Source: Paraburkholderia agricolaris
GTDB taxonomy: Bacteria > Pseudomonadota > Gammaproteobacteria > Burkholderiales > Burkholderiaceae
Length of the DNA stretch: 64,000 bases
Assembly: GCF_009455635.1 (NCBI RefSeq)
Contig: NZ_QPER01000001.1
Span: forward strand, 3,596,001-3,660,000
Reading direction: 5' to 3'
The position numbers were made by a program, and so were the translations under genes. Below are positions 1-64,000 of the stretch, piece after piece (position 1 is the first letter of the stretch; every line of letters starts with the position of its first letter). A model generated the notes under the pieces. The model did not search any database. It saw only the letters and a list, made by a program, of their open reading frames with translations, and had not been told where the DNA came from.

Positions 1-45
1 CGCGTTCTTTTCCGTGCTTCAGTTCTGTTTCGACGTGACCGGCAC

Positions 46-69
46 GCGCGATTCCCGAAGGAATCGCGC
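46..69 (-). terminator. Stem-loop downstream of otsA
   Basis: A perfect 10-bp inverted repeat (GCGCGATTCC / GGAATCGCGC) with a 4-base CGAA loop lies just after the otsA stop codon. There is no T-run on the otsA strand, so it may be a 3' stabilising hairpin or a weak terminator rather than a classical intrinsic one. Confidence 0.4.
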
Positions 70-79
70 CGCCATTGAT

Positions 80-1510
80 TCAGCTGGAAGATGCGGTCAC
101 GTCAGCGAGCTTTACCGCTTTGGCCGTCACCGAAGAGGCGGTCGCGATGTTGCGCAGATCGCCCAGGAAGGTATCGCGCCAGACCGACAGATTGTTCTCA
201 CGCATCGGCGCCATCATGTCCGCGTGACGCGCCTGGCGCTCGGCGAGCGGCATCGACAGCGCGCGCTCCAGCGCCTCGGCCATCTGCGACAGATCGAACG
301 GATTGACAACCAGCGCACCCGGCAATTGCTCGGCGGCGCCGGCAAATTGCGACAACACGAGCACGCCCGGATCGGCCGGATCCTGCGATGCAACGTACTC
401 CTTCGCGACCAGGTTCATGCCGTCGCGTAGCGGCGTCACATAGCCGACCTGCGATTGACGGAACAGCGCCATCAGCAGATTGCGCTCGTACTTGCGGTTC
501 AGGTACTGGATCGGCGTCCAGTCGAGTTGCGCGAAACGACCGTTGATACGGCCCGCTTCGCCTTCCAATGTCTGACGAATGCGCTGATACGTCTGCACGT
601 CCGCGCGCGTCGGCGGCGCGATCTGCACCAGCGATACGCGTCCGTGCCAACCCGGTGCATTCAGCAGTAGCCGTTCGAATGCCTGGAAGCGCTCCACCAG
701 TCCCTTCGAATAATCGAGCCGGTCGACGCTCATGATCAGCTTGCGCCCGCGCATGCCGTCACGCAGGCTGCGTACCGGCTTGCGATCGGTGAACTGCTCG
801 GCGGCCTTGGCGATCGCATCCGGATAAATGCCGATCGGGTATGCGGCCACTTTAAGAAAGCGGTTGCACGCGTGCACCATGCCGTCTTCGCTCGAGGTGC
901 CGTGCTGGCCGCGCTCGATAAAGTCGACGAACGACTGGCGATCCGCCTCGGTCTGGAAACCGACCACGTCGTAGCTGCACATTGCCTTGACCAATTCCTC
1001 GTGCGGCGGAATCGTACGGAGTACTTCCGGAACTGGAAAGGGAATATGCAGGAAGAAACCGATTGGATTCTTCACGCCGAGTTCGCGCAGGCAGCGCGCG
1101 AACGGCAGCAGATGATAGTCGTGCACCCATATGATGTCGTCGGGTTTGAGCAGCTCCTTGAGCTGCTTGGCGAGCGTCGCGTTGACTCGCTGATAGCCCG
1201 CATATTCCTGCCGGTCGTAGCGCGACAGGTCGTTGCGATAGTGGAACGTCGGCCACAGCGTCGCGTTCGAAAAACCGCGGTAGTACTGGTCATAGTCGCG
1301 CTTGGTGAGACCCACCGTCGCGTATGTCACATTGCCCTGCTTCTCGATCACCGGGGACGACGGCTCGCTCACGGTCTCGCCGCTCCAGCCGAACCAGACT
1401 CCGCCGGTTTCCTTCAACGCGTCCAGCACGCCGATCGCGAGGCCACCTGCCGCGGGGCGGCCTTCCTGGATTGGCGCCACACGATTCGATACCACGATCA
1501 GTCTGCTCAT
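80..1510 (-). CDS. otsA: Trehalose-6-phosphate synthase (GT20 family)
   Basis: This 476-residue cytoplasmic glycosyltransferase makes trehalose-6-phosphate from UDP-glucose and glucose-6-phosphate, the first step of the OtsAB osmoprotectant pathway. Full length for bacterial OtsA. The N-terminal loop RPAAGGL (about 18-24), HDYHL (130-134), SVDRLDYSKG with the donor-phosphate Arg/Lys (261-270) and DGMNLVAKEY (363-372) are all present. The start is chosen because MSRLIVVSNR is the normal family N-terminus and a GGAG ribosome-binding site lies about 6 bases upstream. No otsB (phosphatase) is in the window; it may lie beyond the left edge. Osmotic or stationary-phase control is expected from the family but is not shown here. 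Confidence 0.96.
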   Translation of the reverse strand: MSRLIVVSNRVAPIQEGRPAAGGLAIGVLDALKETGGVWFGWSGETVSEPSSPVIEKQGNVTYATVGLTKRDYDQYYRGFSNATLWPTFHYRNDLSRYDRQEYAGYQRVNATLAKQLKELLKPDDIIWVHDYHLLPFARCLRELGVKNPIGFFLHIPFPVPEVLRTIPPHEELVKAMCSYDVVGFQTEADRQSFVDFIERGQHGTSSEDGMVHACNRFLKVAAYPIGIYPDAIAKAAEQFTDRKPVRSLRDGMRGRKLIMSVDRLDYSKGLVERFQAFERLLLNAPGWHGRVSLVQIAPPTRADVQTYQRIRQTLEGEAGRINGRFAQLDWTPIQYLNRKYERNLLMALFRQSQVGYVTPLRDGMNLVAKEYVASQDPADPGVLVLSQFAGAAEQLPGALVVNPFDLSQMAEALERALSMPLAERQARHADMMAPMRENNLSVWRDTFLGDLRNIATASSVTAKAVKLADVTASSS

Positions 1511-1721
1511 TGGTGCTCCACCTCGTCAGTTGTTTCGTTGCATACGGATATGTGCGTTAACGGTGCATGCAAGTCGCGTGCCGTTTTTTGAGATGTTGGA
1601 AATAAAAATGGTTACAAATGTATCGGACGAGCAAAAACATGCAATACCGAAGCATTGCGAAGAAATTTTTTCTGCTTTGTATGACGAAACCGAAACCGTT
1701 CTTACCGGCTGTCAGACGGGT

Positions 1722-1934
1722 TCAGGCGTCCTGTTCCGAGCCGAGATCGCGTTGATACTCCAGCCCTTCCTGGCGCACGCCACCCTGGTTGTGTTCACCG
1801 TCTGGCGGCGCATTGGGCGCGATGCGATTCTGCGCTGCCGGGTCTGGCGACTCTGGCGAGCTGCTCTGGCTGCTACCCGGCCGGAAATCGCGTTTTGAGT
1901 GGCGCGCGGAACGTCGCAGTGCTGGATGTCTCAT
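1722..1934 (-). CDS. Small hypothetical hydrophilic protein
   Basis: A 70-residue frame beginning MRHPALRRSARHSKRDFRPG, preceded by a strong GGAGG ribosome-binding site 8 bases upstream; that site is the main reason to accept it. The N-terminal third is Arg/His-rich, the middle is Ser/Pro-rich, and the tail is Gln/Glu/Asp-rich, so it is probably disordered. No signal peptide or membrane segment is visible and I do not recognise the family. It sits alone, upstream of and codirectional with otsA, separated by about 210 bases of lower-G+C DNA. Confidence 0.5.
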   Translation of the reverse strand: MRHPALRRSARHSKRDFRPGSSQSSSPESPDPAAQNRIAPNAPPDGEHNQGGVRQEGLEYQRDLGSEQDA

Positions 1935-2086
1935 GGTCGATGCCTCCGGGGGAAGCCCGCCGTCAACGAGACGGCATCAATTCAGTGTAGGGGTCGCGAC
2001 GGCAAATTGCCGGTAAAAGATGCGCCGAGTTTGTAACAAGTACATAAAATCGCTGTGGCGGATGGTGGTGCGGCGCACTGAGCATG

Positions 2087-2323
2087 TCAGAGTTGCACGA
2101 ACGCGGGTTGAGGCAGTGGGCGCCGATTGGCTTGTGGCGTTTGCGTGGGTTGCGGGGGTGGGTCGCCGATCGGCGGCGCAACCGGTTCGATCGGGTCTGG
2201 AGTCGGGCTGGGGCCTGGAATCGTGTCGGGTTCGCCAGGGTCTGGTGACGGTGATGGCGGTTCGATCGGCTCGGGACGGTGAGCGTGTTTCGGGAAGGCG
2301 GTCGCGGCGGCGTAGTCCGGCAT
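2087..2323 (-). CDS. Small proline-rich hypothetical protein
   Basis: A 78-residue frame from MPDYAAATAF. The start is supported by AAGGA 8 bases upstream; an earlier in-frame start lacks such a site. The middle is a run of Pro/Asp/Glu/Gly/Ser (PSPSPDPGEPDTIPGP, then PDPIEP and PPIGDPPPQP), predicted to be extended and disordered. Short proline-rich proteins of this kind recur in Burkholderia-type genomes (recollection, not checked here). No signal peptide, membrane segment or catalytic motif is visible, so the function is unknown. Its 5' side merges into the inverted-repeat element. Confidence 0.5.
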   Translation of the reverse strand: MPDYAAATAFPKHAHRPEPIEPPSPSPDPGEPDTIPGPSPTPDPIEPVAPPIGDPPPQPTQTPQANRRPLPQPAFVQL

Positions 2324-2504
2324 GTTCGTTGTCCTTGGCTTTGCGGTTGTTGTGGGTGGCAGCAAGGGTTATGCCGGGAAGGGTTTTGCCTGCCCGGCAG
2401 GTGGGGGCCTTCGCGGCGCTCTTGGTTTGCTTGCCCGATTGCCTTGGTTTGCTTGTGGCCGTTGGCCGCTTCTTGGGCTTGTCTTGCTGTGTCTGTGCGT
2501 TTGC

Positions 2505-2690
2505 CTTTTTGGCCTTTCCTTGATTTGTTAGTGGTCTATTAGTGTTGCCCCTGTGCGGGGCGGCACCTACTTCTCTTTGCCGGCCGCAAAGAGAAGTAGG
2601 CAAGAGAAAGCGGCTCAAACCGCTAATTCTTAAGCGGGTCCCCCGCGCAGTGGCGGTAGTGGTGCATCTGGAATCCGTGTCCCCGCGCAC
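2505..2690 (+). repeat. Left arm of a long inverted repeat
   Basis: The reverse complement of this arm matches 3021-3207. The outer 140 bases or so are almost identical (one 1-base indel and a couple of mismatches); the inner 45 or so bases are more diverged. Inside the arm is a smaller perfect hairpin, CTACTTCTCTTTGC (2567-2580) facing GCAAAGAGAAGTAG (2586-2599). The 1-kb stretch 2324-3324 has no convincing gene; the A/C-rich frames that cross it are repeat-derived. Confidence 0.85.
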
Positions 2691-3020
2691 TCCGCGCCGT
2701 TGACAAAGGATTCATCAGCTCCCACTCCGCACTGCGTGCGTCGCGGATGGGGCTGCCAGGGAAACCAGGAGGGGTTGCTCCGCGCAGCGGGGGCCGTCGG
2801 CTTCGCCTCGGTGAGGCGCCCCGCTCTGGTTGGCCAATCCCATTTCAAATGAATGTCGGGGCATCGATTTCGCGATCGCGTTTGTGCTTCCAGCAGCGAT
2901 GTAACGGCGAGTCGGGGAGCGGACCAAACCGCGGAAGCGAAAATCCGGCGGGCGGTTTTATGAACAGGGTATCGGCGCGCGCAGCGCCGCCGGAGGTATG
3001 ACGCCTTTGTCACTGACGCC

Positions 3021-3207
3021 GAATGTGCGAGGGCACAGATTCCAGATGCACCACCACCGTGGCTGTGCGGGGGACCCGCTTAAGAATTAGCGGTTTGAGC
3101 CGCTTTCTCTTGCCTACTTCTCTTTGCGGCGGCAAAGAGAAGTAGGTGCCGCCCCGCACAGGGGCAACGCTAATAGACCACTAACAAATCAAGGAAAGGC
3201 CAAAAGA
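3021..3207 (-). repeat. Right arm of a long inverted repeat
   Basis: Inverted partner of 2505-2690. It carries the same internal hairpin (3114-3127 with 3132-3145) and the same flanking GC-rich motif GCCGCCCCGCACAGGGG. Between the arms (2691-3020) is about 330 bases of GC-rich DNA with no recognisable gene. The whole looks like a non-coding repeat or MITE-like element. No transposase is present, and no target-site duplication was convincingly seen. Confidence 0.85.
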
Positions 3208-3324
3208 CCAGCAGCAGAACAGAGACAACCACCTCAGCAAGGAAAGGCCAAAGGCGCACCGCCAACAAACCACAACAAGGCAACGCCAAAAGCAACCCCC
3301 CGAGCAGGCCCAACCCTAGATCTT

Positions 3325-4722
3325 TCAGACGTCCACACCCGCCCGCGGCGACTCATCAGCCGCATCCCCCTCATCCCTCGCATCGTTCCCGTACTCAACC
3401 AGCCGGTTGTACAACGTCTTCAAACTGATCCCAAGAATCTCAGCAGCCCGCGTCTTCACCCCACCACATTGCTCAAGCGTAGCCAGAATCAGCTGACGAT
3501 CCGCCTCCGCAAGCGAAGTCCCAAACGGAATCGTAATCGCCGTGCCAGCCGCAGGCTTCGACAACGTGATCTGCAACGGCACCGTCGCCGTACTGTCCGA
3601 ATCCGTACCCGACATGATGTGCGCGCGCTGCACATAGTTCTTCAACTCGCGCACATTACCAGGCCACGGATACGACATCAACATTTCCTTCACGGCGGCC
3701 GGGAAATGTTTCTTCGTGCTGTGACGCTCGTTGAGTTCGTCGAGAAACGCCTGCCCCAGCAATTCCACATCCTTGCCCCGATCGCGCAGCGGCGGCAAGC
3801 TGATCGGAAACACGTTCAGGCGGTGATACAGGTCGAGCCGCAACTTGCCTTCCAGCACCGCCTGCTCAGGATCACGGTTGGTGGCCGCAATCAGCCGCAC
3901 GTCCGTTTCGATTTCTTTGGTCGTGCCGACCCGCATGAACATGCCGGTTTCCAGCACGCGCAGCAGCTTCACCTGCAACTCGATCGGCATCTCGGTGATT
4001 TCGTCGAGGAACAGCGTGCCGCCGTTCGCGCGTTCGAAATAGCCTTTGTGCTGACGGTCCGCACCGGTGAACGAACCGCGCTCGTGGCCGAACATTTCCG
4101 ACTCGATCAGATTCGGCGAGATCGCGCCGCAATTCACCGCCAGAAACGCATGCTTGCGGCGCAAACTGAGTTGATGCAGCGTCTGGGCGGCAACTTCCTT
4201 GCCGGTGCCCGACTCGCCAACCAGCATGACCGAGGCAGCCGTCGGCGCAACCCGGCTGATCTGGTCGTAAACCTCCTGCATGGCCGGTGAGTTCCCGAGC
4301 ATCAACCCAAACCGGCCCATGCGGCGCAACTCGCCACGCAACGTGCCGATTTCCGCCTTCAGGTCGCCAGCACGCGGCAGGCGCGACAGAATCGCCTTCA
4401 CCCGCTGCATGTTGATCGGCTTGACCAGGTAGTCGGTGGCGCCCATCTTCAACGCATTGACCGCCGACTCCACCGTGGCGTGACCCGTAATCACAATCAC
4501 TTCCACGCCGGAGCGCGGATCGAGATCTTCAAACAGATCGACTCCACTGCCGTCAGGCAATTTCAGATCTGTAAAAACGACGTCCGGCATCTGCCGGACC
4601 AGTTGAATGCGCGCTTCGCGCAAATCGCCCGCAGTGGCAGTAGTCAGACCGTCTTCCCCGATGATGGCGGCAAGCGCCTCGCGGGTACCGGCATCGTCAT
4701 CGACAATCAGTACGTGTGGCAT
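3325..4722 (-). CDS. Sigma-54-dependent NtrC-family response regulator
   Basis: A 465-residue enhancer-binding protein that, when phosphorylated, would activate RNA polymerase-sigma54. The receiver domain (about 1-118) has acidic residues DDD (8-10) and phospho-acceptor D52 in FTDLKLPDG. The AAA+ domain (about 140-375) has Walker A GESGTGKE (169-176), the sigma54-contact loop as GSFTGA (GAFTGA in the classical family), and Walker B GGTLFLDE. The C-terminus is a Fis-type helix-turn-helix ending KTLYNRLVEYG. The start MPHVLIVDDD is the natural receiver start; an upstream in-frame ATG would add an unlikely 14-residue tail. No partner histidine kinase is adjacent, so its signal and regulon are unknown. 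Confidence 0.92.
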   Translation of the reverse strand: MPHVLIVDDDAGTREALAAIIGEDGLTTATAGDLREARIQLVRQMPDVVFTDLKLPDGSGVDLFEDLDPRSGVEVIVITGHATVESAVNALKMGATDYLVKPINMQRVKAILSRLPRAGDLKAEIGTLRGELRRMGRFGLMLGNSPAMQEVYDQISRVAPTAASVMLVGESGTGKEVAAQTLHQLSLRRKHAFLAVNCGAISPNLIESEMFGHERGSFTGADRQHKGYFERANGGTLFLDEITEMPIELQVKLLRVLETGMFMRVGTTKEIETDVRLIAATNRDPEQAVLEGKLRLDLYHRLNVFPISLPPLRDRGKDVELLGQAFLDELNERHSTKKHFPAAVKEMLMSYPWPGNVRELKNYVQRAHIMSGTDSDSTATVPLQITLSKPAAGTAITIPFGTSLAEADRQLILATLEQCGGVKTRAAEILGISLKTLYNRLVEYGNDARDEGDAADESPRAGVDV

Positions 4723-5024
4723 CGCGTCTCGAAAGCCCGAAAGCGTGAATGGGGAAACATGCAAAACGCATGCTGAAGTGCCGGCCGGCCACTCGCCTTA
4801 TGCTGCGCGTGCGTCGTGATGTGAGCACACGCTAACTTTTTGCGATAGCGCCGAACCCCTGACTTGAATCAATACCGCAACAATCAATGAGAAAATCGCC
4901 CATTGCGACGCGGCATTGTTGTCTATTTACCTATTATACGGTTTTATCGGGACACGTTTGTAATGTGCGCCAGATGCCGCCCGGCGAAGCGGCCCGTTCC
5001 GGCGCAGCCGCGTGCGCAAGGGCG
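4723..5024. other. Intergenic stretch, no gene seen
   Basis: About 300 bases between the response regulator and the next codirectional gene. It contains an AT-rich patch (about 4910-4945) suitable for promoters, but no pair of -35/-10 boxes with good spacing stands out. No coding frame with a ribosome-binding site was found. Confidence 0.4.
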
Positions 5025-5300
5025 TCACTGTGGCCCTTCGCTACGCGGAAACGGCCATGCGCTCCCTTGGCCATTCGGATGCTGCGAGCCATTTGCGCCG
5101 TGCGCTGTGTCTGGTGCGGACGGGCCGGCGCTTGCCGCGCTCACGCCGCCGGTCGCCACCGCGCCGCCCTCACCCTCCCAGCGGCTCAGGTCACGCGCCG
5201 TCGGAATCTGTGCGGCACGGTTTCGCTGCACATAGCGCAGAGCCAGCAACCCGCCGAGGGCCATCAGCGCGCCGAAGATGCCAATTTTGGGTCGTCCCAT
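5025..5300 (-). CDS. Small membrane protein next to a DUF883 gene
   Basis: A 91-residue protein with one N-terminal membrane segment (about residues 6-22, IGIFGALMALGGLLALRYV) followed by a basic turn and a Gly/Ala/Ser/Pro-rich hydrophilic tail. The start is backed by AGGAG about 7 bases upstream. It lies 48 bases downstream of the DUF883 gene on the same strand, recalling the yqjD-yqjE arrangement of enterobacteria, although sequence similarity to YqjE is not evident. Likely an inner-membrane protein of unknown role. Confidence 0.65.
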   Translation of the reverse strand: MGRPKIGIFGALMALGGLLALRYVQRNRAAQIPTARDLSRWEGEGGAVATGGVSAASAGPSAPDTAHGANGSQHPNGQGSAWPFPRSEGPQ

Positions 5301-5348
5301 CGTGAACTCCTGGTTATCGCCTAGGGGATCCGCATCGAACGCGGCGCG

Positions 5349-5666
5349 TCAGCGCGCGGCGAGGACGCCGAGCAGAAAACCGGCGCCCGCAGCCATACCA
5401 AGCGAGCGCCATGGGTTGTGCCGCACGTATCGCTCGGCACTGACGGTTGCGGCACGGTAGCGGTGCCGGGCGTTCCGCTGCGCATCACCGAGCGCCGCCT
5501 GCAACGTCTCGACATGCGCCGTCAGGCGTTCGCGCAGCGCATCGACGCCCTCGCCCGGTACATTGGCTGCGAGCCGCAGCATCTCTTCCGAATCCGTCAG
5601 CAACACCCTCAGATCTTCGACAATCTTCTGGCCGCCGAGTGCGAGCTGTTGCGTGGTGTCACTCAT
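5349..5666 (-). CDS. DUF883 family protein (ElaB/YqjD-like)
   Basis: A 105-residue protein with a long amphipathic, coiled-coil-prone N-terminal region (about 1-80; repeated Glu/Leu/Arg/Gln heptads) and a C-terminal membrane anchor preceded by the diagnostic segment YVRHNPWRSLGMAAGAG (about 80-96). That arrangement is typical of DUF883 proteins, which in E. coli (YqjD, ElaB) are stationary-phase, C-tail-anchored ribosome-associated proteins. AGGAG lies upstream of the start. It probably forms a two-gene unit with the following small membrane protein gene. Confidence 0.85.
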   Translation of the reverse strand: MSDTTQQLALGGQKIVEDLRVLLTDSEEMLRLAANVPGEGVDALRERLTAHVETLQAALGDAQRNARHRYRAATVSAERYVRHNPWRSLGMAAGAGFLLGVLAAR

Positions 5667-6064
5667 TATTCGCTCCTATGTCTGAATTCGGCGTCTGCGT
5701 CCCATTTGCGTCCTGGTTGCTGCGCGTGACGAACAATCGAGGAACCAAGGAAATCGCATCCGCCACCGGCGCGCCTTGCACAGCGTCAAGCCGCTCAAAA
5801 GCGCACGCACGTCGAATTCATGCCGCAAACGCCGTGCCCGGTAAATTTGCTACGCTCATTCGATAGCAACCCCGGCTCAGGCACTTTCGACCGGATGCGC
5901 GGCGAACTATTTCTCCACCGGTCACATGGATTGCCGGAAGCAGCTTCAAAGTGGTTAAATCGAATTCTTGTGAGATAGTGAGTGAACTGGTCCACCTTGC
6001 TCCAAGGACTTCAAGGCCTGCGCGCCGCAACACCGAACCCCATTTGCACAGGACTCCCCCGTTT
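5667..6064. other. Divergent intergenic region
   Basis: About 400 bases between the divergent DUF883 and sigma-54 activator genes, so promoters for both are expected. No box pair with good spacing was identified. A TGG...TTGC pair near 5990-6003 was examined as a sigma54 site and rejected on spacing. No coding frame is supported. Confidence 0.4.
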
Positions 6065-7111
6065 ATGGCGTCAATCGACCTGGACCCGCCGACCGTCTCC
6101 GCCGCACAGACGAAGCAGCGCGTCGCGGACGGCATCGCGGGACTGAAATCGTACGGGCTGCTGTACGGCTCGTCGCCGGTGATGCTCGATTTGTATGAAC
6201 AGATCGAGCGCGTCGCCGGCACCGATGCGACCGCGCTGATCATCGGCGAATCCGGCACCGGCAAGGAACTGATTGCCCGCACGATTCACGATCAAAGCAG
6301 CCGCAAGGACGCCCCGTTTATCGCCGTGAACTGCGGCGCAATTCCCGACGAACTCATCGAAGCCGAATTGTTCGGCCACGAAAAAGGCAGCTTCACGGGT
6401 GCCGTGCAAGGCCGTATCGGCTACTTCGAGCATGCAAACGGCGGCACGCTGTTTCTCGACGAAATCACTGAAATGGCGCCGGTGCGCCAGGTCAAACTTT
6501 TGCGCGCACTCGAGACCGGCACCTTCTTCCGGGTGGGCGGCAACGAACTGATCCGTGGCGACGTGCGCGTGATCGCCGCGACCAATCGCGACCCCGCGAT
6601 CGCCGTGAAGGAACACGGTCTGCGCGAAGACCTGATGTACCGGCTCGCGGTTTTCCCATTGCGCGCACCGCCGTTGCGCGAGCGCGAGGGTGATCGCGAA
6701 CTGCTCGCCCAACACTTTCTCGCCCTGCTGAATCAGCAGGAAAACGCGAGCAAAAGCTTCAGCAAGCGGTCGATCGAAACACTGCGAACCTGGTCGTGGC
6801 CGGGCAACGTGCGCGAGCTGAAGAACGCGGTGTATCGCGCGTTCATTCTCGCGGAGAAAACGGTTGAACTACCGCATCCGCATCTCGCGTCGCGCGTGAA
6901 AAAGCCCGTGACCCAGGGCGACGCGATGAGCGTGTGGATCGGCACTCCGCTCGCCGATGCGCAAAAGCAGATCATTCTCGGCACGCTCAAATATTGCGGC
7001 GGCGACAAGCGGCGCGCGGCCAAAGCACTCGGCGTCAGCCTGAAAACGCTGTACAACCGCTTGAGCGTGTACGGCGGCGACGAAGGCGCGGAAGAAGAAA
7101 GCGAACCCTAA
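6065..7111 (+). CDS. Sigma-54-dependent activator without a receiver domain
   Basis: A 348-residue AAA+ enhancer-binding protein. There is a short N-terminal tail (about 1-30), then AAA+ with Walker A GESGTGKE (61-68), GSFTGA (108-113) and GGTLFLDEI, then a Fis-type helix-turn-helix ending [11 protein letters not shown]. It resembles the central and C-terminal parts of the NtrC-type regulator at 3325-4722, but has no phosphorylation or obvious ligand-sensing domain, so it may be constitutive or controlled by a partner protein (as PspF is). The start [10 protein letters not shown] is preferred over an upstream in-frame start that adds a 38-residue basic tail; an AGGA lies about 12 bases before it. 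Confidence 0.88.
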
Positions 7112-7145
7112 GCCGTGCCAGGCGCTCACGCGATTCGCTCGCGTG

Positions 7146-7181
7146 GGCAGGTATTTTCTGCATACCGACTGCCTGCTTTTT
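7146..7181 (+). terminator. Likely intrinsic terminator of the activator gene
   Basis: A stem formed by GGCA+GGTAT and ATACC+TGCC (3-base bulge) with a 7-base loop is followed by a run of five T. It lies 35 bases after the stop codon of the sigma-54 activator. Confidence 0.5.
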
Positions 7182-7410
7182 CAGCCACCTGCTCCGCGCG
7201 TTGCGCATGCCATCTCCGCTGAAACGGCCCTTTTTTGCGCATCTTTCATCTCATAATTAATCCCTTCGCACCACCAATCAAATCGGCTTCTGCTCACCAG
7301 AAACCGATTTGACTCGCACTATCTTTTGCAATTGCTTGCACTTTCCCACTGCCAATTACAAATGGCATCCTGCAAAATGCGGCAGCGCATAGTGCAACGA
7401 TGAGAAAGCC

Positions 7411-7478
7411 GTGCCTTTCGCTCACACACCGTTCACAAATGTGAAGCACGCAAATAAACCATGCGTGAGCGAAGGCAC
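7411..7478 (+). promoter_or_regulatory. Nested inverted repeats before the lipoprotein pair
   Basis: Outer arms GTGCCTTTCGCTCAC (7411-7425) and GTGAGCGAAGGCAC (7465-7478) pair with one bulged base. Inside them is a palindrome, TTCACA-AA-TGTGAA (7432-7445). The outer arm ends just before the ribosome-binding region (7482-7498). This may be an operator, or an mRNA structure affecting translation. The rest of the gap 7182-7410 is AT-richer and holds no supported gene, though it has a further weak inverted repeat (AAATCGG...CCGATTT, about 7278-7313). Confidence 0.5.
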
Positions 7479-7500
7479 TTGCAGGAGCAGAGACAGGGAA

Positions 7501-8097
7501 ATGCAAAAAAGTATGGTGTGGGCCGAAGGGGCAAAACAAACAACTACCGCGTCTAAAGCCGCTAAACGCGGACGTCCGAATGCAACGGCGCTCGTCGCAT
7601 TAGCGATGGCGATCACGTCGGCGTTGAGCGGGTGCAGTTCGCTCTATACGGAAGGCGCCACCGCCGGCGCAGGTGTCGCAGGCGCCGCGCTCGCGGCCAA
7701 AGTCACCAGCAACGCGGCCGTCGCTACCGGCATCGGCCTCGGCGCAGTGGCCGCGGCGCGTGCCGGCGTGCAGTACTCGGAGCGCGTGGTCCACAAGAAT
7801 ACGCAGGACGGTATCGCCAAAATCGCCGGACCGCTCGAGGTCGGCGCGATTGCACCGTGGAGCGTGACGCATTCGATGCCGATCGAAGACGACGAACACG
7901 GCCGCGTCACCGTAAGCCGCACAATCAGCGCCGGTGCGCTCGACTGCAAGGAAATCGTCTTCTCGGTCGATCAGACCGCTACCCAGAATGTGCCGGCTAG
8001 CAGCGCGTTCTACGTCGCCTCGATCTGCCGCGACGGCGACAACTGGAAATGGGCGTCGGCCGAACCCGCCACCGAACGCTGGGGCGCGCTGCAATGA
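7501..8097 (+). CDS. Putative lipoprotein (paralogue 1)
   Basis: A 198-residue exported protein: positively charged n-region (about 1-27), hydrophobic core, and lipobox LSGC (Cys at about 44), then a Gly/Ala-rich segment that may insert in or cross a membrane. The C-terminal half has a Cys and the pattern KEIVFSVDQ, ending NWKWASAEPATERWGALQ. That C-terminal signature is shared with the next gene, so the two are tandem paralogues. The start at 7501 has a purine-rich AGGAG/CAGGGAA region upstream; a longer upstream frame lacks support. Function unknown; cell-envelope location inferred. Confidence 0.8.
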   Translation: MQKSMVWAEGAKQTTTASKAAKRGRPNATALVALAMAITSALSGCSSLYTEGATAGAGVAGAALAAKVTSNAAVATGIGLGAVAAARAGVQYSERVVHKNTQDGIAKIAGPLEVGAIAPWSVTHSMPIEDDEHGRVTVSRTISAGALDCKEIVFSVDQTATQNVPASSAFYVASICRDGDNWKWASAEPATERWGALQ

Positions 8098-8714
8098 GGG
8101 CGCTGTGGCTCCAATCTCCCCGCAATGGGCGCGCGCTGCCTGAACTACGTTCCAGCCACGCTAAGCGCGACGCCCTGGCTCCGCGCACGCATGCAATGGC
8201 GCTGTCCGGCAACCGGCTGCGGCTCGCACTCGCGGGAGCAATCTGCGTCGGCGCGAGTCTGCTGACGAGCGGCTGCTCGTCGGTTGGCGCGGCGAGCGGC
8301 GCCGCGGCCGGTGTAGCGTCAGGTCTCGTGACCGCCAACCCGGCAGTCGGCATCGGCGTCGGTATCGCCGTACAGGCCGCGACGGATGAGGCCGTCAACC
8401 GCTACATGCGCACCATGCACACCGATCAGCAGAACATGATTGCCGCGTTGGCGGGGGCGATGCCGGTCGGCGAGACGCGGCTTTGGGCAGTCAAGCACTC
8501 GCTGCCGATCGAGAACGGCCATGGCCAGGTGCGCGTGACGCGTGCGTTCAGTTCGGCGCTCGCGCTGTGCAAGGAGTTCGTGTTCTCGGTGCAGGATGGC
8601 GACGGTCCGAACGCGCACGAGGATTGGTACACGGCCAGCGCGTGCCGCCAGGACAAGGGCTGGAAGTGGGCGTCGGCGGAACCGGCGGTCGAGCGCTGGG
8701 GCAATCTGCAATAA
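8094..8714 (+). CDS. Putative lipoprotein (paralogue 2)
   Basis: Starts at an ATGA overlap with the stop of the preceding paralogue, suggesting translational coupling. A second in-frame ATG at 8196 (MALSGNRLRLALAG) gives a more typical lipoprotein signal peptide ending LTSGC; the true start could be either. The mature part has a Gly/Ala-rich stretch, then LWAVKHSLPIENGHGQVRV, CKEFVFSV, and ends GWKWASAEPAVERWGNLQ, matching paralogue 1 block by block. Function unknown; the pair is presumably co-expressed in the envelope. Confidence 0.8.
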   Translation: MRALWLQSPRNGRALPELRSSHAKRDALAPRTHAMALSGNRLRLALAGAICVGASLLTSGCSSVGAASGAAAGVASGLVTANPAVGIGVGIAVQAATDEAVNRYMRTMHTDQQNMIAALAGAMPVGETRLWAVKHSLPIENGHGQVRVTRAFSSALALCKEFVFSVQDGDGPNAHEDWYTASACRQDKGWKWASAEPAVERWGNLQ

Positions 8715-8747
8715 AAAAAGCGGCGGGGTCTCCCCTGCCGCTTTTTT
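8713..8747. terminator. Bidirectional intrinsic terminator
   Basis: AAAAAAGCGGCGGGG / CCCTGCCGCTTTTTT hairpin with a short loop, with an A-run on one side and a T-run on the other. It separates the lipoprotein pair (+) from the convergent ABC transporter operon (-) and can serve both. Confidence 0.88.
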
Positions 8748-8778
8748 GTCTCGGGCGTCTTAATCAATCCGACAGGAT

Positions 8779-10125
8779 TTAAGACTCCACGTCTTCCAGA
8801 CTGAAAATTTCCGTCTGGTCGTTGTACGAGAAGATCTCGCCATAACGGCCCCAGTTGATCACTGCGTCGAGCGTCTCTTCCGCGGCGCTGTCCGACAGAA
8901 AATCCTCCAGCTCCTGCTCGAAGCGCACACGCGGTGCGCGATGCCCCGGCCGTTCGTTCAACACCTTCTTGATCCGCGCGGCGAGCGGCACGTGGCGCAG
9001 CAGGTGCTCGGCGAACATCATCTTGCGTTCCTGGGTACCGAATTCCGAGAACACACGCGCCGGCGGCGTCAGGAAAATATCGCCTTCGCGCACGTCGGCG
9101 AAACCCAGGTGCTGCAGCACTTCAGCAACCGGGAACAGATCGTCCACCTCCAGATGCAGCGAGCGGGCGATTTCCGGCATGTCGGCACGGCCGTGGTACG
9201 GCGCGGCGGCCAGCGTTTCGATCAGACCGGCCATCAGGTTGGTCGACACATGCGGCAGCCAGCTGCCGAGCTCGAGACCCTTCCTGGTCGCTTCGTCGGT
9301 CTGGCGCGCGGTCATCTTGGCGTAGATCTCGTCGACCAGACGGCGGAACGCCGGGTCCAACCGGTTACGCGGATGCTTGAACGGCACCTTGATCTCGGCG
9401 ATCACGCGGCCCGGGTTCGACGACAGCACCAGAATGCGGTCGCACATGAACACCGCTTCCTCGATGTTGTGCGTGACGATCAGCACCGATTTGATCGGCA
9501 TGCGGCCTTGCGTCCACAGGTCGAGCAGGTCGGTACGCAAGGTTTCGGCGGTCAGCACGTCGAGGGCGGAAAACGGCTCGTCCATCAGCAGCAGCGTCGG
9601 ATCGACCACCAGCGCGCGCGCAAAACCAACGCGCTGGCGCATACCGCCCGACAATTCGCGCGGATACGCGTTTTCAAAACCGTCGAGACCGATCAGGTCG
9701 ATCGCGGCCAGCGCGCGTTCGCGACGCTCGCGCGCCCCCACGCCTTGCGCTTCGAGACCCGCTTCCACGTTCTGCAGCACGGTCAGCCACGGGAACAGCG
9801 CGAAGGTCTGGAACACCATCGCGACACCCTTGGCCGGACCGTCGAGCGGCTTGCCGAGGTACGTCACTTCGCCGTCGGTCGGTTCGATCAGGCCGGCAAT
9901 GATACGCAGCAGGGTCGACTTGCCCGAGCCCGAACGGCCCAGCATGCCGACGATCTCACCTTCGCGCAGCGACAGGTTCACATCGTCGAGGACGAGCAGC
10001 TCGCCTTGGGTCTTGTTGAACCCTCGGCACACGTCCTTGACGCACAGAATCTCCTCACCCAGGCGCGGAGGCATCGGCGGCGTCTGGACCGGCGCGGCGG
10101 TTACGGCAGCTTTAGGATTTTGCAT
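8779..10125 (-). CDS. ABC transporter ATP-binding protein, nitrate/sulfonate type with C-terminal extension
   Basis: A 448-residue cytoplasmic ATPase. The ABC domain (about 25-270) has Walker A GRSGSGKST (63-71), Q-loop VFQTFALFPW, signature LSGGMRQR and Walker B LLLMDEPFSALD followed by the H-loop in VTHNIEEA, as in the SsuB/NrtD/TauB group. An additional region of about 170 residues at the C-terminus matches the AAA-associated extension seen in a subgroup of these transporters. The start is set at MQNPKAAVTA: TAAGG lies upstream, and a longer frame would overlap the permease gene. It follows the permease by 23 bases. Substrate not determinable. Confidence 0.92.
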   Translation of the reverse strand: MQNPKAAVTAAPVQTPPMPPRLGEEILCVKDVCRGFNKTQGELLVLDDVNLSLREGEIVGMLGRSGSGKSTLLRIIAGLIEPTDGEVTYLGKPLDGPAKGVAMVFQTFALFPWLTVLQNVEAGLEAQGVGARERRERALAAIDLIGLDGFENAYPRELSGGMRQRVGFARALVVDPTLLLMDEPFSALDVLTAETLRTDLLDLWTQGRMPIKSVLIVTHNIEEAVFMCDRILVLSSNPGRVIAEIKVPFKHPRNRLDPAFRRLVDEIYAKMTARQTDEATRKGLELGSWLPHVSTNLMAGLIETLAAAPYHGRADMPEIARSLHLEVDDLFPVAEVLQHLGFADVREGDIFLTPPARVFSEFGTQERKMMFAEHLLRHVPLAARIKKVLNERPGHRAPRVRFEQELEDFLSDSAAEETLDAVINWGRYGEIFSYNDQTEIFSLEDVES

Positions 10126-10148
10126 CGCGGTTTGCCTTAAATTTACTG

Positions 10149-11900
10149 TCAATCGAGCCGAAGCTTGGACTCGGCATAGGCGTACATCGGACGCCACAGC
10201 AGGCGGTTAAACAAGGTCACAAAGAGGGACATCACGGCAATGCCGAGAATGATTTTCGGGAAGTCGCCCGCAGCGGTGGTCTGCGCGATATACGCGCCCA
10301 GACCGTGTGCGGCGAGTTTGGTGTCGCCCCACTGAACGAACTCGGAGACGATACTCGCGTTCCACGCGCCGCCGGATGCGGTAATCGCCCCCGTCACGTA
10401 GTACGGGAAGATACCGGGCAGCATCACCTTGCGCCACCACTGCCAGCCGCGGATACCGAAGTTGGCGGCCGCCTCGCGGTAATCGTTCGGGTAGGAACTG
10501 GCGCCCGCAATCACGTTGAACAGGATATACCACTGGGTGCCGAGCACGATCAGCGGCGACAGCCAGATGTCCGGGTTCAGGTGAAAGCGCACGATCACGA
10601 TCACGAAGACCGGGAACAGCAGGTTCGCCGGGAACGCGGCCAGAAACTGCGCGAGCGGCTGGATCTTCTCGGCGAGCGCCGGACGCAGCCCGATCAGCAC
10701 GCCGAGCGGCACCCAGATCACCGACGAGATCGCGATCAGCAGCGCCACCCGCAGCAGCGTGATGAGGCCCAGCACGAGCACGTGTCCCACTTCGTCGAGT
10801 GTCACGCCGGTGCGCACATACGCCACCACGCTATAAACGACATACACAGTAAGGAGGATCACCAGAATCCCCCACACGATATCGCCCACGCGCGACGATT
10901 TCTGGCGCTGCGGAATCGCAAAGCGGACGCGGTCGAATGCCGGCAGACGCATCGGCACCCGTGCGGCGTTCGCGAAGACCCAGCCCATCGGCACGAGCAG
11001 GCGGTGAATCAGACGGGTACGGCGGATCAGGTCGAGCAGCCACGATTCCGGGGCATTGCCGGAACTGGTCGTTTCCATGCGGAACTTGTCGGCCCACGCG
11101 ACGAGCGGGCGGAACAGGAACTGGTCGTAGGCCAGAATCACGACCGTCATCGCCAGAATCACCCAGCCGACCGCGTGCAGGTTCTTGTCCGAGATCGCCT
11201 GCGCCAGATACGCGCCGATCCCCGGCAACGTGATCGTGTTGTTGCCCACCGTGATGGCTTCGGAGGCCACCACGAAGAACCAGCCGCCCGACATCGACAT
11301 CATCATGTTCCAGATGAGGCCGGGCATCGAGAACGGCACTTCGAGCTTCCAGAAACGTTGCCAGCCCGTCAGATGGAAACCCCGCGACACTTCGTCCAGA
11401 TCGCGCGGCACCGTGCGCAACGACTGATAGAAGCTGAAGGTCATGTTCCACGCCTGGCTCGTGAAAATCGCGAAGATCGCCGCGAGCTCCGCGCCCAGCA
11501 CGCGCCCCGGGAACAACGCGAGGAAAAACGTGACCGTAAACGAAATGTAGCCGAGCACCGGCACCGACTGCAGGATGTCGAGAATCGGCACCAGCACGAG
11601 ACCCGCGCGGCGGCTCTTCGCGGCAAGCGTACCGTAGACCAGCGTGAAGGTAAGCGACGCGACCATCGCCGCCAGCATGCGCAGCGTTGTGCGCATGGCG
11701 TATTCGGGCAGGCTCGACGGGTCGAGCGAGATGACCTGGGTCTTCAGCGTCGACATCGGCGCCAGCGTCTGATGAAAACCGATCGCGGCCATCGCGATGA
11801 TGCAGATGATCAACGGGAAGGCGACGAAATCCCAGCCGTTAGGCAGCAATCGCCACGCCGAAGCATTGGCGGTGCGTTTCAGGTCGAAACTGAAGTCCAT
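10149..11900 (-). CDS. ABC transporter permease, two fused membrane domains
   Basis: A 583-residue inner-membrane protein with two binding-protein-dependent permease domains in tandem (about 60-270 and 340-580), each with its EAA-type cytoplasmic loop (for example DLDEVSRGFHLTGWQRFWK and DYREAAANFGIRGWQWWRK). Most transporters of this class have two separate identical permeases, so the fusion supplies the full membrane part from one gene. GAGGAGG precedes the start. It is operonic with the downstream ATPase. No substrate-binding protein is encoded beside it. Confidence 0.92.
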   Translation of the reverse strand: MDFSFDLKRTANASAWRLLPNGWDFVAFPLIICIIAMAAIGFHQTLAPMSTLKTQVISLDPSSLPEYAMRTTLRMLAAMVASLTFTLVYGTLAAKSRRAGLVLVPILDILQSVPVLGYISFTVTFFLALFPGRVLGAELAAIFAIFTSQAWNMTFSFYQSLRTVPRDLDEVSRGFHLTGWQRFWKLEVPFSMPGLIWNMMMSMSGGWFFVVASEAITVGNNTITLPGIGAYLAQAISDKNLHAVGWVILAMTVVILAYDQFLFRPLVAWADKFRMETTSSGNAPESWLLDLIRRTRLIHRLLVPMGWVFANAARVPMRLPAFDRVRFAIPQRQKSSRVGDIVWGILVILLTVYVVYSVVAYVRTGVTLDEVGHVLVLGLITLLRVALLIAISSVIWVPLGVLIGLRPALAEKIQPLAQFLAAFPANLLFPVFVIVIVRFHLNPDIWLSPLIVLGTQWYILFNVIAGASSYPNDYREAAANFGIRGWQWWRKVMLPGIFPYYVTGAITASGGAWNASIVSEFVQWGDTKLAAHGLGAYIAQTTAAGDFPKIILGIAVMSLFVTLFNRLLWRPMYAYAESKLRLD

Positions 11901-12661
11901 CAGGCGCCCTCCTCGTTATTACAGGTGTTCGAATGGACAAAGGAGGCCGCAGGTTCGGCGCGGCAGTCTGAAGATCGGTCCGGAAAGCGGAAATCAGGCA
12001 TGGCAAAACGCGTAGGCGCGGTAAATCGTTAGCGTTGGAGACACATAGACCGGTGCGGACGTGTCCTTGGGCGAGCTGCCCAGGACCGGTACCACGAAGC
12101 CGGACTCCTCTGTCGCCGCGGGCGCCGCCCTAAGGCTGGCGGGCTTTCCTTGTTTTGGACGGCACGACACTACACCATCCTATGTTTCAGGCACAACCTT
12201 TCGCGCCAAATACCGGCAAACAGCCGCGTACGCCGCAACGACGGCCTTCAAAAGGCCTTCATCCAGCGTTGATCCGGCGCAATACAGCAAGTTATTTACC
12301 GACGTGCGCCAGCCATTTTCCCGGCAATCGCGAGCGCGGCCCGGAAATGCATTTCAAACACCCGGAAAACCCGCGCGGCCATTCAGAAAGCCGACACGCT
12401 GCCGTTAAGGCCCTGATGAGCGAGGCGGACACGCTTCGCATTCCCGCAATAACAGTGGCGTCAGGCCCCATGACGGTTAAAATCAAAAAACGACACGCTA
12501 TGTACGGTGACCGGGACACAGCACGGTCCACACCGAGGCCGCATCGCCAGCCGCTTCCATAAGGGCGTCACAGCTGGGCGAAAACAACCGGGCAAAACGG
12601 CGCCACCGCGCTGCCACGAATGAGCTAGTTGCATGTCACAGCCAGACGGAACAGAGGGTCG
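11901..12661. other. Long intergenic leader region with a strong stem-loop
   Basis: About 760 bases between the divergent ABC operon and diguanylate cyclase gene. On the ABC (minus) strand the part near 12045-12135 is GC-rich and foldable: GTCC-T-GGGC / GCCC-A-GGAC (12063-12086) with a 5-base loop and one bulge, flanked by two copies of ACCGGT (12049, 12085) that can pair outside it. I do not recognise a known riboswitch consensus. No coding frame with a ribosome-binding site was found in the rest. Confidence 0.45.
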
Positions 12662-14353
12662 ATGAACAGGACAACCTTGCGCCAGGCAGCCGGACCGATC
12701 AGCTTCGCGCTGATCGTGCTCGTTTGCTGGTTCGTGGCCGGCATGGTCGCGGACCGGATGGTACAGCAAGAGCTGGACGCGGCCATGCGCACACAGCGCC
12801 AAATGTCCACGTCGATCGTCGACAACATGGCCGAGGTGATTGCGAGCGACCTCTCGATGTCCCGGGCTATCCCCGCCACCATGGCCGAAATGAACGTGGT
12901 CCAGCGCGCGCTGGTGCAATCCCAGAATTATGCCGCGAACGGCGAAGCGACGGAACCCGCCCTGCGCGCCGCGTTGTTAAAAGACCCGCAGATGCTCGCC
13001 GTGAGCAACTTCCTGCATGACGCACAAGGCTTCTCCGGGCTCGATCAGATCTGGCTCGTCAACACCAACGGCACCTGCGTCGCGTCGAGCAACTCCATCA
13101 ATAACCCGCTCGCCGCGGAACGCTCCTTCGTCGGCGTCGACATGCGCACCCGCAGCTATTTGACAAATGCCCTGCTCGGCGCGTTTTCGGAAGCTTATGG
13201 CGTGGGCCGCTCGAGCGGCGAGCCGGGCATCTTCATCGCAGCGCCGGTTTACACCGACGGCCTGCTGGTCGGAGCCGTCGTAGCCAAAGTGGGGATCGCG
13301 CGGCTGCGCCACTGGGTCGCCCATACCGGCACCTTCGTGGCCGACGAGCACGGCGTCATCATCATGGCGCACAACAGCGATCTTGAAGGCCATGCCCTGC
13401 CAGATTCGCGCGTCACGCAGATGAGCGCCGCCGAGCGCAAGGCCATCTACCGCCGCGACATCCTCCCCGACATCCGGATTCAGGTCGACGCACAAGTACG
13501 CGAGCAGGCGCCCTGGGTACCCGCAGCCATCGCCAGCCAGTTGTTCGGCATGAGCGCGCAGCAAACGCCTGCGTTGTATCAGGCACGCGGCGGCCTGAAC
13601 TCGGGGCTATCGGCGCATCTGGTCGACCCGCTTGCGGCGTGGCCCGAACTGCTGCGCAATCACAAGCGCGATCATCTGCTGGTGTTTCTGACGCTGGCCG
13701 GCACGGTCGCCCTCGCGTGGGTGATCACCGTGTCGTACGTGCGGGAGCGGCGCCATCATCGCGCCACCCGCGATCTTGCCGAGCAACTGCAATCGGCCAA
13801 CACCCTGCTCTCGGCCGAAGCGCGCCACGACGCGCTGACCGGTGCGCTGTCGCGGCGCTACTTCCTCGACCTGCTGCGTCACGAGATAGAACGCGCGCAT
13901 GCAGGTAATCAGCCGCTGTGCGTGGCGATCGCCGATCTCGATCACTTCAAGCAGATCAACGACCGCTTCGGCCACGCCGCGGGCGACCGCGCGCTCGAGC
14001 ATTTCGTCGATACCTGCCGGGCTGAGTTGCGCGGCACCGATGCGATCGGCCGGCTGGGCGGCGAAGAGTTCGGCCTGCTGCTGCCGGCCACGAATCTGGA
14101 GGGGGGCCGCGAAGTCGTCGAACGCTTGCGTCTGCGTCTCAAGGCGGTTCCTTCGCCGAAGCTGCCGCCTTCGGTGGGTTTGAGCGTGAGCATCGGCATC
14201 ACCGAACTCTCCGCCGACGATCTGCCCGAGCGCATCATGAGCCGCGCCGACATGGCGCTTTACGCAGCGAAGACGGGTGGGCGCGACCGCACCGAAGCGC
14301 TTCCTCCCGACGATACCGCACCGCCCGCGCGCACGGTGGCCAACGCCTGGTAG
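12662..14353 (+). CDS. Membrane diguanylate cyclase with periplasmic sensor domain
   Basis: A 563-residue enzyme converting 2 GTP to cyclic di-GMP. Membrane segment 1 (about 11-33), a large periplasmic Cache/PAS-like sensor region (about 35-335), membrane segment 2 (about 338-360), a short helical linker, then a GGDEF domain (about 385-545). The active-site motif is GGEEF (466-470), and the product-inhibition I-site RGTD (457-460) sits exactly five residues upstream, so the enzyme should be active and feedback-inhibited. No EAL domain. Start MNRTTLRQAAG has AGAGGG upstream. The ligand of the sensor domain is unknown; the gene stands alone. Confidence 0.94.
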   Translation: MNRTTLRQAAGPISFALIVLVCWFVAGMVADRMVQQELDAAMRTQRQMSTSIVDNMAEVIASDLSMSRAIPATMAEMNVVQRALVQSQNYAANGEATEPALRAALLKDPQMLAVSNFLHDAQGFSGLDQIWLVNTNGTCVASSNSINNPLAAERSFVGVDMRTRSYLTNALLGAFSEAYGVGRSSGEPGIFIAAPVYTDGLLVGAVVAKVGIARLRHWVAHTGTFVADEHGVIIMAHNSDLEGHALPDSRVTQMSAAERKAIYRRDILPDIRIQVDAQVREQAPWVPAAIASQLFGMSAQQTPALYQARGGLNSGLSAHLVDPLAAWPELLRNHKRDHLLVFLTLAGTVALAWVITVSYVRERRHHRATRDLAEQLQSANTLLSAEARHDALTGALSRRYFLDLLRHEIERAHAGNQPLCVAIADLDHFKQINDRFGHAAGDRALEHFVDTCRAELRGTDAIGRLGGEEFGLLLPATNLEGGREVVERLRLRLKAVPSPKLPPSVGLSVSIGITELSADDLPERIMSRADMALYAAKTGGRDRTEALPPDDTAPPARTVANAW

Positions 14354-14577
14354 CGCCTGGTAACACCTGGCAGCGCCCGATAACGTCTGCTCTCACGGGT
14401 AATGCGCCGATCCGCGCCGGATTGCAGTTCGCGCCGCCCTGCCTGTCATGCCATTGGCACCCCGAGGAACGCGGCAACTGACGCAAAGCAAATCACGCCC
14501 TCGGAAGTTCCGTAAGGATGCAGGTATCATCAACCCTGACATTGAGGTTGCCGCTACCGCTCTAACGGGAGATTCGC

Positions 14578-14844
14578 ATGAAGGGAAATTTGGTCATCGT
14601 CTGTCGCGATCAGGATGCCGACGCATTCGACCATTTGCTGGCCGAATATGGCGCGTTCCAGACACGCCTGTCGTCGACCGCGTGGTATCTGAAACTGGAT
14701 GTCGCACCGGAATTGATTCAGGAAGAAATACTCACGCGTCTCGGCAAGTACACCACACACTACATTTTCGAAGCCGAAACGGTCACGTGGAATACGGTGG
14801 ATAGCGACGCGGCGAATGCGTTGAACACGCTGTTTTCAGACTAG
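14578..14844 (+). CDS. Small conserved-type protein, possible Cas2/VapD-like ferredoxin fold
   Basis: An 88-residue acidic protein with GGGAG upstream. The N-terminus MKGNLVIVCRDQDADAFDHL looks like a beta strand plus helix; then SSTAWYL, EEILTRL and HYIFEAETVTW follow. The order strand-helix-WYL strand-helix-strand ending in Trp resembles small Cas2-fold proteins often annotated as SinR-like, but no catalytic residue can be assigned and no CRISPR locus is nearby. Single-gene unit between the diguanylate cyclase and the two-component genes. Function unknown. Confidence 0.75.
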   Translation: MKGNLVIVCRDQDADAFDHLLAEYGAFQTRLSSTAWYLKLDVAPELIQEEILTRLGKYTTHYIFEAETVTWNTVDSDAANALNTLFSD

Positions 14845-14919
14845 CGCAACGGCTGCCGGACGCGCATTCCGGCACGAACACAGCGGGGCCCAGGCGCCTG
14901 CCGCCCTTGCCCCGCCAAC

Positions 14920-16236
14920 CTACCAGACGCTTTCCGAGGCCGCCATAACACGCGGCACCACCTCGAACGGAAAGCTCATCAAGACCCGCAAGCCACGGCC
15001 TTCGTGGTTGCCGATCTCCCACTCCCCGCCCGCACGCCGCACCAGACGCTCGACGATCGCGAGCCCCAGTCCGCTATGGCCATTGCCGCCGCGTGCTGGG
15101 TCGAGCCGGACGAACGGCCGGCTGGCATTGATCAGGTCCTGCGCGGCGATACCGCTGCCGTTGTCGCTCACCGACAGCGTGAAGCCTTGCGCCGTGCGCG
15201 CCGTGGCGACAACGATCGGCGGCGCGCCGTAGGCATGGGCGTTGTCCAGCAGGTTCGAGAGGATCCGGTCGAGCGTCGCCGCGGGCAGCAGGAAACCGGG
15301 CCCCGCGTTGAGTTCGGTTCGCACCGTGGGCGCGCCGGCAGCGACCGCACGATAACTGCGGACCACGCGTTCGCACTGCGCGTCCACTTCGACCGCTTCG
15401 CTGCGGTCGGCGCCGTCGTGGGCGAACACCAGAAACTGTTCGACGATGTGCGTCATTGAATCGACGTCGCGCACGACGCCATCACGCATTTTCACTTCTT
15501 CCATCATTTCGGCGCGCAGCCGCAAGCGTGCCAGCGGTGTTTTCAGATCGTGCGCGACGCCGGCCAGCATGACGGCCCGGTCGTTTTCAGTACGTGCCAC
15601 TTCCTGAACCATCTGGTTGAAGCCATGCGTCAACTGCCGCAATTCGCGCGGACCGCGCTCGGGCACCGGCGGCACCGGCAAGCCGCGGCCGAAGCGCGCC
15701 ACCGCCTGGGCAAGCGAGCGCAACGGCTGCTGCAGCGCCCATGCGGCAAACAGCGCCGCCATCACCGCAAACGAGAAAATGATCGCGAGCCACAGCACCG
15801 TGCGATCGAGCGAGCGCGGCGGCCGCAACGGCTGCACCGGCACGACGATCCAGTTGCGATCCGTGGTGGCGCGCACCCACAGCGTGGGCGGACGGCCAGG
15901 CTGGCCGATTCGCACCAGGGTGCCGGGCGGCATGCGATCGCGCACGTCTTCGATAAAGCGTTCGAGCGGCGCCGGCAAGGTGGCGATATCCGGCGGCACG
16001 TCGGAGCTGGCCGGATCGACCAGCCGTACTCGCGACGGCAAGGGCTGGTCCGGCGTGCGGGCAACGTGCTGGCGTACCGCGTCGACGAGGAAGGTGGCCT
16101 CCTCGACGGCGTAGCGGGTTTGCAATTGGCTGCGCTCGAGCCGCATCAGCGCGTACCACGCGAAATGCGACAGGAGCAGCACCGCAATGACTAGCAGCGC
16201 GAGGCGCCCGAACAGTGAATCAATGGGCCGACGCAT
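14920..16236 (-). CDS. Sensor histidine kinase (EnvZ/RstB-like architecture)
   Basis: A 438-residue inner-membrane kinase: membrane segment 1 (about 12-32), periplasmic loop (about 33-160), membrane segment 2 (about 165-187), HAMP linker, HisKA with phospho-accepting His in AHDLKTPLARLRLR (about residue 229), and HATPase with N-box NLLDNAHAYG, G1 DNGSGI and G2 GHSGLGLAIV. The start MRRPIDSLFG overlaps the response regulator gene by 17 bases, indicating coupled translation; MANS four residues earlier is an alternative. Its partner is the regulator immediately upstream. Confidence 0.92.
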   Translation of the reverse strand: MRRPIDSLFGRLALLVIAVLLLSHFAWYALMRLERSQLQTRYAVEEATFLVDAVRQHVARTPDQPLPSRVRLVDPASSDVPPDIATLPAPLERFIEDVRDRMPPGTLVRIGQPGRPPTLWVRATTDRNWIVVPVQPLRPPRSLDRTVLWLAIIFSFAVMAALFAAWALQQPLRSLAQAVARFGRGLPVPPVPERGPRELRQLTHGFNQMVQEVARTENDRAVMLAGVAHDLKTPLARLRLRAEMMEEVKMRDGVVRDVDSMTHIVEQFLVFAHDGADRSEAVEVDAQCERVVRSYRAVAAGAPTVRTELNAGPGFLLPAATLDRILSNLLDNAHAYGAPPIVVATARTAQGFTLSVSDNGSGIAAQDLINASRPFVRLDPARGGNGHSGLGLAIVERLVRRAGGEWEIGNHEGRGLRVLMSFPFEVVPRVMAASESVW

Positions 16237-16945
16237 GCTGTTCGCCATCCGGCACGAACACGTAGCCGCGCCCGCGCACCGTTTGAATGAAACGCGGCGT
16301 GGACGGGTCGGTTTCGAGAATGCGACGCAAACGCCACACCTGTACGTCGATGCCGCGATCGGTGCCGTCGTATTCCGGGCCATGCAGCAGTTCGAGCAGG
16401 CGCTCACGGGTGAGCGTGCGCATGGGGTGATTGACAAAAATCTTCAGAAGCGCGAATTCGCTACCCGACAGCGTGAGCGGCTTGTCTTCGTGATGCAGCG
16501 TGCGCGACTGGAAATCGAGCGTGAAGCGGCCGAAGTTGAACGGCTCGCGCTGCTCCGGCGCCGCCGCCGACGGCAGCGTGCGGCGCCGCCGCAGCACCGC
16601 CTGCACGCGCGCCAATAGCTCGCGCGGATTGAACGGCTTGCCGAGATAGTCGTCGGCGCCGAGCTCCAGCCCGACAATCCGGTCCACGTCATCAGCACGC
16701 GCGGTGAGCATGATCACAGGAATGTCGTCGCCCGACGCGCGCAGCTTGCGCAGCGCGGTCAGCCCGTCGACGCCCGGCATCATCAGATCGAGCACGATCA
16801 GATCAGGACGCTCGCGTTCGAGCCTGCGCTCGAGCGTGCCCGCGTCGTGCAGCACCGAGACTTCGATGCCCTGACGGGCCAGATAGTCGCGCAGCAGATC
16901 GCGCAATTCGACGTCGTCGTCAACAACAAGTATTTGAGTAGCCAT
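16220..16945 (-). CDS. OmpR-family response regulator
   Basis: A 241-residue DNA-binding regulator: receiver domain (1-120) with DDD (9-11), phospho-acceptor D53 in VLDLMMPG, T/K switch residues (MLTARA, GKPF), then a winged-helix output domain (about 138-236) with the typical GRFTLDFQSRTL start and RGRGYVF end. It is the first gene of the pair with the histidine kinase. It is divergent from a Spy/CpxP-like gene, with tandem direct repeats in the shared intergenic region, which suggests control of that gene and of itself, as in envelope-stress systems. Confidence 0.94.
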   Translation of the reverse strand: MATQILVVDDDVELRDLLRDYLARQGIEVSVLHDAGTLERRLERERPDLIVLDLMMPGVDGLTALRKLRASGDDIPVIMLTARADDVDRIVGLELGADDYLGKPFNPRELLARVQAVLRRRRTLPSAAAPEQREPFNFGRFTLDFQSRTLHHEDKPLTLSGSEFALLKIFVNHPMRTLTRERLLELLHGPEYDGTDRGIDVQVWRLRRILETDPSTPRFIQTVRGRGYVFVPDGEQHASAH

Positions 16946-17001
16946 GGGATGAAGTTTAACGCGCGGCAGGAGGGGTTTTCGATTTCAGACGGCCCGCAAG
17001 G

Positions 17002-17045
17002 GTTACCGGGTGTTACCGTGAAAGGCGCACGTAATGACCCGTAAT
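17002..17045. promoter_or_regulatory. 10-bp-phased direct repeats, candidate response-regulator boxes
   Basis: GTTACC occurs at 17002-17007 and again at 17012-17017; GTAAT occurs at 17031-17035 and again at 17041-17045. Both pairs have a 10-bp start-to-start spacing, i.e. one helical turn, as expected for head-to-tail OmpR-family dimers. They lie between the two-component genes and the divergent Spy-like gene. Assigning them to this regulator is inference. Confidence 0.5.
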
Positions 17046-17165
17046 AGCCACATCCGTCGGCGTAACACAGCGTTCGAGACGTTTCTCTACGCTGTGTCTT
17101 ACCGAATGCAGGCCGTCCTCTATCACCGGTTGCATCGTCGGCTATTCCATTACAAGGAGCCTTAC

Positions 17166-17693
17166 ATGTCCACCAAAAAAATCTCGCGCGTTCTCGCCGT
17201 TGCCGCTACTGCCCTTGCCATCGGCGCGGGCGCTGCCTATGCCGCACAACCCGCCGGTCAAGGCGGCCCCGGCGGCTGGCATGGCCACTTCATGAAGGAA
17301 CTGACGCAACTGCACGACCAGTTGAAGCTGAACGCGGATCAGGAAAAGCAATGGCAGGCCGCGCTCGACACGATGAAGCAGAACCATCAGGCCATGCGCG
17401 CCAACCATGAACAGATCAAGAACCAGATGAAGGCCGCTCAGCAGCAGCCGATCCTGGATCTGAACGCCATGGCGGCCGCGCACCAGCAAGTCGAGCAGAA
17501 AGACGCGCAACTGCGTCAACAAACCACGGACGCGTGGCTCGCCTTCTACAACGGCTTGAACGACCAGCAGAAGACTACCGTCAGCACGGCGCTAAAGCAG
17601 CGTTTTGCGAAGATGGAAGCCCGTCACGAGAAGATGCACGAGCGCTGGCAGCATCATAAGGGCGCGGCGTCGGCGCCGGCTGCCAATCAGTAA
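17166..17693 (+). CDS. Spy/CpxP-family periplasmic protein
   Basis: A 175-residue exported protein. The signal peptide (1 to about 28, ending AAYAAQ) is followed by an all-helical Lys/Gln/His-rich body. The pattern LKLNADQEKQWQ fits the LTxxQ motif region of Spy/CpxP proteins, with a second, weaker version at LNDQQKTTVS. Family members are ATP-independent periplasmic chaperones or negative regulators of envelope-stress kinases. The start MSTKKISRVL has AGGAG 8 bases upstream. Divergent from the two-component system, so it is probably its target or feedback element. Confidence 0.85.
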   Translation: MSTKKISRVLAVAATALAIGAGAAYAAQPAGQGGPGGWHGHFMKELTQLHDQLKLNADQEKQWQAALDTMKQNHQAMRANHEQIKNQMKAAQQQPILDLNAMAAAHQQVEQKDAQLRQQTTDAWLAFYNGLNDQQKTTVSTALKQRFAKMEARHEKMHERWQHHKGAASAPAANQ

Positions 17694-17756
17694 GCGGTTT
17701 CAATAAGCGGTATTACCCAGGCGGAAGGCAGCTTGCGCGGCCGCCTTCCAGATGCA

Positions 17757-17788
17757 GAAACGCCACGGAAGCTTTTCCGTGGCGTTTC
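17757..17788. terminator. Perfect hairpin after the Spy-like gene
   Basis: GAAACGCCACGGAA / TTCCGTGGCGTTTC with a 4-base GCTT loop: 14-bp perfect arms. The downstream T-run is broken, so termination efficiency is uncertain. It lies between the convergent Spy-like and pirin genes. Confidence 0.65.
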
Positions 17789-17911
17789 AGTTTGCGTCCA
17801 GCCAGCCCTTCAGGCCTAAGACACTCGTTGCGCCCGCAACCGGCAATCGCTAACCCTCTGCCAACCATTGGCCACCCATCGGCCAACGAATAAACGACAG
17901 GCGAAGGGTGC

Positions 17912-18622
17912 TTATCCGTTGAGCGGACCCAGATCGAACAGCAGGACTTCGGCATTCTCGCCCTTCTCGAGTGTCACCGTATCGGTCCCGCTGAGCTTGG
18001 CGGCATCGCCGGCTTTGAGCGTTTCGCCATTCACTGTCAGCGCGCCGCGCGCCACGTGCACATAGGCGAGGCGCCCTTCCGGCAACGCGAACGCAGCTTG
18101 CTCAGCGCCGTCGAGCAACGCCGCGTAGATCGACGCGTCCGCGTGAATCGTGACGGAACCGTCCCGGCCGTCGGGCGAAGCGATCACGCGCAGACGCCCG
18201 CGCTTGTCGGCATCGTCGAAGCGTTTTTCCTCGTAGCCGGGCTGGTCGCCCGCGCGTTGCGGGATCACCCAGATCTGCAACAGGTGCGCCTCGTCGTCCT
18301 GCGATGCATTGAATTCGCTGTGCATCACGCCCGTACCGGCACTCATCCGCTGCACGTCGCCGGGACGGATGGTCGAGCCGTTGCCCATGCTGTCACGGTG
18401 TGCAAGCGCGCCTTCGAGTACATAGGTGACGATTTCCATGTCGCGATGGCCGTGCGTGCCGAAGCCCTGCCCACCGGCGATACGGTCTTCGTTGATCACC
18501 CGCAGCGGTCCGAAATGCACGTGTTGCGGGTCGCGGTAATCGGCAAACGAGAAGCTGTGATACGAGTCGAGCCAGCCGTGATTGGCATGGCCGCGTTCGT
18601 CGGAACGGCGGATCTCGATCAT
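17912..18622 (-). CDS. Pirin family protein (quercetinase-like YhhW type)
   Basis: A 236-residue bicupin. The N-terminal cupin has the metal-binding pattern [18 protein letters not shown], with His residues and Glu, and a later [10 protein letters not shown]; these are the pirin metal ligands. The C-terminal cupin (about 150-236) has lost such residues, as is normal for the family. E. coli YhhW has quercetin 2,3-dioxygenase activity, but the physiological substrate is unclear. The start [11 protein letters not shown] is the usual N-terminus and has GGGAG upstream; a longer frame was rejected. Monocistronic. Confidence 0.93.
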
Positions 18623-19241
18623 GAGAGTCTCCCAGTAACTAAATAACGATGCCCAGAATGTATGGGCGCGCGGCCCGCTAAACAATCGGCAACGGCGCAC
18701 CGGATCGTTCCATAAATCCGCGCAATCACGCGCCGGCGGGGCGCTGGGCGCGGCCAGCCCGGCTACCGGCGCCCCGGCCACGCCATTGCGGCCGCGTTGT
18801 CGGCCGTCGAGCGAACGAGTATGGACAAACACAGCCGGAGTGCGGTCCGGCACCGTCGCAAATCCACAACGCATGCGCCCGGCCATCGGCCATCGACGGC
18901 GTCCCAAACTGGCGCCCCGTCCCTGTTCGGGTAAAATACCGCCCTTTTCAAGACGCGTGGGTGCCGAAGGCACGTTGGCGGGCCCGACAGCCGGGCCGCA
19001 ATGGGCCAGCCACGGGTTTCACCCGCTCGCCGATTTCGCTCGATACGTCGAGAAGACGGGCGCGAAAGCGAGGCGAACGCGAGGCAAACGCGAGGCGAAA
19101 GCGGGCCCGACCGAAGCAAAACCCAGGCGGAACCCAGACGCGGCGCGACAATTTTGACCGCCTAGAATAGCGACGGCCGGCCACGAGCCGGCGGTCGTCG
19201 AGATCGGTACACCACGACGATCAGTTTGATCCAGGAGAAAC
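18623..19241. other. Gene-free region with a short tandem repeat
   Basis: About 620 bases between the pirin gene and the divergent amino-acid transporter operon. Several GC-rich frames cross it but none has a ribosome-binding site or a protein-like composition. At 19067-19099 there are three copies of an 11-bp unit (GCGAGGCGAAC, GCGAGGCAAAC, GCGAGGCGAAA). The right part presumably contains the promoter of the transporter operon. Confidence 0.5.
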
Positions 19242-20018
19242 ATGAAGAAGGCCGCACTGTGCGTGGCGCTTGCCGTCATGGCCACCGGCGCCATGGCGAA
19301 AGAATGGAAAACCGTGCGCATCGGGGTGGACGCCAGCTACCCGCCGTTCGAATCGAAGGCGGCCAGCGGCCAGGTTGTCGGCTTCGACGTCGATCTGACG
19401 AAAGCGCTGTGCGCGAAGATGAACGTCAAATGCTTGTGGGTCGAACAGGACCTGGACGGGATCATCCCGGCCTTGAAGGGCAAGAAGTTCGACGCGATCG
19501 TGTCGTCGCTGACCGTCACGGACAAGCGCCGCGAGCAGATCGATTTCTCCGGCAAGCTGTTCGAAGCGCCGGCCCGCATGATCGCCAAAGCCGGCTCGCC
19601 GCTCCTGCCCACGGCGGAATCGCTGAAGGGCAAGCATGTCGGCGTCGAGCAGGGCTCGACTCAGGAGACCTACGCCAAGGCGTACTGGGAGCCGAAAGGC
19701 GTGACCGTGGTGTCCTACCAGAATCAGGATCAGGTGTACGCCGACATCGCCTCGGGTCGTCTCGACGCCGCGCTGCAGGACGAACTGCAAGCCGACGCCG
19801 GGTTCCTGAAGACGCCGCGCGGTAAAGGCTTCGCCTGGGCCGGGCCGGAAGTGAAAGACCCGAAGACACTCGGTGACGGCACGGCCATCGGCCTGCGCAA
19901 GGACGACGTCGAGCTGAAAGCGATGTTCAACCAGGCGTTGGCGCAGGTGCATCAGGACGGTACGTTCAAGAAGCTCGAAAAGCAGTATTTCGACGTCGAT
20001 ATTTATCCTGGGCGTTGA
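19242..20018 (+). CDS. Basic amino-acid ABC transporter substrate-binding protein (HisJ/ArgT type)
   Basis: A 258-residue periplasmic binding protein with a signal peptide (MKKAALCVALAVMATGAMA, cut before KEWK). Features of the lysine/arginine/ornithine/histidine group are visible: GVDASYPPFESK near the mature N-terminus, GFDVDLTKALCAKM, SLTVTDKRREQIDFS, and VGVEQGSTQETYA. A strong AGGAG precedes the start. It is the first of four transporter genes; about 156 bases separate it from the first permease, a common gap that lets the binding protein be made in excess. Exact ligand not determinable. Confidence 0.93.
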   Translation: MKKAALCVALAVMATGAMAKEWKTVRIGVDASYPPFESKAASGQVVGFDVDLTKALCAKMNVKCLWVEQDLDGIIPALKGKKFDAIVSSLTVTDKRREQIDFSGKLFEAPARMIAKAGSPLLPTAESLKGKHVGVEQGSTQETYAKAYWEPKGVTVVSYQNQDQVYADIASGRLDAALQDELQADAGFLKTPRGKGFAWAGPEVKDPKTLGDGTAIGLRKDDVELKAMFNQALAQVHQDGTFKKLEKQYFDVDIYPGR

Positions 20019-20174
20019 ACTGGACACTGAGCGGGTCACTGAGTTGACCGCTCACTCGGGGCTCGCCCGCATGGGCTTTCCCGAGGCTTCGTAATACAGT
20101 CGGCAACAGTTTCAAAAGCAGCTTCAACCCCGATTCAGAACAAGAGTCGGCAAGCGTATCGTCAAGGACCCCCT

Positions 20175-20864
20175 ATGTTCCTTCAAGGCTACGGCCCGCT
20201 GCTTCTCAACGGCACCTGGCAAACCGTCAAACTGGCGGTGTTGTCGCTGGCGTTCGCTTTCGTGCTGGGCCTGCTCGGCGCGGCAGCCAAGCTGTCGAAG
20301 AACCGCTTGTCCTATGGCGTCGGCACCGTCTACACCACGCTCGTGCGCGGCGTGCCCGACCTCGTGCTGATGCTGCTGCTGTTCTACAGCATCCAGATCT
20401 GGCTGAATAACCTGACCGACCTGCTCGGCTGGGACCAGATCGACATCGATCCGTTCGTGGCCGGCGTCGCGGTGCTGGGCTTCATCTACGGCGCGTACTT
20501 CACCGAAACCTTCCGCGGCGCCTTTCTGGCTGTGCCGCGCGGCCAGCTCGAAGCGGGCGCGGCCTACGGCATGACCAGCTGGCAGGTGTTCTCGCGGGTC
20601 ATGTTCCCGCAGATGATGCGCTTCGCGCTGCCCGGCATCGGCAACAACTGGCAGGTGATGGTGAAAGCCACGGCGCTGGTGTCGATCATCGGTCTCGCGG
20701 ACGTGGTCAAAGCCTCGCAGGATGCGGGCAAAGGCACGTTGCGGTTCTTCTTCTTCACCCTGCTTGCAGGGGCGATCTATCTCGTCATCACCACAGTGTC
20801 CAACTTCGTGCTGATGTACCTCGAAAAGCGTTACTCGACTGGCGTACGAAAGGCGGATCTATGA
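20175..20864 (+). CDS. Amino-acid ABC transporter permease (HisQ type)
   Basis: A 229-residue inner-membrane permease beginning MFLQGYGPLLLNG, with about five hydrophobic segments and the EAA loop in the form GQLEAGAAYGMTSWQVFSRVMFPQMMR, which docks the ATPase. AAGGA lies upstream. The last bases overlap the next permease start (ATGA), so the two subunits are translationally coupled and expected to form a heterodimer in the membrane, as HisQ-HisM do. Confidence 0.93.
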   Translation: MFLQGYGPLLLNGTWQTVKLAVLSLAFAFVLGLLGAAAKLSKNRLSYGVGTVYTTLVRGVPDLVLMLLLFYSIQIWLNNLTDLLGWDQIDIDPFVAGVAVLGFIYGAYFTETFRGAFLAVPRGQLEAGAAYGMTSWQVFSRVMFPQMMRFALPGIGNNWQVMVKATALVSIIGLADVVKASQDAGKGTLRFFFFTLLAGAIYLVITTVSNFVLMYLEKRYSTGVRKADL

Positions 20865-21574
20865 TCGAGATCATTCAGGAATACTGGCGCAACTACCTCT
20901 ATACCGACGGCTACCGCCTCACGGGCGTCGCAATCACGCTGTGGCTGCTGGTGGTGTCGATCGGACTCGGCTTCTGCCTGTCGATCCCCCTCTCGGTTGC
21001 GCGCGTGTCGAAGAAGAAATGGCTCGCCGCGCTGGTGTGGCTGTATACCTATGTCTTTCGCGGCACGCCGCTCTACGTGCAGCTGCTGCTCTGCTACACC
21101 GGCCTGTACAGCCTCGACATCATCCGCAATCACGAACTGACCAACGCGTTCTTCCGTGACGGCATGCATTGCACGCTGCTCGCGTTCACGCTGAACACCT
21201 GCGCGTACACCACCGAGATTTTCGCGGGCGCGATCAAGGCGACGCCGTATGGCGAGATCGAAGCGGCGCGCGCCTACGGTATGTCGTCGTTCACGCTGTA
21301 CCGGCGGGTGATTCTGCCGTCGGCGCTGCGCCGCGCGTTGCCGTACTACAGCAACGAAGTGATCCTGATGCTGCACGCCACCACCGTCGCATTCACCGCG
21401 ACCGTGCCGGACATCCTCAAGATCGCACGCGACGTGAACTCGGCTACCTATCAGTCGTTCAACGCGTTCGGCATCGCCGCCCTGCTCTATCTATGCATTT
21501 CGTTTGCGCTCGTGTGGCTGTTCCGCCGCGCCGAGCACCGCTGGCTCGCTTACCTGCGGCCGCAAGGCAAGTAA
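20861..21574 (+). CDS. Amino-acid ABC transporter permease (HisM type)
   Basis: A 237-residue inner-membrane permease overlapping the previous gene by 4 bases. It has several membrane segments and the conserved EAA loop (GEIEAARAYGMSSFTLYRR), plus FRGTPLYVQLLL, a strong marker of the histidine/lysine/arginine/ornithine permease family. Partner of the HisQ-like subunit. Confidence 0.93.
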   Translation: MIEIIQEYWRNYLYTDGYRLTGVAITLWLLVVSIGLGFCLSIPLSVARVSKKKWLAALVWLYTYVFRGTPLYVQLLLCYTGLYSLDIIRNHELTNAFFRDGMHCTLLAFTLNTCAYTTEIFAGAIKATPYGEIEAARAYGMSSFTLYRRVILPSALRRALPYYSNEVILMLHATTVAFTATVPDILKIARDVNSATYQSFNAFGIAALLYLCISFALVWLFRRAEHRWLAYLRPQGK

Positions 21575-21625
21575 TCAAGAAGAAGGGCACTGCGCCCCAG
21601 GCAAGCAAGCCCGCCAAGGAACCCG

Positions 21626-22405
21626 ATGAACACCAGGAAGCAAAAGCTCTTCGTCGATGAGCTTCACAAACAGTACGGCGACAACGAAGTCCTCAAGGGC
21701 GTGTCGCTGAAGGCCAATGCCGGCGACGTGATCAGCGTGATCGGCTCGTCCGGTTCGGGCAAGAGCACGATGCTTCGCTGCATCAACTTTCTCGAGCAGC
21801 CGAATGCCGGGCGCATCTTTGTCGACGGCGAAGAAGTCCGCACGCAGATCGGCAAAGCCGGCGCGCTGCGCGTGTCCGATCCGAAGCAGTTGCAGCGCGT
21901 GCGCACCAAGCTGTCGATGGTGTTCCAGCACTTCAATCTGTGGACCCATATGAACGTGCTCGAGAACATCATCGAGGCACCGGTCAACGTGCTGGGCCTG
22001 AAGCGTAAGGAGGCCGAAGAGCGGGCACGCGAGTATCTGGAGAAAGTGGGCCTCGCGCCGCGTCTCGAGAAGCAGTACCCGTCGCATCTGTCAGGCGGTC
22101 AGCAGCAACGCGTGGCAATCGCGCGCGCGCTGGCCATGCATCCGGACGTGATGCTGTTCGACGAGCCGACCTCCGCACTCGACCCCGAGCTGGTCGGCGA
22201 AGTGCTCAAGGTCATGCAGACGCTCGCCGAAGAAGGCCGCACGATGATCGTCGTCACGCATGAAATGGCGTTCGCGCGCAACGTGTCGAATCACGTGATG
22301 TTCCTGCATCAAGGCCGCGTCGAGGAAGAAGGCCACCCGGACGAAGTCTTCAGGAACACAAAGAGCGAACGGCTCAAGCAGTTCCTCTCCGGCAGCCTCA
22401 AATAA
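21626..22405 (+). CDS. Amino-acid ABC transporter ATP-binding protein (HisP type)
   Basis: A 259-residue ATPase with Walker [11 protein letters not shown]-loop MVFQHFNLW, signature LSGGQQQR, Walker [15 protein letters not shown] and H-loop VTHEM. The insert [20 protein letters not shown] after the first strands is characteristic of HisP rather than GlnQ. AAGGAA lies upstream of the start. Last gene of the operon, followed by hairpins and a T-run. Confidence 0.95.
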
Positions 22406-22413
22406 AGCGGTTG

Positions 22414-22476
22414 TACAGCCCGCTATCTGGGCTGTAGTCAAAGTAGCATTACAAGGCGCTTACGAGCGCCTTTTTT
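22414..22476 (+). terminator. Two hairpins ending the transporter operon
   Basis: A first stem, TACAGCCC / GGGCTGTA (22414-22421, 22429-22436), is followed by AAGGCGCT-TACG-AGCGCCTT (22453-22472) with a run of T. The second is a standard intrinsic terminator. Confidence 0.85.
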
Positions 22477-22996
22477 ACTTCGCTCACCTGCCTATTCCGC
22501 CCATTCCGGCCGCCAAAACGGGCCAAACCTGGCCCAAACCACCCTCCTTTCTCCCTACTCTGACGCATTTAAAGCGTCAATAGTGGCAATCCTTAACGTT
22601 GCTCGTCCCAATCCGTGATTCCCTTGTCGCAGAAGGGTTTCCCGCCTTTTTGGAGATATCGCAACGATTCCTTGTGCACATTCGTATTGCAATTTGGAGA
22701 CATCCACCCGGGGCGGTACTAATTTCTTCTCCCACTCCAGGGTATTTTTGATAAATTAGTAACCAAAGTAGCAAAACAAAGTTCATTAAAAGTAGTTTCA
22801 CTTCAAAGCAACAGAGGAGAACCGGTCGGCGAGGGATCGGCATGGCGCGAAGAATAGCCCGCTGAGGCTATCCGTCACGGCAGGAGACCCAATCCACCCG
22901 CTAATCTCCCTGGTACCGATTTCTGTTCGGCGCGCTTGTGTCCGAACACCATTCGCAGTACTGGGTTTCACTTTTTGACAGGGTATGGAGGAGAAG
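22477..22996. other. AT-richer region upstream of the porin gene
   Basis: About 520 bases with clearly lower G+C than the neighbours (especially 22560-22800), no supported gene, and patches such as GATAAATTAGTAACC near 22750. It probably contains the regulated promoter and a long 5' untranslated leader of the porin mRNA. No clear operator was assigned. A small RNA is possible but not shown. Confidence 0.45.
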
Positions 22997-24151
22997 ATGA
23001 AGAAAGCTTTGCTCGCCGCTGCGCTGATGACAGCCGGTGTAGTTGCGCACGCCCAAAGCAGCGTGACGCTGTACGGCCGCCTTGATGCTGGCCTGGAATA
23101 CATGTCGGGCGTTCCGCAAGGCGTCGGTGCAAACGGTCAGGCAACGGGCAGCACGAACCGTTTCAAGGCAGAAAGCGGCGACTGGGGTACCAGCCTGTGG
23201 GGCTTGAAGGGCGTTGAAGACATCGGTGGTGGCAACAAGGTGCTGTTCCAGTTGGAAGGCTCCTTCAACACCATGACGGGTGCAGGCCCTGGCGGTGGCG
23301 GTCTCTTCAATCGTTGGGCAACGGTGGGTCTCGCGAACGACCAGTACGGTACGTTCACGATGGGCCGCATGCTCTTCATCTCGAACGGCGTGTGGGACTT
23401 CGACCCGTTCGGTCAATCGAACTGGTCGTCGGCTTCGCTGGTGCGTGGCCGCAACTGGCCGCAATCGAGCAACAACTTCGCTTACCAGTCGCCGAAGATC
23501 GCAGGCTTTGACTTCTACGGTCAATACGCGCTGTCGAACGCAACGAACTGGAACGGTAATAACCCGGCCGGTCAGGGTCGCGAAGCTGGCGCACAGATCA
23601 CCTACACGAACTCGCTGTTCCAGGTTCGCGGTCTGTACGACGAAATCCGCAACCCGGGCAATGGTGTTCTGTACGGTCCGGGTGCTGCCACCGCGGCCAA
23701 TACGGCTAACGTCGCTACCGGCGTGTTCGCAGCATCGCGCGAATACTCGGCTCTCGTGAACGTGTTCCTCGGCCAGTTCAAGGTCCAGGCTGCATACCAG
23801 GCTGTCCGTTCGGCAGGTGCTACGGGCGTTCTGCCGGGCCAGCCGACGACCCTCGATCACGAATGGGGCGGTGTGACGTGGCAAGCAACGCCGGCTGCAG
23901 CGCTGATTGCAGCGGTGTACCACGTCAACGGCAACAACGGTGCGGGCAACGCAACGATCTACACGATTGGCGGTTCGTACAACCTGTCCAAGCGCACGTT
24001 GCTGGACATCCAGATCGCTACGGTTCGCAACAGCAAGAATGCTAACTTCGGCCTGAATGCTGACAACGCCGGCACGTCCGCCGCAACGGACAACCCGCTG
24101 CCGGGTCACCAGCAGTCGGGTGTGTACGCAGGTATTCAACACTCGTTCTAA
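22997..24151 (+). CDS. General porin (Gram-negative, Burkholderia type)
   Basis: A 384-residue outer-membrane beta-barrel. The signal peptide MKKALLAAALMTAGVVAHA is cut before QSSVTLYGRLDAGLEY, the typical first strand. The body has alternating aromatic and glycine-rich strands, and the C-terminus GVYAGIQHSF ends in Phe, the BAM-recognition residue. Length and motifs match trimeric diffusion porins. The start is set at the second ATG because GGAGGAG lies just before it (the upstream ATG is part of this site). Codon choice is strongly biased (AACGGC, GGTGC), as expected for an abundant protein. Confidence 0.95.
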   Translation: MKKALLAAALMTAGVVAHAQSSVTLYGRLDAGLEYMSGVPQGVGANGQATGSTNRFKAESGDWGTSLWGLKGVEDIGGGNKVLFQLEGSFNTMTGAGPGGGGLFNRWATVGLANDQYGTFTMGRMLFISNGVWDFDPFGQSNWSSASLVRGRNWPQSSNNFAYQSPKIAGFDFYGQYALSNATNWNGNNPAGQGREAGAQITYTNSLFQVRGLYDEIRNPGNGVLYGPGAATAANTANVATGVFAASREYSALVNVFLGQFKVQAAYQAVRSAGATGVLPGQPTTLDHEWGGVTWQATPAAALIAAVYHVNGNNGAGNATIYTIGGSYNLSKRTLLDIQIATVRNSKNANFGLNADNAGTSAATDNPLPGHQQSGVYAGIQHSF

Positions 24152-24162
24152 TCGAACGGGGC

Positions 24163-24278
24163 GCCCCGAGGGAATTTCCTTCGGGGTGTAGCAACGAGTT
24201 CTTCAAGAGAATCTTTTTCACGCTGCTGCGAGAGGCGCGTATCGGTGCGATGTCCGAAAGGGTATCGCACCGTTTTTT
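24163..24278 (+). terminator. Porin terminator region
   Basis: A first stem, CCCCGAGG / CCTTCGGGG (24163-24187), is followed about 60 bases later by CGGTGCGAT (24243-24251) / ATCGCACCG (24264-24272) with a run of six T. The second is a classical intrinsic terminator. Confidence 0.8.
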
Positions 24279-24388
24279 ATTGATGCGCGCGGTTTTACCA
24301 CTGCTTCGCCGCACCTGATCGGTGCGCACTAAGTAAGTGCCAATACCACCGCTTTAAAGCAATGTTTCAACAGTGCGAGTCGAACCGC

Positions 24389-24781
<393 letters not shown>

Positions 24782-24875
24782 CTACGCCGCGCCGGATGCG
24801 TTGCGGCGATCCGGCGATCCGGTGGGCGCTTCTGGTCTGCTATCAGGTAAGTCCGCAGCAGCCGTTTGCTTCAGT

Positions 24876-26606
24876 TCACTCCACCGGCTCCGTGTAGCGC
24901 GACGTAATCGGATAACGCCAGTCGCGGCCAAACGCGCGATGCGTGACGCGAATGCCGATCGGCGCCTGACGGCGCTTGTACTCGTTGATCTTGATGAGGC
25001 GCGTGACGCGTTTCACATCGTCGACCGCGTAGCCCGCCGCGATGATTTCGGCAAGCGAGCGATCCTCTTCCATGTACATGCGCATGATTGCGTCGAGCAC
25101 TTCATACGGCGGCAAGCTGTCCTGATCGGTCTGGTTTTCGCGCAGCTCCGCCGACGGCGCACGGGTCAGAATCCGCTCGGGAATCACGTCCTGCTTGCCG
25201 AACGCAGTAGCCTGGTTGCGGTAATGGCACAGCTTGTAGACCAGCGTCTTGGCGATGTCCTTGATCACCGCGAAGCCACCGGCCATGTCGCCGTATAACG
25301 TGCAGTAGCCCACCGCCATCTCGCTCTTGTTGCCGGTGGTCAGCACGATCGAGCCGAATTTATTCGACAACGCCATCAGCAAGGTGCCGCGAATGCGCGC
25401 CTGAATGTTTTCTTCGGTGGCGTCTTCGGCACGACCCGCGAATTCATCGGCGAGCGAGCTGCGGAACGCGTCGAACATCGGCGCGATCGCGATTTCGTCG
25501 TAACGCACACCGACGCGGCGCGCCATCTCGGCGGCGTCGGTGGTTGAAATGTCCGCGGTGTAGCGCGACGGCATCATCACCGCGCGCACCCGGTCGGCAC
25601 CCAGCGCGTCGCACGCGACGGCCAGCACCAGCGCCGAATCCACGCCGCCCGACAGGCCGATCAGCGCGCCGGGGAAACCGTTCTTGTTGATGTAGTCGCG
25701 CACGCCCATCACGAGTGCCGCGTACACCTGCGCTTCGAGAGAGAGCTCCGGTGCGATCGCGGCAGGCAGCGGTTTGCCGCCGTCGAACTCGACAATCGCG
25801 TTGCCCTCCTCGAACTGCGCCATCTTCGCGACCAGTTCGCCCTTCTCGTCGAGCACAAACGAACCGCCGTCGAACACCAGTTCGTCCTGTGCGCCCACCA
25901 TGTTCACATAGACCATGGGCAAACCGGTCTCGCGAATCCGCGCGCGCAGAATGTCGAAGCGCACCGCTTCCTTGTTCAGGTGGTACGGCGAGCCATTCGG
26001 AATCAGCAGCACCTGTGCGCCCGCCGCCTTCGCCATTTGCGCGGCCGACGCATGCCACGCATCCTCGCAGATCACCACACCGTACTTGATGCCGTCCAGT
26101 TCGAACACGAACGGCTTCGGGTCGGAAGCGAAGTAGCGCTTCTCGTCGAACACCTCGGTATTGGGCAAATCCTGCTTGCGATAGGTGCCGGCCACCTCGC
26201 CGTCCACGATCAGCGAAGCCGCGTTGAAGGTATCGACCGGCGGCACGCCGCGCTCGATCGGCGCGTTTGCATTACCATGGCCGTGCGCCACGCTGTGTGT
26301 CAACGGGTTGTACGTCAACGGGTTGTACGTCAAGTCACGCAGCGGATGGCCGACGATCACATGCAAGCCGGCGAAGGGCTTCAGTTGCGTGGCCAGATCG
26401 GCCAACGCGGCCGCACTCGCAGCGTAGAACGCGGGACGCAGCAACAGATCTTCGGGCGGATAGCCGGATAGCGCGAGTTCAGGCGCGATCAGCAGCTTCG
26501 CACCATCGTTGTGCGCGGCGCGCGCGGCAGCGACAATCTTCGCGACGTTGCCGGCGAAGTCGCCGACGGTGACATTGATTTGAGCAAGAGCGATTCGGGT
26601 CTTCAT
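24876..26606 (-). CDS. nadE: Glutamine-dependent NAD+ synthetase
   Basis: A 576-residue two-domain enzyme making NAD+ from deamido-NAD, ATP and glutamine. The N-terminal nitrilase-like glutaminase domain (about 1-270) carries Glu in APELALSGYP, Lys in YRKQDLPN and the nucleophilic Cys in VVICEDAW. The C-terminal synthetase domain has the ATP loop GLSGGVDSALVL. Start MKTRIALAQINV is the family N-terminus. A 15-bp tandem duplication gives YNPLTYNPLT inside the glutaminase domain. In the same direction as glnB. Confidence 0.96.
   Translation of the reverse strand: MKTRIALAQINVTVGDFAGNVAKIVAAARAAHNDGAKLLIAPELALSGYPPEDLLLRPAFYAASAAALADLATQLKPFAGLHVIVGHPLRDLTYNPLTYNPLTHSVAHGHGNANAPIERGVPPVDTFNAASLIVDGEVAGTYRKQDLPNTEVFDEKRYFASDPKPFVFELDGIKYGVVICEDAWHASAAQMAKAAGAQVLLIPNGSPYHLNKEAVRFDILRARIRETGLPMVYVNMVGAQDELVFDGGSFVLDEKGELVAKMAQFEEGNAIVEFDGGKPLPAAIAPELSLEAQVYAALVMGVRDYINKNGFPGALIGLSGGVDSALVLAVACDALGADRVRAVMMPSRYTADISTTDAAEMARRVGVRYDEIAIAPMFDAFRSSLADEFAGRAEDATEENIQARIRGTLLMALSNKFGSIVLTTGNKSEMAVGYCTLYGDMAGGFAVIKDIAKTLVYKLCHYRNQATAFGKQDVIPERILTRAPSAELRENQTDQDSLPPYEVLDAIMRMYMEEDRSLAEIIAAGYAVDDVKRVTRLIKINEYKRRQAPIGIRVTHRAFGRDWRYPITSRYTEPVE
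26299..26328. repeat. 15-bp in-frame tandem duplication in nadE
   Basis: GTCAACGGGTTGTAC appears twice in direct succession (26299-26313, 26314-26328). It keeps the frame and adds one TYNPL unit to the protein. Confidence 0.9.
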
Positions 26607-26738
26607 GGCAGGATCGACAGGCAAGCCACAGGGCTTGCGAGTACCGCGGCTGGTTAGCTCGACGGCAACGGACAAATCGGATAAACGAACGACGCATCGC
26701 TACAGGCCTGCGTCGCTCATTGGGAACAGTCAGACAGA

Positions 26739-27908
26739 TTGAACCAGGAACGCTTTGATTATCGCACGGGCATTCTGGCGTCGCCCTCCGAGGTGGACGC
26801 CGCGCAATGGAACGCCCTTCTCGCGCAGCAGACGCAGCCCACGCCGTTTCTGCGGCACGAGTTTTTGAGCGCGCTCTCCGCAACCCGCTGCGCAGTTGCC
26901 GATACCGGCTGGGCGCCGCAATTCGTCACGCTCACCGATCCGCGCACCGACCGGCTCGTGGCCGCCGCGCCCGTGTATCTGAAGGGGCACTCGTACGGCG
27001 AATACGTCTTCGATTGGGCCTGGGCCGATGCGTACAAACGCAACGGTCTGCCGTATTACCCGAAGCTGCTCTGCGCAGTGCCGTTCACACCGGTGCAAGG
27101 CAACCGGCTGCTGTCGGCGGATACGCACGCCCTCAAGCATCTGGCCGCGACGCTGATGGCGTTCGCCGAGCAGGCCGACGTGTCCTCGCTGCACGTGCTG
27201 TTTCCAACTGAAACGGAGGCGAGCGCGCTGACGGAGATGGGCATGATGCAACGCGAAGGCGTGCAGTTCCACTGGCTCAACGACGGCTATCGCGACTTCG
27301 ACGATTTCCTCTCCACGCTCGAACAGAAGAAGCGCAAGAACATTCGCGCGGAGCGTCGCAAGGTCCAGGAAGCCGGCGTGACCATGCGCCGGATTCGCGG
27401 CGAGGATATCCAGGATGCCGATTGGCGATTCTTCAGCAAGTGCTATCGGCAAACCTACCGCGAGCACTTTTCGAGTCCGTATCTGAACCTCGATTTCTTC
27501 CGGATGATCGGCGCCTCGATGCCGGAAAATCTGCTGCTGGTGATTGCTGAATACGAGGGCAAGCCGATTGCGAGCTCGCTCGTGGTCTATCAGCGCGACG
27601 CGAAAACCGGCGGCACCTTGTACGGCCGCTACTGGGGCGCGCTCGAACATGTGCCCTGCCTGCACTTCGAAACCGCGTACTATCAGCCGCTTGAATTTTG
27701 CATCGAAGAAAAGCTCGGTGCGTTCGAAGGCGGCGCCCAGGGCGAGCACAAAATGGCGCGCGGTTTTCTGCCGACCGTGACGCGCTCGGCACATTGGCTC
27801 GCGCATCCGGCCTTCGCCGATGCGGTCGGCCATTTCCTCGACAACGAAAAGAACAGCATCCACGCGTATGTGGACGAGCTGCGCGAACACAATCCGTTCA
27901 AAGGCTGA
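26739..27908 (+). CDS. FemAB-like / GNAT-superfamily protein (DUF482 type)
   Basis: A 389-residue cytoplasmic protein of the family annotated as peptidogalycan biosynthesis or FemAB-like. Visible family blocks are FLRHEFLSAL, YVFDWAWADAY, YYPKLLCAVPFTPVQGNRLL, the basic segment KKRKNIRAERRKVQ, and YGRYWGALEHVPCLHFETAYYQ. Two GNAT folds in tandem would be expected. The only reasonable start is TTG at 26739 (no in-frame ATG nearby), with a weak purine-rich GGGAACAG upstream, so the start is uncertain. Divergent from nadE; the GIY-YIG gene follows within 10 bases. Confidence 0.88.
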   Translation: MNQERFDYRTGILASPSEVDAAQWNALLAQQTQPTPFLRHEFLSALSATRCAVADTGWAPQFVTLTDPRTDRLVAAAPVYLKGHSYGEYVFDWAWADAYKRNGLPYYPKLLCAVPFTPVQGNRLLSADTHALKHLAATLMAFAEQADVSSLHVLFPTETEASALTEMGMMQREGVQFHWLNDGYRDFDDFLSTLEQKKRKNIRAERRKVQEAGVTMRRIRGEDIQDADWRFFSKCYRQTYREHFSSPYLNLDFFRMIGASMPENLLLVIAEYEGKPIASSLVVYQRDAKTGGTLYGRYWGALEHVPCLHFETAYYQPLEFCIEEKLGAFEGGAQGEHKMARGFLPTVTRSAHWLAHPAFADAVGHFLDNEKNSIHAYVDELREHNPFKG

Positions 27909-27917
27909 AGCGTACTC

Positions 27918-28241
27918 ATGGCGTGGTTTCTGTATCTGCTCGAATGTTCGGACGGCAGCGTCTATACCGGCATTGCCACCGACGTGCAGGCGCGGTTCGA
28001 CAAGCATGTGAGCGGTGAAGGCGCGCGCTATACGCGTTCGCGCAAGCCGGTGCGGGTGCTAGCGTCGTTCGAGTTGGCGAATCGTTCGAATGCGTCGCGT
28101 GCGGAGTATTGGGTCAAGCGGCTGCAGCCTGCCGAGAAGCGGGCGCTGGCAGGCGGGCTGCGTACGCTTGAATCGGTGCTGCCCGAGCCTGAACCCGAGC
28201 CTCTGGCCGAATCCGAATCCGAATCGGCGGAGCCGACCTAA
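27918..28241 (+). CDS. GIY-YIG nuclease-superfamily protein (UPF0213/YhbQ type)
   Basis: A 107-residue single-domain protein. The fold markers are YLLECSDGSVYTGIATD (the GIY-YIG strand pair, with Y in YTG), the Arg in VQARFDKH, and WVKRLQPAEKRAL. The C-terminal 25 residues are a low-complexity Pro/Glu/Ser tail (PEPEPEPLAESESESAEPT) outside the domain. YhbQ-type proteins have a predicted DNA endonuclease fold, with an uncertain role in repair. Starts 9 bases after the FemAB-like gene, so likely co-transcribed. Its stop overlaps the convergent FUSC gene. Confidence 0.9.
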   Translation: MAWFLYLLECSDGSVYTGIATDVQARFDKHVSGEGARYTRSRKPVRVLASFELANRSNASRAEYWVKRLQPAEKRALAGGLRTLESVLPEPEPEPLAESESESAEPT

Positions 28242-30343
28242 CCCCTCGCCTCCCGCATCCGCTCCGTCAGCAGCCGGTGCATCAGCGCGATTTCCCCCAC
28301 CGCATCCGCTTCCAGCGACGTCAACCGGTCGCGTGCGGGAAGCTCGCGCCGTATCGGCCGCAGGGTCCGATTCAAGGCCGCCTCGATGTCGGCACTTGTA
28401 GAGTCGATCCAGGCGCCGAGTTCACCGTGCCTGCTGCGCAGGTTCGTACTCAAGCGCAGTTGGGTCGCGGTGCCCGCCATTTTCCGCAACACGCTCAGTA
28501 CCGTCAGCGTGACCGTGTCGACCATCGAGTCCTCGAGTTTTTCGAGTCGAATCCGGCCAATTGCCTCCTCGGCGTTATTGCTGCCGAGGCCAGCGGCGCG
28601 GCGCAAGCGCTCCATGTCCTTCTCGCTTCGCTGCGGCGATTCGAGTGCCGCCCTTAGATACGCGAGATTGGCCCGCACCGCCTCGCCCAGATAGGCGCGA
28701 TAGTCGACCTTTTCGCGCGTCGGCCACAGGTAGAAGGTTGCCAGCAGCGCCAATACGCAGCCGAGCACATTGTTGCCCAGCCGCGTAAGCGCGTAGGCAA
28801 ATTCGCTGGCGCCTGGCGTCGCGAAGTCAGCCACCAGCACGAAGGTCGGCGTCAGGAACAGAACGAAGAGGCTGTAGCTGACGGGGCGCAGCGCCATGGT
28901 AGCCACCACCAGCGGAAACACCGCCAGTGAAATGCCGAGCGGCGAATGAATCGCGTAGCCGATTGCAGCCGCCAGCACGCCCCCGACAATGCTCCCGGCA
29001 GCGCGCTCGATACTTCTTGGCCAGGTCGCGGCAATGGACGGTTGCAGGATCAGCAGCGTCGCCATGGTTGCCCAGTAGCCGAACGGAAGCCCGAGCGCCC
29101 GGATGACCAGAAAGCCCGCCGTGGTCGTCACGCCCACTCGGGCTGCGTGCCGCAAGCCGACCGACTGAACCGAGAGGTTCGCCTTGAAGGTCGACCACGT
29201 CTGCGTCAGTAGTCTGGCGGCACGGTCCCGCCACGCCGGCGATTGGTCATACGCCGGCGCGAAATCAACCAGTTCGAAATCGAATTTGAGCGCGACAGGT
29301 TCCATCAATGCGGATTCGAGCCGCCTCGCGAGGCGCCGCAATCGGCGTTGCAGGTCGGCGAGACGGTCCCATTGCGCTTCGCCGGTGGCTGCGCCCACTC
29401 TGCGCAGAACCTCGCCTATGCCGGTCAACAGTCGTGCCGCGCGCCTGGCCCGACGTGGGTCCCCCGGGATTTTTTCGCACGCGCCAGTGACTGCAATCAG
29501 ATAGGCAAAGAGCGCCTCGCTCTCCGTCAACAGGCCGAGCAGATTGTCGTAGGTTTCCCGGCCGGCCGTTCGCGAACCCGGCACGTTCGCGAGCGCCTTG
29601 CGAGAGCGCTCCAGCGCGGCCCGCGCATCGGCGCGAAATTTCGCGGCATGCGTCGCCCACTCGTGAGGCGCTGCACGCTGCTCCAGCAGGCGCGCACTGT
29701 CGAATGCAATGTCAGCGAGGCGCACATACGCCGTCCGCAGCGAAGCGCGGCTCGTGCCGAACGGATGAATACGCCAGACCGTCAAGCTCAGCACGACGGC
29801 AAACAGACATCCGGACAGATAGATGCCGAGAAACGCCATCCCTTCCCGAAGGTCGCGCATGGGCTTGTCGACCATCACCACGCAGGCGGTCGCCGCGAGA
29901 ATGGTCACCTGCGATGCCGCCGCGCCCCAGATCCTGCCGAACGCACCGAGCGAGGTGAATACCAGCATGGCGAGCGCCGCAAACGCCGTCCCCTCGCCCG
30001 ACGCGAAAGCGGTCACGCCGCCGCACACTGTCGACAGAAGCGCAAAGCCCATCATCGAAGCGAAGCGCGCGCGATTCGAGCCGGCGGCGTCGGCAAGACA
30101 GGTCCAGAAAGCGCCGATCGCGGCCCATGCGAAGGCCGGGTCGTGCAGCAGATTGCCCAGCACCAGCATCGCGGTGGACGCACAGGCGGCTCTCAGCCCT
30201 TCCGACAGATTGGCCTCGCTGGTCGAAAACGACACCATCCATACCGGCCGTTTGCGGTAGATCGCGGTGACGAGCGCGTACAGGCTCGTGTACAAGCGGC
30301 TCGACCAGCGTGACGACGAAGGGTGGGACTTGCGATTCAGCAT
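28238..30343 (-). CDS. FUSC-family inner-membrane transporter (AaeB-like)
   Basis: A 701-residue protein with two blocks of five or six membrane segments (about 48-200 and 395-545), each followed by a large soluble domain, the architecture of the fusaric-acid resistance/p-hydroxybenzoic acid efflux family. The second block repeats the first (RHAARVGVTTTAGFLVIRALG against SEGLRAACASTAMLVLGN), as is typical. No membrane-fusion partner (AaeA-like) is adjacent, so whether it works alone or as part of a pump is unknown. The start region has a weak ribosome-binding site; MVSFSTSEAN farther in is an alternative. Confidence 0.87.
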   Translation of the reverse strand: MLNRKSHPSSSRWSSRLYTSLYALVTAIYRKRPVWMVSFSTSEANLSEGLRAACASTAMLVLGNLLHDPAFAWAAIGAFWTCLADAAGSNRARFASMMGFALLSTVCGGVTAFASGEGTAFAALAMLVFTSLGAFGRIWGAAASQVTILAATACVVMVDKPMRDLREGMAFLGIYLSGCLFAVVLSLTVWRIHPFGTSRASLRTAYVRLADIAFDSARLLEQRAAPHEWATHAAKFRADARAALERSRKALANVPGSRTAGRETYDNLLGLLTESEALFAYLIAVTGACEKIPGDPRRARRAARLLTGIGEVLRRVGAATGEAQWDRLADLQRRLRRLARRLESALMEPVALKFDFELVDFAPAYDQSPAWRDRAARLLTQTWSTFKANLSVQSVGLRHAARVGVTTTAGFLVIRALGLPFGYWATMATLLILQPSIAATWPRSIERAAGSIVGGVLAAAIGYAIHSPLGISLAVFPLVVATMALRPVSYSLFVLFLTPTFVLVADFATPGASEFAYALTRLGNNVLGCVLALLATFYLWPTREKVDYRAYLGEAVRANLAYLRAALESPQRSEKDMERLRRAAGLGSNNAEEAIGRIRLEKLEDSMVDTVTLTVLSVLRKMAGTATQLRLSTNLRSRHGELGAWIDSTSADIEAALNRTLRPIRRELPARDRLTSLEADAVGEIALMHRLLTERMREARG

Positions 30344-30578
30344 CCGGACGGTGGGCTCTCAAAACACACGTTCGCGCTACCTCAGCGCATTAATACGCCA
30401 CCGGCAGGAAATCTGCTGCGGCCGCCGAATGATAAGGGTTAACACTGAGATATAAAAATGCCTTCGGTTCATCCAGTCGATGCGTTGTGTCTATGTGCTG
30501 AAGCAACGCCGGCCAGACTGGCGCGTTGCCGGCATGGCACATCGTGCCGGGTTCGGGATCGCTGGAAACGCCACCCAT

Positions 30579-30618
30579 GAAAAAACCGCGCGGCCCTTGC
30601 AGGCTCGCGCGGTTTTTT
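30579..30618. terminator. Bidirectional intrinsic terminator
   Basis: AAAAAACCGCGCG / CGCGCGGTTTTTT with a 13-base loop. It is positioned to terminate ppa on the minus strand. The remaining part of the 300-base gap (30344-30578) is expected to hold the FUSC promoter; no other gene is seen there. Confidence 0.88.
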
Positions 30619-30642
30619 CGTCAACTACCCGTGCAACGCAGC

Positions 30643-31170
30643 TTACTTCTTGTAGTTCGCCACGCCTTCGCTGATTTCCTTGTGAGCGGCGTCGATATCC
30701 GCCCAGCCTTCGACCTTCACCCACTTGCCCTTCTCCAGCGCCTTGTATTGCTCGAAGAAGTGCTTGATCTGGTCTTTCAGGTACGCCGGCACGTCGTCGA
30801 GCGACTTCAGCGTGGCGGTCATCGGGCAGACCTTGTCGTGCGGAACGGCGACCAGCTTGGCGTCGACGCCCGATTCGTCGGTCATTTGCAGCATGCCGAG
30901 TGCGCGTGCGCGAACCACCGAGCCGGCCAGCAGCGGGAACGGCGTGATCACCAGCACGTCGACCGGATCGCCGTCGCCCGACAGCGTTTGCGGAATGTAG
31001 CCGTAATTCGCCGGATAGCGCATACCCGTGCTGATGAAACGGTCGACGTGGAGGAGGCCCGTTTCCTTGTCGGCTTCGTACTTCACCGGATCGCTTTGCG
31101 CCGGGATTTCGATGATGACGTTGAAATCTTGCGGGAGATCTTTGCCTGCGGGGACGTGATTGAAGCTCAT
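30643..31170 (-). CDS. ppa: Inorganic pyrophosphatase
   Basis: A 175-residue cytoplasmic family-I enzyme hydrolysing PPi to two phosphates, pulling biosynthetic reactions forward. Family residues are visible: [36 protein letters not shown] with the metal-binding Asp cluster, and KWVKVEGW near the end. The usual start [15 protein letters not shown] has AGAGAG upstream; a much longer frame upstream was rejected. Monocistronic. Confidence 0.96.
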
Positions 31171-31467
31171 GAGCGCTCTCTGATCAGATGGAATTCGGAA
31201 CACGGCGTGCGGCGCGCGGGCTCGGGCGGCGTGAATCGTGAGTCTCTCGCGAAACTCGCCGGCACGAGCGGCGCTACGGCCGGACAGTGCGGAATACGCC
31301 ATTATAGCCAATCGGCCGATGCCACCTCGGCTTGGATCGGCGCGATAATCATCTGGCGTCTCTCGATTGTGCCTCTCGTTTGTGAACACCGCGCGTCCGG
31401 GCCCGGGCTTGAGTTCTGGTCTGGGCATCGGCCCCCTATCGGCTGCGTGACATCTCAAGGAGCATGC

Positions 31468-32907
31468 ATGGAAGAAGCCCGGCATTTCATCGGCGGCGAA
31501 TGGTCCGCTGCATCAGGCGGCGAAACGATCGCCGTGCTCGATCCCTCGGACGGCCAGCCGTTCACCACGCTTGCGCGCGGCACCGCGGCGGATATCGACG
31601 CCGCCGTCCACGCGGCCCGCCGCGCCTTCGAAGGCGCATGGGGCGAGGCCAGCGCCGTCGAACGCGGCCGCGTGCTGCACCGGCTGTCGATGCTGGTCAC
31701 CATCCACCAGGAAGAACTCGCTCTACTCGAAGCCCGCGACACCGGCAAGCCGCTCAAACAGGCGCGTGCCGATTCGGCCGCACTCGCGCGCTACTTCGAG
31801 TTTTACGCCGGCGCGGCAGACAAGCTGCACGGCGAAACGCTCCCCTATCAGGCCGGCTACACGGTGCTCACCATCCGCGAGCCGCACGGCGTGACCGGCC
31901 ATATCGTGCCGTGGAACTACCCGATGCAGATCTTCGGCCGCAGCGTCGGCGCGGCGCTCGCCACCGGCAACGCGTGCGTCGTCAAGCCGGCGGAAGATGC
32001 GTGCCTGTCGGTCCTGCGCGTCGCCGAACTGGCGGCCGAAGCGGGTTTGCCGGCGGGCGCGCTGAATATCGTCACGGGCTTCGGACATGAAGCGGGCGCG
32101 GCACTCGCCCGTCATCCCGGCATCGATCACATCTCCTTCACCGGCTCGCCCGAAACCGGCAAGCTCGTGACGCAGATGGCCGCCGAGAACCATGTGCCGG
32201 TCACGCTCGAACTAGGCGGTAAGTCGCCGCAAATCGTTTTCGCCGATGCGGATCTCGATGCGGCCTTGCCCGTGCTGGTTTCGGCGATCGTGCAGAACGC
32301 CGGGCAAACCTGCTCGGCGGGCAGCCGCGTGCTGATCGACCGGGCGATTTACGAGCCGCTGCTCGATCGGCTGAGCGGCGCGTTTCACGCGCTGCGGGTC
32401 GGGCCCTCGCATGCCGATCTCGACTGTGGTCCGTTGATCAATGCGAAGCAGCAACAGCGCGTCTGGGATTTTCTCTCCGACGCGCAACACGACGGCATCC
32501 CAATGGCCGCACACGGCGAAGTGATTCCCGAAGCGCCGGAAAGCGGCTTCTATCAGGCGCCCACGCTGCTGCGCGACGTGCCCGCGAGCCACCGTCTGGC
32601 ACGCGATGAAGTGTTCGGGCCGGTGCTCGCCGCCATGTCGTTCAGCGACGAAGACGAAGCGCTCTCGCTCGCCAACGGCACGCAGTACGGCCTCGTCGCG
32701 GGGATCTGGACGCGCGACGGCGCCCGTCAGATGCGTCTTGCGCGGCGCCTGCGCTCCGGTCAGGTATTCATCAACAACTACGGCGCGGGCGGCGGCGTCG
32801 AGTTGCCGTTCGGCGGCGTGAAGCATTCAGGCCACGGACGCGAAAAGGGTTTTGAAGCGCTGTATGGCTTCACGGTGCTGAAAACCATCGCCATTCGTCA
32901 CGGCTAG
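31468..32907 (+). CDS. NAD(P)+-dependent aldehyde dehydrogenase
   Basis: A 479-residue oxidoreductase turning an aldehyde into its acid. The catalytic Glu lies in [12 protein letters not shown] (about 247) and the catalytic Cys in [11 protein letters not shown] (about 281). The cofactor loop is FTGSPETGK, and the oxyanion Asn is in [17 protein letters not shown] lies 7 bases before the ATG at 31468. First gene of a unit with an SDR dehydrogenase and an MFS transporter (gaps 53 and 84 bases), so it probably acts in uptake and oxidation of an unidentified alcohol or aldehyde-yielding substrate. The closest subfamily (betaine-aldehyde-like or gamma-glutamyl type) is unclear. Confidence 0.94.
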
Positions 32908-32960
32908 GCACGGCACCGCGGCAGCACGCATCACCATCCACAACAAACAACGGAGACATC

Positions 32961-33719
32961 ATGCGGTTGACAGGTAAAACAGCCATCGTCACGGGTGGCG
33001 GCTCGGGTTTCGGCGAAGGCATCGCGAAAACCTACGCGCGCGAAGGCGCAAATGTGGTGGTCAACGATCTGAACGGCCCGGCGGCCGAACGGGTGGCGAG
33101 TGAAATTGCGCTGGCCGGCGGCAAGGCGATCGCGGTGGCCGGCAACGTCACGCTGCGCGAGGATTGGCAGACACTGCGCGAGGCCGCGCTCGAAGACTTC
33201 GGCAGCGTGCAGATCGTCGTCAACAATGCCGGCACCACGCATCGCAACAAGCCGGTGCTCGACGTGACGGAGGCCGAGTTCGACCGTGTCTATGCGGTGA
33301 ACGTCAAAAGCCTCTACTGGAGCGTGCAGGAATTCGTGCCGTATTTCCGCGAGCAAGGCGGCGGGAGCTTCATCAATATCGCGTCGACGGCCGGCGTGAG
33401 GCCGCGTCCGGGACTCGTCTGGTACAACGGCAGCAAGGCTGCGGTAATCATCGCCAGCAAGTCGCTCGCCGTAGAGTTGGGGCCGAACCGTATTCGCGTG
33501 AACTGCGTGAACCCGGTCATGGGCGAGACAGGGCTGCTGTCGGAATTCATGGGCGTTGAAGACACGCCGGAGAACCGCAAGCGTTTTCTCGCCGGCATTC
33601 CGCTCGGGCGTTTCTCGACGCCGCAGGATATCGCCAACGCGGCGCTGTATCTCGCCTCGGACGAAGCCGAGTTCATCACCGGCGTGTGCCTCGAAGTGGA
33701 CGGCGGGCGCTGCGTGTAA
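32961..33719 (+). CDS. SDR-family oxidoreductase
   Basis: A 252-residue Rossmann enzyme: cofactor motif TGGGSGFGEGIA (about 11-22), VVNNAGTTH, catalytic Ser in INIASTAG (about 141), and the Tyr/Lys pair in WYNGSK (about 155-159). An acidic residue in VVNDLNGP at the end of beta-2 suggests NAD(H) preference. GGAGA lies upstream. In the aldehyde dehydrogenase-SDR-MFS cluster it would oxidise a hydroxyl group of the imported compound. Similar to 3-oxoacyl-ACP reductase/glucose dehydrogenase-like proteins, which does not fix the substrate. Confidence 0.92.
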   Translation: MRLTGKTAIVTGGGSGFGEGIAKTYAREGANVVVNDLNGPAAERVASEIALAGGKAIAVAGNVTLREDWQTLREAALEDFGSVQIVVNNAGTTHRNKPVLDVTEAEFDRVYAVNVKSLYWSVQEFVPYFREQGGGSFINIASTAGVRPRPGLVWYNGSKAAVIIASKSLAVELGPNRIRVNCVNPVMGETGLLSEFMGVEDTPENRKRFLAGIPLGRFSTPQDIANAALYLASDEAEFITGVCLEVDGGRCV

Positions 33720-33803
33720 ACGCCAAGCAAACCAAACCATTCAGCAAGGCTAGAATCGCGATCGACGGCGGTACTTCATTTCCACAAGAAAAGAGGAGAC
33801 ACC

Positions 33804-35123
33804 ATGGCTAGTCCCGCAGATCCGCTCCACCATCCCGGCGCGGGTGCGCCACCTTCCACGTTCGAAGAAGCGACCTACCGCAAGGTCACCTGGCGGCTCG
33901 CGCCGCTCCTGATGCTCTGCTATGTGGTCGCGTATCTCGACCGCGTCAACGTCGGCTTCGCCAAGCTGCAAATGACCACCGATCTGGGCCTGAGCGATGC
34001 AGTCTACGGCTTCGGTGCGGGGATTTTCTTCATCGGTTATTTCATCTTTGAAATTCCGAGCAACGTGATCCTGCACAAGGTCGGAGCGCGCGTGTGGATT
34101 GCACGGATCATGGTGTCGTGGGGCGTGATCTCCATGCTGACCATGTTCGTCACCACGCCGGCCATGTTCTACGTGATGCGCTTCCTGCTCGGTCTCGCCG
34201 AGGCGGGCTTCTTCCCTGGCATCATCCTGTATCTCACATATTGGTATCCGGCGCATCGCCGTGGCCGCATGACCACCTGGTTCATGACGGCGATCGCGTT
34301 GTCCGGCGTGATCGGCGGTCCGGTGTCGGGCTATATCCTGAAGAGCTTCAACGGCATGAACGGCTGGCATGGCTGGCAGTGGCTGTTTCTGCTCGAAGGC
34401 ATTCCGTCCGTGATCGTCGGGATCTTGGTGTTCGTGATACTCGACGACCGCGTCGCGAAAGCGAAGTGGCTCACCAAGGAAGAGAAGGACTTGCTCGAGC
34501 GTCAGGTGTCGGCCGAAGAGGCCACCAAGCACGACATGCCGATTCGCCAGGTGCTCACGAGCGGCCGCGTGCTGATGCTGAGTCTTACGTACTTCTCGTT
34601 CGTGATGGGCCTCTATGGTGTGAGCTTCTGGCTGCCGACCATCATCAAGGCGACCGGCGTGACGGATGCGTTCATGATCGGCCTGCTGTCGGCGATTCCG
34701 TTCGCGGCGGCGGTGATCGCAATGGTGTTCGTGTCGCGCAGCGCCGACCGCATGCGCGAGCGGCGCTGGCATATCGCCTTGCCTGCCTTCGCCGGGGCAA
34801 TCGGCCTCGTGCTCTCCGTGGTATGGGCGCACAACACGGTGCTGGCGATGGCCTCGCTCACGCTCGCGACCATGGGCATTCTGACCACCCTGCCGCTGTT
34901 CTGGAGTTTGCCGACCGCAATCCTCGCCGGCACGGGCGCGGCGGCCGGCATCGCGATGATCAATTCGATCGGCAATCTGGCGGGCTTCCTCAGCCCGTAC
35001 GCGGTCGGCTGGCTAAAGCAGGCGACCGCCGCGAACGACTCCGGCATGTACATGCTGGCGGCATTCATGATTCTTGGCGGTTTGCTGGCGGTCAGCGTGC
35101 CGGCGAAGATGGTCAATAAGTAA
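33804..35123 (+). CDS. MFS transporter (anion:cation symporter family)
   Basis: A 439-residue inner-membrane permease with 12 predicted segments. The N-terminal motif LLMLCYVVAYLDRVNVGFA and IFFIGYFIFEIPSNVILHKVGAR are hallmarks of the ACS group (phthalate, tartrate, galactarate or hydroxycinnamate uptake). AGGAGA precedes the start. Last gene of the three-gene catabolic unit and followed by a terminator, so it likely imports the organic-acid substrate of the two dehydrogenases. Confidence 0.93.
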   Translation: MASPADPLHHPGAGAPPSTFEEATYRKVTWRLAPLLMLCYVVAYLDRVNVGFAKLQMTTDLGLSDAVYGFGAGIFFIGYFIFEIPSNVILHKVGARVWIARIMVSWGVISMLTMFVTTPAMFYVMRFLLGLAEAGFFPGIILYLTYWYPAHRRGRMTTWFMTAIALSGVIGGPVSGYILKSFNGMNGWHGWQWLFLLEGIPSVIVGILVFVILDDRVAKAKWLTKEEKDLLERQVSAEEATKHDMPIRQVLTSGRVLMLSLTYFSFVMGLYGVSFWLPTIIKATGVTDAFMIGLLSAIPFAAAVIAMVFVSRSADRMRERRWHIALPAFAGAIGLVLSVVWAHNTVLAMASLTLATMGILTTLPLFWSLPTAILAGTGAAAGIAMINSIGNLAGFLSPYAVGWLKQATAANDSGMYMLAAFMILGGLLAVSVPAKMVNK

Positions 35124-35204
35124 AGCGGCTCGCCGAACGAAGTAACACAGGAACCTCCGTCGAACCACAAGCATTACCTCATGAATCACGCTTGACGCTT
35201 CAAC

Positions 35205-35242
35205 AAAAAACCCCCGCCGTCTTGCAACGCCGGGGGTTTTTT
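35205..35242. terminator. Bidirectional intrinsic terminator
   Basis: AAAAAACCCCCG / CGGGGGTTTTTT around a 19-base loop, between the convergent MFS and hemY genes. Confidence 0.88.
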
Positions 35243-35290
35243 CTGACTGACTCGCCGCATGATCAAACACGTGCCGCGGCGATCAAAGCA

Positions 35291-36481
35291 TCAAACGATA
35301 TTCATCGCCAACGCGCTTTCACGATAATGCTCGCTTGCCTTATCGGAATCGCCAAGCTGTTCATGCAAACGCGCCAGCGCGCGATGCGAACGAATCTTCA
35401 GTGTCTCGTTGTCGGCCAGTTTCAGCGCGCGTTCGAGGAACGATTGCGCCTTGCCCCACAACTGCTGATGCAAACACAAGCGGCCCAGCGCGAACATCAG
35501 ATCCGCGTCTTCCGGACGATCCTTCTGCCACCCTTCGGCCTTCTGGATCAGCGGCAACGCGTCGCCACCGGTCGTGTCCGGATAACGGCGCAGCAGACGC
35601 GCGTCCCAGTTCTGCGCGAGCGCTTCTTCGACGATCTTGCGCGCTTCCTGCGGACGATTCAGCGACACCAGCAGTTCGGCGGCGAGATCGGCAAGACGCG
35701 GCGAATGACGCTCCGTGGCCGACAGCGAATTCCACAACTCCAGCAGCGCATCAGCGTTATGACGCCGGTCGCGCAGCAGGTTCTCCGCCGCGAGCTGACG
35801 CAAGCGCACCGCCACCGCCGGATGGATCGCTTCGCGCTTTTCCAGTGTCTTGACGAGCTTGAGCACTTCACCCCAGTTCTTCAATTGCTGTTGCGCACGC
35901 AACATGATCTGCTGCGCGTGAATGCGCCGCGCGCCCTGCGATTGCATTTCGGTGAGCGCGCTCAGCGCGCCGTCCGCATCGCGGCCATCGGCACGCATGT
36001 CGGCGGTCGCCATCAGGCGCGCGTCCTGCCAGTCGGCCTCGTCGATCTGCGCGAGCCATTCGTCGCGCCGCGCGTACTCGTGCATGCGATGCGCCGCGGT
36101 GGCCGCGATCAAACCGGCCGCGCCCTTGTTGTCGCCGTTCGTGAGTGAATCTTTCGCGGCTTTCTCAGCGCGCGAGAAACGCCCCGCGTACAGATTGCCG
36201 ATCGCGTCACGCAATGCGGCGTGCGCCTTCGCAACACGCGAGCGCGCGCGATAGGCCGCCACGCGCTGCGGCATGCGCCAGATATTGCGCACGATGCGCA
36301 GCAACGCGTAGATCAGGATGAACAGCACCACCAGCCCGACCACGAACAGATTCAGCGAGATGTCGACGCGATACGGCGGGTAGATCAGCAGCACCTGCCC
36401 CATATCGAAGCGTCCGACCACCGCCAGCACCACCGCGATCGCGAACAGTAACGCGAGCCATAGAAGTCCCCGGATTGCCAT
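35291..36481 (-). CDS. hemY: Heme biosynthesis-associated protein HemY (TPR type)
   Basis: A 396-residue inner-membrane protein with two N-terminal segments (about 4-23 and 42-63) and a cytoplasmic TPR-like helical region (RAHAALRDAIGNLYAGRFSR, then repeated A/L-rich helices). This is the proteobacterial HemY of the hemCDXY operon, not the Bacillus protoporphyrinogen oxidase of the same name. Only 2 bases separate it from hemDX. Its exact role, perhaps organising heme-pathway enzymes, is not settled. Confidence 0.92.
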   Translation of the reverse strand: MAIRGLLWLALLFAIAVVLAVVGRFDMGQVLLIYPPYRVDISLNLFVVGLVVLFILIYALLRIVRNIWRMPQRVAAYRARSRVAKAHAALRDAIGNLYAGRFSRAEKAAKDSLTNGDNKGAAGLIAATAAHRMHEYARRDEWLAQIDEADWQDARLMATADMRADGRDADGALSALTEMQSQGARRIHAQQIMLRAQQQLKNWGEVLKLVKTLEKREAIHPAVAVRLRQLAAENLLRDRRHNADALLELWNSLSATERHSPRLADLAAELLVSLNRPQEARKIVEEALAQNWDARLLRRYPDTTGGDALPLIQKAEGWQKDRPEDADLMFALGRLCLHQQLWGKAQSFLERALKLADNETLKIRSHRALARLHEQLGDSDKASEHYRESALAMNIV

Positions 36482-36483
36482 GA

Positions 36484-38502
36484 TTAACCTCGGCTCCGGT
36501 ATTGATTGACGGCCTGCAGGCTGGTGTTCAGATTCGGCAGCTCAACCGCGGCCGAGCCCGCATCCACCTGCTTGACCAGATCGATCACAGTCTGGGTTTT
36601 CTTCGAGGTATTGTCGAAGTAGCGCGTGAGTGCGGCCTGCGCCGCCTGCAGATCGGACTTCAGCGTGGTCTGGTTGCGCGAAAGCAGGGCAAGCCGTGCC
36701 GACAGCAAACGCAGTTTCAGATTCTCGCGCAGGAAGTAGCCTTGATCGGGCGTGACGAGCATGGCGTCGGCGTTGTCGATACGGCGCACCTGGACGAGAC
36801 TCGTCAATTGCTGGCCGATGCCGGTCGTGACTTCGCGCCACCAGACTTTCCAGCGCGGCTCGCCGGTGGCCGCGGCTACCTTCGCCGTGTCGGCCCAGGT
36901 GGCGGCCTTCGGCGTGGCGTGCGCAATCGGCGCCTCGCCGGAGAGCGGCAGGCTGTCGACCTGGTCGATAGCGTTGTCGAGCTTGATCGCCATACCCGTC
37001 AGATCCGTGGACGGCGCGGCCTTCAGCTTGTCGATGTCTTGCGCGATGGCCTTGCGCACCGTAACGGCCTGCGGGCTATCCGATGCGGCAAGCCGCGTGT
37101 CCGCGCTTTGCAGCGCGAACAGCGCGAGTTGTGTATTGCCGGTGAGCTGCAATTGCTGGCTCGCGGCCGACAGCATCTGGCCGACTTCGGCCATGGTCCA
37201 GTCGTCGCGATTGCGGGCGAGATCGGTGTATTGCTGTTGCAAGGCCTGCTGCGCGGTTTGCGCATCGGCGAGCTTGCCTTCGAGTTGCGCGACCTGCGCG
37301 TCCGACTGTTTAACCGTGGCCAGCGCCTGATCGGTCTTGATGCGCAACTCGTTGGTCTGCGCGTCGTTCGCCTGCTGGCGTTGCGCGAGTTGCTGCTCGG
37401 TGCGCTCCACCTTGCGATTGAGCGCATAGCCGCCCACCCCCGCCGCACAAGCGATGATCACGACGACAAACCACAGCAGCGGTCCGCTCGCGCTGCGGCG
37501 CTTTTGCGCTTCGTAGGGCGTGAAGGGTGGATTCGGCGGCAACGCGCTGGTTGCGGCCGGCTGGGGTGAAGCGTTCGTGGATGCGTTCGTTTCAGTCATG
37601 CGTGATTTAGCCGGTGAATAAGCCGGGTTGGTCGGTACCGGTTGGACTACGGTCGGCACGGCAGCAAGCAAGGCGCGGGCAATGCGATCGTCGCCCGCGC
37701 CGGACACCGTAATGCTATCAAAACCCAATGCCCGCGCGGTCTGCGCGATGCGGGGGTGGGGCGTGACCAGGTTGGCGTGCTTCAGTTGCACGATTTCATC
37801 CGCAGTCAGATGCTCCTGCGCGAGCTCGTGCAAATTGCGCACCCCTTCCGAACTGGTGAGCAGCCATGCGTGCGGCGCGCCGGCCAGCAGCGCGTGCACG
37901 CGCGTCCAGCCGCCGATCGACGGTTCCGGCACGAGGCGGCGATAGGCCGCCACCGTTTCGACTTCCGCGCCCGCTTCGCGCAAGCGGTCGGCCAGCCATT
38001 CGCGGCCGCCGTCGCCGCGCACGATCAGCACGCGCTTGCCTTCGAGGCTCGTTGCGCCAAGCGCTGCGTCGAGCGCCGCGAACAGACCTTCGGAATCGAA
38101 GCGCGCCGTATCGTCATCGGATCCGGACGGCGGGCTGATGACGGTGTAGGCCGGCGCGGCGACGCCATGCCGTGCGAGCGCCTGCACACTGCCCGGCCCG
38201 ACAACGCCGATCGGCAGCGCATGCGGCCAGATCGTATCGCGGCGGGCAAACGCGTGATCGACCGCATTGGGCGACACGAACACGACCAGTGCATAGCGCT
38301 CGAGCGCATCCAGCGCGGCGCGCAACGGCGCTTCGTCGGTAACCGGCGCAATGTCGATCAGCGGAAAGTCGAGCACGGCAACGCCCGCCGCCGCGAGTTG
38401 CGCGGCTAACTCGTTTGATTGACCGGCCGGTCGTGTAATCACGACCGTGAACGCCGCCTTGTCGACGGCAGGGGATGCGTTGCCCGGGATTTCGGCCGCC
38501 AT
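36484..38502 (-). CDS. hemDX: Fused uroporphyrinogen-III synthase and HemX
   Basis: A 672-residue fusion. The N-terminal part (about 1-270) is HemD, which closes hydroxymethylbilane into uroporphyrinogen III: VVITRPAGQSNELAAQL, FVSPNAVDHA and LLTSSEGVRNL are visible. A linker and one membrane segment (about 345-367, LLWFVVVIIACAAGVGGYA) lead to a long coiled coil and the HemX domain. HemX is often labelled uroporphyrin-III C-methyltransferase but has no visible SAM-binding motif here. The start ATG overlaps the hemC stop (TGATG), giving tight coupling; a GTG one codon earlier is possible. Confidence 0.93.
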   Translation of the reverse strand: MAAEIPGNASPAVDKAAFTVVITRPAGQSNELAAQLAAAGVAVLDFPLIDIAPVTDEAPLRAALDALERYALVVFVSPNAVDHAFARRDTIWPHALPIGVVGPGSVQALARHGVAAPAYTVISPPSGSDDDTARFDSEGLFAALDAALGATSLEGKRVLIVRGDGGREWLADRLREAGAEVETVAAYRRLVPEPSIGGWTRVHALLAGAPHAWLLTSSEGVRNLHELAQEHLTADEIVQLKHANLVTPHPRIAQTARALGFDSITVSGAGDDRIARALLAAVPTVVQPVPTNPAYSPAKSRMTETNASTNASPQPAATSALPPNPPFTPYEAQKRRSASGPLLWFVVVIIACAAGVGGYALNRKVERTEQQLAQRQQANDAQTNELRIKTDQALATVKQSDAQVAQLEGKLADAQTAQQALQQQYTDLARNRDDWTMAEVGQMLSAASQQLQLTGNTQLALFALQSADTRLAASDSPQAVTVRKAIAQDIDKLKAAPSTDLTGMAIKLDNAIDQVDSLPLSGEAPIAHATPKAATWADTAKVAAATGEPRWKVWWREVTTGIGQQLTSLVQVRRIDNADAMLVTPDQGYFLRENLKLRLLSARLALLSRNQTTLKSDLQAAQAALTRYFDNTSKKTQTVIDLVKQVDAGSAAVELPNLNTSLQAVNQYRSRG

Positions 38503-39518
38503 CACTCGCCGGTCGCCGCGCTATCCGGCGCGCCGTCTGCCGACGCTGCCGCAGGACCGCTAGCCGTACTCAACGCACGGACGATGTCCATCGCACCTTG
38601 CTGTTCGAGCGCGCTCGCCACTTCCTCACCAAGCGCAATCGCGCGCTCGACGGTGGGCGCCGGCGCCGATGCCTGCGCGCTCAACACACGCTGGCCGTCA
38701 GGCGTGGCGACGATGCCGCGCAGATGCAATGCGCCGTCATGCCATTGCGCGTAGGCCGCGAGCGGCACTTCACAACTGCCGCCGAGGGCGCGCGAGACCA
38801 TCCGCTCCGCTTCGACGGCCGCTGCCGTATGTTCGTGATGCAGCGGCGCGAGCCATGCCGCGAGGTCCGCGCGATCGGCGCGAATCTCGATGCCGAGCGC
38901 GCCCTGGCCGGCTGCGGGCAAGCTGTCTTCCGGATCGAGATTCGCGCGGATGCGCTCGCCGAGACCCAGACGCTTCAAACCGGCCGCGGCCAGAATGATC
39001 GCCGCATAGTCGCCGCGGTCGAGTTTCGCGAGGCGGGTGTCGAGATTGCCCCGCAACGGGCGCACCACGAGGTGCGGATAACGCATGCGCAGCATGGCCT
39101 CGCGACGCAGGCTGGAGGTCCCGACCACGGCGCCGGCCGGCAGCGCGGCAAGCGAGTCGTAAGTGTTGGAAACCAGCGCGTCGCGCGGATCTTCACGCTC
39201 CATGATGGCGGACAGCGCAAAGCCCGCGGGCAATTCCATCGGCACGTCTTTGAGCGAATGCACGGCCAGATCGGCGCGGCCGTCGGCCAGTGCCGCTTCC
39301 AGTTCCTTGACGAAAAGGCCCTTACCACCAACCTTCGACAAAGTGCGATCGAGAATTTGATCGCCACGTGTCGTCATTCCGAGGATTTTTACGTCACAAG
39401 ATGGATATAATTTGTGCAGCGCACATCGCACATGCTCCGCCTGCCACATGGCAAGGCGGCTTTCTCGCGACGCAATCACAAGCGTGTGGGGTGGCGTAGA
39501 AAACGTCTCGGTGTTCAT
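38502..39518 (-). CDS. hemC: Porphobilinogen deaminase (hydroxymethylbilane synthase)
   Basis: A 338-residue cytoplasmic enzyme polymerising four porphobilinogens. Substrate-binding and catalytic residues are seen in [41 protein letters not shown] and LRGNLDTRL. The dipyrromethane cofactor attaches to Cys in [12 protein letters not shown] (about 245). The start [11 protein letters not shown] was chosen because the upstream frame adds a low-quality tail. The C-terminal 30 residues are Ala/Ser-rich. First gene of hemC-hemDX-hemY. Confidence 0.96.
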
Positions 39519-39935
39519 TAGCTTGCTGATTGAATGACGGGGTGTAATAACAATCAATGTTAGCACGCGCCCTTGTGTCTCAAGGCACAGCGGAGCGCCG
39601 TGCCGGCGCGGTATCGATGGAGGAGACGGGCCTCGGCGCAGCGCGCCTGCCCCATCCCTGCCTGTTCAAGCACGGTCGTTCGCGCACCGGAGCGCGGCAT
39701 GCGGGATGATGCAATGCGGCGCAACGTGCCTGGCAGACAGGCCAGGCATCTCGTGCGCTTTGTGCAAATCTTTGCGCAAATGCTCGCGGTCCCCTCTCCG
39801 GCGTGTTGTCATCGGCGGCCATCGGCCGCATACCGCTTCGTACTGGTTTCGCGCAGTTCACGTTGCAACTCATACGCAGTTCCGCAGTAGCAGTTCATCA
39901 CTCAACAGACCCTGGCTTCCCTGAGGAAACCCATC
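39519..39935. other. Divergent promoter region between hemC and ppc
   Basis: About 420 bases. No supported gene. It contains tandem palindromes at 39759-39782 (separate entry); the remainder should carry both promoters, but no box pair stands out. Confidence 0.5.
39759..39782. promoter_or_regulatory. Tandem near-palindromes, candidate operator
   Basis: TTTGTGCAAATC (39759-39770) is directly followed by TTTGCGCAAATG (39771-39782). Each unit is (nearly) self-complementary around its centre (TTTGCGCAAA is a perfect 10-bp palindrome), and the two copies are exactly 12 bp apart. Candidate binding site for a dimeric regulator, about 155 bases before the ppc start. Confidence 0.45.
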
Positions 39936-42900
39936 GTGACGTCTTCCGGATCGGCGCGCCCTGCCCGCCGCAACACTGCATCGCCCAACGCTCAAGCGGC
40001 CGACGCCGCCGCTTCTGCTTCTGCTTCCGCCGCCACGGCTGCCCAGTCCGCCCCGGCCAAACGCGCCGGCAAAGCTGTCAAGACAAGCCAGCCTGCCAAC
40101 GTCGCCAAAACCGCCAAGTCTGCCAAGTCCGCCAAAACCTCCGCGAAGGCCAATAAAGCGGTGAAGGACGTCAAGACAGAGAAGGTAGCGCAAGCGCCCA
40201 AGCTGCAAGCCGTTTCGCAGGATACGGTCGCGCACGCGCCGAAAAGCAGCGCCCGCACGCGCGAAGACAAGGATCATCCGCTGTTTCAGGACATCCGCTA
40301 TCTGGGACGCCTGCTAGGCGACGTGCTGCGTGAGCAGGAAGGCGACGCGGTGTTCGACGTCGTGGAAACGATCCGTCAGACCGCCGTGCGTTTTCGCCGT
40401 GAAGACGACAACGCCGCCGCCCAGACGCTCGACAAGAAACTGCGCTCGCTGAGCCCGGAACAAACGGTCAGCGTGGTGCGCGCGTTCAGCTACTTTTCGC
40501 ATCTTGCGAATATCGCCGAAGACCGTCACCGCAATCGCCGTCACCGGATTCACGCGCTGGCCGGCTCGACCTCGCAACCGGGCACGATGGCGCATACGCT
40601 CGAGCGGCTCGTCGCCGCGGGCGCCGCGGCAACGCCGGTTCTGCAGCAGTTCTTCAACGAAGCGTTGATCGTGCCGGTCCTGACCGCGCACCCCACCGAG
40701 GTGCAGCGCAAGAGCATTCTCGACGCACAGCACGACGTCGCGCGCCTGTTGGCCGAACGCGATCAGCCGTTGACCGACCGCGAGCGCGCGCACAACGAAG
40801 CGATGCTGCGCGCCCGCGTCACGTCGCTGTGGCAAACGCGCATGCTGCGTGATTCGCGCCTCTCCGTGGCCGACGAAATCGAAAACGCGCTGTCGTACTA
40901 TCGTGCCACCTTCCTCGAAGAAATCCCGGCGCTCTACGCCGATATCGAAGAAGCGCTCACCGAACACGGTATCGACGCCCGCCTGCCGCCGTTCTTCCAG
41001 ATGGGCAGCTGGATCGGCGGCGACCGCGACGGCAACCCGAACGTCACGGCCGAAACGCTCGAGAACGCAATTACCCGCCAGGCCGCGGTGATCTTCGAGC
41101 ACTACATGGAGCAGGTGCACAAGCTGGGCGCCGAATTGTCGGTGTCGAACCTGCTGGCCGGCGCGAGCGATGGGCTCAAGGCACTCGCCGCCGCGTCGCC
41201 CGACCAGTCGCCGCACCGCACCGACGAACCGTATCGCCGCGCGCTGATCGGCATGTACACACGGCTCGCGGCAAGCGCCCGTGTGCGTCTGGGCGAAGGC
41301 AGCGTGCCGGTGCGCAGCGCCGGCCGCGGTGCGGCGCCGGTACGCGCGATACCGTATGACGATTCCGCCGAATTCGTGCGCGACCTGCACGTGCTGATCG
41401 ATTCGCTTGCCGCGCACCATGGCGCGCCGCTCGCGGCACCGCGCCTGTCGCCGCTCGCGCGCGCCGCCGAAGTGTTCGGCTTCCATCTGGCGAGCATCGA
41501 CTTGCGCCAAAGCTCGGACATTCATGAGGCCGTGATCGCCGAGTTGCTGAAGCGCGCAGGCGTCGAAAACGACTATGCGTCGCTCGCCGAAGAAGACAAG
41601 CTCAAGGTGCTGCTCGCCGAACTTTCGCAGCCGCGCCCATTGCGCCTGCCCTACGCCGAGTACTCCGATCTCGTGAAGAGCGAACTCGGCGTGCTTGAAG
41701 AGGCCCGCGTCACGCGTGAAAAGTTCGGCCTGCGCGCGGTACGCAACTACATCATTTCGCACACGGAGACCGTCAGCGATCTGGTCGAAGTCATGTTGCT
41801 GCAAAAGGAAACCGGCCTGCTGCAAGGACGTTTGGGTGACGCGAACGACCCGGCGAGAGCAGGCTTGATGGTGATTCCGCTGTTCGAGACGATCCCCGAC
41901 TTGCGCAACGCGCCGCACATCATGCGTGATCTGATCGCGCTGCCGGGCATGGATGCCTTGATCGAACATCAAGGCAACGAACAGGAAGTGATGCTCGGCT
42001 ATTCGGACAGCAACAAGGACGGCGGCTTCCTGACGTCGAACTGGGAGCTGTATCGCGCCGAGCTGGCGCTGGTGTCGCTGTTCAATCAACGCGGCGTGAC
42101 GCTGCGCCTGTTCCACGGCCGGGGCGGCACGGTTGGCCGTGGCGGTGGCCCGACGTATCAGGCGATTCTGTCGCAGCCGCCGGGCACCGTCGACGGCCAG
42201 ATCCGTTTGACCGAACAAGGCGAGGTGATCGCCAGCAAGTTCGGCAATCCGGAAATCGGCCGGCGCAATCTGGAAACGGTAGTGGCCGCGACGCTCGAAG
42301 CGTCGTTGTTGCCGCACGGCATTGCGCCCGCGCAACTGCCGGCCTTCGAAGAGACCATGCAACAGTTGTCCGACGCGGCGATGGCGTCGTATCGCGCGTT
42401 GGTCTATGAAACGCCGGGCTTCAAGGAGTATTTCTTCGAGTCCACGCCGATCTCGGAGATCGCCGAGTTGAACATCGGCAGCCGTCCGGCTTCGCGCAAA
42501 CTGCAGGATCCGAAGCAACGCAAGATCGAAGATCTGCGGGCGATTCCGTGGGGCTTCTCATGGGGCCAATGCCGTTTGCTGCTGACCGGCTGGTACGGTT
42601 TCGGCAGCGCGGTGGCCGCGCATCTGGACAGCGCGCCGAGCGACGCCGAGCGCACCCGCCGTCTTGCGCTGCTCAAGAAGATGCACAAGACCTGGCCGTT
42701 CTTCTCGAACCTGCTCTCCAATATGGACATGGTGCTGGCGAAGACCGACCTCGCGGTGGCCTCGCGCTACGCTCAGCTTGTATCGGACAAGAAGCTGCGC
42801 AAGCACGTGTTCGAGCGGATCGTCGGGGAATGGGAGCGGACCTCGAAGGTGTTGTCGGAGATCACCGGCAAGAGCGAACGGCTCGCGGAGAATCCGCTGC

Positions 42901-43064
42901 TCGCGCGTTCGATCAAGAACCGCTTCCCGTATCTCGACCCGCTCAATCACTTGCAGGTCGAGTTGCTCAAACGTCACCGTGCGGGGGATACCAACGCGCG
43001 CGTGCGGCGCGGGATTCACCTGACCATCAACGGGATTGCGGCGGGCTTGCGCAATACCGGCTAA
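39936..43064 (+). CDS. ppc: Phosphoenolpyruvate carboxylase
   Basis: A 1042-residue anaplerotic enzyme (PEP + HCO3- to oxaloacetate + Pi). Catalytic blocks are all present: [13 protein letters not shown] (His, about 252), [25 protein letters not shown] and [11 protein letters not shown]. It is longer than the usual 880-990 residues because of an N-terminal, about 95-residue Ala/Lys/Thr-rich extension (repeats of [11 protein letters not shown]) that looks disordered and resembles histone-H1-like tails. Start is GTG with GAGGAAA upstream; a later start near [11 protein letters not shown] would remove the extension, so the extension should be tested. Monocistronic, with a terminator downstream. 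Confidence 0.95.
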
Positions 43065-43141
43065 CGCTTGCTGGTTGCGATGTGGCGGAGGTGCGGCGTG
43101 TTGCACCCCGCTGTATTAGCTTGATTTAACCTGATGCACTG

Positions 43142-43180
43142 CGGCGGAATGTCGGTCTCGGCATTCCGCCGTTTTCTTTT
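43142..43180 (+). terminator. Intrinsic terminator of ppc
   Basis: CGGCGGAATG / CATTCCGCCG with a 10-base loop, followed by TTTTCTTTT. Confidence 0.85.
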
Positions 43181-43214
43181 GGCGCGGCTTATTGCACGCC
43201 GTTGCCTGCCGCGC

Positions 43215-43967
43215 TTACTGCGCCTCGACCATCAGCGCGTCGAGCTTGAACGAACCGTCTTCCTGCACATCGAAATACTGGCGCACCTCGTCGGGCGAAT
43301 TGCTCCACAACGAGCGAATCGCCACCACCCGTGGCTCCGGCGTGCGCATGCGCGCCACCCACGAGCTGAACTCGATCGCGATGCGCCAACGCTCACGAAT
43401 CGATGCCTTGAAACCGGCCGCTTCGAAGAACGCAATCCATTCGTCAGCGCGGTAGTCGCGAATGTGCGAGCCGTCGCGCAATACTTCGACTGCCTGAATA
43501 TGCGTGTCGAGCAGCGGATGATCGGCGCCGGCGATGTCGATGAACAACACCTTGCCGCCAGGCTTCAACACGCGCCGCACTTCGGCCAGCGCGAGCGGCA
43601 CGTCGTGCCAGTGATGCGCGCTCATCCGGCTGATGATCCAGTCGAACGAATGGTCGTCGAACGGCAGCGTTTCCGCGGCGCCTTGCTGCGTGCGAATGTT
43701 GGCGAGGCCGCGATCCTTCGCCGCGCCGTCGACCGTCGCCAGCATTTGCGGCGCGATGTCGTACGCGACCACTTCCTTTGCATGCGGCGCCGCCGCGAAA
43801 CTCGCGTGACCCGCGCCGCAGCCCATGTCGAGCACCCGGGCACCCGGCGTCGCCGCGATCGATTCGGCCAGCGTCTGCAGGTCGGCGCCGGTGGCATGCG
43901 TCTGACTCGTCAAATACGCGGCGGCGGTCGAGCCGAAGGCGTCGGCGACCTGATCGTGATGCTTCAT
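43215..43967 (-). CDS. Class I SAM-dependent methyltransferase (UbiE-like)
   Basis: A 250-residue cytoplasmic methyltransferase. SAM motif I is RVLDMGCGAGHAS (about 44-56); the following acidic motif is in VAYDIAPQML, motif II is in SFDWIISRMSAHHW, and motif III is RVLKPGGKVLFID. GGGAG lies upstream. It stands divergent from an XRE/MmyB-like regulator, and that pairing usually means the regulator controls the enzyme. Substrate unknown; similarity to UbiE is general, not proof of a quinone role. Confidence 0.9.
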   Translation of the reverse strand: MKHHDQVADAFGSTAAAYLTSQTHATGADLQTLAESIAATPGARVLDMGCGAGHASFAAAPHAKEVVAYDIAPQMLATVDGAAKDRGLANIRTQQGAAETLPFDDHSFDWIISRMSAHHWHDVPLALAEVRRVLKPGGKVLFIDIAGADHPLLDTHIQAVEVLRDGSHIRDYRADEWIAFFEAAGFKASIRERWRIAIEFSSWVARMRTPEPRVVAIRSLWSNSPDEVRQYFDVQEDGSFKLDALMVEAQ

Positions 43968-44054
43968 GGAAGACTCCCGTTGTCTATGTGGGGTTGGATT
44001 GGGCTTGGGCCGGGTTGGTCTGAACGACGCTGGGTCGTTCCAACCGTTACCGTT

Positions 44055-44083
44055 ACAATAGAACCGGTCGTGTACCAGTACAA
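44055..44083 (-). promoter_or_regulatory. Methyltransferase promoter overlapped by a palindrome
   Basis: On the minus strand -35 TTGTAC (44083-44078) and -10 TATTGT (44060-44055) are 17 bases apart, about 90 bases before the methyltransferase start. The -35 box overlaps TGTAC-CA-GTACA (44071-44082), an inverted repeat with perfect 5-bp arms, which would be a good site for a repressor such as the divergent XRE-type protein. That link is inference. Confidence 0.5.
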
Positions 44084-44168
44084 GTTAAGCAATTATTCTG
44101 GTATCAATAGCACCACCCCGGCACTACCCCGACACCACCCCGCTTCCTCCAAGCGCAGCCCGACAAGA

Positions 44169-44981
44169 ATGACCACGCCGCCCTCCGCCGACCACCCGCC
44201 GCCACTCGACGCCACGCCTGCCCGCGCGCTTGGCGATTTCATCCGCGCCCACCGTGAACGGCTCACGCCGCAAGCGCTCGGCCTGCCGCCCGGCCCGCGC
44301 CGCCGCACCCCCGGCTTGCGGCGCGAAGAAGTCGCGCAACTGTGCGGCGTCAGTCCGACCTGGTACACGTGGATCGAACAGGGCCGCCCGGTCTCCGCTT
44401 CCGCCGAGGCGCTGGCGCGGATCGCCGTGGCATTGCAACTGTCGCGCGCCGAGCGGGCGTATCTGTTCGAACTGGCCGCGCAGCGCGACCCGGCCGAGCC
44501 CGATCCGGCCGCCGCCGACGCTCCCGCCACCCTGCTCGAAACCGTGCAGCTCGTGAACGCCCCGGCTTACGTGCTCGACCGTCAGTGGAACGCGCTGGCG
44601 TGGAACGCGCGCGCCGCCGACCTGTTCGTCGGCTGGCTGGACGGCACCCACGATCGCAATCTGCTGCGCTACACCTTCACCGAACCGGCCGCGCGCGAAC
44701 TGATCGTCGACTGGGAAACGCGCGCGCGACGCCTCGCCGCCGAATTCCGCGCCGACTCGATTCGTCATCTGAACGACGCGCCCACGCGCGGGCTGATCGA
44801 CTCGCTCACCGCCGCCAGCGACGCGTTTGCGCGTTTCTGGGCGTCGCAGGACGTCGGCGGCCGGGAAGGCGGCCGGCGCGAATTCAACCATCCGCGCGAC
44901 GGCCGCATCATCTATGACCAGATCACCTTCAAGCCCGCGCATCGCGAGGATCTGAAGCTGGTGGTGCTGGTGCGGGAATAG
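44169..44981 (+). CDS. XRE-family regulator with MmyB-like ligand domain
   Basis: A 270-residue transcription factor. The N-terminal helix-turn-helix (about 20-90) contains the family segment TPGLRREEVAQLCGVSPTWYTWIEQGR; the C-terminal half (about 110-268) has the PAYVLDRQWNALAWNARAADLF motif of the MmyB-like fatty-acid-binding ligand domain. Such regulators usually repress a divergent enzyme gene and respond to a hydrophobic ligand. The start at 44169 is the first ATG after an AAG-rich leader; no strong ribosome-binding site, so moderately uncertain. Divergent from the methyltransferase. Confidence 0.9.
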   Translation: MTTPPSADHPPPLDATPARALGDFIRAHRERLTPQALGLPPGPRRRTPGLRREEVAQLCGVSPTWYTWIEQGRPVSASAEALARIAVALQLSRAERAYLFELAAQRDPAEPDPAAADAPATLLETVQLVNAPAYVLDRQWNALAWNARAADLFVGWLDGTHDRNLLRYTFTEPAARELIVDWETRARRLAAEFRADSIRHLNDAPTRGLIDSLTAASDAFARFWASQDVGGREGGRREFNHPRDGRIIYDQITFKPAHREDLKLVVLVRE

Positions 44982-45129
44982 CGGTGCTTTTGCCTGAGCG
45001 GCCTTGGGGCGGGCGGCATCTTTGATGCGGTCCGCCAGTGTTAAAATCCCTGTCTTTCGCTCATTCCGATGGCGCCCGCCCTGTACGCAAACGCCGTCAG
45101 CGTCCTCACCTCGTTCAAAGCCCAACACC

Positions 45130-46536
45130 ATGACGTCCCAACTGCACAAAAAAGGCGAAGCCTGGTCGGCTCGCTTCTCGGAGCCGATGTCGGAGCTCGT
45201 CAAACGCTACACGTCGTCGGTTTTCTTCGACAAGCGTCTGGCGCTCGTCGATATCGAAGGGTCGCTCGCGCACGCCTCGATGCTGGCCGCGCAGAAGATC
45301 ATCGCCGCCGACGACCTCGCCGCGATCCAACGCGGCATGGCGCAGATCAAGGGTGAAATCGAGCGAGGCGAGTTCGAGTGGCAACTCGATCTGGAAGACG
45401 TCCACCTGAACATCGAAGCGCGCCTGACCGCGCTGATCGGCGACGCCGGCAAGCGTCTGCACACGGGCCGCTCGCGTAACGACCAGGTCGCGACCGACAT
45501 CCGCCTGTGGCTGCGCGGCGAGATCGACCGCATCGGCGGGCTGCTGACGGAGCTGCGCACGGCCCTGCTCGACATGGCGGAGAAGAACGCCTCGACCATC
45601 ATGCCCGGCTTCACGCACTTGCAGGTGGCGCAGCCGGTCACGTTTGGCCATCACCTGCTGGCCTACGTCGAAATGTTTTCGCGCGACGCCGAACGCATGA
45701 TCGATTGCCGCAAGCGCGTGAATCGCCTGCCGTTGGGTGCGGCGGCTCTCGCCGGCACGAGCTATCCGATCGACCGTCACGCGGTGGCGAAGACCTTGGG
45801 CTTCGACGGCATCTGCGCAAATTCGCTGGATGCGGTGTCCGATCGTGACTTCGCGATCGAATTCACGGCAGCATCCGCGCTGGTGATGACGCACGTGTCG
45901 CGCTTCTCGGAAGAACTGGTTTTGTGGATGAGTCCGCGCGTCGGCTTCATCGATCTGGCCGACCGTTTCTGCACCGGCTCGTCGATCATGCCGCAGAAGA
46001 AGAACCCGGACGTGCCCGAACTCGCGCGTGGCAAGACGGGCCGCGTGAACGGTCATCTGATCGCGCTGCTCACGTTGATGAAGGGCCAGCCGCTCGCCTA
46101 CAACAAGGACAACCAGGAAGATAAGGAACCGCTGTTCGACACCGTCGATACGGTTGCAGACACGCTGCGCATCTTCGCTGAAATGGTCGCGGGCATCTCC
46201 GTGAAGCCGCAAGCCATGCGCGACGCCGCGTTGCAAGGCTTCTCCACGGCCACCGATCTCGCCGATTACCTGGTCAAGCGAGGTCTGCCGTTCCGCGACG
46301 CGCACGAAGCCGTGGCGCTGGCGGTTCGCGTGTGCGCCGATCGTGGCTGCGATCTGGCCGACCTGACGCTGGAAGAAATGCGTCAGGAACTGCCGAACGT
46401 CGCGCATCTGATCGGCGACGACGTGTTTTCGTATCTGACGCTCGAAGGTTCGGTGGCCAGCCGCAACCATCCGGGCGGCACGGCGCCCGAGCAGGTGCTT
46501 GCCGCGGTCAAGGCCGCACGGGAAGCGTTGAAGTAA
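45130..46536 (+). CDS. argH: Argininosuccinate lyase
   Basis: A 468-residue cytoplasmic enzyme of the aspartase/fumarase superfamily, releasing arginine and fumarate from argininosuccinate in the last arginine-biosynthesis step. Hallmarks are [26 protein letters not shown] and the superfamily signature [11 protein letters not shown] (about 283-293). The start [13 protein letters not shown] is the typical N-terminus; earlier in-frame starts were discarded. Monocistronic, with a terminator after it. Nothing unusual. Confidence 0.96.
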
Positions 46537-46564
46537 TGTAACGGTAAGGCGCGGCACAAAAACA

Positions 46565-46597
46565 AAGGCGAACTCATCAACGAGTTCGCCTTTTTTG
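46565..46597 (+). terminator. Intrinsic terminator of argH
   Basis: AAGGCGAACTC / GAGTTCGCCTT with a 6-base loop and a following T-run. Confidence 0.88.
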
Positions 46598-46635
46598 TTT
46601 CGTGACCGGACTGATCGATTGCGCAAAGTACCGCG

Positions 46636-46665
46636 CAAAAAAAGAAAGCCCGCACGAAGCGGGCT
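46636..46665 (-). terminator. Intrinsic terminator of the NRPS gene
   Basis: AGCCCGC / GCGGGCT hairpin (46648-46665). Read on the minus strand it is followed by TTTCTTTTTTT. It lies about 95 bases after the NRPS stop codon and faces the argH terminator. Confidence 0.8.
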
Positions 46666-46757
46666 AAATGAAAGACTTCCACCGATGCCTCTCGAAAGAG
46701 GCCAACGAAGTGTAGGCTCGTTTTAGCCGAAGAGAAATCCGGTCATATTTCAGCCTG

Positions 46758-49700
46758 TTACAACGCCACCGTCTCCGGTATAGGGGGAAGAAAGCCCGCG
46801 TCGCGCAGATAGCCGATGTAAAGCCGGATCATCGCGCCGTAGTCGGTCGTCAACGCCACGCCGTGCCGCGCAAGCTCGGTCAACGTGTCGATCTGCTCGA
46901 CCGGCAACGGTGCGGCGGAAAGGTCACCGGTATAGAAGTCGCGAATCAGCGCCAAACCGTTCGACGCATCGAGACCCGCCAGACGCCGCTGCCAGTCGGC
47001 CGGCACCTGTGCCTCGGCATGCAAGCCACAAGCAGCGAACACAGCAAACCACTGACGCAAGGACAGGGCGAACGGATTGTTCAGGTTCGCCACGCGGATG
47101 CCGGCACGCGGATGCAGCACCATTGCCGTCAGCGCGCTCGCGAGCTGATCGACCGGCATCATCTCGACTTCCCGCGCCGTTTCCGGATAGGCACCGAGTT
47201 GCAAGCAGCCCTGAGTGAACAGCCAGAAATGGTTGCGCGCGAAATTGCTAAAACCGGTGCGGCTGTCGCCGGTGATATTGCCGGGTCGAGCAATGAGCGC
47301 CGGCAGGCCGAAGCGGCGTGCGCACTCCGCGACCCGTTGTTCGCTCACCCATTTCGTCAGCAGATAGCCGTTATCCAGCAACGGACGCGCGCGGCTCACA
47401 TGCTCGTCGATGCGCACGGCGCCCTCCAGCATCTCGCCAACCGACAGCGTCGAGACGAAACAGAACGGTTTTTGCCGCTGCGTCAGTGCGAGCCGCAGCA
47501 AAGCCTCGGTGCCGCCGACATTCGCGGCCTTCATCTCCTCGTAGCTATGCAGGTGATGGACGAATGCGCCGCAGTGCAGGATCGCGTCGACCTCCCCCGC
47601 GAGTTGCCGCCAGCGCGATGCGTCGAGTCCAAGTTGCGGCGCGGCGAGATCGGCAGGAATCACCTCGACGCGGCTGAAGTCGATCGCCAGCCCCGCCTCG
47701 CGCGCCTTCTCCTCCAATACGGCGCGGCCGGCATCAGCGCTCGCGCAGCGTTGCAGGCAAATCACCTTGTCGATCCGGGCGCACAACGCGTGCAGCAGGT
47801 AAATGCCGAGGAAACCGCTCGCGCCGGTCAGCAGCATCGTGCGAATCGGCGCTGGCTCGGCGGCCTCAGAGCAAGCTGGCGCGGCATGTTCGGCAACGAA
47901 CGGCGTCGACGCATCGGCAATCGCGCGCTCGATCATGTCCTCGTGACCACCGTGCGCGAGCGTCGCGACGGTCGGCGAGCGGTAAAACTCAGCCATCGCA
48001 AAATCGATGCCGAGCGTTTCGCGCAATTGCGCCTGCATCCGCCCCGCCAGAATCGAATTGCCGCCGAGCCGAAAGAAACTGTCGTCGCGGCCGATGCCGG
48101 AAACGCGCAGCAGCACCTGCCAGATTCCGGCGATGCATTGCTCGACGCCTTCGCGCGGCGGTGTGCCGCTTGCGCGTGAGGGCGCGGGCAACGCCTTGCG
48201 ATCATGTTTGCCGTTCGGCGACGCCGGCAGCGCGTCCAGCCGGATGAAACACGCCGGCACCATGTAGTCGGGCAGCGCCTGCGACACATGGCGGCGCAGC
48301 GTGTCTTCATCGGGCACCGCACCGTCTTCGTTCGATCCGGCAACGCCGACGTAATACGCAGCCAGATAGCGCGCGTCACCTTCGCCCCACACGCGACACG
48401 CGGCATGCGCGACACCGGACGCGGTCGCGATGCAATTCTCGATCTCGCCGAGTTCGATGCGAAAGCCACGCAGCTTGACCTGCTCGTCGTTGCGGCCAAG
48501 GTATTCGATCGTGCCGTCGGAGAGAAAACGGCCGAGGTCGCCCGTCCGGTACATCAGCGCGTACGGTGCATCGCGAAACGGATCGACCACGAACCGTTCC
48601 ATCGTCATGGCCGACTGGTTGATATAGCCGCGCGCCAGATTTTCGCCGCCGATGTAGATTTCACCGACCGTGCCGGGCGGCGCCAGTTGCCGCTGCGCAT
48701 TCAGCAGATAGAGCCGGTAACCCGGCAGCGGCTTGCCGATGATGCGGCTCGGCCCACCCGGCAACACGTGTCCGCACGAGGCCATCACCGTGATTTCGGT
48801 GGGACCGTACAGGCTGAATAGCCGCGTGTGTTCACTCCACCAGGCAGCGCTCGGTTCGTCCAGCGTATCGCCGCCGAATCCAAGCAGTTGCAGATCGGGT
48901 AGCGGCTCGCGCGGCAGGCTCTGCACCACTACCGGTGCAAGCGAAGCATGCGTGACGCGCTCCGCTTTCAGCAAGCTGTGCAACAAGCGCGGATCGCGGC
49001 GCGCCTGCTCCGGCAACACGATGAGCGTGCCGCCGTGCAGCAGCGCGAGAAACAGATCGAGCACGCTTGCGTCGAAATTGGTGGACGCCGCCAAGGTGCT
49101 GATGCTGCCCGGCGCATAGCCGAGCGCGCGACTCGCGGCGGCCACCATTCGAACCACGCTGTGATGTTCGACCAGCACACCCTTCGGCTTGCCGGTCGAG
49201 CCCGACGTGTGGATCACATAAGCGAGCGCCTCGGGAACGACAGCCTGCTGCCGGTACGGCTGCCCCACCTGCTTCGCCAGCAGCGCCGGGTCGATCTGGT
49301 GCAATTCGCCGAGGCCGGCGGCCTCCAGCGCGAGGCGGCTCGGTTCATCGGCGAGCACCGTATCGACCGAACAGTTTTCGACGAAGTAGCGCAGGCGTTC
49401 GGCGGGATAGGCCGGGTCGAGTGGCACATACGCGCAACCGGCTTTGAGCGTGCCCAGCACGGTAGCCACCAGCAGGACGCTCTTCTGCATGCTCAAACCA
49501 ATCCGCGCACCGGCCGGCATGCGGGCTGACAAGCCGTGAGCGATAGCATCGCTAAGCGCGTCGAGTTCACGATAGCTGAGCTGCTCCTCACCACAGCGCA
49601 CGGCAACGCGCGATGCATGTGCCGCGACCACCTCGGCGAAACGCGCCGGGATCGACTGCGCTGCATCCGGCAGCGGCTCGCCGCACGCGAAGCTCAAACA

Positions 49701-52700
49701 CCGCGCATGTTGCGCATCACTCAGATAGGCAAGTTCGCCGACCGGCGTGTCAGGCTGACGAGCAGCGGCATCGCAGAGCGTCATGAACACCTCCGCCATC
49801 CGCTCAACCGAAGCCTCATGCAGCACCGAACTGTCGTATTCGAAGCGTCCGTCCAGCCCACCATCGGGCCGCACATAGAAAATCGCCGACAGGTCCGCTT
49901 TCGACGTCAGCGGAGGGCGTTCCTCGGCGTAATAAGCCGCTCCGCCGATATGGCCGTTCAGCTCAATGCCGTTTTGCAGACTGAAGATCGTGTTCAGCGC
50001 ACCGAGCTGATCGTTGTCCGTGTCGTAAGGCGTGGCGAGCAGATGATCGCGGTCGTCGAGCATCTGCCGTTGCACCGCACGCGCCAGTTCGCCGAACCCT
50101 TGCCGCGTGTCGATGCGCTGCACCAGCACGGCCATCGACACGAACATGCCGTAGATCTGCTCGCTGCCGGGAACATCGCGGCCCGCATACGGATAGGCAC
50201 AGGCCAGTTGCTGCTGGCCACTCACGCGCCACAGCCAGATAAGATACAGCGCGAATAGCAGAGGCGGCAACGTCATGTCGTGCGCATCGGCAATCTGCTT
50301 CAGGCGTCGCACCTGGGCCGGCCGTACATGTAGCGCCAACGAGCGGTTGGCGTTAGGTTCGCGCTGCAATGCGTCGAACGGCAATTCCGTGCGCAAGGCA
50401 AGCGTGTCGAGCTTGCGTGTCCAGTACTCACGCGCGGTGGCAAAACGCGGCGATTGCACTAATTGCTGCGCCCAACGACCGTGGTCGAACCACGAGAGCC
50501 GCTCTTCTGAAACCGGCTGGCCTTCGTAGCGCAACGTCAATTCATCGAGCAACAGTTTGAACGACCAGCCGTCGAAGATCGCGTGATGAATGCAGAGCAG
50601 CAAAGTGGTGCGGCTCTCTCGCGGGGACATGAGCAATTGCGCACGCCACAACGGCGCACAGTCGAGTGGCAAATTCACTGCGCGCATGGCATCGGCATAC
50701 GCTTCGATCGCGCCGGCATCACAGCTCTCTAAAGGAACGGATATAGGCGCGGGCGAATCCACCAGGTTGGCGGTTTCGCCCGGCAGCAGCCACAACTGTC
50801 CGCCACGTTCCGCGAAGCTCGCGGTGAAGATGGGGTTATGCGCGAATACGCCGACGAGCGCCTGATGCAAACGCAACGGATTCGCTGCGCCGTCGAAGTC
50901 CACCCGCATCACGATGTTGTACGCGTTATCTGCAGGCTTGCCGAGCGCGCGGGTATGCATCATCCGCACGAGCCGGCTAGCTACGGGCGCGGACGTGGGC
51001 GGACCTGATTGCGCAGTTAGCGGCGGCAGCGCGGGGCCCGGTTCGACGCCCTGCCGCGCGCTTGCGCAAAAGGCGTCGAACTGCGGATGCTCGAACAGCG
51101 TCTTCAGCTTGACGGTTGCGGACAGGCTCGCGCTGACACGATTGCACACGAGCGTGGCAAGCAGCGAGTGGCCGCCCAGGTGGAAGAAGTGGCTGTCCTC
51201 CCCGACGCTGTCGAGCGGCACGCCCAGCACGTCCGACCAGATCGCTTGCACGGCCAGTTCGAAGGCGTCGAAAGCGCGCTTCGCGGAGTCGGCCGGACCG
51301 GTTTGCGGCGCCGGCAATCTGCTGCGGTCGATCTTGCCGTTCAGCGTCAAGGGCAGCGCTTCGACCGGCAGCAGGAAGGCCGGCACCATGTAATGCGCGA
51401 GTCGTTGCGCAAGACGGTTTCGCAGAATCGCAGGCTCCAGCGCGGCCCCTGCATACCAGGCCACGAGTGCCGTCCCACCCTGCCGCTCGCAGGTACCGAC
51501 ATAGGCGCTACGCACCTCCGGCTGTTCGACGATGCTGGCCTCGATTTCGCCCAGCTCGATCCGGTAGCCGCGAATCTTCACCTGAAAATCGCTGCGCCCG
51601 AGAAATTCGATCGCGCCATCCGGCTGAAAACGGCCGAGATCGCCGGAGCGGTAGAGACGTCCTGGGGCAAACGGATTCGCCCGAAACTTCTGCCCGGTTA
51701 GTTCGGGCCGCAGCAGATAGCCACGCGCAACCGCCGCGCCGCCAATGCAGATCTCGCCGATGCCGCCGAGCGGCACCGGTTCGCCTTCCTCATCGAGCAG
51801 ATGAATCTGATAGCCGGGCAGCGGATGGCCCAGTTGATTGGCGGGCTTGTCGCCGTCGAAGGTGTTTTCGGTCGCCATCACGGTGGTCTCGGTCGGGCCG
51901 TAGATGTTCGACAGGCGCAGCATGCCGGACCAGAAGCGGATCGTCTCGTCGTCGCTCGCTTCACCGCCACAGAGAATCGTGTCCAGATGCGGCAGCGCGC
52001 GCCGTGGCAGCAGCTTCAGAATCGCCGGCGGCAGGAACGCATGCGTGATGCGTTCGCCGTCGAGGAAGGCGGACAGTGCGTCAGCATCGGTGCGCACCGC
52101 TTCGGGCGCGACGATCAGATGGCCGCCGTGCGTCAGCGGATTGAAAATCTCCAGCACGCTGGCGTCGAAATTGACGGACGCGAACTGCAGCCAGCGCGTG
52201 CTCGCGTCACGCCGGTAGCGGCCCGTCAGCGAGGCGATCAGGTGCGCCAGCATGCCGCGCTCGATGACCACGCCCTTGGGTTTGCCCGTCGTGCCCGAGG
52301 TGTAGATCACGTAGGCGGTGCGTTGCGGATCGAGCGGCGCGCCTGGCGCGGAAGCCGATCCAGCCAACCCGGCCGGCGGGCCTGTCAGCAGATCGTCGAT
52401 CCGGTATAGCGCGCAATCGACCAGCGCGCTCAAACGCTCGTGGGTTGCCGCATCGACAATCACGGCGCGCAGTTGCGCATCCTTGACGATGTAGCGCAAG
52501 CGCTCATCCGGCATCTGCGGGTCGAGCGGCAGGTAGCCCGCGCCATGGGTGAGCACGCCAAGCATGGCCGGAACGATGCACGCGCCACGCGAAATGCAAA
52601 TGCCGATCAACGTGTCCCGTCCATCAGACATGTCCGGCGCATTCGGCGCATTCGGTTCAAGCGCGGCCAGGGCTGCGCTCACGCGTTCGGTGGCGAGCGC

Positions 52701-54137
52701 CAGTTGCGCGTAGGTGAACGCAGCGTCCGGGCCGCTGACCGCGGGATGCGCGGCGTGCTCGCGGGCCGCCTGTGCGAACAGATCGAGCACGTCGCGCGCG
52801 GGTACGGCAAGCGAACCGCCATCGGACCACGCCGCGCAATGGCGTCGCAACACCGGCGTATACAGATCAATCGCATCGACCTTCTGCCCGAGACTCTCGC
52901 CGACGCGCCCGAGCAGCGCCGTCAGATGCCCGAACGCGAGACGCAAGCCGTCGAGTTCCTGGGGATAGCGGCTGTGCACGTGCAACGCGATCTCTTCACG
53001 CACGTCGAGATAGACGCCGATGTCCTCGTGCGAGAAACGGCGCGAGTACGGCGCCAGCAAGGTCGCGGACAAGGTGCCGAGCATGAGTGCGTCGTAGGGC
53101 AAGCTGTCGGTTTCGCACACCACGTTGGTCCCACGCACGAAACCCGGTTCGCGCCGCTCGATGTCGTACAGCACCTCAAAGGCCGGAAGTTCGGCGTGAA
53201 AATCCGCCATCTCGGCGCGCGCCGCCGCGTGCCGAAGAAACTGCCGCAGCGTCATCGTGTCGTCGAAGTCGGTTTTCAGGAAGCGCCGCCGTTCGTCGAA
53301 ACCGATCGTCTCGTCGCGTTGACAGCGGCCGCGCTGGTGATGCGCGGTAAGCACCGCGCGGCTGCCGGTCATGCGGTGCAGCAGCACGTGAACACACAGT
53401 TTGATCAGCAGATCGGGGGCGACGCCGAGCGTATGGGCCTCACTGCGCAAAGCAGCGGCTGTCCGCGCATCGAGGCGCAGCGTAAAGCTGCTGTCGGCGA
53501 GCGCATTTTGCCTGCGCGGCGCGTGCCATTCGAACGAAGCGTCGCCCAGTTGGCCAATCCAGAAATCGAGGTCGGTCTGCAAACGGTCATTCGCGAGGAG
53601 CTCACGCTCGGCGTCGAGCAGGCCTTGCTGATCGATGCCGAGCGGTGCGACCGGCGCTGTGCCGCAATAGGTCCGCGAAAGCGCATCGAACAACGGCCTC
53701 AGCGAAAAACGGTCGAGCAAAGCAGGATGGCAGGCGAACACCAGATAACTCTGGGCGCCGGCGCGCAGCAGCGTGAACGCCCACGGCAGCCCGGCGTCCA
53801 GCCGGAAGGCACGCGCGCACAGGCCGTCGATCAAGGACAGCACAGCGGCTTCGTCGCGCTCGTCACGCTTGTCACACTCGTCACGCCGGTCAAGATCGAT
53901 GACGTTCAGCTGTGCTCCCACATCGCGGCGGATGACCCAATGCGCGCCCTGTTCGGTGTCGACGAGCCGGTAGGCAAGCGGCCGGCAGTGCGCCACTAGC
54001 TGTGTCACGGCAGCGGACAGCCGCTCGACGTCCGGACAGCCGTCGATGCGGTAAACGGCACAGAGATTGGAGCCCGCGGCGGCATGCGCCAGAGTGCGGG
54101 ATTGCGTGCGCGTCAGCGCAAAGGAAGTGTGTTCCAA
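46758..54137 (-). CDS. Non-ribosomal peptide synthetase, C-A-T-C-A-T-R
   Basis: A 2459-residue assembly line with two modules and a reductive release domain. C1 (about 1-430) has CHPALLD (136-142) where HHxxxDG is expected, so it is probably inactive or specialised. A1 (about 450-955) has YTSGTTGKPKG, IYGPTET and NGKIDR. T1 has its phosphopantetheine Ser at 991 (GGHSL). C2 (about 1045-1480) has an intact HHAIFDG (1184-1190). A2 (about 1490-1990) has HTSGSTGKPKG, LYGPTEI and NGKHDRK. T2 Ser is at 2028 (GGNSI). R (about 2095-2455) is a thioester reductase with TGASGFLG (about 2102) and YLLTK (2258-2262). No epimerase, methylase or thioesterase domain. Product unknown; a reduced dipeptide is predicted. 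Confidence 0.93.
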   Translation of the reverse strand: MEHTSFALTRTQSRTLAHAAAGSNLCAVYRIDGCPDVERLSAAVTQLVAHCRPLAYRLVDTEQGAHWVIRRDVGAQLNVIDLDRRDECDKRDERDEAAVLSLIDGLCARAFRLDAGLPWAFTLLRAGAQSYLVFACHPALLDRFSLRPLFDALSRTYCGTAPVAPLGIDQQGLLDAERELLANDRLQTDLDFWIGQLGDASFEWHAPRRQNALADSSFTLRLDARTAAALRSEAHTLGVAPDLLIKLCVHVLLHRMTGSRAVLTAHHQRGRCQRDETIGFDERRRFLKTDFDDTMTLRQFLRHAAARAEMADFHAELPAFEVLYDIERREPGFVRGTNVVCETDSLPYDALMLGTLSATLLAPYSRRFSHEDIGVYLDVREEIALHVHSRYPQELDGLRLAFGHLTALLGRVGESLGQKVDAIDLYTPVLRRHCAAWSDGGSLAVPARDVLDLFAQAAREHAAHPAVSGPDAAFTYAQLALATERVSAALAALEPNAPNAPDMSDGRDTLIGICISRGACIVPAMLGVLTHGAGYLPLDPQMPDERLRYIVKDAQLRAVIVDAATHERLSALVDCALYRIDDLLTGPPAGLAGSASAPGAPLDPQRTAYVIYTSGTTGKPKGVVIERGMLAHLIASLTGRYRRDASTRWLQFASVNFDASVLEIFNPLTHGGHLIVAPEAVRTDADALSAFLDGERITHAFLPPAILKLLPRRALPHLDTILCGGEASDDETIRFWSGMLRLSNIYGPTETTVMATENTFDGDKPANQLGHPLPGYQIHLLDEEGEPVPLGGIGEICIGGAAVARGYLLRPELTGQKFRANPFAPGRLYRSGDLGRFQPDGAIEFLGRSDFQVKIRGYRIELGEIEASIVEQPEVRSAYVGTCERQGGTALVAWYAGAALEPAILRNRLAQRLAHYMVPAFLLPVEALPLTLNGKIDRSRLPAPQTGPADSAKRAFDAFELAVQAIWSDVLGVPLDSVGEDSHFFHLGGHSLLATLVCNRVSASLSATVKLKTLFEHPQFDAFCASARQGVEPGPALPPLTAQSGPPTSAPVASRLVRMMHTRALGKPADNAYNIVMRVDFDGAANPLRLHQALVGVFAHNPIFTASFAERGGQLWLLPGETANLVDSPAPISVPLESCDAGAIEAYADAMRAVNLPLDCAPLWRAQLLMSPRESRTTLLLCIHHAIFDGWSFKLLLDELTLRYEGQPVSEERLSWFDHGRWAQQLVQSPRFATAREYWTRKLDTLALRTELPFDALQREPNANRSLALHVRPAQVRRLKQIADAHDMTLPPLLFALYLIWLWRVSGQQQLACAYPYAGRDVPGSEQIYGMFVSMAVLVQRIDTRQGFGELARAVQRQMLDDRDHLLATPYDTDNDQLGALNTIFSLQNGIELNGHIGGAAYYAEERPPLTSKADLSAIFYVRPDGGLDGRFEYDSSVLHEASVERMAEVFMTLCDAAARQPDTPVGELAYLSDAQHARCLSFACGEPLPDAAQSIPARFAEVVAAHASRVAVRCGEEQLSYRELDALSDAIAHGLSARMPAGARIGLSMQKSVLLVATVLGTLKAGCAYVPLDPAYPAERLRYFVENCSVDTVLADEPSRLALEAAGLGELHQIDPALLAKQVGQPYRQQAVVPEALAYVIHTSGSTGKPKGVLVEHHSVVRMVAAASRALGYAPGSISTLAASTNFDASVLDLFLALLHGGTLIVLPEQARRDPRLLHSLLKAERVTHASLAPVVVQSLPREPLPDLQLLGFGGDTLDEPSAAWWSEHTRLFSLYGPTEITVMASCGHVLPGGPSRIIGKPLPGYRLYLLNAQRQLAPPGTVGEIYIGGENLARGYINQSAMTMERFVVDPFRDAPYALMYRTGDLGRFLSDGTIEYLGRNDEQVKLRGFRIELGEIENCIATASGVAHAACRVWGEGDARYLAAYYVGVAGSNEDGAVPDEDTLRRHVSQALPDYMVPACFIRLDALPASPNGKHDRKALPAPSRASGTPPREGVEQCIAGIWQVLLRVSGIGRDDSFFRLGGNSILAGRMQAQLRETLGIDFAMAEFYRSPTVATLAHGGHEDMIERAIADASTPFVAEHAAPACSEAAEPAPIRTMLLTGASGFLGIYLLHALCARIDKVICLQRCASADAGRAVLEEKAREAGLAIDFSRVEVIPADLAAPQLGLDASRWRQLAGEVDAILHCGAFVHHLHSYEEMKAANVGGTEALLRLALTQRQKPFCFVSTLSVGEMLEGAVRIDEHVSRARPLLDNGYLLTKWVSEQRVAECARRFGLPALIARPGNITGDSRTGFSNFARNHFWLFTQGCLQLGAYPETAREVEMMPVDQLASALTAMVLHPRAGIRVANLNNPFALSLRQWFAVFAACGLHAEAQVPADWQRRLAGLDASNGLALIRDFYTGDLSAAPLPVEQIDTLTELARHGVALTTDYGAMIRLYIGYLRDAGFLPPIPETVAL

Positions 54138-54530
54138 ACGATACCTCGTTGTCGGGGTGGACAGGACCGATCGGCTCGCATAAGCGCCGGCCGCGCGCGA
54201 CTCATGACCGCGCTGCGGCGCTTCGCCAGATGGTCGGGCCCACGCTATTGACGTGAGGTTGTCGTCACCATAGGAAAACTCTTAGAACTCCTGCTGTGTG
54301 TGGACCGGTATTAACACTCTTTGATCAAACACGGCTTATGTCAGGCGGATCGCATCAGACTGAATGCGCTCATGCAGACGACAGAAAGGCAATGGAAAGA
54401 ACACCACGCGCAACGCGCAAGCGAACCGGATCGCAGGGCACCGGACCGGCACACAGGGCGAACGACAATTGCATCCTGGCGCTTTTTGACTACCATCAAG
54501 TTAGACCCTGTCCCAATGCTTTCCACAACG
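54138..54530. other. Divergent intergenic region upstream of the NRPS
   Basis: About 390 bases between the NRPS and the TonB-C-like gene, expected to contain promoters for both. No clear sigma70 box pair or lux-box-like palindrome was found. The frame of the TonB-like protein stays open upstream to 54321, so its true start may lie anywhere in 54321-54618. Confidence 0.4.
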
Positions 54531-55088
54531 ATGCTCATCCGTACGCGTCACCTTCGTCGCTTGACCGGGCCCTGCGCTTGCCGCGTCGGCGGATCGTTAT
54601 TGCAAGCACATCGGGCGATGTCGGTATCGGTTTTGACCGTAGCGTCGACGCTGGTGCTTGCGGTCATGGCGGGCTGCACCATCACGCCGCCTGATCGCCC
54701 GCTCGTCATCACGCCGGCCGCCGCCGTCAATAGCGCGACGCTCGATCAATACCGCAGCGCGGTCGCCAGACGCATCATCGACCGCAGTCCGTCCTATGTG
54801 CTGCACGGCACACCGCAAGCCATGCTGCGCTCGCTGGTGGTGGTGTCGTTCACGGTGGATCGCAATGGCCAGGTGCTGCAGTCGTCGGTGTATCGCACCA
54901 ATGGCGACGACGAAGCCGAGAGCACCGCGCTCGCCACCTTGCGGCGCGCCTCGCCGCTGCCGCAACCGCCTGGCGTATTGCTGAATGGCCGCGGGCAACT
55001 CGAACTGTTCGAGGACTGGCTCTTCAACGACAACGGCAAATTCCAGTTGCGCGAGTTCGCCTCGCCGCAAGCGCAGACCATCGAGTAA
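54531..55088 (+). CDS. Putative lipoprotein with a TonB C-terminal-like domain
   Basis: About 185 residues from the start chosen here. After a basic n-region, a hydrophobic stretch ends in LVLAVMAGC (lipobox), then a periplasmic part. The C-terminal segment LRSLVVVSFTVDRNGQVLQSSVYRTNGDD followed by ATLRRASPLPQPP is the TonB-C fold pattern (strand-strand-helix-proline). There is no Pro/Lys-rich spacer or membrane-spanning N-terminus typical of true TonB, so it is a TonB-like lipoprotein rather than an energy transducer. Start codons at 54516, 54531 and 54618 are all weakly supported. Confidence 0.72.
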   Translation: MLIRTRHLRRLTGPCACRVGGSLLQAHRAMSVSVLTVASTLVLAVMAGCTITPPDRPLVITPAAAVNSATLDQYRSAVARRIIDRSPSYVLHGTPQAMLRSLVVVSFTVDRNGQVLQSSVYRTNGDDEAESTALATLRRASPLPQPPGVLLNGRGQLELFEDWLFNDNGKFQLREFASPQAQTIE

Positions 55089-55480
55089 GCGGCGCGCCGG
55101 CGCAGTGAAAGCGGCAGAACGCGAGACCGGCCCCGCCCTGCCTTGCTGCGTTGTGGACGCGCTCGCTATAATTTTCCGACTCCCCAAGCCGGATCCCTCC
55201 GGCATGGCGCGCGCCGCCCGCTTACCCGTTGGCGCGGCGCGCGCCCGATTGCAGCACCGCCGCGCCACCCGCGCAGGCCGCCTGCCTGATATACGAACGA
55301 CGCTGACGGCTAACTGCTGCCGTTGTAAGCTGTCGCATCGTCGCCCGCGCCGGGCATGGCTTCAACCGCCAGCAAGACGCGCCGAAGCGCACGAACCTAA
55401 ACAAAGATGCCGGCTGATCACGCGCCGCCCGCACATAAAAGTACGGCGTCCAACGGCATCACGACACTCGGAGACCCTGC
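55089..55480. other. Intergenic region with long leader before the MFS gene
   Basis: About 390 bases without a supported gene. A promoter at 55143-55172 (separate entry) would give an untranslated leader of roughly 300 bases for the MFS transporter, or drive a short untranslated RNA. Confidence 0.45.
55143..55172 (+). promoter_or_regulatory. Sigma-70-type promoter
   Basis: -35 TTGCTG (55143-55148), 18-base spacer, -10 TATAAT (55167-55172, perfect). The -10 is strong; the -35 matches three of six bases. Confidence 0.5.
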
Positions 55481-56788
55481 ATGTCCACTTCGCCGATTTC
55501 CGCGGCCCAGCCCAATTCGACCGGGCAGAACAGCAGCGCGCGGATCATCTTCGCGAGCTTCATCGGCACCGCGATCGAGTTCTACGATTTCTACGTCTAT
55601 GCGACCGCCGCGGCGCTCGTCATCGGACCGGTGTTTTTCCCGCACGGCTCGGCGACCGCTCAGGCTTTATCGGCTTTCGTCACGTTCGGCATTGCGTTCG
55701 TCGCGCGCCCGATCGGCTCGTTCCTGTTCGGTCACTTCGGCGACCGGATCGGCCGTAAATCGACCCTGGTGGCTTCGCTGCTGGTGATGGGGGTATCCAC
55801 CACGCTGATCGGTTTCGTGCCGGGCTACGACTCGATCGGCAGCCTCGCGCCGATCCTGCTGTGCATCTTGCGCTTCGGCCAGGGTATCGGCCTTGGTGGC
55901 GAATGGGGTGGCGCGGCGCTGCTTGCCACGGAGAACGCGCCGGCCGGCAAACGCGGCTGGTTCGGGATGTTTCCGCAACTCGGGCCGTCGATCGGTTTTC
56001 TGGCGTCCAACGGCCTGTTCTTCGCGTTGGCCTTGTCTTTGAGCGACGAGCAATTCCGCAGCTGGGGCTGGCGCGTGCCATTTCTCGTCAGCGCGGTGCT
56101 GGTTGCGCTCGGCTTGTACGTGCGTCTGAAGATCGCCGAGACGCCGGCCTTCCAGGCAGCCATCGAGCGCGAGGAGCGCGTGAAGGTGCCGATCGCCACC
56201 CTGCTCTCGCAGCACTGGATGCCGACTCTGCTCGGCGCGCTCGCCATGGTGGTCTGCTACACGCTGTTCTACAACGCCACGACGTTTTCGCTGTCGTACG
56301 GCGTGTCGGTACTGCATATTCCGCGGCCGACTTTCCTCGGCATGCTGTGCATCGCGGTCGTGTTCATGGCGCTCGCCACGCCGCTGTCAGCCTGGGCGAG
56401 CGACCGTTATGGCCGCAAACCGGTGCTGATCGTCGGCATCATCGCGGCAATCCTGTCGGGCTTCACGATGGCGCCGTTGCTCGGCAGCGGGCAGACGCCG
56501 CTGGTGCTGCTGTTCCTCGTGATCGAGCTGTTCCTGATGGGTGTGACTTTCGCCCCGATGGGTGCGCTGCTGCCGGAACTGTTTCCGACCAACGTGCGCT
56601 ATACCGGTGCAGGTGTGTCGTACAACCTCGGCGGGATTCTCGGTGCGTCCGTCGCGCCGTATATCGCACAGGTGCTGGCCGCGCACGGCGGGCTGCCCTG
56701 GGTGGGCGCGTATGTGTCGATTGCGGCGGCCGTCAGCATGCTCGGCGTGCTATGCATGCGCGAGACGCGCGATGCGCACCTGATGTAA
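55481..56788 (+). CDS. MFS transporter, metabolite:H+ symporter family
   Basis: A 435-residue inner-membrane permease with 12 segments. The N-terminal signature FIGTAIEFYDFYVYATAAAL with the charged Glu/Asp, GHFGDRIGRKSTLV, and LRFGQGIGLGGEWGGAALLATE mark the MHS group (ShiA, ProP, KgtP and relatives), which import carboxylates, shikimate or osmolytes with protons. GGAGA lies upstream. It has no operonic partner, so the substrate remains open. An exporter for the nearby NRPS product is unlikely for this family. Confidence 0.93.
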   Translation: MSTSPISAAQPNSTGQNSSARIIFASFIGTAIEFYDFYVYATAAALVIGPVFFPHGSATAQALSAFVTFGIAFVARPIGSFLFGHFGDRIGRKSTLVASLLVMGVSTTLIGFVPGYDSIGSLAPILLCILRFGQGIGLGGEWGGAALLATENAPAGKRGWFGMFPQLGPSIGFLASNGLFFALALSLSDEQFRSWGWRVPFLVSAVLVALGLYVRLKIAETPAFQAAIEREERVKVPIATLLSQHWMPTLLGALAMVVCYTLFYNATTFSLSYGVSVLHIPRPTFLGMLCIAVVFMALATPLSAWASDRYGRKPVLIVGIIAAILSGFTMAPLLGSGQTPLVLLFLVIELFLMGVTFAPMGALLPELFPTNVRYTGAGVSYNLGGILGASVAPYIAQVLAAHGGLPWVGAYVSIAAAVSMLGVLCMRETRDAHLM

Positions 56789-56796
56789 CGAGACGG

Positions 56797-56836
56797 AAGA
56801 CGCGCTGAGTAAATTCCCTGCCTTGCGCGTCTTTTT
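56797..56836 (+). terminator. Intrinsic terminator of the MFS gene
   Basis: AAGACGCGC / GCGCGTCTT with a 19-base loop and a T-run. The second arm overlaps the -35 box of the next small gene. Confidence 0.75.
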
Positions 56837-56850
56837 GACTTGCCTATACT
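56823..56850 (+). promoter_or_regulatory. Promoter of the small membrane protein gene
   Basis: -35 TTGCGC (56823-56828), 16-base spacer, -10 TATACT (56845-56850). Confidence 0.45.
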
Positions 56851-56887
56851 CGAAATAAATAACCCTAAGGCAAGCAGGGAGGCTCTG

Positions 56888-57067
56888 ATGAATATTCACC
56901 TTCACAACGCGGATATCGTGATGATCATCGCGCTGGCGCTGCTATGTTCGCTGCTGCTGGCTTTGCGCTTTCGTCCCGCGACGTGGAAAGGCATCGTTGT
57001 GGAAGCGCTGGCCGCGAACGTGGCCGCCATTACCGCGGTGATTGCTTTTGAAATGCTGCTTGCCTGA
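56888..57067 (+). CDS. Small inner-membrane protein
   Basis: A 59-residue protein with two hydrophobic segments (about 9-27 and 38-58) joined by a short basic turn (RFRPATWKG), a hairpin-like two-pass topology. GGGAGG lies 6 bases before the ATG, and a promoter with a -10 TATACT is 40 bases upstream, both supporting expression. No family recognised. Between an MFS gene and a convergent lipoprotein gene. Confidence 0.7.
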   Translation: MNIHLHNADIVMIIALALLCSLLLALRFRPATWKGIVVEALAANVAAITAVIAFEMLLA

Positions 57068-57238
57068 GCAGCCGAACATCCCGGCGTCAGTGCCAGTGCC
57101 CGCACAGCTGGCCGGTCGAACGCGGCCTGCGCCTGAACTCATCCAAAGAAGCCGTTGAGCGGCTGCCCTCGCCGATGCGGGTGAGCGGCAGCCGTCAGGA
57201 TCAGGTACTGCGTCTGGCCAAATCCGGGCCGCAAGCCA

Positions 57239-57370
57239 TTACCGGTAGTAGTAACCGTGATGGTAGTAGCCGCCGCCGTAGTAATAGCCAGGCGCCGGTG
57301 CAACGATGCAGCCCCCAAGCGCCGTTGCCAGCAGCGTGCCTGCGATCAGGGTCAGGATTAAGCGTTTCAT
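57239..57370 (-). CDS. Small Tyr/Gly-rich lipoprotein
   Basis: A 43-residue precursor. MKRLILTLIAGTLLATALGGC is a lipoprotein signal with lipobox ALGGC, leaving a 23-residue mature peptide rich in Tyr, Gly and His (PGYYYGGGYYHHGYYYR). AGGAG lies 8 bases before this ATG; a longer upstream frame lacks support. Similar in plan to the 37-residue lipoprotein at 60728-60841. Role unknown. Confidence 0.75.
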   Translation of the reverse strand: MKRLILTLIAGTLLATALGGCIVAPAPGYYYGGGYYHHGYYYR

Positions 57371-57533
57371 ATTGTTCTCCTTCGAGTCAGATTCATTCGA
57401 GCCGAAACCCCGAATGACTCGATTGAACACGACCCTGCCTCCCGCGACCGTTGCCATTTGTAAGGGAAGATCACGTGGGTGTTACACGTTTGCGCCCCCA
57501 AATCCGGCTGCGCCAACCCATGGCGTCAACAGA

Positions 57534-57563
57534 TTCACATCAGAGGAAAACAGCACCTATACT
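57534..57563 (+). promoter_or_regulatory. Strong sigma-70-type promoter with no gene attached
   Basis: -35 TTCACA (57534-57539, five of six), 18-base spacer, -10 TATACT (57558-57563, five of six). The nearest plus-strand annotated gene begins only at 59319. Confidence 0.5.
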
Positions 57564-57959
57564 GGTTTGGATATGCGTGCCACGTGCAAGCCTTGTCCGT
57601 GGCGGATGCGCGGACCGGGACGCGGACGGCGGGTATTGAATCGGCGCTCCACGTGCCATAACCAGACCGGCAACCGCGCGCGAAACCACGCGGACAGCCA
57701 ATTAGGCGCCCTACGAAAAGCGACAGATTTAACAGGTATGTAATGCGCGGTGCTGGTCCAGGTGCAGAGCGCGGTCGTCAAAGACCGGCTGCGGGATGCC
57801 GGTGAGCGACCCACGAATCTGCCGGCACGCGCGCGGCATGCCTCAATGAATGCGTCATTGAACTCGGCCGCCGGCTGGCGGTCTGTTTAGAACTGGGTCG
57901 ATCACCCGAGGTGGCCGCCCGGTGTCTGAGTCAGTTTGTTCATTGAAGTGATTCCTCTT

Positions 57960-57989
57960 CGCCCGTAGTTCCCCGACGCGGGCGTTTTT
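57960..57989 (+). terminator. Orphan intrinsic terminator
   Basis: CGCCCG / CGGGCG stem (57960-57965, 57979-57984) followed by TTTTT on the plus strand. No plus-strand gene precedes it closely. Confidence 0.55.
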
Positions 57990-58101
57990 CGGAGGCGTTC
58001 CGTGGCAGCGCTCGTTTGATTGGGCGACTGTGCGTCGCGCCTCTTTTCTTTTGACCGAACGATTAGCCAAACGATTGCGCGAAAGCGCGGCGAAGTTGCG
58101 C

Positions 58102-59106
58102 TCAGGCAGCGGCTGATCCGTGCTGCATGGCGACGGCGCGCGACTCGCCCTGCACGTAATCGATTGCCTCCAGCGCCTCGGCAACCGTTGGGACTGCCTC
58201 GCCGTTACCAATCGAAATCGAGCGGAACGGCGCGTCGATGCCGCAATGCGACGGCGAAGTGGCCACAAAAATCATGACCGTGCGCTTCTGCAACGCATGC
58301 GCCAGATGAACAAGCCCCGTATCGGTCCCGACCACCAGCGCGCACCCGTCGATCATCTGTGCGATTTCGGTCACGCTCAGTTTCGGCAGGACGGTCGAGC
58401 CCGGCACCTGCGACGCGATTTGTTCCGCCTCGGCACGCTCGCGCTCCGAGCCCCACGGCAACACCACCTGAAAACCTCGCTGCACCAACTCACGCCCGAC
58501 CGCCCCCCAATGGGACAGCGGCCACTTCTTGTCGTCTTTGGAGGTGGCATGAAAGAGCGCCGCGACCGGTGCGCCGTTAGCCGCGAACGGCACGACGGCC
58601 GGCGTTGGCAGGCGCAGATTGTAGGCGGGCGGACCCTCGACCTTATAGCCGAGCGCCTCACTCGCGCTGATGCGCATGCCATGCCATGCATCGCAAGACG
58701 GACGGGGACCGAAACGCCCGGTGTAGGCAAATGCCGCGCCGCGCTCTCCCAGATCCTGGGACTGGTAGCCAATACGTTTAGACGAGCGAGCCAGAAAGGC
58801 GATGATCGCGCTCTTGTACACACCGTGAATGTCGATGATGAAGTCGTAGCGGTAGGCACGCAATTCGGCGATCGACGCCGCGATCGCCTTGAAATCGCCC
58901 CAGCGGCGCGCCTTCTTGAAGCGGCGCAGCGGAGCGCAAAGCACGCGGTCCACGCTTTCGCTCCAATGCACCACTTCGGCAAATGCTTCGTCGGCCGCCC
59001 AATCCACTGCAACGCCGGGAAAAGCGCGTTTGATGTCGGCGACGACCGGCAACGCCTGCACGATATCGCCGAGTGAAGTGACCTTGACGATAAGGACTCG
59101 CTTCAT
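58102..59106 (-). CDS. waaC: Lipopolysaccharide heptosyltransferase I
   Basis: A 334-residue GT9 glycosyltransferase that adds the first L-glycero-D-manno-heptose to Kdo2-lipid A at the cytoplasmic face of the inner membrane. Family blocks: MKRVLIVKVTSLGDIVQALPVV with the conserved Asp, DFIIDIHGVYKSA, FHATSKDDKKWPLSHW, and VGTDTGLVHLAHAL near the donor site. Start has the family N-terminus. Monocistronic here, without other LPS-core genes next to it. Confidence 0.95.
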   Translation of the reverse strand: MKRVLIVKVTSLGDIVQALPVVADIKRAFPGVAVDWAADEAFAEVVHWSESVDRVLCAPLRRFKKARRWGDFKAIAASIAELRAYRYDFIIDIHGVYKSAIIAFLARSSKRIGYQSQDLGERGAAFAYTGRFGPRPSCDAWHGMRISASEALGYKVEGPPAYNLRLPTPAVVPFAANGAPVAALFHATSKDDKKWPLSHWGAVGRELVQRGFQVVLPWGSERERAEAEQIASQVPGSTVLPKLSVTEIAQMIDGCALVVGTDTGLVHLAHALQKRTVMIFVATSPSHCGIDAPFRSISIGNGEAVPTVAEALEAIDYVQGESRAVAMQHGSAAA

Positions 59107-59318
59107 TGAGGACCTGTTAGTTGTTCGAACGTCAAACTATTTTAGCCGACGAATGGAATAATCTTTGCTAAACGCAATGGGGCGCGATCCGGTCATTAAT
59201 ACAGCCCGTTACATTGCAGAACTTACAAATATGTTCTTTACATATTTCATATTGCCTTCATGGCCTTTCGTCGATGCGGCACGCTTTATAATCCACTCTT
59301 TGCGCCAGCACATCCCTC

Positions 59319-60734
59319 ATGTCCCGGCCTTTCCCTCCGCTCTCTTCCAGCATCGTGCGTCGCGCCAGACGCCTGTGGCGACAATATGGCGTCTTCTGGC
59401 TGGGCGCGATCGCGGTCGGTCTGGTGGCGGTTCTGTATGCCAGGCTAATTGACTGGGGCTACGGCGAATTTCGCGCCATGCAGCAACAGCACGTGTGGGC
59501 GCCGTTGATCGTCACGCCCGCGGTCGCCGCGCTCGCTGTCTGGCTCACGCGCAAATTCTTTCGCGGCGCCGAAGGCAGCGGCATTCCTCAAGTCATCGCC
59601 ACCCTGCATGCCAGGCCCGGTGAATACGGCGCGCGGCTGCTGTCGTTCCGGATTCTGTTCGGCAAGATCGCGGTGTCGTTTCTGGCAATTCTCGGCGGCT
59701 TCACGATCGGCCGCGAAGGACCCACCGTGCAGGTCGGCGCGGCACTGATGTTCAATCTGCGGCGGCTCTACCCGCGCTCGAATGCGCTGATCGAACGGCA
59801 ACTGGTGCTCGCGGGCGCGGCAGCGGGCTTGTCCGCGGCGTTCAATACGCCGCTGGCAGGCATCGTGTTCGCAATCGAAGAGCTCACCCGCAGCTTCGAA
59901 GCCCGCGCGAGCGGCGTGCTAATTACGGCGATCATCATTGCCGGCGTGATCGCGCTCGGCCTGAACGGCAACTACACCTATTTCGGCACCATCCAGATCG
60001 GCGCGCATTTCCCCGATCTGCTGGCGGTCGCCGTCGTGCTCACGGCGATCGTCACCGGGATTGCGGGCGGCGTATTCGGCTGGCTGCTGCTGAATACCGC
60101 ACGCTGGATTCCCGCGCCGCTGCGTCAGTTGCACGGCGAGCGGCCGGTCGTATTCGCCGCGCTGTGCGGCTTCCTGATCGCGGTGGTCGGCCTCATCTCC
60201 GGCGGCACGACCTTCGGCAGCGGCTATGCGGAAGCGCGCGGATTGCTCGACGGACACGAGCACCTGTCGGTGTTCTATCCGTTCCTGAAGATGATCTCGA
60301 TGGTCGGCTCGTATCTGCCGGGTATTCCGGGCGGGATCTTCGCGCCGTCGCTGTCGATCGGCGCGGGCTTCGGCAATCTGCTCCATATGGTGTTCGGCTC
60401 GATGCAATTGCCCATGCTGATCGCCCTCGCGATGGTGGGCTATCTGGCGGCCGTCACGCAGTCGCCGATCACCTCGTTCGTGATCGTGATGGAGATGATC
60501 GATGGTCATGCGCTGGTGATCTCGCTGATGGCCACCGCATTGATTGCGAGCCGTGTATCGCGTTTGCTTGCACCGCCGTTGTATGAGTCGCTGGCGGAGC
60601 GCTATATGGCGCCGCTGCCACAGCCGGCCCCCGCACCGGTGCCGGAAGTCCCTGAAGTCGAAGCGCCCGAGGCCGCAGTCGCCGATGAGACCGACGGCGA
60701 TACTCGTGCTGAAGACGGCGCCCCGCGTCAGTAA
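59319..60734 (+). CDS. ClC-family chloride channel/antiporter
   Basis: A 471-residue inner-membrane protein with the ClC fold. Selectivity-filter motifs are GSGIP, GREGP with the gating Glu (about 132), and GGIFAPSLSIGAG. A second Glu in AIEELTRSF (about 186) matches the proton-path Glu of ClC antiporters, so Cl-/H+ exchange is more likely than a channel. The C-terminal 30 residues are acidic and Pro/Glu/Ala-rich, likely disordered. A perfect -10 TATAAT lies at 59287-59292 with no matching -35; no ribosome-binding site is seen before the ATG. Confidence 0.93.
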   Translation: MSRPFPPLSSSIVRRARRLWRQYGVFWLGAIAVGLVAVLYARLIDWGYGEFRAMQQQHVWAPLIVTPAVAALAVWLTRKFFRGAEGSGIPQVIATLHARPGEYGARLLSFRILFGKIAVSFLAILGGFTIGREGPTVQVGAALMFNLRRLYPRSNALIERQLVLAGAAAGLSAAFNTPLAGIVFAIEELTRSFEARASGVLITAIIIAGVIALGLNGNYTYFGTIQIGAHFPDLLAVAVVLTAIVTGIAGGVFGWLLLNTARWIPAPLRQLHGERPVVFAALCGFLIAVVGLISGGTTFGSGYAEARGLLDGHEHLSVFYPFLKMISMVGSYLPGIPGGIFAPSLSIGAGFGNLLHMVFGSMQLPMLIALAMVGYLAAVTQSPITSFVIVMEMIDGHALVISLMATALIASRVSRLLAPPLYESLAERYMAPLPQPAPAPVPEVPEVEAPEAAVADETDGDTRAEDGAPRQ

Positions 60735-60841
60735 ACGACCACCCCCGGCGCGTGCACGTAAACCGGCCGTGCCGGCACCACTACGCAGCCGGCCAGCACG
60801 ACCGCCAGAGCGGCGATCAGAAGCAGATTCTTTTTCATCAT
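60728..60841 (-). CDS. Very small lipoprotein
   Basis: A 37-residue precursor, MMKKNLLLIAALAVVLAGC, with a perfect lipobox (LAGC), leaving a short Val/Pro/Arg-rich mature peptide ending HAPGVVVY. GAGGAAC lies 3-5 bases before the first of two adjacent ATGs. Its last bases overlap the end of the convergent ClC gene. Too short for ordinary gene finders. Similar in plan to the lipoprotein at 57239-57370. Role unknown. Confidence 0.72.
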   Translation of the reverse strand: MMKKNLLLIAALAVVLAGCVVVPARPVYVHAPGVVVY

Positions 60842-60955
60842 GTGTTCCTCAGAAACGCAGGCGAGCGCGAGTGCGGCGCCTGCGTCGTCAAACTGGAGAG
60901 AACGGCACGACCGCGGTCAACCGCTCCGTGCCGGACAGTGCTGGCGTCTGGGGGC

Positions 60956-61270
60956 CTAAGCCGCCCAGTGGCCTTCGACCCAGCGATAGTTCGGACCGTG
61001 CTCGACCCAGTGGCCCGGCACCCAGTGGAAGCCGACACGCTCGGCCTGCCAGTGGCCCGCCGCCCACACATAGCGGCCGTGATCCCAACGCCAATGACCG
61101 TGATCCCACACGTAGCCGACGCGCGGCGCCGGCACGACTTCGTAGCGCACGGCCGGCGGTGCGGACGGTGCGATCACAACGACTTCTTCGGCCGAAGCGG
61201 ATGCCATGGCGGATGCGCCAGCGGCGATCAGCACAGCGTTGGCGATCAGCAAGCGAAAGGTCTTGTTCAT
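60956..61270 (-). CDS. YXWGXW-repeat-type exported protein
   Basis: A 104-residue protein with a signal peptide (MNKTFRLLIANAVLIAAGASAMASASA). The mature part has repeated aromatic motifs: YVWDHGHWRW, YVWAAGHWQ, FHWVPGHWV and YRWVEGHW, about every 15 residues. It fits the YXWGXW repeat family of small envelope proteins of unknown function. AGAGGGA lies upstream. It is followed by the tiny lipoprotein gene on the same strand (114-base gap). Confidence 0.85.
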   Translation of the reverse strand: MNKTFRLLIANAVLIAAGASAMASASAEEVVVIAPSAPPAVRYEVVPAPRVGYVWDHGHWRWDHGRYVWAAGHWQAERVGFHWVPGHWVEHGPNYRWVEGHWAA

Positions 61271-61598
61271 GTTTTCCCTCTGTAGTTGGACACCGAATCC
61301 GGCGTTATCCGTTTAATGCGCGAGGGATCAAAAGCGCTGACTGCCGCCGTGTAACGGCACACGCTGAAGTGCAACGGATTATTTCGCCGCACGGCATAGC
61401 CACGTGCGGACATACGCGGCCATGCACAACGGCGCGGCGCGTTCGGGCAGCAAACAGAGGATAGAGAGGCAGACGGCGCGTAGAACCCACATCCGCGCGT
61501 CTAATTGAACAGCAGAAGGCACACCACCGGGAGGACAGCGTCTACGCGCCCCATCCCGTCACGTCAGATCGACACAACGAAGCAGAGCGCGCAGCGCG
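61271..61598. other. Intergenic region with a widely spaced inverted repeat
   Basis: About 330 bases downstream of minE and upstream of the YXWGXW gene. GGCGCGTAGA (61475-61484) and TCTACGCGCC (61541-61550) form a perfect 10-bp inverted repeat with a 56-base loop. No gene is seen. Confidence 0.5.
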
Positions 61599-61862
61599 TT
61601 ACGCGGAACCCGCCTGCGGTATTTCAATCTTGACCTCGAGCACTTCGAGATCGTCCTGGCGCTCCAGGCTCACGCGAATATCGTCGTTGGAAATCTTCAC
61701 GTACTTTGAAATCACGGCCACCAGTTCGCGTTGCAACGCAGGCAGGTAATCGGCAGGCGCATGGCCGCCGGCGCGCTCGTGCGCGATGATCAACTGCAGG
61801 CGTTCCTTCGCTACCGACGCGGACTTCTTCTTCTCGCCCAGCAAAAACGAAAGAATCGACAT
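61599..61862 (-). CDS. minE: Cell-division topological specificity factor MinE
   Basis: An 87-residue protein: N-terminal amphipathic/anti-MinCD segment ([29 protein letters not shown], about 2-30) and a C-terminal dimerising domain. It stimulates MinD ATPase and drives pole-to-pole oscillation so that the septum forms at mid-cell. 14 bases downstream of minD, same operon. Confidence 0.96.
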
Positions 61863-61876
61863 TACGTGCGCTCCCC

Positions 61877-62692
61877 TTACTTGGTGCCGAAGAGGCGCTG
61901 CAGCAGCCCTGGCTTCTGGTAATCGGTAAAGCGAAGCGATTTCTGCTCGCCGAGGAAACGCGACACGACATCTTTATAGGCTTCGGCGACGTCGGTACCG
62001 TCGAGGTGGACCGCCGGCAGCCCCTGGTTCGACGCATGCAGCACGGCTTCCGATTCCGGAATCACGCCGATCAGATCGATGCGCAGAATTTCCTGGATGT
62101 CGGTCAGCGACAGCATTTCGCCTTCGCTGACACGCTTCGGGTTGTAGCGGGTGATCAGCAGGTGTTCCTTGATCGGTTCCTTGCCGTCGATCGCGCGCTT
62201 GGTCTTCGACGACAGAATGCCGAGGATACGGTCCGAGTCACGCACCGAGGAGACTTCCGGATTCGTCACGATCAGCGCTTCGTCGGCGAAATGCATCGCG
62301 AGCAGTGCACCCGATTCGATACCGGCCGGCGAGTCGCAGACGATGAATTCGAAGTCCATTGCGATCAGGTCGTTGATGACCTTTTCGACGCCTTCCATGG
62401 TCAGCGCGTCTTTGTCACGCGTTTGCGAGGCCGGCAGGATGAACAGGTTCTCGCACTTCTTGTCCTTGATCAGCGCCTGGTTGAGGTTCGCTTCGCCCTG
62501 GATCACGTTGATCAGGTCGTACACCACCCGGCGCTCACAGCCCATGATGAGGTCGAGGTTACGCAGGCCGACGTCGAAGTCGATCACGGCGGTTTTGCTG
62601 CCACGCAGAGCGAGGGCCGATGCAAAACTCGCGCTCGTGGTCGTCTTGCCCACGCCACCCTTGCCCGAAGTCACCACAATGATTTTTGCCAT
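61877..62692 (-). CDS. minD: Septum-site-determining ATPase MinD
   Basis: A 271-residue deviant-Walker ATPase. Walker [11 protein letters not shown] (about 10-19), switch residues in [18 protein letters not shown], and a basic amphipathic C-terminal helix ([11 protein letters not shown]) that binds membrane. With MinC it blocks division near the poles. Central gene of minC-minD-minE. Confidence 0.97.
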
Positions 62693-62796
62693 TACCCTTA
62701 CCTTGTGTTCGTCAAATTCGTCAATTATGTGCGGCCCGATTTGCCGTGGAACGCCGCGTGCCGTGATTGTTCAGGGCAGCGTGCGCGTCACGCCGA

Positions 62797-63645
62797 TCAG
62801 GTAAGCCGCAGTGGTTCGATCATCAACTTTTCTTCTTCGAGCCAGATCTGCACCGGCTTGCCGAGCACGTCGGCCGGCAGCGGGTTCTCGGTCGTACGAT
62901 AGATACCTGCGATCGAGATCAGTTCCGGTTCGAGACACGTGCAGAAAATGCGCGCGTCGTGATTGCCCTGCACGCCGGCCAATGCCCGGCCGCGCAGCGG
63001 CGCATAAATATGGATGTTGCCTTCCGCAATGACTTCCGCGCCGTAGCTCACCAGGCCGAGCACGACCAGATCGCCCTTTGCGTAGATACGCTGACCCGAG
63101 CGCAGCGGCTTGTCGACCACCATGGTTTGCGACGACGTAGCGAGACGGACGGGCTCCACGGCGGGCGCCGGCTCGACCGTGGCGGCCGTGGCCGGGGTGC
63201 CGTTTTCCGGCGGCCCGCCGGCGTCAGCAAACAGATCGGCCGGCGGCGCGGCAGTCGCGGCAGTGGCCACCGGCGCCGCAGCAGCGGGATTGGCGCTTTC
63301 TTCGTCAGCGGATTTCGCGGTGGCGCCACGGCGGTCGCGCGCTTCGAGCAGCGGCAGCGCGGATTCGGCCGCCCACGCCTGTTGAGCGTTGGCAACCACG
63401 CCGACCGGGCGCATGCGCACGCTATCGAGCAGTTGCGCGATGTCGGCGAGCGGCACGCGTTCGTTCTCGGCGAGCCGGCGCACGTCGATCGCGACGACGT
63501 CGTTAGCGAAAAATTCGGGGGTCGCCTCGAAGCGCCGGGTCAGTTCGGCACGCATTGCATCGAGGTCGGTTGTCTTGACCACAAACAGGAGCGTGTCGAC
63601 AGAGCCGCTGCGGAGTTCGAAAAAGGGCGATTTCTTGGGCGACAT
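62797..63645 (-). CDS. minC: Septum-site-determining protein MinC
   Basis: A 282-residue FtsZ inhibitor. The N-terminal domain (about 1-105; [19 protein letters not shown]) is joined by an unusually long, about 70-residue Ala/Pro/Thr-rich linker to the C-terminal beta-helix domain (about 185-282; [31 protein letters not shown]) that binds MinD and dimerises. ATG at 63645 is preferred over a TTG four codons upstream. First gene of the min operon, 104 bases before minD. Confidence 0.94.
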
Positions 63646-63865
63646 AGCGTTCGGCAAAAAATTTTGCGTATTTTACAGGCGTACAGGCGGGGAGCGAGTT
63701 TTTTTGCCGGGAGAACGCGCCCCTGCGGCCTGAATACCCATGACATAGCCACGCCTCGGCCGTTCAGGCCGCGCTTGGGGCGCTCATTTGGCCATGAACC
63801 CGGCAATGAACGCTGCTGCGACGCGGATGGGATGTGAGCGGCAGGCTGACGCGCCGCTCGCGAGA

Positions 63866-64000
63866 TCACTGCTGAAACACCTGCGACGTGGTCGGCACGT
63901 GGCGCACCAGCAGGCTTTCGGCCTGCTCGGGCGCACGTGCGACACGCCGATGCTCGCCGGTCGGACCGAAGCCGAGCGCCTCGTAAAAGCGCATCGCATT
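63866..64000 (-). CDS. GNAT-family N-acetyltransferase, C-terminal part (cut by window edge)
   Basis: The visible 44 codons begin NAMRFYEALGFGPTGEHRR, the standard beta4-alpha4 acetyl-CoA-binding end of GNAT enzymes (N-A-x-x-F/L-Y-E-x-x-G-F), then a stop. The rest lies to the right of the window. Substrate unknown. It is oriented like the min genes but separated by about 220 bases. Confidence 0.7.
   Translation of the reverse strand, partial: NAMRFYEALGFGPTGEHRRVARAPEQAESLLVRHVPTTSQVFQQ

Follow-up and report, generated by a model that had tools for sequence, protein, structure and literature searches.

The 64,000-nucleotide stretch of Paraburkholderia agricolaris DNA that was analysed (the window; contig C1:3596001-3660000 of an 8.72 Mb genome in 2 contigs) carries a single gene for a free-standing dimodular nonribosomal peptide synthetase (NRPS), in which a full-length first condensation domain (C1) has been kept through nearly all of the family without its catalytic histidine. 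This retained dead domain is the most interesting feature of the enzyme. The NRPS probably releases a dipeptide reductively as an aldehyde that would go on to a (dihydro)pyrazinone; the substrates, the two-electron release, the cyclisation and the role are what we infer from the protein sequence. A stand-alone two-module NRPS with reductive release had been proposed by the first-pass annotation and is supported by domains, motifs and context; the reduced or cyclised dipeptide named there as product appears to be of the right class. As far as the searches reach, the NRPS is an uncharacterised member of a known C-A-T-C-A-T-R kind, and no close characterised homologue was found in the searches made. 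Free-standing reductive dipeptide synthetases of other bacteria make pyrazinones and protease-inhibiting aldehydes, the function of which is debated (PMC8210680, in excerpt). As the locus consists of a single gene, has a clean empty counterpart in relatives and shows no recognised partner genes, its product might be obtained from a single expression experiment.

The uninterrupted 2459-residue frame in C-A-T-C-A-T-R order was present on the minus strand as annotated (Table 1). It was open at the same 2459 aa in P. fungorum (L009) and open also in L011, L012, L013, L014 and L017; dN/dS of the whole gene in these six pairs was 0.16-0.21, and the frame is therefore not a chance one. The TTG start and the GAGGTA just upstream of it were identical in 8/8 sequences compared (window included); the GAGG is presumably Shine-Dalgarno-like. 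Scanning of 54100-54600 for a promoter gave none.

Pfam gave two Condensation, two AMP-binding, two AMP-binding_C and two PP-binding stretches and NAD_binding_4; NCBIfam: TIGR01733, 762.6 bits (cut-off 317.4); TIGR01746 (thioester reductase), 260.3 bits (cut-off 213.35). A, T and C domains are thus followed by an R domain of the TIGR01746 type, and the whole order of a C-A-T-C-A-T-R pyrazinone-type dimodular NRPS is contained in one protein. Motif search found A4 (NFDAS), A5 (YGPTE), A8 and NGK(I/H)DR in both A modules; A3 was matched by its pattern in module 2 alone, and module 1 reads YVIYTSGTTGKPKG in the printed sequence. R contains the SDR motifs TGASGFLG (nucleotide binding) and YLLTK together with the Thr-Tyr-Lys set. 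The intact A, T, C2 and R motifs reported earlier were thereby recovered, and the lack of HHxxxDG in C1 is consistent with C2 alone having been named there.

Table 1. Features of the NRPS locus (positions of the window)
Feature	Position	Strand	Basis
argH, argininosuccinate lyase; flanking gene, not part of the pathway	45004..46536	plus	neighbour scan
NRPS gene, 2459 aa, C*-A1-T1-C2-A2-T2-R	46758..54137	minus	ORF list, Pfam, NCBIfam, motifs
Segment present or absent as a unit, ~7.7 kb, NRPS gene only	46764..54455		argH-locus comparison
R, terminal thioester reductase, residues 2091-2455; TGASGFLG cofactor motif, T2230/Y2258/K2262	46773..47867	minus	NCBIfam, motifs
T2 carrier domain, LGGNS	47952..48155	minus	Pfam, motif search
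A2 adenylation domain, residues 1495-1985, code DALSGGLVMK	48183..49655	minus	Pfam, alignment
C2 condensation domain, residues 1058-1485	49683..50966	minus	Pfam, tree
C2 motif HHAIFDG, intact	50568..50588	minus	motif search, alignment
T1 carrier domain, LGGHS	51063..51275	minus	Pfam, motif search
A1 adenylation domain, residues 452-945, ten-residue code DALFLGIVMK	51303..52784	minus	Pfam, alignment
C1, full-length degenerate condensation domain, residues 1-451	52785..54137	minus	Pfam C 60.7 bits; profile-profile vs C2
C1 active-site motif HPALLDR in place of HHxxxDG, residues 137-143	53709..53729	minus	motif search, alignments
GAGG, presumed Shine-Dalgarno-like, 6 bases before the TTG start	54144..54147	minus	sequence comparison
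TonB C-terminal-like small protein; flanking gene	54321..55088	plus	neighbour scan

Of 7988 candidates scored in the protein search, 7736 had E ≤ 0.001, and the best 120 were taken further; the family alignment (88 rows) consisted of the query and the 87 of these having 2300-2520 aa, the other 33 being left out for length. Identity to the query ranged from 95% down to 39%; named sources included Paraburkholderia, Caballeronia, Candidatus Competibacteraceae, Desulfonatronovibrio, Desulfobulbus, Riflebacteria, Thiorhodovibrio frisius and Planctomycetota. Named members carry domain-type names, except P0004 ('Linear gramicidin synthase sub...'), which was taken for an automatic name. All 88 rows keep the second C2 His, the Ser of both carrier domains and the Tyr and Lys of R, and 87/88 keep Thr2230 of R; the C2, carrier and R key residues are kept as well in four further relatives (L041, L042, L077 and L078; 52, 30, 55 and 46-55% identical, respectively; the C1 part of L078 lies in another frame). 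Scanning of genome contigs gave seven loci, all from Paraburkholderia. An orthologue (>65% identity, alignment from residue 1 or 2) was found in at least 7/97 genomes of the genus, own included, with three candidates scored per genome among the matches listed, so that misses are possible. Literature searches for pyrazinone with Paraburkholderia, and for thioester reductase, pyrazinone and NRPS in Burkholderia, found none.

Profile-profile alignment of C1 with C2 (26 chosen rows of 88) spanned 388 columns at 99.2% probability, and C1 is hence a whole C domain. Its catalytic His is absent in 87/88 family members (composition of the column: P 68, S 9, A 6, G 1, E 1, R 1, T 1, H 1) and in all four further relatives (L041, P; L042, P; L077, G; L078, P); P0074, the one row with His there, carries Gln in place of Gly. 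Asp142, the next Asp of the motif, and Ser145 occur in 88/88 rows, and H-P...D-R is still kept in a relative only 30% identical overall. Given how widely it is spread, the His loss is probably ancient within the family. As the catalytic residue is missing, C1 is expected not to acylate the first amino acid.

A quick tree of 90 C domains placed the C1 rows (n = 26) and the C2 rows (n = 26) each behind a branch of 100% SH-aLRT; 37 of 38 reference domains fell apart from both, and the 38th (P0081, a Pseudomonas relative) inside C2. Mean identity of C1 was 37% vs 48-59% for A1, C2, A2 and R (47-53% tier), C1 thus changing faster than the other large domains. With dN/dS of 0.16-0.27 in six pairs, C1 is, judged by these ratios, under purifying selection, retained and not drifting; T2 gave 0.36-0.64 in four of six pairs (short domain, dS 0.16-0.18). 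When candidates were scored over residues 1-455, 42 of 7986 matched, 24 of which were members of the same NRPS family and 18 other NRPSs of 23-32% identity; C1 is therefore recognisable mainly within its own family. As a query it was found, own genome included, in 3/369 genomes of the class and 4/200 of the family (E ≤ 1e-20) and in 1/299 of the phylum (E ≤ 1e-15). Against solved structures there was one weak match (6p1j, 6.8e-5); an AlphaFold2 model of C1 (8 close sequences; mean pLDDT 45.7) was set aside.

It may tentatively be proposed that C1 is a dedicated non-condensing domain with a conserved motif of its own, H-P-x-x-x-D-R-F-S-L, and another job; as part of the same tentative reading, it could dock a partner in trans, shape the loading of T1 or assist ring closure of the dipeptide aldehyde. 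X domains, known from glycopeptide NRPSs, are placed late in their assembly lines; the dead C domain here is N-terminal. They are likewise relatives of C domains that have lost HHxxxDG and no longer condense, and they recruit P450 enzymes (PMC8949500, in excerpt), whereas no P450 gene was seen among the 8 neighbours scanned here. Were the non-condensing reading of C1 true, the family, whose enzymes act alone, would possess its own equivalent of the X domain at the N-terminus; the dead C1 makes the role of such domains in C-A-T-C-A-T-R enzymes a testable question.

Positions of the substrate codes were set by motif and follow, as we take it, GrsA numbering. The A1 code (identical in 16/88 rows) matched by eye 7/10 residues of the commonest Leu code (DAWFLGNVVK), 6/10 of the commonest Ile code and 5/10 of the commonest Val code (DALWIGGTFK) (codes from PMC12283262, in excerpt); it is thus nearer to the Leu than to the Val code. 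The aureusimine synthetase of Staphylococcus (AusA/PznA) takes Val at A1 and Tyr/Phe at A2. On a weak reading, the A1 substrate may be aliphatic and Leu-like. The A2 code (15/88 rows) matched no confirmed code, and a literature search for its assignment found none; its substrate looks hydrophobic, again a weak reading.

Since the His of C1 is lost, a start from a free amino acid, one condensation and reductive release of a dipeptide are to be expected. A1 would load an aliphatic amino acid onto T1, C1 leaving it unacylated; A2 would load the second, probably hydrophobic one onto T2; C2 would make the single peptide bond, and R with a nicotinamide cofactor would release the dipeptide, most likely as the aldehyde. 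The free amine would then close on the aldehyde to a cyclic imine (dihydropyrazinone), to be oxidised to the pyrazinone. Phosphopantetheine would be supplied by a transferase encoded elsewhere; two PPTase-type genes lie far off in the genome (C1:1060357 and C2:736574, both contig positions). Pyrazinone synthetases are described as usually having the C-A-T-C-A-T-R architecture (PMC10979478, in excerpt), and the product of AusA, written A-T-C-A-T-R, is given as an aldehyde that cyclises (PMC12153313, in excerpt).

The earlier label 'AusA-type' holds for the way of working (two modules, one productive condensation, terminal R) and fails for membership: the AusA equivalog model NF047350, third among the NCBIfam matches, gave 855.5 bits vs a cut-off of 2500, R is nearer to that of MxaA, and the PPTase gene adjacent to ausA (ausB) has no equivalent among the 8 NRPS neighbours scanned (argH, TonB-like and MFS genes included). 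The model aligned as a single stretch to residues 960-2340 (T1-C-A-T-R), residue 960 matching model position 910; the best alignment of A1 by itself was with model positions 1439-1911, by length the second A domain, and C1 alone gave no match at E up to 1. The model may, by inference from these positions, leave room for ~400 residues before A1. Dipeptide-aldehyde/pyrazinone NRPSs of gut bacteria are reportedly those of Guo et al. 2017. They follow the same dipeptide aldehyde logic, likened here by description (as cited in PMC8210680, in excerpt); likened in the same way are C-A-T-C-A-T-R NRPSs of Bacillus, of the same domain order, with a presumed modified dipeptide, the product of which is given as not known in the excerpt of PMC5686519.

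Release could be different in kind: with a four-electron reduction by R, the product would be a linear dipeptide alcohol and there would be no cyclisation. This is a serious alternative, if the less likely one. Among solved structures, R came closest to MxaA (myxalamid; 165.9 bits) and then to a chain labelled type I polyketide synthase (153.6 bits), with AusA R scoring 63.1 bits; for the protein as a whole, the MxcG (myxochelin) model reached 861.6 bits where its cut-off is 2300. By the titles of references cited in PMC8949500, MxaA R is reportedly linked with primary alcohols, and myxochelin release is said to proceed by both two- and four-electron reduction. The likeness to MxaA is one of the R domain only, the MxaA assembly line itself differing from the two-module NRPS, and sequence affinity of R alone cannot tell two- from four-electron release. 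An aldehyde with a free N-terminal amine cyclises rapidly, and the free N-terminus expected from the dead C1 favours this course. That amine would be blocked if C1 were a starter domain acylating through another residue, giving an N-acyl dipeptide aldehyde of the protease-inhibitor type, which is improbable. SrfAA C1, which we take to be of the starter type, did not group with C1 in the tree, where C1 forms its own clade; the first C domain reads HPALLDR and not the intact HHxxxDG of N-acylating NRPSs, and the near-universal absence of the His described above speaks against acylation. No acyl-CoA ligase was found among the 8 window neighbours (Pfam), the other contexts having been judged by eye from ORF translations. 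The full length of C1 and the purifying selection on it would fit a starter domain, and compounds of the N-acyl dipeptide aldehyde type have been described from gut bacteria (PMC8210680, in excerpt).

That the gene is a decaying accessory relic, making nothing in the P. agricolaris strain, is improbable. Its sparse occurrence in the genus would agree with decay, as would the frames broken near residue 1947 in L010 (P. elongata, 10001-17112) and near residue 1704 in L015 (P. solitsugae, 10001-17411) and the broken C1 pieces in genomes G838 and G890; the open frame in the window and six other sequences, with the low overall dN/dS, opposes it. A P. elongata database protein (P0007, 1980 aa) is without the R domain, and L013 (P. 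polaris) carries ~68 additional aa in frame within A2, near residue 1622 (L013 about 14827-15032). Sequencing or assembly error is a possible source of both breaks and of the insert. As two of the seven Paraburkholderia loci have broken frames, the product, for which a cyclised dipeptide aldehyde is still preferred, may be dispensable.

The order argH-NRPS-TonB/MFS, with the TonB-like gene and then an MFS transporter gene on the far side of the NRPS gene from argH, was found in 6/7 Paraburkholderia loci; L012 has the TonB/MFS side only. Among the best 30 argH loci (94 genomes searched), the NRPS gene adjoined argH in six; of the 24 loci without it, 21 had the TonB-like gene within the stretch examined and three had neither. 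The distance between the junctions (window 46752-46763 and 54456-54466) was 20-40 bp in 10/24 loci; 11 others had longer or diverged spacers, and three gave no right flank. The true start of the TonB-like gene is probably downstream of 54461, the listed one falling inside the variable segment. Relatives in four other genomes had unrelated neighbours (ORF translations by eye). No co-travelling gene was seen in the loci compared, so modification and export would be in trans or absent; no mobile-element gene was seen among the neighbours scanned.

The dS of the NRPS gene vs L009 was 0.11, within the 0.09-0.15 of the flanks; vs L011, L013 and L014 it was 0.41, 0.47 and 0.44, above each of seven flanking genes per pair (0.17-0.41), and vs L012 1.10, above the four flanking genes measured (0.35-1.03). 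Weaker codon constraint, recombination or separate exchange could account for the raised values. Horizontal transfer was not supported by composition, the GC of the region being in line with the window. Elsewhere in the genome, 16 of 18 condensation-domain matches fell in a separate multi-protein NRPS region (contig C1:2608276-2655705), the other two being those of the 2459-aa NRPS. Beside argH (43134-44981) lies a gene for an MmyB-like regulator (HTH_31 + MLTR_LBD); since the listed frame reaches these domains only at residue 365, the gene is probably shorter than listed.
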